64,000 nucleotides of DNA, taken from positions 2,609,502 to 2,673,501 of the forward strand of contig NC_087393.1 of NCBI RefSeq assembly GCF_963675165.1, read 5' to 3'. Source of the stretch: Halichondria panicea. Taxonomy: Eukaryota > Porifera > Demospongiae > Suberitida > Halichondriidae. Each line of letters begins with the position of its first letter. Position 1 is the first letter of the stretch. Position numbers and translations under genes: made by a program. A model generated the notes under the pieces. It was not told where the DNA came from, ran no database searches, and saw only the letters and a list, made by a program, of their open reading frames with translations. Of this stretch, positions 1 to 64,000 are shown piece by piece.

Positions 1-59
1 ATTAGTGGTGACGTAAGTGTGGTATAAAAAGCTTTGTTTCGCAAGAAGCTTTTTGCGTA

Positions 60-256
60 CTACTAAACGCGGCTATTATTTGAAACATAAACCATTATAA
101 TTAGATGCGGCTATTATTCGAAACATAAGCCAATAATTACAGGTTTGTCTCTGTGTTTAGTCTCTGGGATCCTACTTCTCTGCATGAGGCTCCAGGCTTT
201 TTTGCTGTGATCCATACTTCTCTGCATGAGGCTCCAGGCTTTTTTGCTGTGATCCT
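60..256. repeat. short tandem repeats
   Basis: Two adjacent tandem duplications. A unit starting GCGGCTATTATT occurs at about 69 and 107 (period about 38). A second unit starting TACTTCTCTGCATGAGGC occurs at 173 and 215 (period 42, almost exact). Neither is coding. Confidence 0.8.
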
Positions 257-1120
257 AGTCCACAGTGCATATAAATATCCTGTTCTCAAATGTTTTAGCA
301 CGCCTCCAGTCTGGTTTAGCTCCTGAGTTGCTGTGCTACACAGTTCAATAAGTCATACAGTCATGATAATTATTCATCACTACATGCACTGCATTATATA
401 ACTCTTCTGGTTTCTTTATAATCATGTCATGTCACCAACCGAGGGTTTGCACTTTAGTGCTCTAGTTAAACATGCCTTCCTGGCTCTTATACCTTTACTG
501 TTCATGAACTCATGCACCTTATGTATATCAGAGGAAATATCCTGTAGACTATATAAGCTCTTATAGTGTGTCCATCACATTTATTAATTGAGCTATATTG
601 TTTCTAGCACTGCTTAGGCGTTATGCAGTCCCTAGTTGCTTTCATAATTATAGGTCCACAATGTCCATCTGTACCACCTGTGTCTGACTGAAATCGAGCT
701 CTTCTTGACCTTGCAGCCATTATTCCGTATAGTGACCACTTTTATTAGTCTTAGCAAGCAGACGTCAGAGTTGCAAGACTGAACACCTTAAATCTGGCAT
801 CCACTTATCTACACATGCGTAGCCTAGGAGGGGAGGGAAAGCATTTGTGTATGTCTTCATGCAATACACATTTTATCACAACAAAAACCCACACTTAATA
901 TTTTTATAAAGTGCAGTGATGGAGCTAGCTCTCAGTTCGAGCAAAATAAATCTGAAGAGCATAACAGATCTAAAGATCAAGTGTAACATTTTTTTGCTAC
1001 AGCTCATGGAAGGAAGTTGTTGATGGTGTTGGCAGCACAGTCAAAGGAACAGTGTGGAGGCATGTACGAAGTGAATAAGCCAATGTCACAAATGCTACAG
1101 AGTATGCTGGTATTGTCAAA
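257..1120. other. no gene seen; dispersed repeat fragment
   Basis: No supported coding exon. The stretch at about 465-610 matches 8810-8935 in the same order (shared words CATGCCTTC, TGGCTCTT, CAGAGGAAATA, TTTCTAGCAC), so it is a degraded dispersed repeat. The rest shows nothing recognisable. Confidence 0.6.
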
Positions 1121-1558
1121 CCAGGGTTTCACCCAGGATTTTAAGTTTGGGGGGGAAGTTAAAAAAAAACCGCACGCGCCAGCGCAAAAACATTGAGGCC
1201 ATGCCCATTTCCAGTCACCACACCTCTTATATTATTGTTTGTGCCCTATTAGCGACGTTGCCTGGCAATGTGCATTGACAGGCAACTCCATGTAACTTGG
1301 TATGCTGGTTTGAAATTGTGGACCGAACACTATAGAAACCACATGTACTAATTAGCAATGGATATAATTATAGATTTGTGGTAAGACTATAGGTGCATGA
1401 TGACCAATCATCCTCTATATAGCAAAGCTACATGTAGCAAAAGACTGTGTCTAGATAATGTTGGGTATATATAGTGCCCCTCTCTCCTCCTATTTCCCCC
1501 TCTTTTTTTGGGGGGGAAGCTTCCCCCCCGCCCCCCCCCCTACTAGATGAAGCCCTGC
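1121..1558. mobile_element. MITE-like inverted-repeat element with G/C tracts
   Basis: The left end CCAGGGTTTCACCCAGG and the right end TAGATGAAGCCCTG are imperfect inverted copies, each followed inward by a G-run or C-run. A related element with ends CAGGGCTGCATTG and CTGGATGCAGCCCTG lies at 11918-12103. No coding capacity, so non-autonomous. Confidence 0.6.
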
Positions 1559-1825
1559 AAACAATATGCAGTGTTCCAACATCATGTATCGAGAAAGAGC
1601 AAATTGAGCTTGCTGATGCTATTCCTCTGAGAAATCGGCTGGTGTGTTAGCAATGCCCAGAACACATGCATGCACTGCGTTCAAACCAGTGACGAAGAGA
1701 AACAATGGTTGCATGATGCTCACAAACCATTGCCAATCTTGCATGTGCATCACATTTACTTAAAGCACCGCAGGTGTTGATGCCTCGGTACGCAGTGGAG
1801 ATGCCACAACAAACACACTACTGTA

Positions 1826-3437
1826 TATCCCTTTACAGGTCAGCCGCACACAATCTGGAACCTGGAACAGTTCCATCACTTTAGTTTGCATCACTTTAGT
1901 TTGCATCACTTTAGTTTGAATCTGAGCCCAACCCACCAAATTAGCTTGATGTTATCGCCGCCCCCAATGAAGTGGCTACGGCTTGTAGAGATGGGCGTGG
2001 GTCAATGGCTGTGCACAAACTAACCATCGATTTTATGCCTTGCTGCTGCCTCGATGGAAGTATGTGTGGCCTCTAAAAGCTGCACTCTGGTCAACTAAGC
2101 TGCTTAGCAAGCATGTAGACTATTGTAGAGCTTGTGTCCACTTGTGGCTCAGCAGAACTTCAAAGGATAATCGCATTCATGATACTATCCAATCTGCCAC
2201 AGAATCCAATATCATGCAACATTCACAAGTTGATAACACGCTCCCTCCCAGATTGTTGTTGTAACAATTTGACCAGTGTAGAAGCGATATGGCCCCCCCC
2301 CTTATTTTGGGGCCCCCGGCCCTAAAACGCTAGCGATTTGGGGTGTAAGGGGGGGCCCCATTGCACTAGCGGTATACGCCCCCTTAGTGATTATAGGGTC
2401 CCCCCTAGAGAAGTCTATTCTGAGCAGTGGAGTCAAGCCAGCACAACAGTAATAGGAGGTTGAGTTGAGAATCAATGGCTATAATGTTTATGTAGATCTA
2501 AACTCCAATACAGAATATATTACTAACCTATAATCTGTGCTGCTTGGTCACTGACGATAACAGTATAAGGCAGCCATAATTATGTGCAAAATAAGGCCTG
2601 CGTTACAGTGTGGCAGCACATAGCCATTGTATACACAGCACATGCATGCATGCATTCATATAGGCTGAGCATATACTACTGAGAATACAAGCAGCAGCCG
2701 CAGCCCATGCACTTTGTTATCAAGAACTTTTCCTGGCGAAGTTGAGAATAAACTGCAAATCAAAAAGCAAGAAATTGTGGAGGATGCATGGTAGTCAGCC
2801 ACCTGTGGACACACTTGTTCTTTTTTCCATGTGTGTTTTATTACCTCTATCTCAGCCCTATGTACGCAGAGCAAGGCTCTATGGTTTACTTGTGTTGTGA
2901 AGAGGCCCTGCTCGTCTTTGTTCCTATGACAGTAATGTATGTCTCACTCTGCATGCATGTTCTGTGTGTGCATGCATGTGTTTCTCTCTATGATATCTTA
3001 TTATCTAACAAACAGAGCCAGTTAAAGGAACAGTAATTTATTCCGTAACTGATAACAGGGGCATAAAATAACAACTTTCTCGAGTTCAGGATAGATCTAC
3101 ATCTTCCTGCTAGTCTAATATTAGCCAATAGCACCTGCAAGCCATGGTGTTATTAAACTCTGCACTTAGTCAGCAAGAGAGCTAATTATGAGTAAGTACT
3201 GTGCAAGATCTAGTCAGCAAGGGACATCTAGATTTACTTAGACCATGAGGCTTAGGCTACAAGCATATAGATACCATCTACACTGCAAGTTATAAGTGGG
3301 GGCCCCATATCGCTGGAGGGGCCTCAAAGTGCTAGTGAAATAGGGCCGTGGGGGGGCCCCAAATCGCTAGCGTTTTAGGGCCCGGGGGCCCTGAAATGGG
3401 GGGGGAGCCCCATATCGCTTCTACACCGGTAAAGGGA
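1826..3437. mobile_element. nested non-autonomous DNA element, CCCTTTACCGGT ends
   Basis: The left end TATCCCTTTACAGGTCA (1826-1842) and the right end ACCGGTAAAGGGATA (to 3437) are inverted repeats. The part 1826-2275 is the reverse complement of 47885-48483. The segment about 2267-2400, with GC-rich blocks around GCTAGCGATTTGGGG, is repeated inverted at about 3300-3427, so a foldback unit sits inside or beside the first element. A 15-bp unit CATCACTTTAGTTTG is present three times at 1874-1918 but once in the other copy. The open frames at 2040-2325 and 2656-3036 lie in this repeat and look non-genic. Confidence 0.7.
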
Positions 3438-3598
3438 TAAACCTCGCTTGCGCATGCGCAACATGATTTGATAATTATGATTAGGTTTCAATCAATAAAC
3501 AGCATTTTTAACTTCCACGGTCCACCTCAAGTTAAATATATGGATCAGCCTAGATTCAAGTTATAGACTAAGCTACTAGGTTCAGTACGTTAGCTAAC

Positions 3599-5302
3599 AT
3601 GAATAGGTATAAAATCATGATCTTAGCTGTTGGACTACTAAGTGTGTTAGATTGTAGTGCAGCCAAGAATTATTCTTGCCAGCAGTCTGTAGCACAAAAT
3701 CCTCCTGGATTGTGCCCTACTTGGTATTGGTACCAGAGTACTCAGTGTATTTGTGGCGGTAATGAGCACACTGGTATTTATATCACTCAGTGTCATGTTC
3801 CACCACAACTTCTCAGAGGAGACTACTGCGCAACCTTTGAAAACAATATGACATATTTAGGACGCTGCCCTTACAACACACGATACGATGCAACACCACA
3901 CGAAGCTATAACGCAAGACACATTCCAACTAACTGAGCAAACATGTAGCCCTCTGAATCGCACTGGGCTTTTGTGTAGTGAGTGTTTACCAGGACTAGGA
4001 CCAGCCGTGTTTTCTTACTATCGAGAATGCAAACAATGCGTGGGTTCTTCATATGGATGGTTTCTCTTCTTTGTGAGACTAATGTTGCCACTTACTGTGT
4101 TATGCATTATTGTCATTGTATTTAGGATCAATATCACATCTCCTGCTCTGAACGGATTCGTGCTTTGTGTGCAACTGATTACAAATGCGTTTAACAATTA
4201 CCCGTTTGCTGTTCGTGGATTAGAGGAATCATACTCGATAACAAAATTCGTTGCTGATGTATACGGATTATTCAGCTTAGATTTTTTCACATATGCTACT
4301 CCCTCATTTTGCATCAGTGAGGAAATGAACATGTTAACAGTGTTGTCATTGCAATATATTGAGGCTCTTTACCCAATGGTATTGATATTGCTTGTGTACA
4401 TCTGTATAGCGCTACATGACAAAGGGTGCAGAATAATTGTGATTGCGTGGAGTCCATTGCACAAATGCTTGGTAAGATTCAGGAAGAGTTGGCAAATTAA
4501 AGGGTCTGTGATTAATGCATTCACAACTTTTACATTGTTGTCATACTGCAAGTTGTGTTCTATCTCACTGTACCTGATCCAACCTGTTACAATTTGGAAT
4601 GTGTGTGGATCTACTACAAATAACATCTACTATGATGCCAAGACAGAAGCATTCTCTAAGAACCACATTCCGTACCTCGTTTTAGCATCTTTCTTTACCC
4701 TGTTCTTTGTTCTACTGCCTGCTCTTTTCATCTTATTTTACCAGAACAGAATTTTTCAAAAGTGTCTTGCATTATGTCCATTTAAATGCCTCTTGATACA
4801 CGAAATGGCCAATATTACTCAAGGATGCTTTAAAAATGGAACTGAACCAGGAACAAGGGACTATCGATGGTTTGCTGGCTTTTATCTAATCCTCCGAGTC
4901 ATTCTGGTGTTTTACATCAACCAAGAGTACAGTGAACTAATGTACGTAGTGGCACCGGCCATTGTAGCTGTATTGGTGCTAGCATTACGCCCATACCGTG
5001 TTGACTGGTGCAATATTCTCGACTCTATGTTTTGGTTGATATTTTCCATCGGCGCAGCTTGGCACCTGTATTGGACAGCATATAATGCTGCATGGAGAGA
5101 ACTACCAAACGTTTTGAAACTTATTCCTCTTGTATATATTGTATGCTACGTAGCTTATTCGACTTTCAAAGTGTGTCGATCGTGGTACAAAACAAAAAGG
5201 TCTAAAAAAACAAAAATAGACAATGAAGAAGAGACAATCCCCCATCGCCTTCTGTATCCAAATGAGTATGAACCACTTATTGCAACAGTTTCTCAAGATT
5301 AA
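3599..5302 (+). CDS. multi-pass membrane protein with Cys-rich ectodomain
   Basis: Intronless 567-residue frame. Residues 1-21 look like a signal peptide. Residues 22-148 are a Cys-rich extracellular segment ending in RTGLLCSECLPGLGP and CKQC. About eight hydrophobic spans follow (near 150-176, 185-203, 245-270, 302-325, 357-382, 424-441, 448-463, 473-493, perhaps 503-520), then a basic and acidic cytoplasmic tail. The RTGLLC-x2-C motif followed by LNG(F) and later Y-RWFAGFYLILR resembles, from memory, a large uncharacterised multi-pass family expanded in sponges and cnidarians; no function is assigned. ATG 3599 is chosen because the signal peptide follows directly. The 3' part and the 3' flank are duplicated at 6038-7450, where the copy is broken. 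Confidence 0.88.
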   Translation: MNRYKIMILAVGLLSVLDCSAAKNYSCQQSVAQNPPGLCPTWYWYQSTQCICGGNEHTGIYITQCHVPPQLLRGDYCATFENNMTYLGRCPYNTRYDATPHEAITQDTFQLTEQTCSPLNRTGLLCSECLPGLGPAVFSYYRECKQCVGSSYGWFLFFVRLMLPLTVLCIIVIVFRINITSPALNGFVLCVQLITNAFNNYPFAVRGLEESYSITKFVADVYGLFSLDFFTYATPSFCISEEMNMLTVLSLQYIEALYPMVLILLVYICIALHDKGCRIIVIAWSPLHKCLVRFRKSWQIKGSVINAFTTFTLLSYCKLCSISLYLIQPVTIWNVCGSTTNNIYYDAKTEAFSKNHIPYLVLASFFTLFFVLLPALFILFYQNRIFQKCLALCPFKCLLIHEMANITQGCFKNGTEPGTRDYRWFAGFYLILRVILVFYINQEYSELMYVVAPAIVAVLVLALRPYRVDWCNILDSMFWLIFSIGAAWHLYWTAYNAAWRELPNVLKLIPLVYIVCYVAYSTFKVCRSWYKTKRSKKTKIDNEEETIPHRLLYPNEYEPLIATVSQD

Positions 5303-6037
5303 AGACTCGAACATCAATGAGTAGATTAGTAGATTGCTGAGAAGTATAAAAATCTGATTTGCATTTAAAAGATGTCTTTGATGATAATTATGATGATATA
5401 AATTATTTTGCTCTGTAAATCCATAACATAACACCATGTAAGCTATAGAATAGCCTAATGCATGCACACAAAATTAATAATGATGATTTCCTAACAAAAC
5501 ATGCCATGCACTGAAGTTTTTTCCATGTCCAGTGAACAAGCCCAGTTTGCTTCGTCACAATTACCAGAAAACTGACTCATGCACAAATACTCCCAGTGAT
5601 GTTAATACCCTAAGACTTTAACTGTCAATTGACATCTGCAGGTATATCATACCATGACTAGCTTCTGACTCTTTAGCTATGCTCCTATTGAAATTCCTAT
5701 GCTGCATGGTTAGAATCTTGTTCCTTATTATATAACTACCGTATATAGCGGGTAATTTTCGTAGGGCAAAATATTCGTGGTTTTCATGGTTGGAGCTTAG
5801 ACCATGAATATTTTACCCACGAATGAAACGACCTTGCCTACCTTTACCTGCAGTGCAAGCAACTACCACGATAATATTACCCATGAAATATCTCAATATT
5901 GCTGAACCACGAATACTTTGTCCCTCGAAAATCACCCGCTATAATTATGGTATATAAGCACATGTATACTGAAATGTTTTACTCCCTAAATGCAGCAGAC
6001 CCAAACGTTATGACTTGACATGCAGTTGTAATTATGA
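5303..6037. other. intergenic; 3' flank shared with the pseudogene, plus one MITE
   Basis: The span 5303-5660 is similar to 7049-7450 (both contain CAATTGACATCTG and related words), so the tandem duplication covered the 3' flank as well as the gene. The remainder is the inverted-repeat element at 5737-5953. No gene seen. Confidence 0.7.
5737..5953. mobile_element. MITE, GCGGGTAATTTTCG family
   Basis: The left end TATAGCGGGTAATTTTCG and the right end CGAAAATCACCCGCTATA are near-perfect inverted repeats around a non-coding centre holding ACCTTTACCTGCAGTGCAAG. Relatives lie at 18201-18400, 41511-41722, 49181-49386 and 62305-62485. Confidence 0.85.
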
Positions 6038-7048
6038 AGTACGGATTATTCAGCTTAGATTTTTTCACATATGGCTACTCCCTCATTTTGCATCAGTGAA
6101 GAAATGAACATGTTAACAGTGTTGTCATTGCAATACATTAAGGCTCTTTACCCAATGGTATTGATATTGCGTGTACATCTGTATAGCGCTACATGACAAA
6201 GGGTGCAGAATAATTGTGATTGCGTGGAGTCCATTGCACAAATGCTTGGTAAGATTCAGGAAGAGTTGGCAAATTAAAGGGTCTGTGATTAATGCATTCA
6301 CGACTTTTATGTTGTTGTCATACTGCAAGTTGTGTTCTATCTCACTGTACCTGATCCAACCTGTTACAATTTGGAATGTGTGTGGATATACTACAAACAA
6401 CATCTACTATGATGCCAAGACGGAACAACATTCCGTACCTCGTTGTGGCATCTTTCTTTACCCTGTTCTTTGTTTTATTGCCTGCTCTCTTCATCTTATT
6501 TTACCAAAACAGAATTTTCTTGCATTATGTCGATTTAAATGCCTCTTGATACAAGAAATGGCCAATATTACTCAAGGATGCTTTAAGAATGGAACTGTAC
6601 CAGGAACAAGGGACTATCAATGGTTTGCTGGCTAATCCTCCGAGTCATTCTGGTGTTTTACATCAACCAAGAGTACAGTGAACTAATGTACGTAGTGGCA
6701 CCGGCCATTGCAGCTGTATTGGTGCTAGCATTACGCCCATACCGTGCTGACTGGTGCAATATTCTCGACTCTATGTTTTGGTTGATATTTTCCATCGGCG
6801 CATCTTGGCACCTGTATTGGACAGCATACAATGCTGCATGGAGAGATCTACCAAACGTTTTAAAACTGATACCTCTTTTATATATTGTATGCTATGTATC
6901 CTATTCGACTTTCAAATTGTGTCGATCGTGGTACAAAACCAAAAGCTCTAAAAACAATGCAGTAAACAACAAAGAAGAGACAATCCCCCATCGCCTTCTG
7001 TATCCAAATGAGTATGAACCACTTATTGCAACAATTAAAAGGACTTGA
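6038..7048 (+). pseudogene. 5'-truncated frameshifted copy of the 3599-5302 gene
   Basis: Starts abruptly at the equivalent of position 4262 and follows the parent almost base for base to the stop. It lacks the signal peptide and Cys-rich domain. Small deletions break the frame: two bases lost near 6170, a loss near 6424, about a dozen bases near 6517 and seven bases near 6635. It therefore reads only as fragments at 6171-6635 and 6620-7048. The tail motif IPHRLLYPNEYEPLIAT is kept. Not expected to give a functional protein. Confidence 0.9.
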
Positions 7049-8198
7049 AGAATACGGTACAGTAAAATAAATAATCATGAAGTGGTTCATAACATTTCAG
7101 TTTCCTTCTAGGGTTTCGTGTAATTGTTGAGAAGTTTGCAAGTCTGATGTGCATTCAACAATACTTTGAGCTGTCTCTGATACCTTTTTGCTCTGTTAAA
7201 AAAAAGTTGAATATAAAGCCAGAACTTAAAACAGCAAGCTAGAAATGCCTAATGCATGCGACAAATAATCGTTTCCTATAATGAAACATACCAGTGAAGT
7301 TGTTTCCATGTCAAGTAAACAGGCCCACTTTGCTTTGTCACAATTTCCAGAAAAGTGGCTCACAAATACTCCCAATGATGTCAAAACTTCTGCTGTATGT
7401 CTAATTAAACATATTACTGTAAATATCAATTGACATCTGTAGCCTACCAATTAAGTGCTTAAACTTTTTGGTCAGAGCCATGTAAACTACTAGAGTGACA
7501 CAAGGGCGAGCGTAAGCGCTTGAGTTCATTATGATCAGGGTTTGTGTAAGTTCACCGTGTTTGATGCAGTGATCAGTCAGCCTCATTGCCTTATTTAGCT
7601 ACTTTCCAAGCCAGGATTTACTGTGTTTCTAAACAATGGCCTGTTGTGTGCTGTATTTTGACTGAGGATAGTGAGGACGAGGGGCAACAGGTGGTTAGAG
7701 ACCAAGTTTTAGCAAGTAAGCTGCTGTGACCTCCAGCAGGTGTGCCTCAGGCTCAGAAGGTCCCCATCTGAGCTGCTTTGACCTACTTGCAGGTGGCCTC
7801 AAAAGTATCTGTGTCTTGAACTTCATTGCCCACTAGCACTGTAGCTAGGCTAGTTGCGCCCATGCGCAGCAATTCACGTAAAAGTTGGTAAAGGGTTACG
7901 AGTACAAAAACGAATATCGTGCTGGTCCATGACAGACATACAGACAACGTTGCATCACTAGGTAAGGGACTCGCTTCGCTCACCCCAATGATCTTGCTTT
8001 TAAGTTAGTGTTTCATTTGTACCCAGGAAAATAAAATTATGTTTGTGTTGGTACATTTACTGACAATCAGGAGTCAAGATCAAGGGGACGGCACGCATAG
8101 CCTATTTAAATGTATGAGTCAAGCAGTTTTACACAATCTGTATTATGTAGCTGTCGTAACTTCAGGGGTTTCATGTTGCTAGTTCCAATAACATTTAC
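7049..8198. other. no supported gene; should hold the HAUS2 3' exons but none recognised
   Basis: The span 7049-7450 is the duplicated flank of the multi-pass gene. In the rest, no minus-strand exon matches the C-terminal half expected of HAUS2. A short continuation is open on the minus strand near 8100-8185 after an AG, ending in TAA, but it shows no family similarity. Confidence 0.5.
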
Positions 8199-9410
8199 CT
8201 TTGATAAGATGTTTCAATGACAAGTGAGTTGTCGGCAGCTTGGCTTTGTAGTCTGCTCACTATGGCTTCCTTGTTGGTGACCACAGAAGTGAAATGCTCT
8301 AGCAGCAAACTCATCTTAGATAGCCGCGTCTCTGTGGAAACAACAATAAAGATTAAGCACGCACACATATTTTCAACTGTAGTAAGCACTTACTCAGCAC
8401 ACCCAAATGCACTAAGTCAGCCATTTCCTTGTCCGTAAATCGCTTGTTGAGTTCAATTTCAATCTGTGACCCGAAGCATAGCGATAATAATCTATCACTA
8501 TTTTTAAAGCAAAACAGTGACATGCATGCAGGTATAAATGATTATTATGCAGAAATTGTGAGAGTGAAATATAGTGTGCAAGTACAGGGTGGTGTGGTGA
8601 CAAACAAGAGTGTAAATTCCAATGCTGGCTCTCGTTTCTTAAATCACTGAATTGTTAATCCAAAATCAAAAGTTATTATGAATGGATAGTACTTGTGATT
8701 TTGATTTTTGAAAAACTTACCACTGTCAAAAGCAGAAGGAAAGGCAGTGAGTGAAGCTACTTCACACATGAAAAATCGTGTGCACAATAACTTTATAGAG
8801 AATACATACATGCCTTCTTGGCTCTTGCCTTCATCATACTGTCAATGAACACACCTTATGTATTTCAGAGGAAATAGCTGAAATATCCTGTAAAGTGTCC
8901 ATCATTTTTATTGAGCTACTGTTTCTAGCACTACTGCCTATCTCAGTATCCTCCTGTAGTGCGGAGAACATTTTTAAATGGGTATACGGCACCTATAAAT
9001 TACTTAAAGAAATATAATTGGTCCCAAGCCACGCTTCAGGGACTCTGTGGATATTCTATTGGAGGTGAGGTTGGGGATATAATAGGATTGGGTTTCGATT
9101 AGGGTTAGGGTACGTGTAAGGTTAAAAGCACAAATGCTCCTTAAAAAATTGACTACATGGACACCAAGTCGTAACGTTTTGACATCAGACGACTAAAAGT
9201 GCATGATACCGTAGTCCTCCCGTACGTCCGGTTAGGATAATGTAATCGATATTCAATGCTAAAACTTACATTATTTGAGACCAGACCATGTCTCCTAGCT
9301 ATAACCAGTCCACTCTCAGGGTCTCCTAGCTGCATCCCAGCCACAGAGCCATCTGCAGACCATGGATTGAATGATGAGCTCAGGTTTGTCGCCATTGCAT
9401 TTGTCCTCAT
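8199..9410 (-). CDS. HAUS2: HAUS augmin-like complex subunit 2 (partial model)
   Basis: Augmin nucleates microtubules from existing spindle microtubules; subunit 2 is a coiled-coil core member. Three exons are seen on the minus strand: 9410-9270 (MRTNAMATNL..., containing FNPW, GLVIARRHGLVS, donor GTAAGT), 8463-8394 (IEIELNKRFTDKEMADLVHLG) and 8331-8199 (RLSKMSLLLEHF..., RLQSQAADNSLVIETSYQR). These match the remembered HAUS2 order: NPW...GLVLGHFIASG, then LEIELLKLEKDTADVVHP, then RLLKP...NLPIEAVYHR. The exon between 9269 and 8464 that should carry about 30 residues is not resolved, and everything after the SYQR segment (about half of the usual 235 residues) was not found. The gene is divergent from DCXR across 97 bp. 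Confidence 0.75.
8808..8935. repeat. dispersed repeat, second copy of 465-610
   Basis: Shares ordered words with 465-610: CATGCCTTC, TGGCTCTT, ACCTTATGTAT, TCAGAGGAAATA, ATATCCTGTA, GTGTCCATCA and TTTCTAGCACT. Element class unknown; it lies inside a HAUS2 intron. Confidence 0.65.
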
Positions 9411-9507
9411 TTGAGCATCATGGCGAAGTGGGTTAAGATCGGTCGGTTCACCGACCTTCCCAAAAAAAGGGCGGCTGATTCATGAGACTAGTGAATCAAT
9501 TTTATAA
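9411..9507. promoter_or_regulatory. shared bidirectional promoter of HAUS2 and DCXR genes
   Basis: Only 97 bp separate the minus-strand ATG of the HAUS2-like gene from the plus-strand ATG of the DCXR-like gene, so both start regions must overlap. No TATA box is evident. The interval contains GGGCGGCTGATTCATGAGAC (about 9469-9488), which is also the outer end of the inverted-repeat element at 23471-23930 and recurs near 13607-13628. Confidence 0.65.
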
Positions 9508-12500
9508 ATGGCTGCTTCATATGACTTCTCTGGGAAAAGAGCTCTAGTTACTGGAGCTGGGAAGGGTAAGAAATAACTGTACCTGCAACTGTAATTACAT
9601 CCTGTGCATGCCTGAAGTAAGTTTGTAGCTGTGTACGTGTACAGCTAGCAACCCCAGTAGGCCCTGGCTAGACTCGCTGGCCAGTCCCATCATCACTTCT
9701 TGAGGATTGGGACTGGTCAACTGCCAATCTGCGAGTTGTTCTCATTACCGATCAGTAATGACCAATCACAGTGCAGAAGCAATGTCATGTGACATATTTC
9801 GCCCACGTAATTCGTTATAGTTGGGCTGGGTCTTATGTTGTGTTAGATAAACCACAGGACATAACTCACATTCACTTGATAGTTACGCAACTTTGGTCAA
9901 CCGCACAAACCACAAGATGATGTCATGCAACTAATTAAAATTCCACTAGAACAACTCGCAAATTGGCAGTTGACCAGTCCCAATCCTCAAGAAGTGATGA
10001 TGGGACTGGCCAGCGAGTCTAGGCCCTGGCCTCGTACTTGAAAATACCACGTGGCCATTTATAACGATAGGATTTAATAGGTGCTCGAGGCTTCTCTCTT
10101 AATAGGGAGTTATTTTTGCATTGTGGTCTGTATCTAGTCTCGCGAGCATGCATCCGTCGGATTGCTGCTCGCGAGAGTAGTCTGTATCAACATTACACCA
10201 CATTACCAGGTCTTTTAAGGATTCTAAATTGACACAGCTACATAACATCACCTTGCAGGGATTGGCAGAGGACTAGTGATTGCCTTGATGCGATATGGAG
10301 CTGAGGTAATTGCACTCAGTAGAACCCAGGCTGACCTGGACTCACTCAAGGAAGAGGTGAGCAAATGTAATCATCCACCAGTCATGAGTGGTGTAATTAT
10401 CCCTACAGTAATTATTGCACAGACTAAGTGTTACTTTTGACGTTAGGACAATTCTGTCTCTAATAGGGTGCTAGAATGTTTTGCGAGTACCAAACATATG
10501 CAAACTTGCTGATTCGCAACAATAAAATCGCAACACCTAAATTTGTATGAGTAAAAATACACACAATTCTTGCCAGAACGTATTAATAGTTAGATCGCAA
10601 AAGGTCAATCTTTCTGATGATTTAGCTCATTTGCAAAGGTTTAATTCTAGTAATACGGTATATAACAGGGTATACAAAATTATGTACGCATGATTATTGA
10701 GCATCTTCATCTGTGTCCGGACATCACTTATGAGATCTCAATGTTATGCACTTAAATAACTTTCCTACAACTGATAATGTGTACAGTAGCTATGGTGCAG
10801 CACCCTTGCAGGTGAAAGGGCTTATCACAGTGTGTGCTGATGTTAGTGACATGGCAACGGTGAAGGCAGAGCTCTCCAAACTGAGACCTATCCATCTTCT
10901 GGTCAACAATGCTGGCGTGGGGCAGCTACAGCACTTCTTGGATGTTACACCTGAATCATATGATAGGTACATAATGTAATACTGTATTATACCGAGATTA
11001 CGCCCACCAGAATTGCATGCTACAAAGCAGCGGTACAGGTAGGATGGGTTTCAAAAACAGTAGTCGAAATTAAGCCCACCCAGTGTTTGCCTCGAAATTA
11101 CGCCCACTCATTAAGTATTTTTTTGTCTGCGTCTGAGACCTGCCAGCTCTTGAAATACAATACAACAATATAGTAATGCATGGGTAAAGTAGATAGGTAT
11201 AAAGAAAAGTATATAAGTCAAAATTCTGCATCAGAAGGTTGTTCCTTGTCACTGCCAGTCTTCAATGGAGATTCAGAGAAGATTGTCCCTGTCTCTCACA
11301 CTTGCAAATAGCTCACATTTATAAATAGGAGTAATTATTGGATCTAGCTGTTCATAGCTAACCAGCTTACACAAGAAACTGCTAAACCTTTTCTTGACAA
11401 CTGCTCACTGACAATGCATCACTTCCTGGTGGGCATATTCTCGAGGCAAATTAGCCTATGCAGGAACTTTCACTTAAAAGTGGAGGGTGGGCGTAATCTC
11501 GGTTGAATACGGTATACGTACAACCATTGATCACTCAGATGATTATAACCCAACAATTGCAGGATTATGGATATAAATTTAAAAGCAGTCATGTTTATCT
11601 CACAAGTGAGTATACCGCAGCAGTCACAATACCATACCAAGAGTTCATGGTAGTACTAACAGATCACTTGTTCAAGCTATTATAATTACTTGTCTTTTTG
11701 TCAGTTCATAGCCCGAGGTATGGTGGAAGGGGGCGTGGAAGGTTCCATTGTTAATGTCTCCAGTCAGGCTTCTCAGTGCGCACTTAAGGAGCACACTGTC
11801 TATTGTAAGCCGACATAGTTACAGCTAGTACCGGCCAGTATAAATATAGTGATTTACATGATTTACAATGTTACTTACTGCTCAGTCGGCCAATTTCCAG
11901 TATGTACATGTACGTATCAGGGCTGCATTGAGGGGGGGCGAGGGGGTAATTCTCCCCCCCTGGGCATAGTTTCGCCACCCCCCCCCCCTAGGATCTGGTA
12001 GATTCATTTGTACTGCTATAATTCTGATGACTTTGCCCCTCCTACATTTTTAAATTGCCCAATTCGCCCCCCCCCTGATCCAAAATCCTGGATGCAGCCC
12101 TGCGTATTACATGATTTACTTACTGTATGTACATGTACGTACCACATAGCCATTTTGCCAATATTTCCGCCACTATTACTACATTATTGTAGCATCTATG
12201 TACGGTATCTATTACATGACTTGCATGCAGGTACTGCAAAGGCTGGATTAGATATGCTTACTAAAATGATGTCATTGGAGCTTGGACCTCACAAGGTGAG
12301 CTTGTGCCTGTTCCTGTATAATAATTCTGATCCCACATTCTGAGCTGACTTAAATTATTCTATGAATACAATTTTGAGCTCTGGCCTTTACTCGTGATTT
12401 GTCAGATTGTCACTGTTGTTATGCAACTGCTGCCATGTCAATAAGTACCTTAATGTTACTATTATAGCGAATTAACTCTAAAATTATGTCGGTGTTAAAT

Positions 12501-13079
12501 AATAAATTGTTCTATGAAAGGTACTTTTGAGAGTATTATGGGCAAGCTAGCCCTTTTTCATCTATAATTATATCTAACTCGAGCTTTCCTTAAAAGTTAT
12601 ACTTTACATCTTTGACACAAATCCGTCTAAAAAACAGAAAAACTTGGAATTTTATTAACCTTAAAAGTTGATTACATCCTCCTTGTACTTATAGATCCGT
12701 GTGAATGCAGTCAATCCCACTGTTGTAATGACGAATATGGGTAGACTGGGGTGGTCCGACTCAAAGAAAGCTGGGCCAATGCTGGACCGAATACCAATGG
12801 GGAGATTTGCAGGTGTGTTTGAGTTCTCAAGGGATTTTTAATTAGCACGTTTTTTGTAATTATTGTACAGTATTATGTAATTATGGCCAAGTATTAACCC
12901 TCACACGTCTTCTCTCTGACAAACTGTTACTTTTCGCTACATACCAGCTAATTATACATGTTGTTCATATCACAGAGGTGGAGGAGATTGTGAACCCGAT
13001 ACTGTTCTTGCTAAGTGATCAGAGTTCAATGGTCAATGGAACTACTCTGCCCATTGACGGTGGCTTCCTGGCTAGTTGA
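9508..13079 (+). CDS. DCXR: L-xylulose reductase / dicarbonyl reductase, SDR family
   Basis: Eight exons: 9508-9565, 10259-10356, 10812-10966, 11563-11605, 11705-11804, 12231-12295, 12695-12812, 12976-13079. They sum to 741 nt, a 246-residue protein, close to human DCXR (244). Classical SDR marks: cofactor motif TGAGKGIG near residues 14-21, [20 protein letters not shown], catalytic Y-C-T-A-K, then [10 protein letters not shown] and the C-terminal [16 protein letters not shown] uses NADPH to reduce L-xylulose and dicarbonyls in the glucuronate-xylulose pathway. The 43-nt exon 4 ([15 protein letters not shown]) is required to join exons 3 and 5 in frame. Introns 1, 2, 3 and 5 each contain an inverted-repeat element. 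Confidence 0.94.
9657..10032. mobile_element. foldback element in DCXR intron 1
   Basis: Arms of about 70 bp: TAGACTCGCTGGCCAGTCCC...GGGACTGGTCAACTGCC on the left is matched in reverse by GGCAGTTGACCAGTCCC...GGGACTGGCCAGCGAGTCTA on the right. GGCCCTGGC flanks both ends. Non-coding interior. Confidence 0.88.
10135..10182. repeat. short GC-rich hairpin
   Basis: TAGTCTCGCGAGCA and TGCTCGCGAGAGTA form inverted arms around CCGTCGGAT. Intronic in DCXR, just outside the foldback element. Function unknown. Confidence 0.6.
10464..10660. mobile_element. MITE in DCXR intron 2
   Basis: Inverted ends GTGCTAGAATGTTTTGCGAG and TTTGCAAAGGTTTAATTCTAG. The same end type (GTGCTAGAAATATATTGCG) occurs at 56776-57023. 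Non-coding. Confidence 0.65.
10987..11515. mobile_element. MITE in DCXR intron 3, ACCGAGATTACGCCCACC ends
   Basis: The left end ACCGAGATTACGCCCACC and the right end GGTGGGCGTAATCTCGGT are exact inverted repeats of 18 bp, with ATAC/GTAT outside. The interior repeats GAAATTACGCCCAC. It lies just upstream of the tiny DCXR exon 4. Confidence 0.85.
11918..12103. mobile_element. MITE in DCXR intron 5 with C/G tracts
   Basis: Ends CAGGGCTGCATTGAGGGGG and CCTGGATGCAGCCCTG are imperfect inverted repeats. CGTAT lies immediately outside both ends, a likely 5-bp target duplication. Related to 1121-1558. Confidence 0.65.
12418..12645. repeat. dispersed repeat in DCXR intron 6
   Basis: The segment with GTACTTTTGAGAGTAT, AGCCCTTTTTCATCT and TACCTTAATGTTACTAT is shared with 22315-22520 inside BRIX1 intron 10, where part is in the opposite orientation. 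Suggests an inverted-repeat element degraded in both places. Confidence 0.6.
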
Positions 13080-13504
13080 TTATATTTGTGTGTATATAGA
13101 AACATTTGTTCCGTGGCAATTGTTTTGTACGGTTATGATTAATTTTTATGGCTTGTGGCATTGTGTGTATATATGCGCCAGGTGCCAGGGCATAGTATGA
13201 GATACATACATACGAACCGTTAAATTGGATAGTAACACAAATCCAAATTAAAGTATTTAGGTCTAAATAACAATTTGAATGAACCACCCACCAGTCGGAA
13301 AAGCTCAACTCCTTTATTATTCAATGAATTAGCTATGGATGATATATCCTGGGGGCGGCGAAACTGTCGCCCGGAGGTTCTATCCTATGACACCGGGGTA
13401 TTTGCAAGGGTTTGTCAAATAAAATAGCCCCGGGGGAGAGTCCTGCATCGCATAATTGGAGGGGGGTAGGGGGGTTTTGCATTTGATAGGTGCATAAACT
13501 GATC

Positions 13505-13560
13505 TAGTTGGGCGTGGCTCGACCGTCTCCCGTCAGGGACGGTCGGGCCACGCCCAACTA
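13505..13560. mobile_element. 56-bp palindromic mini-element with 9-bp target duplication
   Basis: Arms TAGTTGGGCGTGGCTCGACC and GGTCGGGCCACGCCCAACTA form a near-perfect hairpin. The flanks are AAACTGATC (13496-13504) and AAATTGATC (13561-13569), a 9-bp duplication with one mismatch. Same family as 14290-14345. Confidence 0.8.
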
Positions 13561-13710
13561 AAATTGATCCTGGCCAAACTAAAGTGCTCAGACAGACTCT
13601 CCAAGGCCGGCTGATTCATGAGACTAGTACTGCACCAGGCCAGCTAGGAAGGAACTCGCTTTGCTCGCCCCAATAAAAGTTAATTTCCTCTTGCTTCAAA
13701 CACTAACAAG

Positions 13711-16047
13711 ATGGCTGATCAGGTACAGGATCTAGTACCTGTCGGTGTGTTACATGCGATATATGCATACAATTATGATGTACTAGACTATTTATATGTC
13801 TGTTTGTAGAGTCTATAGGCGTAGGCCTAGATCTTCTACTAGGCTTGAGGCTATTATGCTCCAAATTTTACCGGTTATCCCAAGCTATAGCCTATTATTC
13901 TCAGTGATTCAGCCCATTAAAAAGCATATTATTCTTCATTAAAATCACAATAAAAATCATCTTTTGATAATTGCAATACAAGTGAAGTCTCTACATATAA
14001 TATGTACATATAGTCCTGAAGAGCATTGTCTTGCTGATCACCAAACAAAGTGCCTTGAGTTGATCCAGCATCAATATATTACTAGGGGGGTTGGAACTGG
14101 AATCATAGTGGCTTCAGTAGGTTCAGTGTCTGTTGTGTTGGGATAGGCACTACTGGCTGTACTCTTGATTCTTCAGATTCTTCAGATTCCATATAAAGTA
14201 CTAGCTACATGTAGCTGCAGTCTAGTCCAGATCAGAGTACAATATTAAACCATAGATTGAAGAGTTAGAGCTAGAGGGATAGGAAACGGTAGTTGGGCGG
14301 AGTCCAACCAACTGTGTGGTCAGTTGGTTGGACTCCGCCCAACTAAGGAAACGGAGTGGTGCACGTGATGATTTTACATTGAATCTGCAGTGGAGCCTCG
14401 AAAACTATCCGCGTTATGCCCTATGAACGAGGCTATTAAGCACATTTTTGCCGGGTTGCTCCCAAAGCTGTGTTTCCTCGAGACATCATCTCTTTCAGCA
14501 ATTTATAACACGCCTAGTCCATGAACCTCGTGTAGTACTTGTAATGACTGACCACACCCAGTAAAAAGAGACTTTCCAATAAAGTTATATGTTCCCAAGG
14601 CTGTTTTAGAGCTAAATGAACATGTAACGTGTAAGCGTGCTGGTTATGACTACTACAATAGGTATAGACCTTGAAATATAAGTGAGTTGCACGGACTAAG
14701 CATAGTTACTTGTAGTTTATTATGCACTGGGTGTAGAAATAGGTATTGTTGTGATGGCCTCGATTAAACCGCGGGGAAACACGGATCGTACCACGAGGGT
14801 GCTTCCGTTTCCAATCCCCCTTTTCTTTATCTATGATTAAATGGTAATTGTGCTTTATTTAGAATGCTAGCCACGCGGTATAATATTCCCACCCACTCTA
14901 CCGTTTATTCCCGCATAATTCCTAATGCTCCAAGCTACCTATTATTCTCAAAATTATGCTCGCATATAATCGCCGCATCCCTATCTTCTACTAAGTAAGT
15001 TTGCTGAATAGTGCACTTTTCATGTCAGTATATAACATTTTTGTTTCGATAACCCAATAAATAAGCTAACATTTTTCTTGTCACTTGTGGCTTCTCTCAT
15101 GCATGCAGACTCTTGACATCCTCCATCCCTCAACATCTCTGGAGTGGGAGGAATGGCCCTCTCTACCAGTGAGGATGAATGATGCCTCTTCAGTGTATCT
15201 GAATGGAACACTGTATGTTGGAGGAGGGTCTGCTAGTGAATCTGATTGGGAAGCTGATGCTTCACTGTACTCATTTAAACCTGGAGTTGACAGCACATGG
15301 ACAGTGACAGAGACACCCACCTCTTACTATACTCTTGTCGTCCATGACTCTGAACTGCTACTGGTGGGTGGGTGTGAGTATTTTACAGGAGCGATAACAA
15401 ACCAAATATTTACAATGAGGGATGGAGAGTTTGTTGAAGCACTGCCTCTTATGAAAGAGAAACGAGAATCACCCTCTGCTGTCAGTAGTGGGTCTGCACT
15501 AGTTGTGGCTGGGGGGTGGGACACCTCAGAAAATCTCTCCTCTGTGGAAGTGTTCAAAGATGGCAAATGGACGACTGCTCCCTCCCTACCAAGTGCAGGG
15601 TCTGTTATGCAGTCTGCTCTCCATGGTGACCAGTGGTACCTGATCCGTGATCAGGGGGAAGTATTTTGTGTGTCGCTTCTATCACTCATATCTGGAGCTG
15701 ACCCATCGCCATGGGAGACGCTACCTGATGCTCCTAATAGCTGCTCAGCTGCTTCCTTCTTTGGTGGCCGCCTTTTGTCCATTGGAGGAGGGGGTCATAG
15801 TAACTACACAACAGCCATCTATGCTTTCTCCACATTCACCCAGTCCTGGGTACATGTTGCTGACCTCCCTGTACTGGGTTTGCCAACAGCTCTTGTCCTG
15901 TTAAGTGAACAATTGATTGTGAGCAGTGGTGATAGAATACTTCGAGGAAAACTTAGTGGTGAGTTGATGCCTAAATCAAATGCCTTTTCACCTTACTCAC
16001 TTGAAGTACTCGTACAAGCTTTGAAATTCTTAGGAAACATAAGTTGA
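13711..16047 (+). CDS. kelch-repeat protein
   Basis: Proposed two-exon model. Exon 1 is 13711-13722 (MADQ, donor GTACAG) and exon 2 is 15109-16047, after a TGCATGCAG acceptor; both are phase 0, giving 316 residues. The second exon is certain as coding: it holds about six kelch-type blades with paired glycines and spaced Trp (LYVGGGSA, LLLVGGCE, LVVAGGWD, LLSIGGGG, then VSSGDR) typical of a beta-propeller interaction domain. No BTB, F-box or kinase domain is seen. Without exon 1, ATG 15085 or 15103 in the same frame would be the start. The kelch half of the gene at 54739-61588 is likewise carried on one long exon, so the two may be related. The intron holds the element at 14251-14835. Confidence 0.78.
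14251..14835. mobile_element. MITE, CATAGAT...GGAAACGG family, with nested hairpin
   Basis: The left end CATAGATTGAAGAG...GGATAGGAAACGG and the right end CCGTTTCCAATCCCCC...ATCTATG match the 35-bp ends of the copy at 40648-41171. Interior words ATTTTACATTGAA and TACCACGAGGGTGCTTC are shared with 53435-53854. The 14290-14345 hairpin is inserted in the left arm. Confidence 0.8.
14290..14345. mobile_element. 56-bp perfect hairpin element nested in a MITE
   Basis: Two perfect 25-bp arms (starting TAGTTGGGCGGAGTCC, ending GGACTCCGCCCAACTA) surround a 6-base loop. AGGAAACGG stands directly on both sides (14281-14289 and 14346-14354), an exact 9-bp target duplication. Confidence 0.9.
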
Positions 16048-17450
16048 TCACCAGGGGCGATCCGATAAGGGGGGTGCATCGTGGCGCGCCAAACCACACC
16101 CAATTCCTGTGGTTACGCCCTTTTGGGCGGCCATGCCTTACCGGTTTTTCTTTAATTCCCATGTACCAGTACAGACGTAAGAAAAAGCTAGTAATAGGCT
16201 TAGCTAATGTAGCTATCTACTGGTGTAGAGTTGTTGTAGAGTTGTTGTAGAGTTGTTGTAACATTAGTTGCAGTAGTAGCTTTTCCTCTCTGGATAGCAG
16301 TTTAAGAGCAGGGATGATTGAACTATACTGAGCTACTTAGAGTCTGGATGGGGGTGCATGCCCTAAGCACCACCCTGTGTACGTCACTATATACACTATA
16401 TAAGTGTACACACCACATATTAAATAAATACATGCACCTGATATGTAGCAGGAGCCCATAAATAAGAGAAGGAGCGGCTGACTACGGGGATCACGTTTCG
16501 TAAGTGGTTATGACCGCATTTCCATATATGCAGAGTCAAAGTGGTTGAATCCCTACACGTTTTATACGCAATACAGGTCTGCGGTTTGCAAGCATTTAGT
16601 CACTTCCATAAAAGGATGTGCGATTTCACCAGCAATTACGAAACGTGATCCCTGAGTATACGTTAAAGTTTGCCGCTCCTTCTCTTATTTATGGGCTCCT
16701 GTATGCAGACAGTCACTATTCTACTAGTATCTGACTCCCACGCACATTCCAGATGTCACAAACACTTTAAAGTATGAATAAGTATATCCCAAGCACATTC
16801 CATTCCAGACTTTCTTCTTGCTATGTCGCAAATACTGTAAAGTAGGAAATGTGCCTAACTAACCACACAGTGAGTGTATTCATACCTGAAGGCACGCTTA
16901 CAGATTTCATTGGGTTTGACATAATAGGATGTGCATTTCATTGGCTCTGGAACACTCATGAGTAAGAGACTCTATACCATTGGTTTTTACCCGAGATATT
17001 AGGTCTGGCCCCCGAGACTACTATATAAGTCTACAGCCAGTCTCCCCTTAAAAGGCAGAAGAACCATCAGTCACCACCGCGTCTCCTCCAGCCATGCACC
17101 TTCCAGAGGAATGGTTTTGCCTTGTGTTCTTTTAGTAAAAAAGTGGAGAATAACTAGTGGGCGGGGCATAAAAAAAGGGCATAGTCTTCAAATAATTCGG
17201 CAGGCCGCACAAATAATTATTTAAGAACCCCCTTCCTTAAATCCTGGATATGCCCCTGTGCGTGGGAGTCAATTCATGCACTCTTGACACTATCAACACA
17301 CACTTATGATGTCAGATGAATTTTCACAATAAGTATATTCATTAACTCGCAATTCTTATGATAACATACGCACTCATAATGTTGCTTTGTGTATTTACTA
17401 TATGAAGTCCGATATTACACACTGCGTGCATAGCACTAGCTATAACATGT
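16048..17450. other. intergenic, repeats only
   Basis: Contains an 11-12 bp tandem repeat GTAGAGTTGTT at 16222-16262, the foldback element 16450-16700, and a fragment near 17215-17262 ending AAATCCTGGATATGCCCCTG that resembles the end of the 11918 element. A short upstream exon of the death-domain gene could lie near 17050-17110, but nothing decides it. Confidence 0.6.
16450..16700. mobile_element. foldback element with 29-bp perfect ends
   Basis: AGGAGCCCATAAATAAGAGA... at 16450-16478 is exactly inverted at 16672-16700. A second internal inverted pair is GATCACGTTTCGTAA / TTACGAAACGTGATC. Non-coding. Confidence 0.9.
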
Positions 17451-20400
17451 TTGAAAGAACACATCACAAAAAATACTGCAGTGACACCCTTTGATGCTGA
17501 CAGTCACTTCACTATGAGAGTTATTGATTGCCTCAAGGCTTCAGCAGGAATCTCTCTGATAGAGGAGCTTGTACAACACACACCCACTGCCTTCCCTGCT
17601 GTTGCTGGTGTGGATGTTCGGGCAATGTATGACCTCATCTTGAGAGAGTGGGAGTCAGGACGTGGATCACACCCACCCACATGGACAGAGTTGTTCAGAT
17701 CTCTCAAGGAGATGGGCTCGAATGAGCTGGCGGGTCGAATGGAGAAGTGTCTGAGAGGGTCGGTTCCCGAGGACCCACCTCGACTGAAGACTGAAGACGG
17801 TAGCTCGGAGGAGGAGAAAGATGGTGAATAATTATATCAATTATTATCTGTCTTTTTTTTCATGCTTGAGATTCCACAGATGAAACACCAGAGCAAGAAA
17901 TTCTCAGGTTAAACAATGTGCTGGCTGAGTACAATAGTGCTAATACTCTACTGAAGAAGGAGAATATTCAATTGAAGAAGGCGAACAACAACCTTGAGCA
18001 AGAGATTGCTTCTTTAAAGGTGAAAAAAGAAAAACTGGACCCAGTCTCTATCAAAGAGGAACCAACATCTGGCAACGGTTTGAAACAGTTCGTGTACATA
18101 AGATACGCATAAACATGTTCTTTGTATAGATTATCAGAAGCATATCAAACAGGAAACTAAAGCTGATCCTGATGGTGAGTGATGGTATCACCATGTATGT
18201 ATACCGTATAGCGTGTAATTTCGTGGGGTAAAATATTCGTTATTTTTGTGGGCAAGCTGACCTCCACGAAATTGTCACGTAGGCGTGGCTTACCGGAGTG
18301 CAGTGCAGACAACGAGACTAAAGATTTTTACTCACGAAAACCACTGTTTCTCGAGTGGAACGAATTTTTTACTCCACGAACATTACCCGCTATACGGTAT
18401 AGGGTTGAATCACAGAATACGCATGTGTACTTACATGTTTGTATAATTAGAAAATGCTAAAAAAAATCTATGTCTATATAACAGCTTTAACAATGTACTC
18501 TATATACATATCATAATTATAATTATATACTCTGTATAGAGCAAAATGTACTAATTATTAATATCTGTTCGTAGCTGTAAATTTTTTTTTAATACTATAC
18601 TCACCGGCAGTGAAAAGTGAAAAACCAGGCTCGCAGCTACTACCTTTGGGACTGTCTACTGTACAGCATCATGCAATACCATTCAGTGAGTTAGTTACCA
18701 CCTCGTTTGCATTGTTCTATATACTGTTATACCTCCACTCAGACCTCCGTGGTGTTGACGTTGTCGCCAGCACTTGTGTGATTGTCACCAACTTCCCCCA
18801 AACCTTCCACTGGGTTGGCTATGGGTTCAAGCTCACCATACCCCAGGGCTCCCTGCCAGCTGGTGTTGACCAGTGTCGACTAGACATCAAGGCCAGTGTA
18901 GCGGGACTGTACCAGTTTCCTGACAATCTCCAGTTGGTCAGTGGTGTCTTCTGGATACGTCTTCTTCCCTTGTGTCAATTCCGACAGCTACTGACAGTCG
19001 AGATACAGCACTGTGCCAAGATGACCAGCTCCACCAAGCTCTCATTTGTGAGAGCATGTTGCTCCCAGGAGAGTCTGCCCTACAAATTCAAGCAGCTAGA
19101 AGGGTGTGGCTCGTTCACTGAGCACATCTCGTACGGATCACTAGAGCTAAACAAGTTCAGTGGACTGGCTGTAACAGGAGAAGATGTAGAGAGAGTGTAC
19201 ACTGCCAGTCTATATTATCAGCAATGTGATCCTCAAACACTAGAAATTCATTTTGTCATCACACGGGATTCTGAAACACACATCACTGTATGTCCAATTA
19301 TATATACATTGAATTTAACTAACTCAACGATTTATCGTTTCAGGCAACTAAAGAGTATTTTAAAGACCTGGGAGCAAAAGAGAAGTCACACATGCAGGTA
19401 GAATTCAAGAAACACAAAATAACTCTGAGCGTCCCAATGACTGGTGTGGTCATTGGAGAGTGGAATCTGATACCAACCGTCTCTCCATGCGTAAGTTGAA
19501 TTCTATATTAAGAAATGTCGAGCATTGTAAATGCAGATTAATCAGAGTACAGTGGACTCGTTCAAACCTGGTAGAACGATTAGATCACGACGATTGAAAG
19601 CTACCTTAACACGAGACTTTGGAGCAGAAGTCCCTGCTTGCTCCTACTTGGTCACCCTGAAGGGCGCTTGCAAACCAAATCAAATGCTGATTGAAATTGA
19701 CTCATACCATCCCAGTAAAGGGCAACCTACTTCTGTTGTCTCAATACCAGTGAACCAAGATCCACCAAGTCAGGCTTTAGTAGCATCTTCTGATGTTTAT
19801 CTATATCCCACCTCGTATCGTAAGTTGAATTTAGCTTGAGGTAACTATATAATTATAATTATGTTTTGCACATGCAGCGCTGCTCCAATCAGTACCAGGA
19901 TTCTCTCGAGGTTAGCTCTTTGACTCATTATTATTCTTTTAATATCTGTACATGCAGGATACTCTTGGACCAGTGCTCTTCCACAAATTCATCAGGGATA
20001 TGCACCATACACACAAGCGTCGTATCCGTGGTTGCAAGGTATTGTATCTAATTGGCTTCTGTTGGTGTCTTCAATTATTCTTGTGCAGATTGTGGTGAAC
20101 TGGTGACCATGATTGGCCAAGAATCAGGTATCTGTGGGTGGTATTGGTATGCCTTAGCAACACTATCATGGTTTTTCTGTGTTTATGCAGGCACAATCAG
20201 TGCAATCGAGTGTCCAGTGCTGAATATGGACCAATTGATATATCGCGTAGGCGTCGACGAAGATCTCCTAAAAAAAGAATGTTCAGAGAAGAATTTAAAA
20301 AAGATAGCCCCTCTCCTTGCAAACTGGCTAATGTACGCTAAAGCCTTGGAACTGACTCAGTCTCAAATACAGGACATAGATGGTCATAAACTATTGAGCA

Positions 20401-20747
20401 CCAACGAAATGAAGACTTTGCTAGTGCTGGAGAAGTGGCATCAGCTTCATGCCTTCACTGCCACCTATCATCATCTCATTAATGTGTGTCTAAGTTGTGG
20501 TCATGCTACTGAAGCCACTGAGATTTGCAGAATTGTCAAAGGTTAGTAAAATGTAATGCTAACTGTATAATTATCATTCCTGAATGTAGAGGACTTCTCC
20601 TTACCACCCCCCATTATTGATGAACACCGAGAAAGGTAAGAGTCAGATTGTGTCAAGTTGGTAATACATTATAATATTTTATATTCATACAGTTCCTCAC
20701 AAGAAACAAGAGAAAAAGTGTGTCATAGACTCATAGAAAACACATAA
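17451..20747 (+). CDS. death domain - coiled coil - ZU5 - death domain protein
   Basis: Thirteen exons: (17451)-17823, 17880-18077, 18130-18174, 18611-18685, 18743-19287, 19344-19490, 19537-19819, 19878-19910, 19958-20038, 20089-20127, 20191-20541, 20590-20635, 20693-20747; 756 residues if ATG 17451 is used. The exon could instead begin at an acceptor near 17508, so the N-terminus is uncertain. Residues about 25-108 look like a death domain (MYDLILREWESG, PPTWTELFRSLKEMG, ELAGRM). A heptad-like Lys/Glu coiled coil lies near 135-175. A ZU5 domain covers about 233-340 (HWVGYGFKLTIPQGSLPAG is diagnostic), followed by an unassigned beta-rich part. A second death domain is near 640-720 (LLANWLMYAKALELTQSQIQ, LLVLEKWHQ, TYHHLINVCLSCGHATEA). 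ZU5 plus death is seen in ankyrin, UNC5 and PIDD proteins; this order with two death domains and no ankyrin, Ig or LRR repeats is a cytoplasmic adaptor-like design. Most introns are 45-60 bp. Confidence 0.86.
18201..18400. mobile_element. MITE, GCGGGTAAT family, in an intron of the death/ZU5 gene
   Basis: Ends ATACCGTATAGCGTGTAAT and ATTACCCGCTATACGGTAT are inverted repeats. It occupies most of the 436-bp intron between exons 3 and 4, the longest intron of that gene. Confidence 0.85.
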
Positions 20748-21360
20748 TTTATTTTCATCCATCTCATCACATGCAGTTTGTACAAAATAATAATTATAGA
20801 ATTCCCCTCCCCACTGCTGAGTCAGCAAAAACCTAGAGCAATTTGGCAACTTGTTGACTTGGGACTTGTACCCTGGCCTTAAAAATGATTGCTAAAAGTT
20901 TGTTGTTTCCTATAATTATATAATAATTATATAATAGTTGTTGGCTCTGGTTACGACACTAAGGAAAAGGAGGGAAATAGAGTCATTTGAACCGGAAAAT
21001 GGATAGAAATTAGTTCTTAGACTTCATTATATTATTGTATATAAAAGTAGGGTCTCTCAGATAATTATGACAGCATAGGTGGCCATGGTGTGGTTTAGTA
21101 TATATGACAAATACATGTAAATCTTTAGTAAATCCTTTGATCTTTCAGGCAATCTGTTGCCTGTAGTTGACCATGGATCAATTTCAGGTAACAAATTAAT
21201 TGCATACAACAGATTGTAAGCAATTTATAACATACACGAGGCAATTCGATGCTTATACAATGGTTGTAGGCAACAAATTGCCTGAAAGTTGCCTGGTGGC
21301 CTTAAGAAATGCAATTTTGAAAGAAACTCATAAACCTAAGCAACGCATTATTAGCAATCA
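20748..21360. other. convergent intergenic region, no gene
   Basis: Lies between the stops of the death/ZU5 gene (plus) and BRIX1 (minus). Contains an inverted pair CAGGCAATCTGTTGCCT (about 21148) and AGGCAACAAATTGCCTG (about 21268). No exon supported. Confidence 0.6.
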
Positions 21361-24300
21361 CTACGCATTATTAAAAATGTCATCTAGAGGGTCCACGTTA
21401 ATTCCTTCTTCTTCTTCTTGCCTCCTCTCTGCCAATGAGCGACGGGCATCCACTCGCTTCTTATACTTGTGCACAGCGTCAGCTTTCATTAGGCGACGAT
21501 GCTGTGCATGGGATCAATTCAGACAAGATCACTAATTTAATATTATAATTATATAGCTTACCGCATTAGGGGTGACATAGCTGGGATTTTCATAGAGAGT
21601 AGCTCCGCCAAAGCTACCTTCAAATACCTTTATTAAGTTGAGAACAAATCTTGGACCTGCATGTAGGAATAAATTGAAGAACAGCATATACACAACAGCT
21701 ACATGTACTGTATAAGTGAAAATCTATATATATATATTATAACGGGGAAAGGTTTGGGCCAATAGAGAGGTGTGTCTACATGTAGTTGAGAGGTTTTGAT
21801 TTGTTATCCACGTGTAAGCTTTATGAGTCAATTCATGTATCAAGCGAAACTTGGACTCCATTCTTCTCTATTATGGGTTCTTGGAAGCAGGCAAGCTACA
21901 AATATAGATTTTTATAGATCGTGTAGAAAATGCATACCTAAGCAATAAGTTTCTATACTAGTCCATGTGGCTGGCCGTTAAGGGGTTGAAAAAGTTGATG
22001 TGGGAACAGAAAGCTGGTTGTCATACGGAATAGCGAGGTGCATGGTTGTTCTTCAGGGTTGTTTCTACTGTAAGTATAATTATATAGATTTTCACATATA
22101 ACGTGGCTGCAATCTGAAATTTATCTGTTGGCCATTTTATACCAGACGGTTTTTATTCAAGGATATAGCCATAAAGCGGAGTTCCACTGTATACATTCTC
22201 AAACAGAAGTAGATACATGTACACGTACTACAAGCCAGACAGACAACTTATGCAACTAGTGCTAACCCTCGGCCATTGACATGAATAATAAAGATCTATA
22301 GCAGCCAAAAGAGAGTTATACCTTAATGTTACTATAGTAATTTTAGCGTTTTCAAATTTTTCTCTGTTTTTAGGCCGGCTACCATACTAATTTTGGCGGA
22401 TTTGTCAATATTTGTCAAAAGATATACAAGCATGAGTTTTAAAGCTGAATGGAAAGTTTAGAGTCAGATACAGATGAAAAAGGGCTTGCTTGCTTAGCAT
22501 ACTCTCAAAAGTACATTAGAAAAATGTTTGTGCTGTACATAGAAATGGTTTTAATGTTGAAAGTAAAGAGAATCTAGTGTAAAAGGTCGACTAAGCAACG
22601 CAGCCACTATTACTAGACAAATAAACAGTTTGAAGGACTATACTGCAAACGTTATGAACAGTACAGCTTATCCATAGCATGAAACCATTCTATATAGCAC
22701 TTAGATACAGTCATAATAACCAAGAGAAAAGTTAACATGGAGTAATTCAAGCTAAACTCATAAACTGAGCAAAGACAACGAGCTTAGAGCTTGTCAGTGG
22801 TATAAACTTACTTCTCTAGAGTACCTCCCAGCCCCTGAGTGATCACTAGTGGATAGGAGAGCTAGAAACCTCATAACGGTAACTACGAAAATATTCGCAA
22901 TCACTAAAATTAATCATAACGCGGAGTGTTTCAACCGTTTACACAGAGAGGCCCGGTAGTTTGGGGAATCCCCTTCCTGTTCCATCTATGATAATAGTAA
23001 CAATAAGGTACAATAAATGCTGGCTAAGCAGCAAGTAACAGGAGCTAGAGGCATGCTGAAACTTTCAGAACGGACTTTAGAGTGTATGTGAGGCATGCAT
23101 TGTGGACTAGGATCAAAAATAAGCCTGAAATAATGCTCCTGGTACGTTCTGGGGTTAAGATAAGCAAAGAGGCGACAATAATCATAATTCTAGCTTTCTA
23201 CTTTAGTGACCCTGTTCCATTGTTCCTGGTACAGGATCACTTCAGCTGTAAATATGTGCAGCCAACGTGCAAGTTCAAGCTTTTATTCGACAACGAAGCT
23301 TTAATATCAAAATCAGCCACTTGTTGTGTGAAGGCTATCCATACTGTACGCGCAGCGCTACGGCATCCAGGTGAGTAGACTCAGATATCACGAACAAACG
23401 GACAAACCAAACAACCGACTACTATAACCGCGGCCTCGGGTTAATAAAAACCGCGGGTGCTGATGTCTCATAGTCTCATAAATCTTCCTAGGGGAGAGAC
23501 CTTCTGAGCACTTTAGTCCAGAGGTCAATGCACAACAATGGAATGTTAATTTTCATTATGTCAGTGTCAAGACTTTCCAACGCATGCAAAAGGTCAACCG
23601 CAAACTCTTGACTGGTAGCTATAAATTTTTGTTTGGCTTGGCTCCAAAAACGTTGCTAAAAAAAGGTACGTTGCACAGCACTGCACTATTGCAGCCAACT
23701 CAACTTACTATAGCTCCTTGACTGGCTAACAGTAACCATAGTTAGGCTGACTAGCGCTAGCTATTATAAATGCGTCCTACTGTATAGAACGCATACGCTT
23801 CTTGCCATTCTTTATTTCCTTTATCCTTGATCTGATTGGTCAGATCAGAATTTCGATTTGGCCAAAAAAGTTCAGACTAAAGCACTCAGACGGTCTCTCC
23901 CCTAGGAAGGGCGGCTGATTCATGAGACTAGACGTCTCAGTAGAGGCGCTTTACTCTACATGAAGCTACACCAAGGGCGTATACAGAGAAGACGGCATGC
24001 AACTCACTATGTACCGTACGTACTCATCCGACTTCGTATCAGAGACCGGATATGCTAAAAATAGAATCCAGTATACGGACGTGAACAAGTGGGCGGTGTT
24101 ATTTACGGAGTTATAATTATGGGCATGTACATCAGAGCTGCCTTTGCTAGTTAGCTTAACAGTGCAGTATTATTTTAGGGAAGTGTCATGACCAGTCCTA
24201 GTCCAGCCAGGTCCAAGACAACCCCTTCAAGCGGGAAGTTAAGTGCTGGGCGCATTGTTAAGAAGTACCAGAGACTCAGGAAGACAGGTTTATTGTATCT

Positions 24301-27300
24301 AGGTTTCATGTTGCACCTGTTGGATGGTTTGCCTTTGCCTTTGACACTGCTAGTACGAGCCATACTGCTGCTGAGAACTAGTTTTACTATGCTGCAATCG
24401 AGCTAGCTAGCTACCTAGTACCTGCAGATACAAAGACTTTGATTTACCTTGTGCGGTCAAAGGTTACGCGTGGGCGTTTTTGTGGGCAGTTCTAAAAAGA
24501 ACTCAATACGAAGTCAGATGATTCTGAGAATAGGGTGAGTTGCATGCCCTCTTCTCTGGCTACACTTAATAACTTTTTACATTTGCCAAAAACGATGTCC
24601 CAAGTTTAAAGTCCATAATTAATGGCTGCTGCATTCTCTCAGTTTTGCAGCTCCTTCCTCACTCTTGCAGCTACCAATACAGCTAGCGTTCTAGTGCAGA
24701 ACTAATTCCTAAATAGAATACTTTCGAGTATTATAAGCAAAACTAGCCATAACTTAAGAAAGAAGCATTATTTTGCAAATCCACCTTGAAAACATGACTA
24801 GAAGCTCACTTCAAGTCAGCTGTAGCAGTCTAGACACACACACACAAACACACTATCATACGTATACCTCGCTGCGCATGAGCACATCGAGGCAAAACAA
24901 ATACACATGTGAGACTACATGTACATTAAAAAACACTAAATTTAAAATTACCGATTTCTGTGAGTCCACCACTATCCGTAATCTGCATAAAAAATTCAGG
25001 AGGGCTAATTACAAAAATCATGTGCACCGACTTAACAAGCACCAGGCTGTGGTGCAAAAATAATGCCTTGACTTTTTCGATAAATATTTATTTGCAGAAA
25101 GAATCTCATTAATCGATTATCCGGACACCTTGGTTCCAGAGGCAGGCCAGATACCTGAATATGCTAGATTCAGTTATACGCGAGCGTTTATAAAACTGGG
25201 TAGGAACTTTTTATGGAGGGGACCTGTAAAAGCCGCTAAAGCAGCACATACTTAAGTAGTCACAAATTGTCACACACACGTACAAAAATAACATTAGCCC
25301 TATAGCAATTTAGTACTCGCGTGAATACATTATTATTATGTACTCACCTGATAATTTCTGAACCAGATTTTGCCATCAAGAATTTCGAAGTGAAACACAT
25401 GATCCACAAATGGTTTACTTTTTGGGTGGTAATAAGGAGTCGAAAATATCTAGATAGTGAGAGAGAGAGAAATAATTATTGTGAGAAATTAACTATTTTA
25501 CAAGTCATGTGGATTAGGTGCGAAATTGAATTGCAGAGACTTACAACATGTATATGTAGCTTAGTAGTGAGTAACTACAACCTCCTCGAAACAGAAGTAA
25601 AAAAAGTAAGTCCAAAACACCCAGGGTTAAATTGAACCCAATTCACCACGCACACTGAAGCGTGGCAAACCACTACGATTGTGGAGATCGAAGCAGTGGA
25701 TTCAAATGCAATAAATTGGTCCACTAAACTATAATTTACTAGAGCACTGAACAGCTAACCCTCACCTGTTGAAATGAATAAATAAAAAACCAGAGGAGTG
25801 TTCAGTTAAAGAACAACAATCTGCAATTCTAGAGACCGGTAAAGGATCACTTCAGTTGCGAATAAATTATGTAGAATAAGGTTGCATGTAGAGCTTAGCT
25901 TTTGCTCGCTTTTATACGACAATAAAGCTTTAACATCGAAATCTGCCGCCATTAAAACTAATAACTTATTGTGTGGAGGCTATCCGTGCTGTAAACGCAG
26001 TGCTGTGGCATCCAGGTGAGTAGACTCAGAATACACAAACAAACAAACCAACGGACTACTATACCAGCTGGCCGTGGCACAGCCTCAGGTAACAAGCACA
26101 CACTAACTATACACTATACACAGGATCTTGATTAAACACTGACTCACCTGTGTGAGTAGATTCTTCAGTAACTCATTGTGAGGTGCCTCAGTAAACGACT
26201 GTGGAAAATTTAGTGTCAGGGAGAGCATATATTGTACATCAGCAAGACATAATTATCACATGGTCTGTACCATTTCCCAGGTGACGCACCAATCTTAAAC
26301 TTTCTCTCCAAAATTAGTGGAAGGTATTATGCATAATTATTTAAAATTTAAACTGTGAATTCCTTTCATAGCGTGGTGGCCAACCTGATCAAAGGAGAGG
26401 AGAGGTCTGGAACCAATCAGACAGTTTCCAGTCAGTTTGAGCTCATCCATAGTATGGACTGCATAATAAAAGCAGCACACGTGCATGTATATTAATAGGT
26501 TTCGACTGAGCTCTTACCATTTTCTACTAGGAATTTGAATGAAGGTCCATTGGGAACATTGGAGAGCCTATTATGTAACAGCACAAATATTATTATGCAA
26601 AGAGCACAAATAATATTGATTGTGACTCTCACCACATATACAGGTCCTTTTTCTTCTTCATTTCAAAGAATATGCACTTTCTGCAATTCTTCATTTCACA
26701 CACCTACAGAAATTAGTGGATACTCCTTATTCCTAAATATGCACGAGAACAAGTGCATACAGCCAAAGCATTTAGCGGTTGAAACTGTAAAGGATATGTT
26801 CCTACAGGAGAATTATAATCCGATTACTATAGATGCTTATAAATTGTATCAGTGGCAATAAAACTTAAAGGATTGTACATCAGCTTTAAACCGTAAGAGT
26901 CCACCGTCCAGTAATTTTGAATGATCGAACTGCCTGGGTCACAAATGTTCTTATAGACGAGTACACAGTGACACACAACAGCAACGGTACGTCCATGTTA
27001 CATGATGACATCATACCTCATTGATTGCTGGCAACTTGTCTTTTCTATCCAACTTTGTATCTATAAAAGTACAAAGTTTAAATTAAAAAGCTAGCTATGA
27101 ATTTCATTGTGGCACGTGAAACACGAACTGCTATAATTACCTTTAACTTGACTATCAAATTGTTCAAACATACATACATGTATGGCATGTGTAGGTAGGT
27201 ACTTATCAAATGACTGACCTGATCTGGAATGTGGTAGCAACATTCGCAAGTCGTTCATCAGATGTCGTGCTCTGGAGTGAGAGCATGATTATCTTACAGA

Positions 27301-29119
27301 ATACGAAATAGGCATCAAATCACATTGTTGGCACAATAGTACGCTATACATCTTGGGGGCGATCAGGAAGAGTACATATTGCACAAGATAAGGTATCAAG
27401 AGTTTCGTTTAGCTTATGTGGAGAACAGGTAAAGTACAGTTACAATAATCATCTTGATGCTCTGTCTATTGTTAGTACACACCTGAACGTGACTCCCCTA
27501 GCGCAAAAGACCAATACCCTTTGCTTGTTCTTCCACCTTTTGACCTGTGAGACAAAGGAATTAGACATAACACACTAATACAAAACCACATGCGCAGACA
27601 CACACAATAATCTGCTAATAACTGGTAGGTATCAAATTATAGTATAGTGGGTAAATTTGAGGACTAATTAAGTTTGGCAATTTGGTGAATCAGGGTGAGG
27701 GTAAATTAAAATTGTTTTTAGCTCGATAATGATACTGTCCCAATATAATTTTATCGCACGAGATCAATAATGCCGCACAAATTAAAATCACCAATAATGC
27801 CTCATTCGTCAAATTTACCTAATATACGGTATTAGAATTTAAATGTTTTTTTCACAGATCATTTAGATCTGGTAGAGCATGCATGGCAGCGTTCCACTTA
27901 TATAGTCTTGGGTCCAGGCTAGTTGGGCAGTATCAACACTAGTAGCACTTTTGTTCCACTGGAGGAAATTTGTAGCCCAATCAGATTGCTGCGTTCAAGT
28001 GGGAAACCTTACAGCTCAAATTAGCTGACAAGGCAAGAAGCTGGCTCACTGTATTCTTTTGATTTCTCCAGAGATGCACTAGAAAAGAAGCATGGTCTAT
28101 CTTAGTCTATGAATGAAGCTTAAATAGTAGTATCTTTGTATTAAGTCTTGGTACCAATATGGAGAAAACCAGTACCAGTAGCAGTTCATGTGTTATATAC
28201 GTGCCTTCTGGTCTTCGAAACACTTCTTCAGAAACATTGAGGTAGACTTATAGCTGGTTGTACCTCTTCCTTATGTCTAGCTATTACGAAAAAGGTTAAA
28301 TCTTGTATTACAGGCTAAAGCATTCATCTATTCTCTCCAAGAGTTACGAGGTATTTCTTGAAAACACCTTATATAGCTAGATCTAGTCAGCTAGACAATC
28401 AGCATTCAAATATTAATAGTTCTTTAGCTATAATTATGCCAGCCACTTAAGATTAAACAACATTCATACCTTGCCTCAAGTACCAGCGGAACAAAAGTGG
28501 TACTAGTACTGATACCCAACCATAAGCACTCGCGTTGGTTGGACTCCGCCCAACTAGGCTGAGGCCGCACTTTACATAAATGTCTGGTCGAGTTCCTATG
28601 TCAAACTTGTGCGGAAATTCTTGGACAGGTAATTAACCGCATCGCAGACGGACGTGGAATGTGATAATTATATTCACAACTGATCATGGGCGTGCACGTC
28701 GGTGCAGTTAATTACTAGATACACTTGACTACCACTTGTACAGATTTAATATTAGATTAACAATAGAGTCCAAGCCATCACAGCAAACCACTCCACGTGA
28801 CTCAAGGATGTGCAAATGGCTTAACCAAAAATGACCCTTTGTGTTATTAGTGCTTTCTCAAAGCGAACAGTTATTATTATTTCGAAAGTAAGAAGTAGGC
28901 ACTCTTAATACGTTTTACTTGCATGGAACCTCAGACCATAAATATTAGCTTACACACCTTCTTTGTCTCTGGTGCATCATTAGTTTCATGATCTACTGGG
29001 TCTATAGCAGGCTTCTTACTAGAAGTATGAGCTTTCCCACGTTTTCTCTTCCTAGGACCAACAGTACGGCTCTTTTGGCCTGTAGCAGCGTCAACACTCA
29101 CTGCTTCAGAGCTCTCCAT
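21361..29119 (-). CDS. BRIX1: ribosome biogenesis protein BRX1 (Brix domain)
   Basis: Nucleolar factor for 60S subunit assembly. Twelve minus-strand exons: 29119-28958, 27544-27483, 27271-27219, 27060-27017, 26703-26633, 26567-26518, 26458-26385, 26198-26148, 25449-25348, 24982-24952, 21656-21562, 21501-21361. All phases agree; total 936 nt, 311 residues (human 353). Exons read in order: basic N-terminus (GPRKRKRGKAHTSSKKP); WKNKQRVLVFCARGVTFR; ARHLMNDLRMLLPHS; DTKLDRKDKLPAINE; VCEMKNCRKCIFFE; WLSNVPNGPSFKFLVEN; ELKLTGNCLIGSRPLLSFD; the conserved HPKSKPFVDHVFHFE and DGKIWFRNYQ; then a 31-nt exon DSGGLTEIG; GPRFVLNLIKVFEGSFGG; and a Lys/Arg-rich tail ending DPLDDIFNNA. This is the standard BRX1 order. 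The 3.3-kb intron 10 and 1.4-kb intron 1 hold repeats. Confidence 0.96.
22315..22570. repeat. dispersed repeat, relative of 12418-12645
   Basis: Contains TACCTTAATGTTACTATAG and, inverted, ATACTCTCAAAAGTACATT and AGATGAAAAAGGGCTTGCTT, matching DCXR intron 6. Lies in BRIX1 intron 10. Confidence 0.55.
23205..23420. repeat. dispersed repeat, copy 1
   Basis: Matches 25836-26035 in the same order: GGATCACTTCAG, TTTTATTCGACAA, GAAGCTTTAA, CAGCGCTACGGCATCCAGG, GTGAGTAGACTCAGA, CGACTACTATA. An open frame crosses it (23082-23378) but the second copy does not keep it, so it is treated as non-coding. BRIX1 intron 10. Confidence 0.7.
23471..23930. mobile_element. MITE with CTAGGGGAGAGACC ends
   Basis: Left end TTCCTAGGGGAGAGACC...GAGCACTTTAGTC and right end GACTAAAGCACTC...GGTCTCTCCCCTAGGAA are inverted. 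The right end adds GGGCGGCTGATTCATGAGAC, also present in the HAUS2/DCXR promoter and near 13607. The element lies in BRIX1 intron 10. Confidence 0.82.
25836..26035. repeat. dispersed repeat, copy 2 of 23205-23420
   Basis: Shares the ordered words listed for copy 1. Begins next to ACCGGTAAAGGATCACTTCAG. Lies between BRIX1 exons 8 and 9. Confidence 0.7.
27641..27832. mobile_element. MITE in BRIX1 intron 1
   Basis: Ends AGTATAGTGGGTAAATTTGA and TCAAATTTACCTAATATACG are inverted. Resembles the GCGGGTAATTTTCG family with altered ends. Confidence 0.75.
28534..28556. mobile_element. single arm of the TAGTTGGGCGGAGTCC hairpin family
   Basis: GGTTGGACTCCGCCCAACTA equals the right arm of the 14290-14345 element; the other arm is missing or degraded. 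BRIX1 intron 1. Confidence 0.7.
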
Positions 29120-29317
29120 ATCCAGTTAGCTGTCCTGATGACTATTTTCAGTGCCACGTGGTTGTTACCATACAACATCTGTGAAAAATTCGATTAGTGG
29201 GTATAAGTATCTACAAGCCCCTCCCCCAGATTTTGCAGCAATGGGACAGTAAACAACTTAGTAGGAAAAATCTAGCTAGTTTATAATAGTAAATCTATTG
29301 TGAAATAGTCAAGAGGG
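29120..29317. promoter_or_regulatory. probable bidirectional promoter between BRIX1 and the 29318 exon
   Basis: 198 bp lie between the BRIX1 ATG (minus, 29119) and an ATG-led open exon on the plus strand (29318). No TATA box is obvious. Contains CACGTG-like GCCACGTGG at about 29153. Support rests on spacing only. Confidence 0.5.
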
Positions 29318-29641
29318 ATGGATATCATTGCTGTTTCAACAGCAACAGCAACGCAAAATGAGGCTTCTTTTTGTCAGAAGGATTATAACTCTAAGTCTAA
29401 CACTCAAAACAACAATGACCATTGGGACCAAGCTGACTGTACACCAGAACACTCATTTTTGCTCAGGACTAAGAGCTGTCCAACTAGACCAACCACTGGT
29501 GGCCAACAAAACCTGTTTTTTGCCCGCCATTACAGTATCTTCTCGGCCAAAGGACTTGAGGAGGAGCCCGGCTTATCCATGCAGCTCACGGAGTACAACC
29601 GCAAGCACAACTCCTTGATGCGCCTGGATTTGAACAAAGAG
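29318..29641 (+). CDS. isolated first exon, possible alternative start of the Radil-like gene
   Basis: Open from ATG for 108 codons to a GTTAGC donor, ending in phase 0 (residues ...HNSLMRLDLNKE). No family recognised; it is Gln/Asn/Thr-rich at the start. The second exon of the Radil-like gene at 32422 also starts in phase 0, so joining 29641 to 32422 keeps the frame and would give an alternative N-terminus in place of 31645-31890. Alternatively it joins a candidate exon at 30433-30487 (TFVRGHDAERTEDDYITA between AG and GT, leaving phase 1), which would belong to another transcript. Being a separate small gene cannot be excluded. Confidence 0.5.
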
Positions 29642-31644
29642 GTTAGCTGTATTTAATGTACCATGTAGAGTGAATTGTATTCATATGACTATTTGATTTG
29701 GAGGTGTGTCTGTGTGTCTGTCGTTTAGTAGTGAGCTGTACATAAGCACCTCTATATGCAGGACAAGTAGAAGCATTTGACATGCATACAATGTTATCAC
29801 AAGTAATTCGTAGTTGCAAGGGAAATGCGTTGTTCACTCATGTTTTTTCTGTGAAGACACAGTTCGTATCATTTGTTATGGGATACTTATTGGCTAAAAA
29901 TTATACTCTTTGTTTTGCTAATTAGGGAGCTGTTAAATTCCACTGCCTAATGATTTTCTGAATGTCAGCCATAATAAGAGTCGTTGTGTAATTAGGGTCA
30001 TAGCTAATGTGTGTGATTAGTTAGTTGTCAGTGTCACAAAATCATACACAATTCTTAGAGTAATCACAATTAGGACAACTTTATGCTCTTGCATGAAGCA
30101 AGCCAGCCTGCAGACAGTCTCAGCTCGTTGGTTTTCAATGTTCTTATTTCATGGACCATTGCACACACTCTTCTCTAAAGAGTTTGTTCTGTACCAATCC
30201 ACGATCTATCAACTGGACAAGTTTCATTCACCAGTATGGATCTGGCTAGCTATGTGTTGACAAGTTCTTGCATCTATTATACAAGACAGTTATACTGACT
30301 GGTGCAATGAATTTTATTCATATTTGAGTGTCTGAACAATGTGAGTGTCTGAACAATGTGTAAACATTGTCAAGCCTCTGCTGACTAGGGTTACAAGGGT
30401 CATGCTGCTTTGAATAATTTGAACTCACTTAGACGTTTGTGAGAGGGCACGATGCAGAGAGGACTGAGGATGATTACATCACTGCTGGTACACTACCCTG
30501 TCTTATTCATGTAATTATTGATTTCCATAGGGTGTTCCATAAAGTAATGTTTGAACTAAATAGTTGGCGTCATAATTATAGTTAGAGTACTAGCTGCATT
30601 ATGGCTCAGAGAAGTTCATAGGTTATACTTAATCAATAATGCTGTAATTTTATACTCTACAACGCATATCTGAGCTGGGTAGTGCTATCACATTTCAGGT
30701 TATCAAAATAGATTGCTTTGCGTGCTGTTCTGTACAATGTATTTATGTTCATTCACAATCATGTGATCACATAATTAAATGTGCATCGTACAATTGATCG
30801 GCAAAGGCCACAAAAGCATGTTCTTGAGTTTTGATATTAGATCTACAAGCATTATGCGTTTCATGCGCATGGATATGGTATTTCACACCTAGCGCTACAG
30901 GCAAGATGTAATTGATCTAAACAGTCGTGAATTTTCGTGGCTTCCTCTGTAAAGTATTTACTTCCATGCATCAGACATAGCAGCACTCTGCCTCGTGAAT
31001 TGAATTAGCCAAAGCATTATGTCAGCATGCTAGGAATGTAGGGTTGACACGAACATTCCATGCAGGCATGGACATTAGGCTACATACTTGTATTAGTGCA
31101 TAACAACCTATATAAGGGAGAGGTATGACGTGTAGAGTACAGACTGTTATAAAGCTGTGCCGCACACTCTAAAAATCAGTGTCTATAAAGCAAGATCAGT
31201 TTATTGTCGTCAAAGAGTTGGAGCTATGGTTTGCAGTCAATAGTGAATAGTGTTCTACTAGCTTGTTTTGTTACTTCAAAGTAGCTATACTTTCTGTTTT
31301 GCCAAGGCTCCCTTTGATCACCAGAACAAGATAATGAGTGTCCGCAGTCTGGGCCAACTTTGAGGGAGAGAGTTTGAGTATACAGCCATTCTATCACACA
31401 GAGTCCAATAGGCAACAGCCAAGTTTCCAGGCAACACCCTTTTACCACACATCCCCACCTTCTCCATTAAAGAACAGTAACTTGGCTTATAATCAGCTCA
31501 CTCCAAGCAACCTTGTCAGTCCTACATAGTTCAGCCACTACTGTATATAGTCGACAACACACCTACAGAGCTCTTGTTTGTGGCTTTGTGTGTTAGCATC
31601 TGTCTAAACAGTCTCAAGCATTAACATTCTATTGTCTACATACG
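29642..31644. other. no certain exon; one candidate at 30433-30487
   Basis: Mostly non-coding AT-rich sequence. The only splice-flanked open segment noted is 30433-30487 after CTCACTTAG and before GTACAC. The direct repeat GAGTGTCTGAACAATGTG occurs twice at 30325-30361. The 5' untranslated part of the Radil-like transcript probably lies in 31300-31644. Confidence 0.45.
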
Positions 31645-34600
31645 ATGGGTAATGTACCACTCTGTGTACCAAAGAAAGGTGGACCAATTGTGTTTACTGA
31701 ACGATACAATTTCCAAACTGGAGGTCATCCTCTTTCTATGAACCAGTATCACCCGTACGAATCAAGCCTTGAGGATTTATGCAGTCCAGAGCTACCAAGA
31801 ACTAGTGTTAGTTCTCCTTCTGAAGGAAACAGAAGGCAAAGCTTGTTGATAGGGGATCCAATAGTCGGTATAGAGATTGATCAAGAGTCGGTACGTTGTA
31901 ATATAAATTAAACTGTACAACGTATTACTACTACAAGTCATGTAGATATACGCTTCAGATCGAGAGTGATGATTTAAGTTAATAATTAATGTACATAATA
32001 CAAGGTAAATGGTAGTTGTGCTATTTACGTCTATTCCATTTATACACTAACCATAACATGCATATATACACATAGCTTATTCTTTGTCAGAGGCCATTCA
32101 AAACTAACCCACAACATTTTTGTAGCCATGCATCAATTGCCATGGCATACACATAATTATGTGGTTGACCATGTGCATGTACATGCAGCACATACATGTA
32201 TGTACGTAACCATGATCAACAGACTTCGTTTGTATGAGGTTACACGTATATTTATATCCGTGCTTTTCACACTCAAAATCTATTTTTTAAGGCCTGAATA
32301 ATTACTCCTAATTGCCAATGAGTGTAAACAGATCCCGTACAATGTGCTCTTCACATACCATCACAATTTGCCAATAAATCTAAATGCATCCATTATTTTC
32401 CAAAACTACACAAACCTGTAGGATCAAGTCTACTCTGGATTGCTGCAATTTCAATATTTTGATGGGAATGAAATGAGAAAAGAAAATGTCCATGTTAAGA
32501 GCTCTGATAGTATTGCGAATTTAATTCCAATTCTAAAATCTACATTTATTGCAAGTTTCACAGACCAGTCTAAAGATTACGAAATGAGCGATGGTGAAAA
32601 CCACAGCTATGTGGCACTTGTACAGGGAGAAAGTAAGTACAATTCATTAATTGCTATGGTATGATTGTATACCTTTCGATAATACCAGATATAGTTTTTA
32701 ATGTGCGTACATGTTGGGATGACTAAATATGCCACTAATGATAGGTCAACCTATGTCTGACAATAGACAACTGTTACAACGTATGTAATCACTTGCCACT
32801 GATGAATTAAATCCTTGTAAACAAATGTACAGTGGAGAGGGAGCTGGATATGATGGACAAGCCACTCGAGATAGCGTTGGACTGTTCTTCCAAAGGTCTA
32901 GCCTCTCCCAAATTCCTTTTCAAGTCTCCCCTATCCGAACAAACAGATACGCCACTAATGGCTCGTCAAACAAATCGCTTCACTTCTTATGTCGGATCAC
33001 TAGCACTACCTTCAGGCTCAGAGAATGAAGAGTCACCAACAAACAGTAAACACTTGAAAACTTTCAACAGAGATTTTGATCAAACAAGCATGACCAGCTT
33101 TGGCAGTGCTTTCAGCTTATCTTCAAAGAGCAGCAAGACAAAATCAACATCTTCTCTAGTCGTCAAGTCAAAGAAGAAGAAGCTAGCTCACACGTTGTCA
33201 AATCAAGAGACTGCGAAATCCAATAAAGCAGACTTCCTCACACTCGAGTCATCTCCTGCCCATCATCAATCACAAACACTGATCGATTCTCCTGTCTCAA
33301 CCAGAAAAAATGGTAATCGAAAATCAATCATGACCAACTTCATTTCAAGGTCATTGAGGATTAGAAAAAAGCACAAACGTTCAAAAGACACTACAAATGA
33401 CTCACCAGATGGAAATGAAAATAATCTATCTCAAAATACAACAGACGAAATGCTTCCAGTAAGCAGTCTGATATCCCCATTGCCAGCAGACAGAAGGTTT
33501 ACCTTGAGTACTGTGATGCATATTTACTACATGAAGCCGAAGCAGGTACAGCTGTACAAAAGCGTACTTGTATCAGAGAAAGCGACAACAGAGCACGTGA
33601 TCACTCAGGCCCTCGAGCGGTACAACATGAAGTACTTCAATCCTGATGATTTTGGCTTGTACGAAGTGATTGGAAAATGGCAGGAGATTGCGGGAACCCT
33701 GCCATCCAATTCAAGTCTCCATGTATCCAGTTCAAATAGTGGTACCTCTTTAACACTCCCTAATAAGCATGGCACAAGCCCTCTTGTCAATCGTCGCACA
33801 GCAGTTGAAGAGTTTGTTGTTTGCTATTCAAGAGAATTGAATCACGAAGATTGTCCATACAACAGTCAGTTTTTTCTTGACACAAGGGAAGGCTATACAA
33901 GGAGGTTTGAACTACGCCAGAAACCTTCTAAAGAAGTTGATGGAAACAGAAAGGAAAGTACTGTTTCTGCATCAGCTGTAGAAGCAGTAAACGAAAAATT
34001 AGTGCCAGAATCTGGCCAAAGAAGTTTATCGATTGCACACATAAATTGTAATTCCGAAGAGTCTCCAGTGATTTTTGGTCAAACTACTCACCGAAAAAGA
34101 GCAAGAAGGAATAGAATCAAAGACTCATCAGCTTCCCTAAACGAGCTATCAGAAGAATTGAAAATACATGACGATGAAGAGCGAAAGAACACAATTTCAT
34201 CATCCACACCAGCAGATCAACGCCACAAAAAATCATCTCTTTTTACATGCTCTTCACCCGAAAATAAGGTTGGCAATGGTACTCATTGTTGTAATGATGT
34301 ATACACACCTGTACCACAGAGTCCACAGAGTGAAATGGCCCCCCTTGACACACCAATCCTCCTGAATCTTCGCATACACGAACCAAGAAAGGAAAAATTA
34401 GTTCACGTACTTTCAGCAGAATCGACTCATATAGTTGGCAAATCAAGCTGCAAAACATCACAAGAAACACCAAAAAATGATTCAGAAATTGTCGTCTGTC
34501 AACCGGAAATCAGAGATTCAACCCCACTTTGTTCAATCTGCCGCCACCACCCCATTTCAAATTCAACTTGCTTCGAGGTAATAGCTGTGAATGACCTCGT

Positions 34601-37600
34601 ACCAGTAATGGTAAATGGTGAAACCATTCAACAAAAGGTATCTCTTGTTCACGGAGATTTAATCTCAATTGGAGCAACACACATGTTCCTGTTTCAAAAT
34701 TTCTCCTGCCAGATCCCTAACTATAGATGGGAACCTCAATGTGTAGAGAAATCTTCTGTTAATGTAGATGTGATGCGACCTTCTTCACAACTCAGCATAT
34801 CTAGCGTCAGCAGTAACGATGAACCGAATGGCAAGCTTACGATTAGGTCTGGGGCACTTGGTTTGAACTCCCGATCGACATCTGAGTTTAGCCTAACTGT
34901 TGAGGATGTGGATTCTCAGACGCTGACAGAGATTAATTTAGGGAGTATGAGCATTAGTGATAGCCCTAGCATGACACACTCGAGCAAAAAGCCAATAGCA
35001 CAGTGCAACCAAAGTGCCCATACTCGACTCATGATGAGGCAAATGAACGAGAATACTGATAGAGAAACAATAACCATGACTCTACCTACAAACTCCGAAG
35101 GAATCGACAACAAGACTGAAGATACGCAAGTGTTTTTATCTGAATCAAAGAAACAACCACTAAAAAAATCTTCTTCTCTACCATTTCACACAATGCCACG
35201 TAAACTGATGTTCTCTTATTCCTTGAATGAAGAGGATGCACTTCTCACATCACTAGTCAGTCAGTTCAGCTCACCTGAGGCTGGAGCTCAGCTTGGTCCA
35301 TCCTTTGCACTTTCGATGTGTATTGAGTATGGAATGATGTGTTATGGCCAAAAAGCTATGACTGCGTTCATCAAGAAAGCAACTTCCCTTATTCAAAGCA
35401 AAGCATGGGTGAGTAAATTTTGGACCTTGAAATAATTTGATAGTTTACATATTTGTACCACCACAGGAATTGTGTAAGAACTTATCAGAATGGCAAATTG
35501 ACACCGAAAAGTAAGTCCCTTCAATGCTAATTACACTATACTCAGAATTTTAAACCATTATCAGAGCCAAAAAACCAGTGACAGTATTAAAGGAGCTATT
35601 TGCCAAGCTCGAAGCAGTTCTGCTCTTACTAGCAAACACCCTTGAGCTCTACTACTTCATCACCACCAACTGCCGGTCTCTCAACTTCTCCGAGCCTGTT
35701 TCACCACCGCAGTGGAAGAGTTGCGATCAGGAGCAAGTGCAGGGAAATCATAGCGTGCTTCTCGATCTTTACAACGTGCTGGTATACACATTCCAACAGG
35801 CATTCTACTCTGTCAGCAAAGTAAGTCTGCTCAGCTAGAATGAACAGTCACCATCATCATGTGATCTGCATAGATTCATACTGTGACAGCAAATTAAATT
35901 ATAGTGCTACTCCGATTTACAAGCACCGTGTTGGAACAGTCCTAAAATCATGTGTGACACTTATAGGTTCTCTATCATGCTCTCCCTGTGATTCTGGGTG
36001 GATGCACCGAGGACAAGCTAAGAGGCAAACCTGAACCACCAATAGTGATTGATCAAGCTGTGGATTTCCTACAGGCCCTATTTGATCTGCTCACCAAAGT
36101 GCACATCCATCTAGAGGTATGTACGCACATTAATTTGTACAGAGATGATATACTGGATGTTTATATTTATTATCTTGCCATGGATACAGGTACATGTATA
36201 GGTATTTATTCTGTACATGTAGACTACATAATAATTGATTAGCAAGAGTAAATTTTAATGAGAACAGAATCGATAGAGCGTCTTACTATCGTACGTGATT
36301 CAATGTCTTCCTGCTCTACTGTATAATTATGTAAAATCAGATTTTGTATACTTATAATTTATTACACACAACTAAAATATAAGAAAGAAGCTCCATATCC
36401 TTCTCATTTGCTCATGTAATTATCCTAGGTTGTTAACCACACAACGTCATGATATTAAATCCATAGGTTGTCTCCCAGTTCTTTGCCAACGTCTTCTTCT
36501 TCACAAATGCTGTGATGTTCAATGCATTGATTGAACAAGGAGGAGACTTGTCTCTCTATCAATGTAATTCTGGACTGGCAATGAGGTCAGGCTTGCTCCC
36601 CTAAAATACATAATGTCTAACAGACTGTAATATTATTCAATCACTCAGGGCCAATCTTGATCTGTTGGAGGGGTGGGCTTGCCAAGTCGGATTCAGAGAT
36701 AGTGTGCTGCACTACTTGGCTAAATTCTCTGGAGCGATGGACCTTCTTTCTTCATCACACACACAACTGTTAGAGGTGCGAAACCAAGACATCATGAGGA
36801 GAGTATAGATAACATGCTGTACTTTTTGCACCCAGATGGATTGGTACAATTTTCGTAAAGAGTACCCAATGCTGCATCCTGCTCAGCTGCATTTCATTCT
36901 CAGCAACTACCTGTTACCAGTTTCCCATGTGCCTAGCCACTGGACTCCCACACAAGAAGATGCGTTGCACGCTGTGAAAACAGGTAAGTTTTGTGATGAT
37001 TCCACCATGCTATAATTATAGTGCTTAAAAGTTAGTAACATTATGCCTGATTTGATTTCAAACATGCTTCACAATTCTCCAGGGTCATTGAAGGAATCTT
37101 TTGATCATCATCCCTCATTCGAACTGCCCACCTCTGGTTACACTATTGATCTGACCAAAACTTCCGATGACATGGAGCATCTACAGCCCTATTTAGAGGG
37201 CTTGAGAAAGCAGCTAAAGTCACCTAAAAGTTAGTTTTTTAATGGTTCTCACTGCATTTACTAATAAATTTGTCTTTCCTCCCCATTCAACCAAACCTTG
37301 ATCCTGTTTGGAACAATAGGAAGGTGAATTTACTTGTATAATCTAGCAGTATATAATTATAGCTATAATGAATGGTTAATTACAGTAGTGCATCCTTTTT
37401 TCCAGTGTTGACATTGTGCCTATTACCGAGAGTATGTCAATTACATCGTACGTAAACGACGATTCATCAGAGAGTATGCCAACACCTTCACACAATAAGC
37501 CACACAAAGTACGGAAACTATTGATAAATGCCTCACCTGTTAGAGCGAGACGAAATATTGGAAGCAACACAGAATCTCAAGAAGATTTACTAGAAGACAC

Positions 37601-38296
37601 AAGAAACAAAAGAAACTCTGATAATATTGAGCAGAAGCATAATAGCATTAGCACACAGCTAATAGGTAATTACGGGACAAACAGCTCAAAAAGGTATTCG
37701 AGGAAATCTGGCGGAGAAAAGATAGTAGATCGAGTTCATTCAATCGTTGCTCCAAGATCTTTCAAGACTCCTGAAAGATTTCTATTAGAGCCGGATGGTG
37801 AACTAAATTCTTCCTCATGGCTAAAAGCTAACTTCCCTCTGAATGCCGAGACTGTTACAATTCCTCGAGGAGAAAGAGGCTTTGGATTCATAATGGTGGA
37901 AGAAAAGGTGAGTATAGAAAAATATGACTATTGGCACAGACATTCATCAAACTTGTTTGGTAGGAAAAAGACTCTGAAAACTCTGAAAACTCAGCAAACT
38001 CAGCTATTTTTATTCAAGAGGTGTTACCAGGAAGCATAGCAGAAAAATGCTCTTTCCTCAGTAGCGGGGATAGAATACTGGCAATTGATGGACAACTGTT
38101 GGATGGAGCCGACTACATTATGTAAGTAGATCTAGCTTACTTGAAACACATTAGTGGAGTCTATAGTAAAACATGTGCACTAAACATTTTATCATACCTT
38201 GATTTTACTTCCAGAGCTGACAAGTACTTGAAAGAGGCTGAAGACGATGTTACTTTAGTCGTTCTACGCAAAGAAAGAACACATGCCAAAATTTAA
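31645..38296 (+). CDS. RADIL: Radil/Rasip1-like RA-FHA-DIL-PDZ adaptor
   Basis: Fourteen exons: 31645-31890, 32422-32632, 32833-35408, 35467-35510, 35565-35820, 35967-36116, 36467-36585, 36649-36775, 36836-36983, 37083-37229, 37320-37323 (inferred 4-nt exon), 37406-37907, 37964-38121, 38215-38296; total 4770 nt, 1589 residues. Domains: an RA-like stretch at about 83-150 (GLLQFQYFDGNE...SYVALVQGE), a clear RA domain about 370-515 (MHIYYMKPKQVQLYKSVLVS, ALERYNM, YTRRFELRQK), FHA about 660-778 (HGDLISIGATHMFLF), DIL about 955-1290 (ELYYFITTNC, FQQAFYSVSK, DLLTKVHIHLEVVSQFFANV, MDWYNFR), and PDZ about 1490-1589 with GFGF loop and GDRILAIDGQLLDG. Radil and Rasip1 are Rap/Ras effectors that control adhesion and actin; afadin shares RA-FHA-DIL-PDZ but is longer. 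A long Ser/Thr/Lys-rich linker separates the two RA-like parts. Orthology to RADIL versus RASIP1 is not decided. Confidence 0.9.
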
Positions 38297-38541
38297 CACA
38301 AGTATATCAAATAATCATCATAAGTTCACAACCAGTCTCCCACCATTAATTTTTTATGTTCTTGTGCAAAATACACATTAGACATTCTTAATATGCAACA
38401 AAGGGGGAGGGGCTCATTAACGTTTGTGGCAAGATGTACACAGATAAAGCCACACCCACATACTTGTGACCCAAAGAGAAGCTTGTCATTCACTTTCAGC
38501 CAAGCTTGAACTCCAGTAGTTATAGACCTCGCCAGTAAAAG
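38297..38541 (+). promoter_or_regulatory. promoter and 5' untranslated exon of the exchanger gene
   Basis: The 411 bp between the Radil-like stop and the exchanger ATG contain a donor AAAAG/GTAAGC at 38541/38542. The acceptor TTCATCTTCACAG ends at 38707, directly before ATG 38708. This suggests a short untranslated exon spliced straight onto the start codon. Confidence 0.55.
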
Positions 38542-38707
38542 GTAAGCCCTATCCTAAATCCAGTATATGTAAAAGCTAGTTTGCTAGATTAATTAATAGC
38601 AATGTCTAGATCTACAAAGTTTCCAATAATTATTATCTATATAATTATGTGCGCTGCACTTATGGGGCCTCGTATCCATGCATTTTCGCATCAATTCATC
38701 TTCACAG

Positions 38708-41700
38708 ATGCGCCCTACACTGGCTGTGTGGGTACCTGTTCTGTGTCTGCTCCTTGGGTACACATCACTAGGAAGTTCAAGCCCTCAGAGTGCTAGATTT
38801 AATCCAAAGTCTCTGGTAAAAAGGCTCGTTAGCAAGTTCCCCTTCATATATGATGAGGACAACTCAGATCATGGGGCAACAAATGAAAGATTCATTCGTG
38901 ATATTCATGTGACTTCTAACTTGGAACAGGAGGAGCGTGGAAACTGCTCGGACATTCACAATCCACCCCCCAAATACAATGGGTCAATGTGTGAGCTTAT
39001 ACGGGAGGAGTGTGACGATAAATATGAGCTGTTTAACTATCTTGACTTCGTTTTGTGTGGACTTGGGGAGTCCCTTCAAGTGAGTTCTCATTGTTGACAG
39101 AAAACAATGCAAAGAGTTTGTAGTACTAGATTTGTTTAATAATAAGGGCACGTGATCGCTATATAAGGTGATTCTCGCATGAGTGAGATATTTTTTCACA
39201 CAGCCACTTGGATTCATTATCCTGGGACTCTGGTTGATATACCTTCTTTCTCTTCTTTCCACAACTGTGAGTTCTGTTGAAGAAAACTGCAAGTATCTGT
39301 GTCAATTGAGTTTATCGATGCACTTAGCATGCACTTCAAATAAACTTTCGGCTTGTAAGATTGTATACATATTCGTGTCCAAATAATATGTATCTGTGTT
39401 ATGACATTAACATTTTGACCCCCCCCCCCCAACCCCTTGTATAAGAAAAGCACACATGCATGCCGCACACGAGGCTGTAGTATCAATGTTACGAAAGATC
39501 TGTGGAATCAAAGATTCAGAAATGGAATCTTTCATTATAGGTCGACAAGTTCTTTGTTCCAGTGCTTCAAATGATAGCTGATAAATTACATCTTCCACCA
39601 AGCATTGCCGGAATGACCCTACTTGCACTCGGAAATGGTATTGTAATGTAAAAATCACAGATCTGTGTATAAATGTCGTTAATCCTGCATGATGCAGGTG
39701 CTCCTGACATATTTGTTGCATTCTCTGCTCTTACCAAGGATGATGATCTGACGCTAGTACTTGGGTGAGACATAACGCACTTGTAAAACAGCCTCTTGTA
39801 AATTTTGGATAGAGTATTGAAAATGTCACATTGCAGGGCGTTAATGGGAGCTGGATTGTTCATCACAACCGTTGTGCTTGGACTGGTGCTCATGGTTTCA
39901 AAATCACGAAACTACAACATTGGTAAGATGATACATGGTAATAATTATTCATGCGCACAAATAATATTTGTACATGCAGATAGGATTGATTTCATGAGGG
40001 ACATCATTGCCTTTATGGTAGTTCTTGTTGTCATTGTGGGCGTATCAATTGATGGAAAAGTGAGTTATTTTTCATTAAAACAGCCGATTACATGGTTACT
40101 ATAATTATCATCAAAGCCATAATTTTGTGTATTATGTGCATGCTTTTCCCCATGCAGGTGTACTTGGTAGAAGTTTCCCTGTTTCCGCTAACTTATATTG
40201 GTTATGTTGTGGCAGTGCTTGGAATCACAGTCTTCAGAGTGAGTAGTAGCATTCGTTTGCAGTCACTGCGTAGAAAAAAGAGCTAAGTCTAATTGTTGCT
40301 TTAAATGCACTCCTTCCTTTATCTACATGCACCAAAGATGCACGGTCTTGAAAGTGGGCCACCATGTAGCTGGTGATATACTAGCTTTGGTCCCAGGCCA
40401 ATTTTTCTGTAGGAGAAAAATACGGCCTGGTATCTATTGTGGGTGATAGTGCATGCGCATACACTGATTTACTCTTTCAAAATATGGGGAATTCTCGTTA
40501 CTCTTTACATCTATGTTTCTATCTATGTAAAGCAGCTTAGCTCTCTATTGCGTTGGTCTAGAAAGCTTGCACACTATAGCATAGGGCTTTCATCTAACTC
40601 TATAATTATGATGGTCGTACGGTTGAGATGTCTGAATTTGGTTTCGTCATAGATAGAGTAGAGAGGGATTGGAAACGGAAGTACCCTCGAAGTACCATCC
40701 GTGTATCTCCGCGGTTTTAATCGAGGCTTATTTTTTTAACACGAGGGCTAAACATAAATAATTTATGAGAATTGTTTTGCTCTCTGTAAGAAATCCACGA
40801 GCAGTTCTGTTGCTAAACATCAACTTTTTCTAGGCCATTTGGGACACAGGACACTATTTAGTTACACAGCCTTAGCTATATCAAAGGCACTATAATATAG
40901 GAACACAAGCATGAAAAAGCGCTTTGTGTACCTCTAGCTACTTCACGACAATCGATTTTCTTTGTTTCCAATTGATGCCTACTATCAGGGGGCATGAGAT
41001 TCAGTAATGGAGGTAGCTCTGAGATGTATGTATTGGACACGATACATTTCCCGGGCTTTTGCGGGAGTTATGAGGAGATACACGGATGGTCCCAGAGCCA
41101 CTACGTAGACTTCATTGTAAAACATCACGTGAAATCACTTCCGTTTCCAATCCCTCTCTACTCTATCTATGGTTTTGTACAGGCTATGGCAATTCTATGG
41201 TGCTTTCAACTGCTGCTTGCGAAGACAACTTCACCATAGACCAACGCAATAGACAGCATAAGACAGTTTCACGGAACTCAGTTGTTAAGTATATTGGGCC
41301 ACTCCAAATCTATTTTTCAGCCATGCAGAAGCTGCAGTAAAAATATGGAGCATTATTATTATTATTCATTACTTAAACTTGTGACATTGATGAATTTCAT
41401 TAAAGAAAACCATAGCGTGACAAAAATGCCTAAAAGAGGACGGGAAACTACAGTCTCATTTGGAGTGCCCTATAGTATGATTAACTAAAGGTTTACGTTT
41501 GTAGTACGATTACCGTATAGTGGGTAATTTTCGTTGGCGCAAATTTTCATACGAACGACCCATTTAAAAATTTTGTATTCTTAATTTTCATACAAATTTT
41601 CGTACCGCTCAGGATAGTGACGTTGAATCATGGTAGAATAATTCCGTAGTTTTAATTTTCGTATGATGATCTTCAATACAAAAATTAATGTCCACCGTAT

Positions 41701-44700
41701 GAAAATAACCCGCTATACAGTACCCATGTTCTGGGTAATTTGAAGCGCACATGCATGCGCCCTATCACCCATGCAATAGGTACCTGCATGCCCTAGCTAT
41801 TTTTCTCGTAGTATATAATGTGTCCCAGATACATGCAGAAAGTGTAGTGTGTAATAGTAAATAATTATCTCACAACATAGAAATGGTACAGAAATAAGAA
41901 ACACAAGGCAAATGCACCACCAGAAAAGGTGGCATTTAATAAACAGCAATCTCAAATTGTGATTAAAGAGCCAGAGCAACACCCTGGTGAAGATGGACCC
42001 GTAACAAGAGAAGGTGAATAAAACACTAAACAGTCTACACAGTATGTGTACTGTGAATGCATGTTGTTTACACCATATACATGAACAGTATATACCATTT
42101 ATGTATTTAGGGCCATAATTATAGTAATAGCACAATTATAGGTATAATACCGTACAACTAACATTGTATCAGGTGACATGCATGCACTGTTATTTTCTAT
42201 AGTTCCTTATACTAACTATGTATTGACATTGCGACAGAGATAGAGAAAACAATTGAAAAGTCAACCAACATTGATGAAAGTAAAAAGCAAGAGGAGAAAA
42301 AAGAAAAATCTGCCGACACTTCAGACATTGACACACGCATTAAAGTCGAAAATTATAAAAAAAGGGTTGTTCTTCCTGGTTTAACTTGGGTAAGTCCATC
42401 CATGGCATGCACAATACAAGTTACTGACGTCGTTATTTTAATACCTTGCAGCCACAAGGATGGTTCAAACGAGTGCACTTCATTATTGAATGGCCATTCA
42501 CTCTACTCAGATGGCTCACCATCCCTCCTTGCTGTCACGTAAGGGTCCATGCACATGCATACCATACAACAGCATAAAAATTAATGATTATAGCTTTCAA
42601 ATCAACTATTTTATGTCCGTATTCCAGCTGTAACTGCTAAACGTGACTACAATCTATAAGCTTCTAGCCACACATTTAACCATGCATGCAGAGACGCGTA
42701 ATCTGGGCAGTTGCGAGTTTATGATAGTACTCCGGCTGCCAATGTGCCTGTCTGTCCGCATGTTTGTGATTCTGAGATTCTGAGTCTGTTCACTTGGATG
42801 CCAAACTGCATTTGTGTATCACATGAACCTATATAATATATACCGGTATGACTGATTGTAGGGGTGCAAGTATACTGTACGGTTAATTACCAGTCCAAGA
42901 ACTTACACGAAATCCACATACAAAAATTGCAGGAACTTGACCACTCGTTCTTTCCCAATAAACAACCTTGTCTCAAGGCTATTTTAATGCTGCAGGTGGC
43001 TTCTGTGCTTATTTCATCATACTGCTTTTACAACACTCCTTTAGTTGCGATACGATACATGCTGGTTGTCACTTAATTTTGAGTGATGAAACATGCCCGA
43101 GGCATTATAGCAACACGGTACTACTCGTTATTCGATCGTATTTATCACATGCAGGATGGCAACTGGACCATATTCCACTACTGTTTCGCTGTGTTCTCCC
43201 CGATACCAATGTCTATACTGTTCATGATTGTTGCGAGTGAGCACTGGTCAGTCTTTGAAATGACTGTCGGTGAATCACCATTCCCAGTCCCTGTCCTCGT
43301 TGTTATATGTGGTGAGTGAAATATACTACCTTGTCGCCTTTTGACCTCCGAGATCAAAGGAGGAACAGTGTGCCAATATCAGCCATACTGTGCAGTTCAG
43401 ATGGTGAACTGTGCCAGTATCCAGATATTGGCATAGCAGTTAGATACTGGCACAGTAATGCCACACACCAACCCAATAACCTGAATTCAAACAATCACTT
43501 TTATCCCTTTGTAAGGCATTACGTCTATAATTTGTAAAAACCCCATCACTATAATTATACACAATATCTTTTACATACAGTGGCTCCACTGTGTGTCCCG
43601 CTTATGTTTCTTTTGAAACCGAGGAAACCGCCCAACAAAGTGATGCAAGTTATTCTCATGATTGCTGCATTCGTCACATCCATCTGCTGGTTGTACTTAA
43701 TTGCTGATGAAGTGGTCAGTGTTTTACAGGCAATCGGGCTGCTAGCCTCTATCAGTACAGGTATATGCGACAAGTCATGATTGTGTTGTCAATACATATT
43801 GGTACGCACATGCATGACCTGTAAACAAGCTGGTGTTATCTGAACGATGGTGTCCTTGGAAATAAATACGATTTTTTTTATCAATGACGTCGTATTCTGG
43901 TGATAGGCTCAACTCAAAATTGGGTTTTGTATATTCATAATAACGTTTCTCATAATTAAGGCATGGCTTTCTGTATTCATTGTAATCCTCCTCCTCCGCA
44001 GTTATGTACGGCATTGCATTAATTACTTTGTGCATGCATGATGTCGCTATATATGCAAGCAAACCTTATGAGCCTATAATATAAAAATTTACAGGCAAAA
44101 AACTACAGATATATAATCCACGTACAATAATAAGACATATATTACTCATCTTATAATAATATATAATTTTATATAGCTGTATACATTGTACCGTAAATTA
44201 ATGTTTCATACAACACTCGCAACAGTGCATTAATATACATACTCACAGCTATCTTGGGACTGACTGTCCTGGCTATTGGGAACTCTGTTGCTGATTTGGT
44301 GGCAGACACAGTGGTCTCCATCAATGGGAAGCCAGAAATGGCGCTTGCTTCATGTTTTGGAGCTCCTCTCATCACCCATGTTATGGGTCTGAGCTTTGCT
44401 TTTTTGGTAAATAATTTGCATGGCATAGTGGTATAGATACTGTATACTGAGAAGACATCGGCCCAAAGTATATGATTAATGGACCTAGTTAAAATTTATT
44501 GCTGCCTTATTTCTCCATGCTGACATTTAATTTGTTTTGTATTACATTCAGGCCAAGATGATTAGTGAAGATGGCCAGGTCTATGAATTTGATATCTTTT
44601 CCGAAGAATTTGTGCATGTGAAAATGGCGTGGATATTTTTGGGATTTGTGCTCCTTGGAAGTGCTGTTGTCTTCCCATTATTCAAATTCTCACCTCCAAG

Positions 44701-44852
44701 GTACGTAATTAGTAGTATTAGATCTGTATAATTATATCACAATGTGTTCTAATTTCTACAGGGAGTATGGAGTGATTCTAATGTATGTTTATTGCGTGTT
44801 TATGATTTTTTCAGTACTCATTGAACTAGATGTCATGAAAGTTTTTGTATAA
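38708..44852 (+). CDS. SLC8B1: sodium/calcium exchanger, NCLX type (SLC8B1 family)
   Basis: Fifteen exons: 38708-39079, 39204-39266, 39541-39637, 39698-39764, 39837-39922, 39980-40059, 40158-40238, 41881-42013, 42238-42389, 42452-42538, 43155-43311, 43581-43760, 44249-44406, 44552-44700, 44762-44852; 1953 nt, 650 residues. NCLX exports Ca2+ from mitochondria in exchange for Na+ or Li+. The N-terminus (residues 1-25) is hydrophobic and signal-like. A Cys-rich lead (CSDIHNPPP, CELIREECDD, YLDFVLCGLGE) is typical of NCLX. The alpha-1 repeat reads MTLLALGNGAPDIFVAFSAL (about 168-187). The alpha-2 repeat reads LGLTVLAIGNSVADLVADTV (about 521-540), where most NCLX have AWGNSIGD. Exons 8-9 encode a charged cytosolic loop rich in Lys/Glu, and PQGWFKRVH...LTIPPC precedes the second membrane half. 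Intron 7 (1.6 kb) carries three inverted-repeat elements. Confidence 0.93.
40648..41171. mobile_element. MITE with perfect 35-bp ends (CATAGATAGAGTAG family)
   Basis: 40648-40682 and 41137-41171 are exact inverted copies, containing GAGAGGGATTGGAAACGG. Two diverged relatives lie at 14251-14835 and 53435-53854. Intact ends suggest the most recent insertion of the three. Intron 7 of the exchanger gene. Confidence 0.92.
41294..41473. mobile_element. MITE with GGCCACTCCAA ends
   Basis: GGGCCACTCCAAATC and TCATTTGGAGTGCCC are inverted ends. A better preserved relative is at 46888-47169. Intron 7 of the exchanger gene. Confidence 0.65.
41511..41722. mobile_element. MITE, GCGGGTAATTTTCG family
   Basis: Ends ACCGTATAGTGGGTAATTTTC and GAAAATAACCCGCTATACAGT are inverted. 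Interior words CATACGAACG and CAAATTTTCATACG repeat. Intron 7 of the exchanger gene. Confidence 0.83.
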
Positions 44853-45182
44853 TCCTGAATTATAAATATGTTATGTTTTTTTTTTTATTTCCTATGCAAT
44901 AGTTATTAATTTATGTAACGCTTTAATTGGCCTAACACTTTGACAGTTGAACAAACAATTTCTTCATTTAGAAAACGACTGACTATAATTATTGCACAAC
45001 ACCACTTAAACGAGCATGATAGTATTCCTACACATGCATGCAGGAAATAAATCAGGAAGCAACTAAACAGCTAACATACAACACATGGTTCTTAGTCTCT
45101 ACATATAAAACGAAAGCATGCTTGTTTTTTGTTCAAGTTATTGCTAACTACTATAATACTTACTTCAAATAACCGTTTCATG

Positions 45183-46604
45183 CTAAAGTGATAGTTTCAT
45201 CACTACGCCTAGGACACCTACGAATATCGATAGATAGGCCATGTTGAAGCCAAACGTCAACTCTGCACACAGGATTGATATCTTAAACGAAGCATTTTGA
45301 TCTTTAAGATACGTTATAAAAACGTTTTTTTCTTGGTCTGTTATATTCGGCCAATGTGCATTAGATACATACTTGATCATTTTTGCTCTTGCTCTTGTCA
45401 CACTAGCAGCTCGGAAGCAAGGGTACAGAAACAAAATGCAATGCTCCAGTGCAAAGAAGATAGAATAAACTAGTTTTAGTCGACATTCTGAATCGTGTTC
45501 ACCGTGGCATTTTTTGTCAGCAGGCTCAGGTCCGTAGAGTTCCATTATTATCTGATCAGCAACATAAGCTATTGCCATGAAGGATGATACTGTATATAAT
45601 ATCCAGTGAATAGTAAACCATACGCTATAAGGGCCTAGGCTGTTTCTTAGCAACAATGTGTACCTTTTATCCATCTTCTTCAAATCATTGACACAACCAT
45701 CTCGCTCCATAATATGCGGAAAAATACACCTGGTAAAGTCCAAGCACTGATTAGAGACAGCATAAGCAACCTTAGAGAAGATAAAACAGCTCATCAGTGC
45801 CGCCAATTGGGATACTAATTGGGCTATAAGACCAAGCAAATCAAACACCTCAAGAGTAAGATCAGGAGTAAATTTAAAATTATCAAGCGCTTGCTTTTGC
45901 TTCACAATTATGGCAAGAAGAACTACATTCACCACATAAACACTGAAGTTGAACCAAAAAACTGATTGAAAGTAGACACATTGTTTTGGAGTGAGCAATG
46001 ATGACAAAAATTGTTCCTCAATTCTAACATCATCAGTAATATTTTTTTCCTTCACAGTACAAACTGTGTACGTGTTATCAAAAAATGGATTGACTATGAG
46101 GACATTCGGGTTGCGTTTAGCGGCTTCTTTGTGATGCTGCGGCTCACAGCAATTGCTTTTCTTGATGAGTGCTGACAAGGCATCAGTTCGATGGTATACA
46201 TACTTACTAAATATGCTATACCTTCCATACAAAACCCATGCCATAAAAATGAAGGACAATGCGCCAGATATTGTTGCTGTTGTAATAACAACTTTTTGCC
46301 AATCATCAAATTGCGCAAGACTTGTGGGTTGCATTCTTATTATGTTGTGCGATGCTCCAGATATGTTGCTTATTGATGGAAAGGAGTATATGAAGCCACA
46401 ATCCACACTGAAATTACAGGAAACAATTGCATAAATGTCAAAACCAACAGACCCAATGTTCAATAGAAGGTTCAAAACAAATAGCAACAAGATGCACAGC
46501 AAAAAAAATGTGGTTAAGATGATGGCGCAAGGATCCTCCAAACCAGAATAGGAAGGGATGTATTGCCCAGTGAGAACACATGGAAAGTAGAACATCCATG
46601 TCAT
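45183..46604 (-). CDS. intronless multi-pass membrane protein, family unknown
   Basis: Single open exon of 473 residues. Hydrophobic spans near 26-50, 105-130, 212-238, 262-285, 335-358, 385-405 and 445-470 give about seven passes. Conserved-looking segments: LLRNSLGPYSVWFTIHW, the following SSFMAIAYVADQI, and FALEHCILFLYPCFRAASV. Cys-rich loops (NCCEPQHH, CHGEHDSECR) and N-glycosylation-type sites occur between spans. I do not recognise a named family; from memory, uncharacterised sponge proteins have a similar layout. ATG 46604 is the first in frame, but an upstream exon is possible because the N-terminus has no clear signal peptide. Its stop faces the exchanger stop 330 bp away. Confidence 0.82.
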   Translation of the reverse strand: MTWMFYFPCVLTGQYIPSYSGLEDPCAIILTTFFLLCILLLFVLNLLLNIGSVGFDIYAIVSCNFSVDCGFIYSFPSISNISGASHNIIRMQPTSLAQFDDWQKVVITTATISGALSFIFMAWVLYGRYSIFSKYVYHRTDALSALIKKSNCCEPQHHKEAAKRNPNVLIVNPFFDNTYTVCTVKEKNITDDVRIEEQFLSSLLTPKQCVYFQSVFWFNFSVYVVNVVLLAIIVKQKQALDNFKFTPDLTLEVFDLLGLIAQLVSQLAALMSCFIFSKVAYAVSNQCLDFTRCIFPHIMERDGCVNDLKKMDKRYTLLLRNSLGPYSVWFTIHWILYTVSSFMAIAYVADQIIMELYGPEPADKKCHGEHDSECRLKLVYSIFFALEHCILFLYPCFRAASVTRARAKMIKYVSNAHWPNITDQEKNVFITYLKDQNASFKISILCAELTFGFNMAYLSIFVGVLGVVMKLSL

Positions 46605-46887
46605 AAACCGAACACATCTGTTAGTTTTATACGTGCGTAACTCTAAGTTAGCGTATCCATCGTTCGCTGTATGTGATATGGGTGCAAATGGATTTTATAG
46701 CTATCACCGGTATACCACTCTATTAAACTACATAATTATAGATCTATTTTAAAAGTGCCAGTGACATACCGCACAATGTCTTACAGTTTGCAGGAACATT
46801 ACCTTCAACGTTGTTGCCTGCCATTGCATTCACACCCTACTGATCCTCAAAAGTCACTAATAGACTTAGTAGCTTTGGTCATAAACT

Positions 46888-47169
46888 TTAGGCCACTCCA
46901 AGTGATACTCTGGTTTCTGGTCCACCGCCCGCATCAGATTTTGTTCTTGGATTTCTATCTCATTATTGGATTTCTATCCCATTATTTCTACTACACATGC
47001 GCATAATGGTCATGTGGTACAAAATAGTGTGATAATGATATTCATTTGCAAAATAATGAGTTCATATAAATTATAAGGTGAAATTGATAATGACATAATG
47101 AGAAAAGCCGCCCGCCCGCATGCAATTAGAAAAACTTCAGAAACCAGAGTGTCACTTGGAGTGGCCTTA
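46888..47169. mobile_element. MITE with GGCCACTCCAAGTG ends
   Basis: TTAGGCCACTCCAAGTGATA...CTCTGGTTTCTG is inverted as CAGAAACCAGAG...TCACTTGGAGTGGCC. Family of 41294-41473. Confidence 0.85.
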
Positions 47170-47884
47170 GCCAGGAGAGTGCCTCAATTATAGTGCATGT
47201 GCATGGTCTACAATCAAGGGACTGTCCCAGGGAAAGTCTACTAATAGCGATGTCAGACCGATTTTCATTTTTGCTATTTCTAACTCCTATGTATTACTAT
47301 CTCTTTTGAACACTCTAGGCAAACCAGAAAAACTTTACTGCACTGGATATGGTCAAGCGAATGCAGAGATACAGCGTTTTGAAGAACACTAGTCAGGGAA
47401 AAATTCCTACAAAAATTTACCGCATTTTAATTAATGTACTTGGGCGGGACTTATGAAATTTGTTGTTAATACCGGAAATGATCTTAAAGTTAGCATATCT
47501 GCTGAACCGCTTGGTAAAAGTATGAAATGGACACTCAGGACTCAAGAGTTAACATTGTAACAATTTGATATCTATTTTATGAAGTTTATAATGTTTCTGT
47601 AATGTATATCTTTATGATGTCCCTATAATAGTATGATGTCTCCTGCTTCAGAGAGTTCTTTTGGATTTAAAGTAACCATGCTATCTTTTCTTTAGTACAG
47701 TATATTGTATCATGTTTCAGAACTCTCATCAATGTCCACCTTACGCTTGTATCTGTTTCTTGTCTTTAAAAGCAACTTTTGTCAATTTCATTTGGTCTAA
47801 ATAATTCGTTTTAGTGTGATGTAGATTTAAGGCCATACAACTATAAATCTATGATACAACTCTGTTGACAGCTTCTAATTAGAT

Positions 47885-48483
47885 TACCCCTTTACCGGTC
47901 AAATTGTTGTACAACAACAATCTGGGAGGGAATGTGTTATCAACTTGTGAATGTTGCATGATATTGGATTGTGTGGCAGATTGGAGAATCCGATTATCCT
48001 TTGAAGTTCTGCTGAGCTGTTCAATTAGGACACTTTAAAAAAAAAAAAAGGTTTAAAACAAGCTATACAGCATGTAGGACTGAGTAGTATCCATTGGTAG
48101 ACCCTCTGGACTATCTTGGTAGCCATAGAATATTTTCGAAGAGGAAGCAGCAAGCCATTTGTGTTACACAGGCACTTCACAAGTGGACACAAGCTCTACA
48201 ATAGTCTACATGCTTGCTAAGCAGCTTAGTTGACCAGAGTGCAACTTTTAAAGGCCACACATACTTCCATCGAGGCAGCAGCAAGGCATAAAATCGATGG
48301 GGTTAGTTTGTGCATAGTTTGTGCACAGCCATTGACCCACGCCCATCTCTACACGCCATAGCCACTTCATTGGGGGCGGCGATAACATCAAGCGCTAATT
48401 TGGTGGGTTGGGCTCAGATGCAAACTAAAGTGATGGAACTGTTCCAGGTTCCAGATTGTGTGCGGCTGACCTGTAAAGGGTTA
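47885..48483. mobile_element. DNA element with CCCTTTACCGGTCA ends, inverted copy of 1826-2275
   Basis: Ends TACCCCTTTACCGGTCA and TGACCTGTAAAGGGTTA are inverted repeats of 17 bp with few mismatches. The interior is the reverse complement of 1843-2264 almost throughout, plus about 130 bp near 48030-48160 absent from the first copy. Contains an A-run at 48037-48049. Non-autonomous. Confidence 0.85.
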
Positions 48484-49180
48484 CTCTTGTCTTGTTTCGT
48501 GGGAAAATTGAATCAGTTCTTGCAATTTAATAGTTTTGGTAGATTACATTGTTGTCCCTGGAATTCTCTCCAATCTTTCTTGTTTCTTTTCAACAGAGGC
48601 TTTCAGATTGCTTCAATAATTACTTTCAGTAACTTTTAAGAACTTCTAAGAAATAAATACAGCTATTGGTACACTTGGCTTGATTTTGCTGCATTTCTAT
48701 TCTCAGCTCCACCCATCTATCCATGCAATATGTGATTCCTCAAGAAATAAAAGTTTATTGTAGCAACTTTTTGCATAATCTGGAGAGAGTTAGAGATGAA
48801 AGACATGCTCACTTGTGTTTTTGTTCATTTTCATGTGTTTGGTTGACAAAATGATGATTACCCTTGAGAAAAAATCACACACAGAACAAGCATCAAATGC
48901 TAAAATCATAAAAAACGATTATAAAAATCAAATTCTACGCTATTTTTTTACCCCTAGGAACAGCTGTTGTTTGCTAGACTCTTCCAGGGCTTGCGGAAAG
49001 CCCTTCTTGTTCACTCACTTTCTGGTCCCGTTTGAATTACTGTACGAAAATATGCCCACGCACTACTTCCGGTCTGACATCTCTACTACTAGCCTCGATC
49101 CCAGGCCGATCCGTCTGTTTTGGGCTTCTAAATCATATAGAAACTTCCTAAACAGTGTCTAACTATTATTTAGATAACAA

Positions 49181-49386
49181 GTATACATAGCAGGTTATTT
49201 TCGAACCACTAAAATGTTTGTAGATTGACCCTCCGAAGCTCTAATCATTGTTTGCTTCCGGTATTGAAAAAACCTCTCTACTGTAGGGGTGTGGTAATTT
49301 GAACGTCTAACCTTGAAAATAAAATCTATGGAATGTATTAACAATTCGTGAAAATTTAGTGCCTCGAAAATAACCCACTATACGAT
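49181..49386. mobile_element. degenerate MITE, GCGGGTAATTTTCG family
   Basis: Ends AGCAGGTTATTTTCG and CGAAAATAACCCACTATACG are inverted. Weaker than the other members. Confidence 0.6.
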
Positions 49387-51387
49387 AGTTATTGCATGCG
49401 CCCTCATGCAACATTCCAAATATGCATTGGATGACAAAATGCCGAAATGCCCTCGAGGTCTGCGGCCCTTGGGCATTACGTTGCACTCTGCAGCCCTCGG
49501 GCATTATGTTGCTAGCACGTTGCACTCTGCTGGGCAATAACTAACTACTATAGTGGTTGTGAATTGCAATAGACTATATCATAATGGTTAAATTTGTGGG
49601 CTGTAAGAGTTAAATGAGGGTGTTTGCTAATCTTAGAGAGGGGGTACAGGAGACTAGTGAGGATATAGTAGCATGCAGCAGTGATGATTGTGTGAAATTT
49701 ATCAAGGCTCTTTCTCAATTCAGTGCTAGGAAGAAAGTATAATTACAGTGACTATATACATACAGCTCAGAAATAAATGCACGTGACGAGTTAGATAAGA
49801 GCGCCACCACAATCAACACGATCCTACTGTACATGCACTAATTATGTTCTCTACTGCAAGAACGTCCTGTCGCTAAACTCAATGCTAGATGCATTCTAAA
49901 TCATAGCGAGTATTTAGGCTGATAAACGCGGTGATTTTCGTGAATAAAAAATTCCTTAGCTGATACGACATCAAGTGCACTGTATTGCATGCGTTTGGCA
50001 AACCTCACCTAAAGGCTTTCATGGAGAAAAGTCTTAATTGTCGAGGTCTGCTTGCCCACAAATTTTTGGCCACACAAAATTACCCGCCATACCTTGAAAT
50101 TGTTTAAGGCCTTCAGGATACCGATCAATTATGTTGGCCAAAGACACGTATATAATTATAGGCATTAATAGGCAAAAAGCCACCCCGAGAAGCAACGCTT
50201 GATCTAGTGGTTTACTGACAGATTAGCTCCAGGTGCATGCATCTTTGTCTGGTATAGACAAAGCTCCACCTATAAAATTTTGGGGTTCAAAACACAGCAA
50301 ACAGTCTTTCCTCAGCGCTGCTGAGAGCGATTGTATGAAACGCCGTGTGAAACAAAAAATTCAGGCAGAATGTAATTGGCATGTGCATCCAAGAATGGTT
50401 TTGATAATAGATTTCTGACAATTGTTCTTTGAGAACATTTTTGAGCGGTTAGCTATCATATGATAGGTCAATGATATTCTATTTAACATGTAGGTATAGT
50501 ATGGAAAGGGGCTTTGGTGTTTCTATTTATAACATGTGCAGTCTGGATGCTTGATCTACATGTATATTGCATTCAGCCCCCAGGACGCTACGCGCCCTCG
50601 GGGATTCAGTACAATTCCTCGTAGCCGTGTTATAACTATGTGAATTGATATCAAAAGTGCATGAGGTGGCTTGATTACAATAATTATAACACACACGCTG
50701 CTTGTAAATGCATGCATGCATGCATATACTATTATCCTCCTTCACTGGCCTCCCCTGAAGAGAAGGCCTGCTACTGACTGCTTGCGCATGCGCAACATTA
50801 TTGGATATTTGTTCCCGTAAAATGTCCTATAATACTGAATTTATCACGAAAATATCCTGACAGAGTATATTGAAAGTCATACACAGAGCTATTTAGCAGG
50901 TGTGTGCATGTCTGTCTACAGCTGCTCAAGCGTAAGTAAGAGTTTCTATTTAATTCGTGGATTTGCAAATAATGCTTGGTTCTTGAGTTATGCCTACCTT
51001 GGAATGGCATTGCAGCCTTTTCATGCAGAAGGGTGCGTAGCACAACTTGTCCATGGAGTGTTGCTACGTACTCTACATTATTTCTTTGCTCTAGAACGCT
51101 ATAGTTATTGGTAACCGCATGCAAGGCTCTACAGTACTGATGCAGCAGCCAGTATACTTTTGCATTTGGAAGGCGGGGTGCTTTCATTGTCTCAGGCAAC
51201 AGGTTCACAGGTTCACGTACATGTATACATTGAGAGCTGTCCCATGCATTTTTAGCCATAATTAAATTAATCGGCTGACAAACTTATAAGCTTAGCACAG
51301 CCAAAAATGAATATCATGATTTGAAGACATGCATGGCGGACTTAGTTGAAGTATTGTGTACAATGGTACATTATCAACTGCAGTAAG

Positions 51388-54300
51388 TCACAAAAGGTTT
51401 GAACAATGTTCAGGAACTTCAATTCTTGGTTGAATAAACTCTTTATACGCCGCCCATAAGACCAGTGTTGAAGTGGTGAACAGCAGTACAATAGCGTGAT
51501 ACCATGAAGACGATGAGCTGAGCAAATATTAAATCATTGGCCTGTTACAATTAAGGTTACGGTAAACAGTTTGCTCATGAATATTCATGATTCTCTTATA
51601 ATGATTTTTGTGAAACTATAAATGCCATGAGAGAAGTTTGAAGCACATACATGATAAATATATTGGTGTATCATCCTGTATGACAAGTATCAGTCTTCAA
51701 AACGTTTTCCAGTGGAAGCTCTGAGCGATCATCAAGTTACTAGAAACAACATAAACTAGTAGTCATTTTAAACTTCCAAAAACACTTCTAGCTCTGTGTT
51801 CTTGCTCTTATATGATGCTTCTTACCATTCTGGAGGGCGGGTCGAAGCGTTTTTTTCTTTCCAGGCCAAGAAACTCTCACAAAATAATAATATGTAGACT
51901 AACTCCACTTAAAATGGCGGCCAGAGCCAAGGAAAACAGCCTCTTGTGAGCTTTCAGTAGTCTTTTTTCGAAATATCTCTTCGATCCGCCCTGCATAATT
52001 ATAGTGAAGCTACAGTAGACTGTACCTAAGCTTTATAGTAAAAATGTCTATTTGAGCCATGAAATGACTACTGCGTTTCAGCTGTACTTCCAGCTCATTC
52101 TAGCTGGAAAAGATCACTAGATCAAGCTCATGAATAATTAATGAGCAAACGGTTGACCCTAACCTTAAACCTCAGAGAGGATTCAGGTGATCAGTAAACT
52201 GATATACTTAAGTTATGAGTGGCAATAATAATAATTATAAAGGGGTATTTACGTACAACCCATTTGATTCTGTTATATATGTGTATACGGGACAGGACCA
52301 CTATAATCAACAAGTTAAATAATTTAAGTTGATCTCAATTTCCATTTTCTGGCACTGAGAGATTGTTTCACTTGATTTTGTTAGCATTAATGTATACCCG
52401 TTAATTAGTGCATGGCTTACTTGTGTGAAAGCAAAATGAGCCAAATCAGAACAATTCCAAGACCGATAGCTTCCCTACATATAAAAATATCCATAAAAAA
52501 TATATAATTATATCCAGCATGTAAATTATTATACAATCATACGTATGTACCTTCCTTCCTCGGTGGAGATTACATCCCAACGCAAAACGTTGTCTACTGT
52601 TAAGGTGATTGAAGTTTGTAAAACAAACAGTGCAAGCACTCCAGTGAAAACTGTTGTGCAAGCAATCCACCAGTATGTTGACTCTGCAAGAAACAAAAAA
52701 TGATAATAAGACAAATCTGGAAGTGTTTTACTAAACAGTACTGTGATGTAATAACTGCATGGTATCCTAAATAAGTCCGTCTCAACCGTCTATGGCAGAA
52801 GGATCTGCCATGCATGAACATCTATAGGTTGCTATAGGCTGCATGTCCTTCCAAACTCATAGAGGGTTAGTTAGGGCTGAGGGACTGTTTGCTGTTGTAA
52901 GTGGTCCAGGGGGACTATTTACAGTAGGGGACCATAATATAAGGGTGTATCAGTACAAACTGCCATAATTTAGCCACAAAAACATTTGTGTAGAATACTG
53001 TAAAATAATTAAGGGGCTACTTTTTAATCATTACGTTGCGAGACTACAGTGTACACAAGAGAAGAAAAAATAACAAATTTATATGGTGCTATAATTATTA
53101 TGGGCGAAATGATCAGGTGGCGCATAATTAGAAGGGGGCCTTATTTCGAAGTATGGTAGATACCAAGAGTACTCTTGTAGATACATATAGATCTATTTAT
53201 ACTGACCTAGCAACTAACCTACAATGTTTCTGTTGATGAATGCTGCTAATGTAAGCAGGCAAGGAAGTCCATAAATCATCTATATATAAAAGGGTACGAT
53301 AATCTGAGCAATGGACATCTCTTATACTCTACAAACTCAGTTATACATGCCGGTACATACGGCTGCAGACATTGAGATAAAGAAAGTGAATTAAACCCAC
53401 TGCTTACCTGGACTGTTTTGTTATTTGCTTTAATCATAGATACTGTAGAAGAGAGGGATTGGCAACAGAAGCGGTTCGCGTGATGTTTTACATTGAAGTG
53501 TAAGTGTAGTGGTTCTGGGACCACTACACTTCTTCCGCAGGAAACTAACTGTATCACTTACAAGACATTGTAGGTTACATACATTTCAAAGACCCCCAAA
53601 ACTGAACTTTATGCCTTCTGATCAATGGTGACTAAAATTTGAATAATTATTCTTGATCGTCGTGAAGTAGCTAAGTACATACAGCACTTTTTCACACTTT
53701 AGAATGATGCTTACAGGTGTATGTATACCAGGAGTTTATTGAGAAACATATACCTATAATACCTATAATATACATGTGATTAGAACCGCACAGAAACACA
53801 GACGGTATCACGAGGGTCTTCGTTTCCAATCCTCTCTCTTTTATAGTATCTATGCTAGATTTTAGATAATTTACGCAGATCTGCATTTATGTCATTCAAT
53901 CACACACACTACCGTAATTATGTAATTACAGCGGCACCAAAATTTAAGTGCCATGTTGGCCTAACAAGCGCATACGGTTGCTGTAATTAATTTTTTTCTG
54001 GCACTTGACACTGGACTGTTTGGCGATGTGGTTCAACTCTTCCGAACTGCTTCAAACTATGCCACTGTCAGCATAAGCAAATAGATCTGTGAGAGCTTAA
54101 AAAAGTTTAGTCAAACATGTCACAAACTTTTTGCTTACGCTGTGGTGTAGTTTCAAAAAATTCGGAAGACATTGAACACATTGAGCTAGCAGCAGAACGC
54201 AATTTTTGGGGTTCAAAAAGTGCGTCCAAGTCTCCAAAGTCTTTTTTCTTGCGCTGTAATTTACATCAACTCATAAAAACACTCACCATCCAAATCAGAG

Positions 54301-54433
54301 AGTCAGGATCATTCAACTGTGAATAAATGGATGGCGTATATCAACTGCTGATGTTGACTGATTATCTACTTACTTGTACAAATGTTGCCAATGAAAGAAA
54401 GACTATCATCAGTCCCAATCCTATTGTCGACAT
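51388..54433 (-). CDS. TMEM220: transmembrane protein 220 homologue
   Basis: Six minus-strand exons: 54433-54374, 54316-54287, 53279-53223, 52681-52551, 52474-52421, 51517-51388; 462 nt, 153 residues (human 160). Reads as a small four-span membrane protein: MSTIGLGLMIVFLSLATFVQ, then LNDPDSLIWM (the NDPD-x3-W hallmark), MIYGLPCLLTLAAFINRNI, STYWWIACTTVFTGVLALFV, STEEGREAIGLGIVLIWLIL, SHNSSSSWYHAIVLL, and a tail ending VPEHCSNLL. Exon 4 must use the second AG of a CAGAG acceptor to keep phase. Molecular function of the family is unknown. Introns 2 and 5 each contain an inverted-repeat element. Divergent from the kinase-kelch gene. Confidence 0.9.
51550..52168. mobile_element. MITE in TMEM220 intron 5
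   Basis: Left end TTAAGGTTACGGTAAACAG plus TTTGCTCATGAAT; right end ATTAATGAGCAAACGG plus TTGACCCTAACCTTAA, imperfectly inverted over about 40 bp. Confidence 0.75.
53435..53854. mobile_element. MITE, CATAGAT...GGGATTGG family, in TMEM220 intron 2
   Basis: Left end CATAGATACTGTAGAAGAG then GGGATTGGCAACAGAAG; right end CTTCGTTTCCAATCC then TATAGTATCTATG. Interior CGTGATGTTTTACATTGAAG is shared with the 14251 and 40648 copies. Confidence 0.82.
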
Positions 54434-54738
54434 AGTATTACCACCAGTGGCTAGGCTAGGCTGTGCTAGCTAGTGCAGTGAGCAGTCAGATTGAAACTTA
54501 GTAGGAAATAATCGTCATTGGTAGATCCTACCAATGAACATCAATTCAACATGCATGCAAGGGGGAGTGCCACCTCAGAGCCACGCCAAGATTAAAGAAC
54601 ACCGCGCCGTGTACCGAGCAAGAACAAAGCCTAGAGATCTATATCTACCGGTATATATATAGCTAGCTACCAGATTATACCATGACCTAGACGTAGATCT
54701 AGATCTACCTGAAGTTCAATCTATTGAAGATCAGAGCA
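54434..54738. promoter_or_regulatory. bidirectional promoter of TMEM220 and kinase-kelch genes
   Basis: 305 bp between the TMEM220 ATG (minus) and the kinase ATG (plus). Contains TAGATCTAGATCTA-type repeats near 54690-54712 and TATATATATAG at about 54652. Both transcription starts must lie here unless untranslated exons exist. Confidence 0.55.
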
Positions 54739-57700
54739 ATGTCAGAAGGCAAGCCCCTGGGTCTTCCCAAGGACTACCTCATCACTGGCGTGGAGGTGCT
54801 GGAGTCCAAGTTGTTAGGAGAGGGAGCTTATGGTGTTGTCAAACTGGGAAAGTACTTTGGCTTGCTCTGTGCTGTCAAGAAGCTCAAGCCCTCCATGTTC
54901 CCGGCTGGCATGAAAAAGCTGGATCAGCAGACTGAGTTAATATTGCAGAGCTTCTACAATGAATGTGACAAACTTAGCCAAATCCGACACCCCAATGTGG
55001 TTCAGTTGTTAGGTGTGTTTGCCGACAAGCACACAAAACTGCCAGTGATCGTCATGGAAGTCATGCATGAGAGCTTATCACGCCTTCTCTATCGTACAAA
55101 ATCCCTCCCTTTCCACATTGAGGTCAATATTTGCCAAGACGTCTCTCAAGCGTTGGCCTATTTGCACACAGCCTTCAAGCCAGCCATAGTGCATCGAGAC
55201 CTTTCCAGCAACAACATCCTGCTCAGCGAAGAACACAAAGCAAAAATCACCGACTTGGGAGTAGCTAAGGTAGCCAAAGGCTCATTCTTACGCTGGGACG
55301 ACACTCCTGCACCTGGTACCCTTGTGTATATGCCCCCTGAGGTCAGGAAAGTTCCGGCAGATCTCACTTCTGCAATGGACATCTTTGCACTCGGGGTGAA
55401 CGTGATTCAGATCAGATGTCACAAGTTTCCTAAACCAGGGCCAGAGTTTAGCACAGGGCGACTGGGATTCAGTAAAATGATATCGGAGAAAGATCGGAGA
55501 AAAGACCACCTGGACCTAATGGGACGATCCAATCCTCTCCGGGCATTGGCCATCGAGTGTCTAGAGGACAACCCACGCAGTCGGCCAGGTGCACTGCAGC
55601 TGTGTGTTCGGCTAGAGAAAGTGAAGGAGAGCAAGGCATACCAGGAGAGCTGCCAGCTGGCTTCAGTCAAGGTGAGGTGGTGTAAAATAGCAGTTAATCT
55701 CTTTTGCTGCAACCCAAGACTGCATACTTTTTATAACTTGTAAGTAATAGTGTCCAAGATGTTATTATAATTGTACTGCTAAGATGTGGTGTATGCGGCT
55801 GGTGGGTTCCTGGGGTTCACTGACTCCTGTTAACCTGGACAATAGCTCCAGCTGTGTTCTTTGTTTATGATTACGCTCCCATGTGGTAGCGTGTGCAGGT
55901 GTTCAGACCACATTTAAGGCTGCCTGGTTTACCAATGCACCATCGAATGGTTACATGTACAGCAGAAGAGGTTAGACACGCATCATCAATTATCACGTGA
56001 ATCCACTTAAAATGTAGAACCAGTATTAGCCTACTACACCAAGCAATTAATAAGGAGCGGAAGTAGGCGTGAGGACAAGGCTATGTCAGCATCAGAGGAG
56101 GATCGTGGATTAGTGATGCGTATTTATATTGTAGCAAATTACAACTCTAAACTGTAGTCATGGATATTACTACAGGTCAAGAGTAGATAAGACACAGGTA
56201 CATGTACATGTAGTAGGTTACGAGCTACATGTATGAGTGATCAGAAATATCATCTCAATGTATCACATGACACTCTGACAAGTTATGACGCCTATGTATG
56301 TACAGTTGTTTGCTATACAGTATGAAAACGGATTGATTCTGTATGAACAGAACCTAACTAATTTTCCCCCATAATACAGTAATGCCAAGAAATGTATTGT
56401 CAACCATCACGTATCCTCACACACACACACAGGACGGAGAGGTTAAAGAGATCAAAGGCCATGTCGCTGAGTTAGAGAAGGAGGTCACTGATCTCACAGA
56501 TCAATTGTTGATAAAGGTCAGTCCATTGTTCCAACCCTTGCACCTTGTTAATAATAATTTACTTTACGTGCACGTCCTTAGCTTATGATTGATATGTACA
56601 TGGTACCAGTGATCCCTGCATTTAGTGCCAATTTAGAACAGTTTTTATGTTATACATGTAGCCTAACTATTTCTCTTGGAGGTGGTCTTGTCCAATACGA
56701 GTAGCCTCTTACACACATGTACACTGAGTCATGTTGTTTGCTTGACATTGCTTATCTAGAACTCGGAAATTGCTGTACCGTAGTGCTAGAAATATATTGC
56801 GAGCATAAAATAAATTCGTACCAATTTTAAGGCGACAAAAACGTTATGCAATTATACGCGATTAATTGATTTCCTCAATTACCCGCCGCAATTTCAATGG
56901 GGATTATACAGGCCTCGAACAGACCCTTTAAGGGCCAATGTAAATTGTGCGATACAAATTCTGATAGGCGCTGACATAAATAGCATTAGTTTGTATCACG
57001 CATACATTTCTAGCACTACAGTATATTCAATCCATAATACAGCCAATCCATGTCATCTGTTTATTTCACCTCACCCTTGCTTGTGTGTGAAGGGCTATTT
57101 TATATTAAAGTTTTAGCTCGTGTGTGTGTGATCTTATGTATATCTGTGCATGGATATCTGTGCTTGTGGGTCATTAATAAATATTTGTAAACCTTAAAGT
57201 ACATATTGTGTACAGCCGCACATGTGTACATACATTGGTGAGATGACCCAATAAGTACATTCGGCGTCTTGCTGTTACTGTCTGTGTCATTGTTTGCATA
57301 CATGTACTTGCAGGACACAGAAGTGGGTAGATTGGAGGGAAAGTTAGAGGAGGAGAGGTCATACACTGCTAAGATCCTGGATGAGGTAACTATACACAAT
57401 GACGTAGATTGTTTGGCAATCCTTCCTAGTATAATATCGCAGCAAAATCTGAGTAACTGAATTGTCTATTGTTCTCTGTGTATTTAATTTTCGTCAGCGC
57501 AATAATTATGTTACTATTAACCCGCGGCGCGTGGGACAGTGACAGGTTACAGTAGTTTGTTGGTTTTTCAGTCTGTGTATTCTGAGTCTGAAGCTTACTT
57601 TGCACGTTGGCTATTAAGCTAGTTACATGCACACAGCTTTAATTCGGCACTTTTGTTATTATATGCGTACTATTACAGCCCATGGGATGACTTCGGGTTT

Positions 57701-60700
57701 CTTTGCTGACTCTATATACTATGAGCTCCCAAATGCATGTCAACCTTGTAAAACTCTATGCACCACAACCCGTTTTCAAAGCCAGCGTTCAACTCTGATT
57801 GTTCTCTTTTCGTTTACTTTTATTGCCCTTGCTGCTAGGTTTCCATGTTCTTTTAAATACTACTTATACTACTGCTTTTCACAGTACAAAGTTTTGGTTT
57901 GGAGAGGTTATAATAATTATAAAACCACTGAAGGTTTATTACTTCAGGCGCTCTAGTTACATGCATGTATGTACATGTACCTGTGATCACTTGTTTTCTT
58001 CGCAGCTAACCAAAGTCAAACTGAAGCACGAGGTGTTGTTAGAGAATATCAAAGTAAGTCAAATCTGCAGATAAAACTTACAGTGTGTGCATATAATATT
58101 TGTAAAGCAGTCGATCTGAGAGTAATTATGCCTCGAGGCGTAGCCGCACGAGGGATACGGTAAAGCTGACTGTGTGTGTGTCTGTGTGTCTGTTCCTACT
58201 ATAACTGCTCAATGGTTGTAATGCGACGAAAACTAACAGCTTCTATAGGCTTCTAGCCACGTTCTCTTGGATTTTGATTCGTGGATTAGCAAACTAAAGC
58301 TTCTTTCTCGAGTTATGGCTAGTTTGACTCACATTGAAGGCTGTTGCAGTCTCTTCAGAATCTTTCGTCATTATCTGTTCGCACAAAGTTTCTATTCAAC
58401 TTATAAGTTAGTCTTGCACTAAAGCGCTAGCTTTTTGTTACCTTAAGGTGACATATTTTCACAGGTAGATTTGTTTGCGTTTTTACAGTTTTGTATATTT
58501 TGCGGTATAATTTTTTGCGAAATGTAGATCTGGATACATTAAACAAGAGGGCGGCCTTTTTTTGCGATTTACTCTCATTCGCAGAAATAGCAGAAATTAA
58601 TACACGCGAAAATATGTCACCTTAAGGTAGCTACAAGAGTCAGAAAAGAGCTGTAAAACTAGCTATACTGTTAGTAGCCATTGACCTTGCAGACACACCC
58701 CTTATTTCTGTGTACGTATGCGCATGCGCGCTTGCCCCCACGTGTGAGAGAATAAAATCCAGATCAGACAGTTTTTCTTGAGGGCACTAGGGCCTGGTAA
58801 GCTACCATATACATATACAACAGCTAGATATAACAATATGAATGTACACAAGTCTTTTCTTTTCATCTTGTCTTCTCAGTTAAAATATGCACTGAAGTCC
58901 AGATTCTGGAAGAATCAGTTTTTTCTTTCTTGAGACCACAAAACACTACAATGATACCATAATAAACACAATAGATAACAACAATATATGCAAACAAGTC
59001 TTTTCTTTTCAGTAGGTTTATATAGATAAGCTAACTTTAATGTAAAATTCATTATAGAAACTACTAAAACACTCTAATACTTTTTGAGCGAAAGAATAAC
59101 ATAGTGAGAGGCATTAGCAAGCGCACGCTTGCAACACTGGTTATAATTATTACCACAAATGTGTGAGTTGCATGTACATGTATGATTGAGTATCTAAGAA
59201 AATGTGCTGATACCATTGAGAATGAATAAGCTACAAATCCAAAAATGTTTCCATGGCAACATAAAGTGGTGAACAGCAGAGGAGGTATGAAATGCGTGTA
59301 AGACTCACTACAAGTGCTAGTGTAATTAACCTGGATGTTATCACGTGACCGCAATGACATCAATGCACTGAACTTGTAGTGATTCGTGCACGCAGACCTC
59401 CTCTGATAGAACAGTACATACATTTTTTTACGATCACCCCCGTTTTCACCTAAATAGATTTCCCACTCTGACAACTTTTGGGAAAATATTTTTGTAGTTT
59501 ATTCATTCACCTACACAATAATGGTATCAGCACAAAATGTTTCAATCTTAAGATACACATAAAGTGCAACTACTCACATTTGTGGTCATCTACTCTCTAG
59601 ACTGGATGCACTGTACACATAGGAGGTAGGACACGATCATGTGCACCACTTTTTTTGCTGAGCTGGCACAGCTTATTGACAATGATTTTCTATGTAAACT
59701 TCTAGCTGTTGTTGCACGGTCATTGGAGACTGAAGGCAAACGTTAAGTGTCCCTCTGGCAACTTTAAATATATTTACCAACCGATCCCCTCTATTCTAAC
59801 GAGTTATACAGTTTTTAGTAGATTCTTGCCAGCCAATACAGCACCAACTGAACTATACCTACCCTATAGTCTAGCTATAATCCTGGTCCTATATAATAGA
59901 GACACAGCTAGTCAGGTATTATAAGCTCAGCAAAGCAAGAGTAGCCATAACTAATGGCTGTTCAGTATCTATGGTAACGTGAGCAGAAAATTTAGGAATG
60001 TCACAACCTCCTCTGCACTGTACATGTACATGTGTATGGGCAAGGAGTTATGACTTTCAAACTGTTGTGGAGAGCAAAAACTAAAATTTATTCTTTTGAT
60101 TAGGAACAAACAGCCCAAAAGAAAACGAAGATTCCATTCTTAAAGAAACGCAAAGGGAAGAGCGAAATCTCTGAAGCATTGAAAGAGAATGAACATGTTG
60201 CTGGTTCTCTGAATAGCTCAATCCATGTATCAGGTATGTTATGGAAGACAGCATTTACACATATGACAGTTATGGCATGAGAAGTTATTCGAATGCTTTT
60301 AGAAACTGACCCTCTTATCTCAAGTCTCAATCGTTAACTGCACAGTAATCTATGGGTTAAAATGTAGTGTCCTTCAGTCCTCAGGCTTTGGAACACTACG
60401 ACTCATAGGTACCTCATGCCCATGATATACCTATTACAAAGTCCTAACTAGGGTAATTTTGCTACAGCTGAGACTACAATGGTCAAGTCGGGTATTGAAC
60501 GAATGAAGTCATCGTCCCCACGTCCAAGAAAACGAATCAAAAAATCATCCTCATCAAAATCATCGCCTGGAACTAGCCCAGTGACCACACCTTCTGACGA
60601 GCTGCTTCCCATGGGCATGGCTGAGGGGCTGATGGGCAAGGACCGACTGACGTGGTACACTCACCGTTGCCTACCGGAAGGCCTGCAAGGATCCACCCTC

Positions 60701-61588
60701 AAAGCTCATGACCTGGGAAGTAGACTATACGTCTGCTGTGGTGAAATGGAGGATGGTCTGCCCAACAAGGGTGTCTTTTACTGCCCGATCCAAGACTACA
60801 CTCGCTGGAAAAGAGCCACCCCGGACGTCCCACAGTACCAAAGTGCATCTGCAATCGTACAAAATGAGCTGGTTCTCATCGGTGGTTTAAGTGCGGTTAA
60901 TGGCAAGTGTACAGGAGCGGTACAATCCTACGACAGCAAGGCTCAGATTTGGGTGGAGCGATTTCCTCCTATGCCGACTCCCCGGTCGTCTGCATCTGTG
61001 TTTGTATACGCCGAGTATGTGGTTGTAGCTGGTGGTCTAGATGACAATAACACGGCACTGAATGTTGTTGAGGTCCTACATATTCCTTCTCAGACTTGGG
61101 AAAGTTCGGCTCGACTTCCGATCAAGATTGCTGGTCACTCAGTAGTGGTGTGTGGGGATCTTGTCTACATGTTAGGTGGTACAGATAACACAAATTTCCA
61201 GCAATCTGTTTTTGTCGCATCAGTCCAAAAAATTTTATCAGCCTGTAGTCGATTCCAGATACTCGCTAGCATTTCTGTGAATTCACTTTTCTCGTCAAAA
61301 CTGACATGGACTAGAGTACAAGACTGTCCGTTTATCAAGATGACTGCTGTATCGAAAGAAAACCAACTGCTAGCATTTGGCGGAGAGGAGGTGACAAAAT
61401 CTGCAAATTCTGTCGCTGCAGAATGGATATGGATTTTTAATCCGCAGAGCAATACATGGACTCCTGTGCAAGGCATGCCGTCGGCACGGAAACTATGTTG
61501 TGTCACTGTTTTACCAGATAACAATCTAATAGTCATAGGGGGAGACCCAGACTACAGTAGGATTGATATTGCTCAGGTTGTTGTGTGA
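54739..61588 (+). CDS. protein kinase - coiled coil - kelch fusion protein
   Basis: Six exons: 54739-55671, 56433-56516, 57314-57385, 58006-58053, 60104-60233, 60468-61588; 2388 nt, 795 residues. Residues 20-300 are a protein kinase: Gly loop GEGAYGVVKLG (27-37), ATP-binding Lys47, helix-C Glu75, catalytic HRDLSSNN (152-159), DLG instead of DFG (172-174), and MPPEV in place of APE. All catalytic residues are present, so activity is plausible. The general look is tyrosine-kinase-like/RIPK-like. Exons 2-4, each phase 0 and a whole number of codons, encode a heptad coiled coil (VAELEKEVTDLTDQLLIK, GRLEGKLEEERSYTAKILDE, LTKVKLKHEVLLENIK). Exon 5 is a Lys-rich linker. Exon 6 encodes about six kelch blades (LVLIGGLSA, VVVAGGLDD, VYMLGGTD, LLAFGGEE, LIVIGGDP). 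ATG 54739 precedes the kinase by about 20 residues. The partner is unknown; this is probably a scaffolded cytoplasmic kinase. Confidence 0.92.
56776..57023. mobile_element. MITE with GTGCTAGAAATATATTGCG ends
   Basis: TACCGTAGTGCTAGAAATA and TATTTCTAGCACTA-type ends (CATTTCTAGCACTACAGTA) are inverted. Lies between coiled-coil exons 2 and 3 of the kinase gene. Related ends at 10464-10660. Confidence 0.8.
58441..58627. mobile_element. MITE with CCTTAAGGTGACATATTTTC ends
   Basis: CCTTAAGGTGACATATTTTC and GAAAATATGTCACCTTAAGG are exact 20-bp inverted ends. Intron 4 of the kinase-kelch gene. Confidence 0.9.
59151..59586. mobile_element. MITE with CCACAAATGTGTGAG ends
   Basis: CCACAAATGTGTGAGTTGCA and TGCAACTACTCACATTTGTGG, and further in GTGCTGATACCATT and AATGGTATCAGCAC, are inverted. 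Intron 4 of the kinase-kelch gene. Confidence 0.8.
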
Positions 61589-61656
61589 GTTGTGTGGTGT
61601 TTCATTGTTTTTATTATCTGATAACTATTCGTTTTACCACCATGGAATTATTTGAA

Positions 61657-61662
61657 AATAAA
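61657..61662 (+). terminator. polyadenylation signal of the kinase-kelch gene
   Basis: AATAAA about 70 bases after the kelch stop codon, before the convergent Delta-like gene. It is the only canonical signal noted close behind a stop in this window. Confidence 0.55.
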
Positions 61663-61897
61663 TTTTAATATGCATGTATCATTAAGTGAAAAATTATCTC
61701 TCATCAGTGCATGCTTCTGTCCCGTTAATGCCACAGATTAATTATATACATGTAGATACAACATTTCTCCAAGCTAAAATAGAACACAACCAATGATTGT
61801 TTTGTAATACAGAAAACGCACAGTCAATATAATTATTATGGTATAGTTATAGTTGTTGCTTAAAATAATTATAAGTTCAGCAATGATAAATTGATTA

Positions 61898-64000
61898 TTA
61901 TGATACCAGATTAGTGGATGAGGTGTTGATGGCATAGTTTTCATTCACACTCGCCTTACAGGTCTTGGAACTCGCTTTGACATTAGGAATTGGAAGTGGA
62001 ACCTTTCGGGAACCTGTTGAAGAAGGTGGCCCCAGGCCTTCGTTCACATAGTATTGGGGGTCACTTGGTTGCCTTAGTGCCAGTTGCACACTGGGAGGTA
62101 GAGAGTCTGATCGGACATTGCCATTGCCATTGCCATTGCCATCTTGTGTGAGTGGTATGACAGAGTAGTAAGGATGGTCGATATGCTGTGGAGCCAGACG
62201 AGCATAGCTATTGTTGCAATGAAGCTCAATATCGTCAGTTGGTGAGGGTACATGCACATCCACACCTGCACGTTATGATCATTTAAATCAGCTATACCAA
62301 ACAGCAGATAATTTTACGGGATAAACATTTTCGGTTTTCGTAACCCTGAGCACGAATATTTACCCACAAATGAAGCTATAATTGTTGACCACCTTTACCT
62401 GCAGTGCAAGCAGCAACCACGAATTGACGAAATATTGTTCAGTCACGAATGTTTTGACCCCCCGAAATTACCCGCTATACAATAGTTTACCATTATGTGA
62501 CATCTATAATGGGCCGTCAAAATACGGGTGACAGTAATTTGATACAACCATAATAAGCACTGGATTGTGGTGCTGTGATACGTCACATTCTTACAGTAGG
62601 GGATATAAATTACAGGGATGAGGGAACCCAACTAATTGCAAATATATCTCACTTCTCATTTTCTGCACTCTGTTTCGTCTCTTAGTTGCTCTGACAACAC
62701 AGCTTACAATCACAGTGATAATGAGCACTATTGCGACCGTGAAGACCAGTGTAGTTGAGAGGATGACCACAAGTAGGCTACTATCTGGTTTGGCTGGATA
62801 GGGTGTTGGATCAGTGTGCAAAACTGAGTTATAAGTTATTAGCACTTACAATAATTCACTTCGCACAGGGCACCTGAAAATCCCTCTAGACAGACGCAAT
62901 GATCATCCTGCATACATATAGATAACACAACAGAACAGTGTTCACTCACTTATAAGTTAACAAAATCTTTCCTATATATAGTCAAATAAACCATGACCTA
63001 TAAATCGAATTCAGTTATGGACACACCCTCAATACATCCTAAAAAGGTGTAGTATACGTATATACCTTACAAGTTCCTCCATTCATACAGTTTCCCACAG
63101 TGCACTCCGAAGGGCTTCTGTGGCAGTTCTCTCCCACATAATTTTCAGGGCAGGAACAATGATACATATTTGGACCATTGTTAGTGCAGTTTCCACCATG
63201 CAGGCAATGATCATTGTGACCACAAGGGTCAAGATCTGAAGCAGATAACAATGCAGGGATAAAGACGTGATCTTTGCTTTCGGCAAGGTATAAAATTTTC
63301 AACCTTTTGATAAAAGGAAATTAAATCTATATCTATAATTATGTTCATTACATGCTACTGTGATAAATTGCGTGTATATATGCATGCCCCTCCTATATAA
63401 GGCATAGAAATTAAGTGGGATTTGCTTATTGACGATAACTTTCTCACCAATATCACAGAGTGTGCCGTTGTATCCAGGTTTACAAACACACTCCCCAGGA
63501 CTGTTACAGTATCCACCTGCAGAAGCTGTATGCACGAAATAGGCTATCATTCAATGAAAAGTATATAAGGATTTGTTTGGGTCTTAACGCATGTGTATAG
63601 CATATATCTCATATAACCTCCTAATTTTAGCATATCTCATAATAATCTCCTAATTCACGGCATTTCATGGAACTTACAGCAATTGGTAAGTGGTACACAT
63701 TGTACACAGTTGGTGCTCTCATCAGTGTATCCTGGTTTGCAAACAATGTTCCCCAGTGTATCACATCTGTAGTGACCAAGACTATTGTATCTGTGCTCAC
63801 AAAACTTTGAGCAGTTGGCCCCATAGTAATTGGCAGAACAAGCCAAACGAAAAGCCATGCTAAATATCGCATGTCCCAGCAGTCCAGAATAGGAAGCTAT
63901 TGGTGTTGAGATGGGAGAAGGTGTGAGGCTAGACAAGTCAACAATCACAGTATCAACGTATTCATCATTTTCAGCACCCATAGGATCATCAGCATCAATG
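61898..64000 (-). CDS. Delta-type Notch ligand, C-terminal part (runs off the window)
   Basis: Six exons seen on the minus strand: 64000-63678 (open at the edge), 63516-63448, 63235-63066, 62907-62850, 62793-62653, 62265-61898; 375 residues visible. The first exon ends an N-terminal (MNNL-like) region and holds a DSL domain: ACSANYYGANCSKFCEHR then GHYRCDTLGNIVCKPGY, the six-Cys Notch-binding module. EGF1 (GYCNSPGECVCKPGYNGTLC) has the Delta first-repeat pattern. EGF2 is DPCGHNDHCLHGGNC...CSCPENYVGENC. EGF3 is split across exons 3 and 4 (NCMNGGTCK / DDHCVCLEGFSGALC). Then comes one membrane span (SLLVVILSTTLVFTVAIVLI...) with a basic stop-transfer TKRRNR, and a tail of about 130 residues with HPYYSVIPL, a GNGNGNGN run and QYYVNEG. 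Only three EGF repeats is short for Delta (Drosophila has nine). No ATEV-like PDZ ligand at the C-terminus (STNLVS). Confidence 0.92.
62305..62485. mobile_element. MITE, GCGGGTAATTTTCG family, in the last Delta intron
   Basis: Degraded left end GATAATTTTACGGGATAAAC; right end CGAAATTACCCGCTATACAA. Interior ACCTTTACCTGCAGTGCAAG is shared with 5737-5953. Confidence 0.7.

Follow-up and report, generated by a model that had tools for sequence, protein, structure and literature searches.

A single sponge gene with a predicted coiled coil, a likely ZU5 domain and a C-terminal death domain: a candidate death-domain scaffold from Halichondria panicea

Does a locus of the sponge Halichondria panicea, lying within a stretch of 64,000 nucleotides (the window, contig NC_087393.1), encode an adaptor protein in which two death domains flank a ZU5 domain, and what might such a protein do in the cell? 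An earlier note, made from the letters of the sequence, had proposed this architecture, with a coiled coil in front of the ZU5 domain, and had regarded it as a possibly undescribed component of signalling or innate immunity. The order coiled coil, ZU5, Death within one gene was borne out, and is discussed below together with the nature of the N-terminal segment and with the possibility of self-cleavage.

Gene model and surroundings

The locus could be read as a gene of 13 exons on the forward strand (17514-20747) with a product of 735 aa. All 12 introns have GT-AG borders; 11 of them measure 46-63 nt and one measures 436 nt, and the reading frame is kept throughout. Since the splice sites were selected by eye to give an open frame, this agreement is partly built in. 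Independent support is given by the shortness of the introns and by their G+C content of 0.33, compared with 0.54, 0.39 and 0.45 at codon positions 1, 2 and 3, respectively. The span 17451-20747 that had been proposed for the gene was correct at its end, where the stop codon finishes exactly at 20747 within exon 13 (20693-20747), but not at its start, as 17451 is a TTG and the first in-frame ATG is found at 17514. Exons 3 (18130-18174), 4 (18611-18685), 8 (19878-19910), 9 (19958-20038) and 10 (20089-20127) are linkers and exon 12 (20590-20635) belongs to the tail, all on the forward strand and as placed by the gene model.

The region could also hold two adjacent genes, namely a short protein of N-terminal segment and coiled coil that ends after exon 2 or 3, followed by a separate ZU5-Death protein. 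Such a division would fit with exon 2, which stays open when read through intron 2 until a stop codon at 18110-18112, with the unusual donor of intron 2 (GTTTGA) and with the long intron 3 and its insertion. However, it is disfavoured because the first ATG in the ZU5 frame is at 19021, inside the domain, the core of which begins at 18817; moreover, the first four exons each end in phase 1, by which the frame is maintained across the supposed border. Two genes are therefore considered improbable, and at the level of its open reading frame the locus is one animal gene.

The insertion in intron 3 is a non-coding element of 202 nt (18200-18401, forward strand) that makes up part of the 436 nt of this intron and is bounded by terminal inverted repeats, with arms of 20 nt that are 95% complementary. 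Partial copies matching its ends could be identified near 5737-5784, 41511-41534, 50040-50092 and 62445-62480. Upstream of the gene lies a near-palindrome of about 250 nt (16449-16701) that matches its reverse complement at 69% identity.

Several other features were observed in the window. The neighbouring ORF regions 3572-5299 and 6165-7045 are accompanied by antisense ORFs (4372-4626 and 6128-6403) that closely resemble each other, which suggests a tandem duplicate; for the region 3572-5299 no Pfam family scored above its cut-off. On the reverse strand, at the edge of the window, a DSL domain was matched (63658-63999, Pfam E 6e-13), and the ORFs beside it look EGF-like by eye, so that this may be a Delta-like Notch ligand. 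Forward-strand ORFs with Pfam matches to a protein kinase, two kelch-repeat proteins and a Ras-association domain are located at 54703-55740, 60452-61585, 15070-16044 and 32811-35432. Together with the DSL domain and the pattern of introns, these ORFs are in keeping with an animal source.

No second copy of the gene beyond chance level was detected within the 64-kb window. Relatives of exons 11 and 5 were absent from the prokaryote genome contigs, and relatives of exons 5 and 1 from the viral contigs; the missing relatives say little, because the collections searched were those of prokaryotes and viruses. As claimed beforehand, the protein appears to have no receptor, ankyrin or LRR part: a Pfam search of all 735 aa (E up to 10) returned none of these and no NACHT. 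A strongly hydrophobic stretch of 19 residues was likewise not present in the 735 aa (maximum mean 1.46).

The two ends of the protein

Exon 11 (20191-20541, forward strand) encodes a C-terminal death domain, which is taken as established on the basis of sequence comparison, although it remains just under the Pfam cut-off. The Death family (PF00531) matched exon 11 at 20292-20510 with an E-value of 1.6e-4 and 22.2 bits, missing the cut-off of 22.6 by 0.4 bits, and matched the spliced protein with an E-value of 5.1e-4 and 20.6 bits against the same cut-off. When exon 11 was compared with the PDB by phmmer (E up to 10), six sequences were returned, three death domains of Fas and three of RIPK1, with weak E-values of 0.08-0.95 and 0.97 (best 0.08). 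Against a profile of death-domain helices 4-6, none of 5000 shuffled sequences scored as well as exon 11. The earlier claim of a death domain at this end was borne out by these three results. A profile built from exon 11 and Fas retrieved 26 sequences, among them RIPK1 (E 2e-4), FADD (E 0.013) and ankyrin-2 (E 0.032), and also THO complex subunit 1, ankyrins and CRADD (E 0.95-0.99); the Fas matches of this profile are circular, as Fas itself is part of it. A SIR2 model (PADLOC) that matched exon 11 with an E-value of 0.03 was taken as chance.

In a global alignment with UNC5B with penalised end gaps, the C-terminal death domain reached a z of only 0.56. Because a sound death domain scores so low, a low z in this alignment does not exclude kinship, which has to be kept in mind for the values given below.

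For the N-terminal segment, encoded by exon 1 (17514-17823, forward strand) from the first in-frame ATG onwards, the situation is less clear. The segment had been claimed to hold the first of the two death domains, but Pfam Death (PF00531) gave no match there at E up to 10, an outcome that had been named in advance as one that would refute the claim. The Pfam families that did appear were RNA_pol_A_CTD (E 0.013; 15.6 bits, cut-off 23.8) and DMP19 (E 0.056-0.086, far below cut-off), and a sequence search of the PDB returned three unrelated sequences with E-values of 0.41 or worse. A structure model of exon 1, made with no alignment, had a pLDDT of 52.3 and was too poor for use. A Foldseek search of the models of exons 1 and 5 against the PDB gave nothing with an E-value under 0.26; the entries for ASC pyrin and CED-4/CED-3 that were listed for exon 1 (E 5.8 to 8.0) were treated as chance.

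Directed tests point weakly to a degenerate death domain, and do so within candidate helices 4-6 (about 17604-17771, residues 31-86). The alignments of the segment place helix 5 and the helix-4 tryptophan, and in most cases helix 6, in register with Fas and UNC5B. With a profile built from five death domains that do not belong to the window, 14 of 5000 shuffles scored as well as the segment. In this profile MAFFT had misplaced helices 5-6 of Fas; after manual anchoring of a helix 4-6 profile, decided upon once the first result was known, 6 of 5000 shuffles reached the 6.2 bits of the segment. Global alignment with UNC5B, end gaps penalised, resulted in a z of 1.21 for the segment and of 2.66 for helices 4-6 alone. 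A profile that included the protein's own C-terminal domain was equalled by 1 of 2000 shuffles.

The segment might instead be another helical region, which would leave the protein with a single death domain and the order coiled coil, ZU5, Death. In addition to the empty Pfam search, in which RNA_pol_A_CTD and DMP19 matched better while still sub-threshold, and the low-confidence model that found no match of weight, this reading is favoured by a three-sequence profile lacking any sequence of the window, for which 74 of 2000 shuffles were as good. Among 111 decoy ORFs, the highest score with the helix 4-6 profile was 5.7 bits, close to the 6.2 bits of the segment, and hhalign gave a probability of 0.2 per cent (E 0.3) for exon 1 against the alignment of the C-terminal domain and Fas, with the two aligned in register. 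A direct comparison of both ends of the protein, which is a weak test, showed no similarity (477 of 1000 shuffles as good). Against a single death domain stand the shared register with Fas and UNC5B, the low shuffle counts obtained with the five outside death domains and the z of helices 4-6. Taken together, a single death domain is held to be rather unlikely, and the N-terminal segment is probably a divergent death domain, as judged from sequence comparison.

Coiled coil, ZU5 region and the Phe348-Ser349 dipeptide

Exon 2 (17880-18077, forward strand) is predicted to form a leucine-heptad coiled coil. In the best of the seven heptad registers the d positions are occupied by L, Y, L, L, L, L and L and the a positions by I, L, N, N, N and I. 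A heptad pattern with asparagines in a favours a dimeric zipper. The claim that a coiled coil precedes ZU5 was upheld by this run of seven heptads with hydrophobic d residues; a run of that length arose in 4 of 5000 shuffles. Measured by the share of a and d positions that are hydrophobic or Asn, 266 of 5000 shuffles equalled exon 2. Exon 2 alone matched 11 Pfam families, including bZIP_1 and CENP-H, all below cut-off.

A ZU5 domain is likely present in exon 5 (18743-19287, forward strand), which also contains the start of the following segment. Pfam ZU5 (PF00791) matched exon 5 at 18823-19032 with an E-value of 0.081 and 13.6 bits, below the cut-off of 21; neither the spliced protein nor a trimmed piece of exon 5 gave a match to the family, and a sequence search of the PDB with exon 5 gave no match. 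The domain claimed at this position was not found by Pfam at cut-off, but directed tests supported it, and these are fair because the earlier note had named ZU5 beforehand. A ZU5 profile of UNC5B and ZO-1 scored 8.3 bits against the protein, carried by about 20 residues, and 1 of 5000 shuffles was as good. In global alignment with UNC5B with penalised end gaps, the ZU5 core reached a z of 2.87 (11 of 1000 shuffles as good), the whole ZU5 domain 2.07 and ZU5 with the following segment 1.68. With free end gaps the alignment was uninformative (z of -0.98 to 0.91; kelch control -0.08). The structure model of exon 5, made with no alignment, had a pLDDT of 44.5 and was unusable.

Exons 6 (19344-19490) and 7 (19537-19819), both on the forward strand, occupy the place where a UPA domain is expected, and neither gave a Pfam match. 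Against the UPA domain of UNC5B the segment after ZU5 behaved like its shuffles (1077 of 2000 as good), and the z was 0.35. A UPA domain, for which a test of residues 345-600 had been advised, was not detectable by Pfam, profile shuffles or global alignment. The stretch between Ser349 and the end of exon 7 comprises 185 residues; the UPA constructs of CARD8 and NLRP1 are described as having about 150 residues (PMC7794386).

At the end of the ZU5 region lies the dipeptide Phe348-Ser349 (19156-19161, forward strand). The protein has three F-S dipeptides, and this one is, by hand alignment, at about the place of autocleavage in CARD8 and NLRP1. In a self-cleaving release switch like that of PIDD1, NLRP1 and CARD8, the ZU5 domain would cut itself between Phe348 and Ser349; both halves would remain associated until the N-terminal one is lost, which would free the C-terminal piece with its death domain to cluster. 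Release of this kind, via loss of the N-terminal half after self-cleavage, has been described for NLRP1 and CARD8 (PMC7794386). Phe348-Ser349 follows the histidine of an HC motif by 50 residues, compared with 45 in CARD8. The CARD8 site is given as VEPFYAVLESPSF/SLMGILLR (PMC3210808) and its counterpart here is EHISYGSLELNKF/SGLAVTGE. In an ungapped hand alignment of 21 residues, five are shared with the CARD8 peptide (Y, L, E, F and S) and five with that of NLRP1, F and S included. It is also consistent with a switch that UNC5B is reported to have Leu-Gly at the place equated with Phe296 of CARD8, and that the residue before F in CARD8 could be changed with little effect (PMC3210808).

Self-cleavage is nevertheless held to be improbable, because other offsets along the protein give 5 of 21 identities or more (6 at two of them), a similarity no better than chance, and because the C-terminal CxH motif that is given for the ZU5 autopeptidase superfamily (PMC3482391) is absent from residues 211-391. 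The histidine needed 27 residues before the serine (H270 in CARD8, H1186 in human NLRP1 and H942 in rat NLRP1) is replaced by a proline, with no histidine within three residues on either side; the only one within residues 300-349 is His337. A low-scoring BLAST alignment (E 23) pairs F-S-G of the protein with F-T-G of UNC5B, in a different register. A full death-domain counterpart of the NLRP1/CARD8 switch in an early-branching animal, with coiled coil and N-terminal Death as sensor or bait and a variant ZU5 domain cut at Phe348-Ser349 without the usual histidine to free a Death fragment for assembly, would be less probable still and is regarded as very unlikely.

Proposed function and relatives

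The likeliest function is that of a death-domain scaffold, and it is proposed, with a probability of roughly 55%, that the protein is a cytosolic scaffold in which the ZU5 region holds the tail in check. The coiled coil of exon 2 would hold the protein as a dimer or small oligomer, and the N-terminal segment, which is probably a divergent death domain, would bind a partner that acts upstream. Together, ZU5 and the following segment may keep the C-terminal death domain inactive. The title of a study on UNC5B by Wang et al. (2009), cited in PMC3210808, speaks of its autoinhibition. After release, the C-terminal death domains in the cluster could draw in downstream partners with death domains and so lead to caspase or NF-kappaB signalling. 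The scaffold is favoured by the frame-keeping gene and the death domain of exon 11, both read from the sequence, by the supporting ZU5 tests and heptads, and by the lack of any receptor, ankyrin, LRR or NACHT match and of a strongly hydrophobic stretch. Against it count the Pfam search, which found neither an N-terminal Death nor a UPA domain, the dissimilarity of the two ends in the weak test and the poor models (pLDDT 52.3 and 44.5).

Among known proteins, UNC5B (PDB 3g5b) shares with the sponge protein the succession of ZU5, an intervening segment (UPA in UNC5B) and Death near the C terminus. It differs in its receptor part and its UPA domain, which is undetectable here, whereas the sponge protein adds a coiled coil and an N-terminal segment. 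More generally, Pfam matched neither the ectodomain of UNC5 receptors nor the repeats of ankyrins anywhere in the 735 aa. PIDD1 and the FIIND of NLRP1 and CARD8 also have ZU5, a spacer and then a death-superfamily domain, with F-S near the end of ZU5. However, PIDD1 has two ZU5 domains and LRRs, compared with at most one ZU5 match and no LRR match here, and the FIIND proteins differ from the sponge protein, which has no NACHT match, no histidine at their spacing and no detectable UPA.

In sponges, ZU5 proteins are described as lineage-specifically expanded, with a possible role in defence (PMC3482391); the present gene has a likely ZU5 domain, a sponge host and a proposed role in defence in common with them, any kinship being putative. 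The sponge protein DD2 is reported to have two death domains (PMC5793068, PMC9798719), as may be the case here; it was obtained with Fas primers and is described as similar to FADD and Fas ligand (PMC9798719). The likeness to DD2 is one of description, and the passages on DD2 mention neither ZU5 nor a coiled coil. Amphimedon Death-TRADD-N proteins, with several Death-like domains, belong to the expanded immune-type proteins of sponges (PMC8195603). No TRADD-N match was found in the present gene, and fusions with FIIND and UPA-ZU5 are placed in another TRADD-N clade (PMC8195603). For Dysidea avara 128 Death genes are given, and NACHT-ZU5 genes are reported from early-branching animals (PMC12909245); ZU5 with NACHT is also reported in PMC8260672.

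The description of the protein as an undescribed component can be kept in part: its kind is known from the sponge ZU5 expansion, DD2 and Death-rich repertoires, but the exact architecture was not found in print in the openly readable literature. Most probably, the protein adds to the extensive repertoires of cell-death and immunity proteins that are already known from sponges. An active F-S site would mean that an early animal lineage has a ZU5 release mechanism whose output is a death domain; with an inactive one, the gene would represent one further architecture in the known sponge expansions of Death and ZU5.
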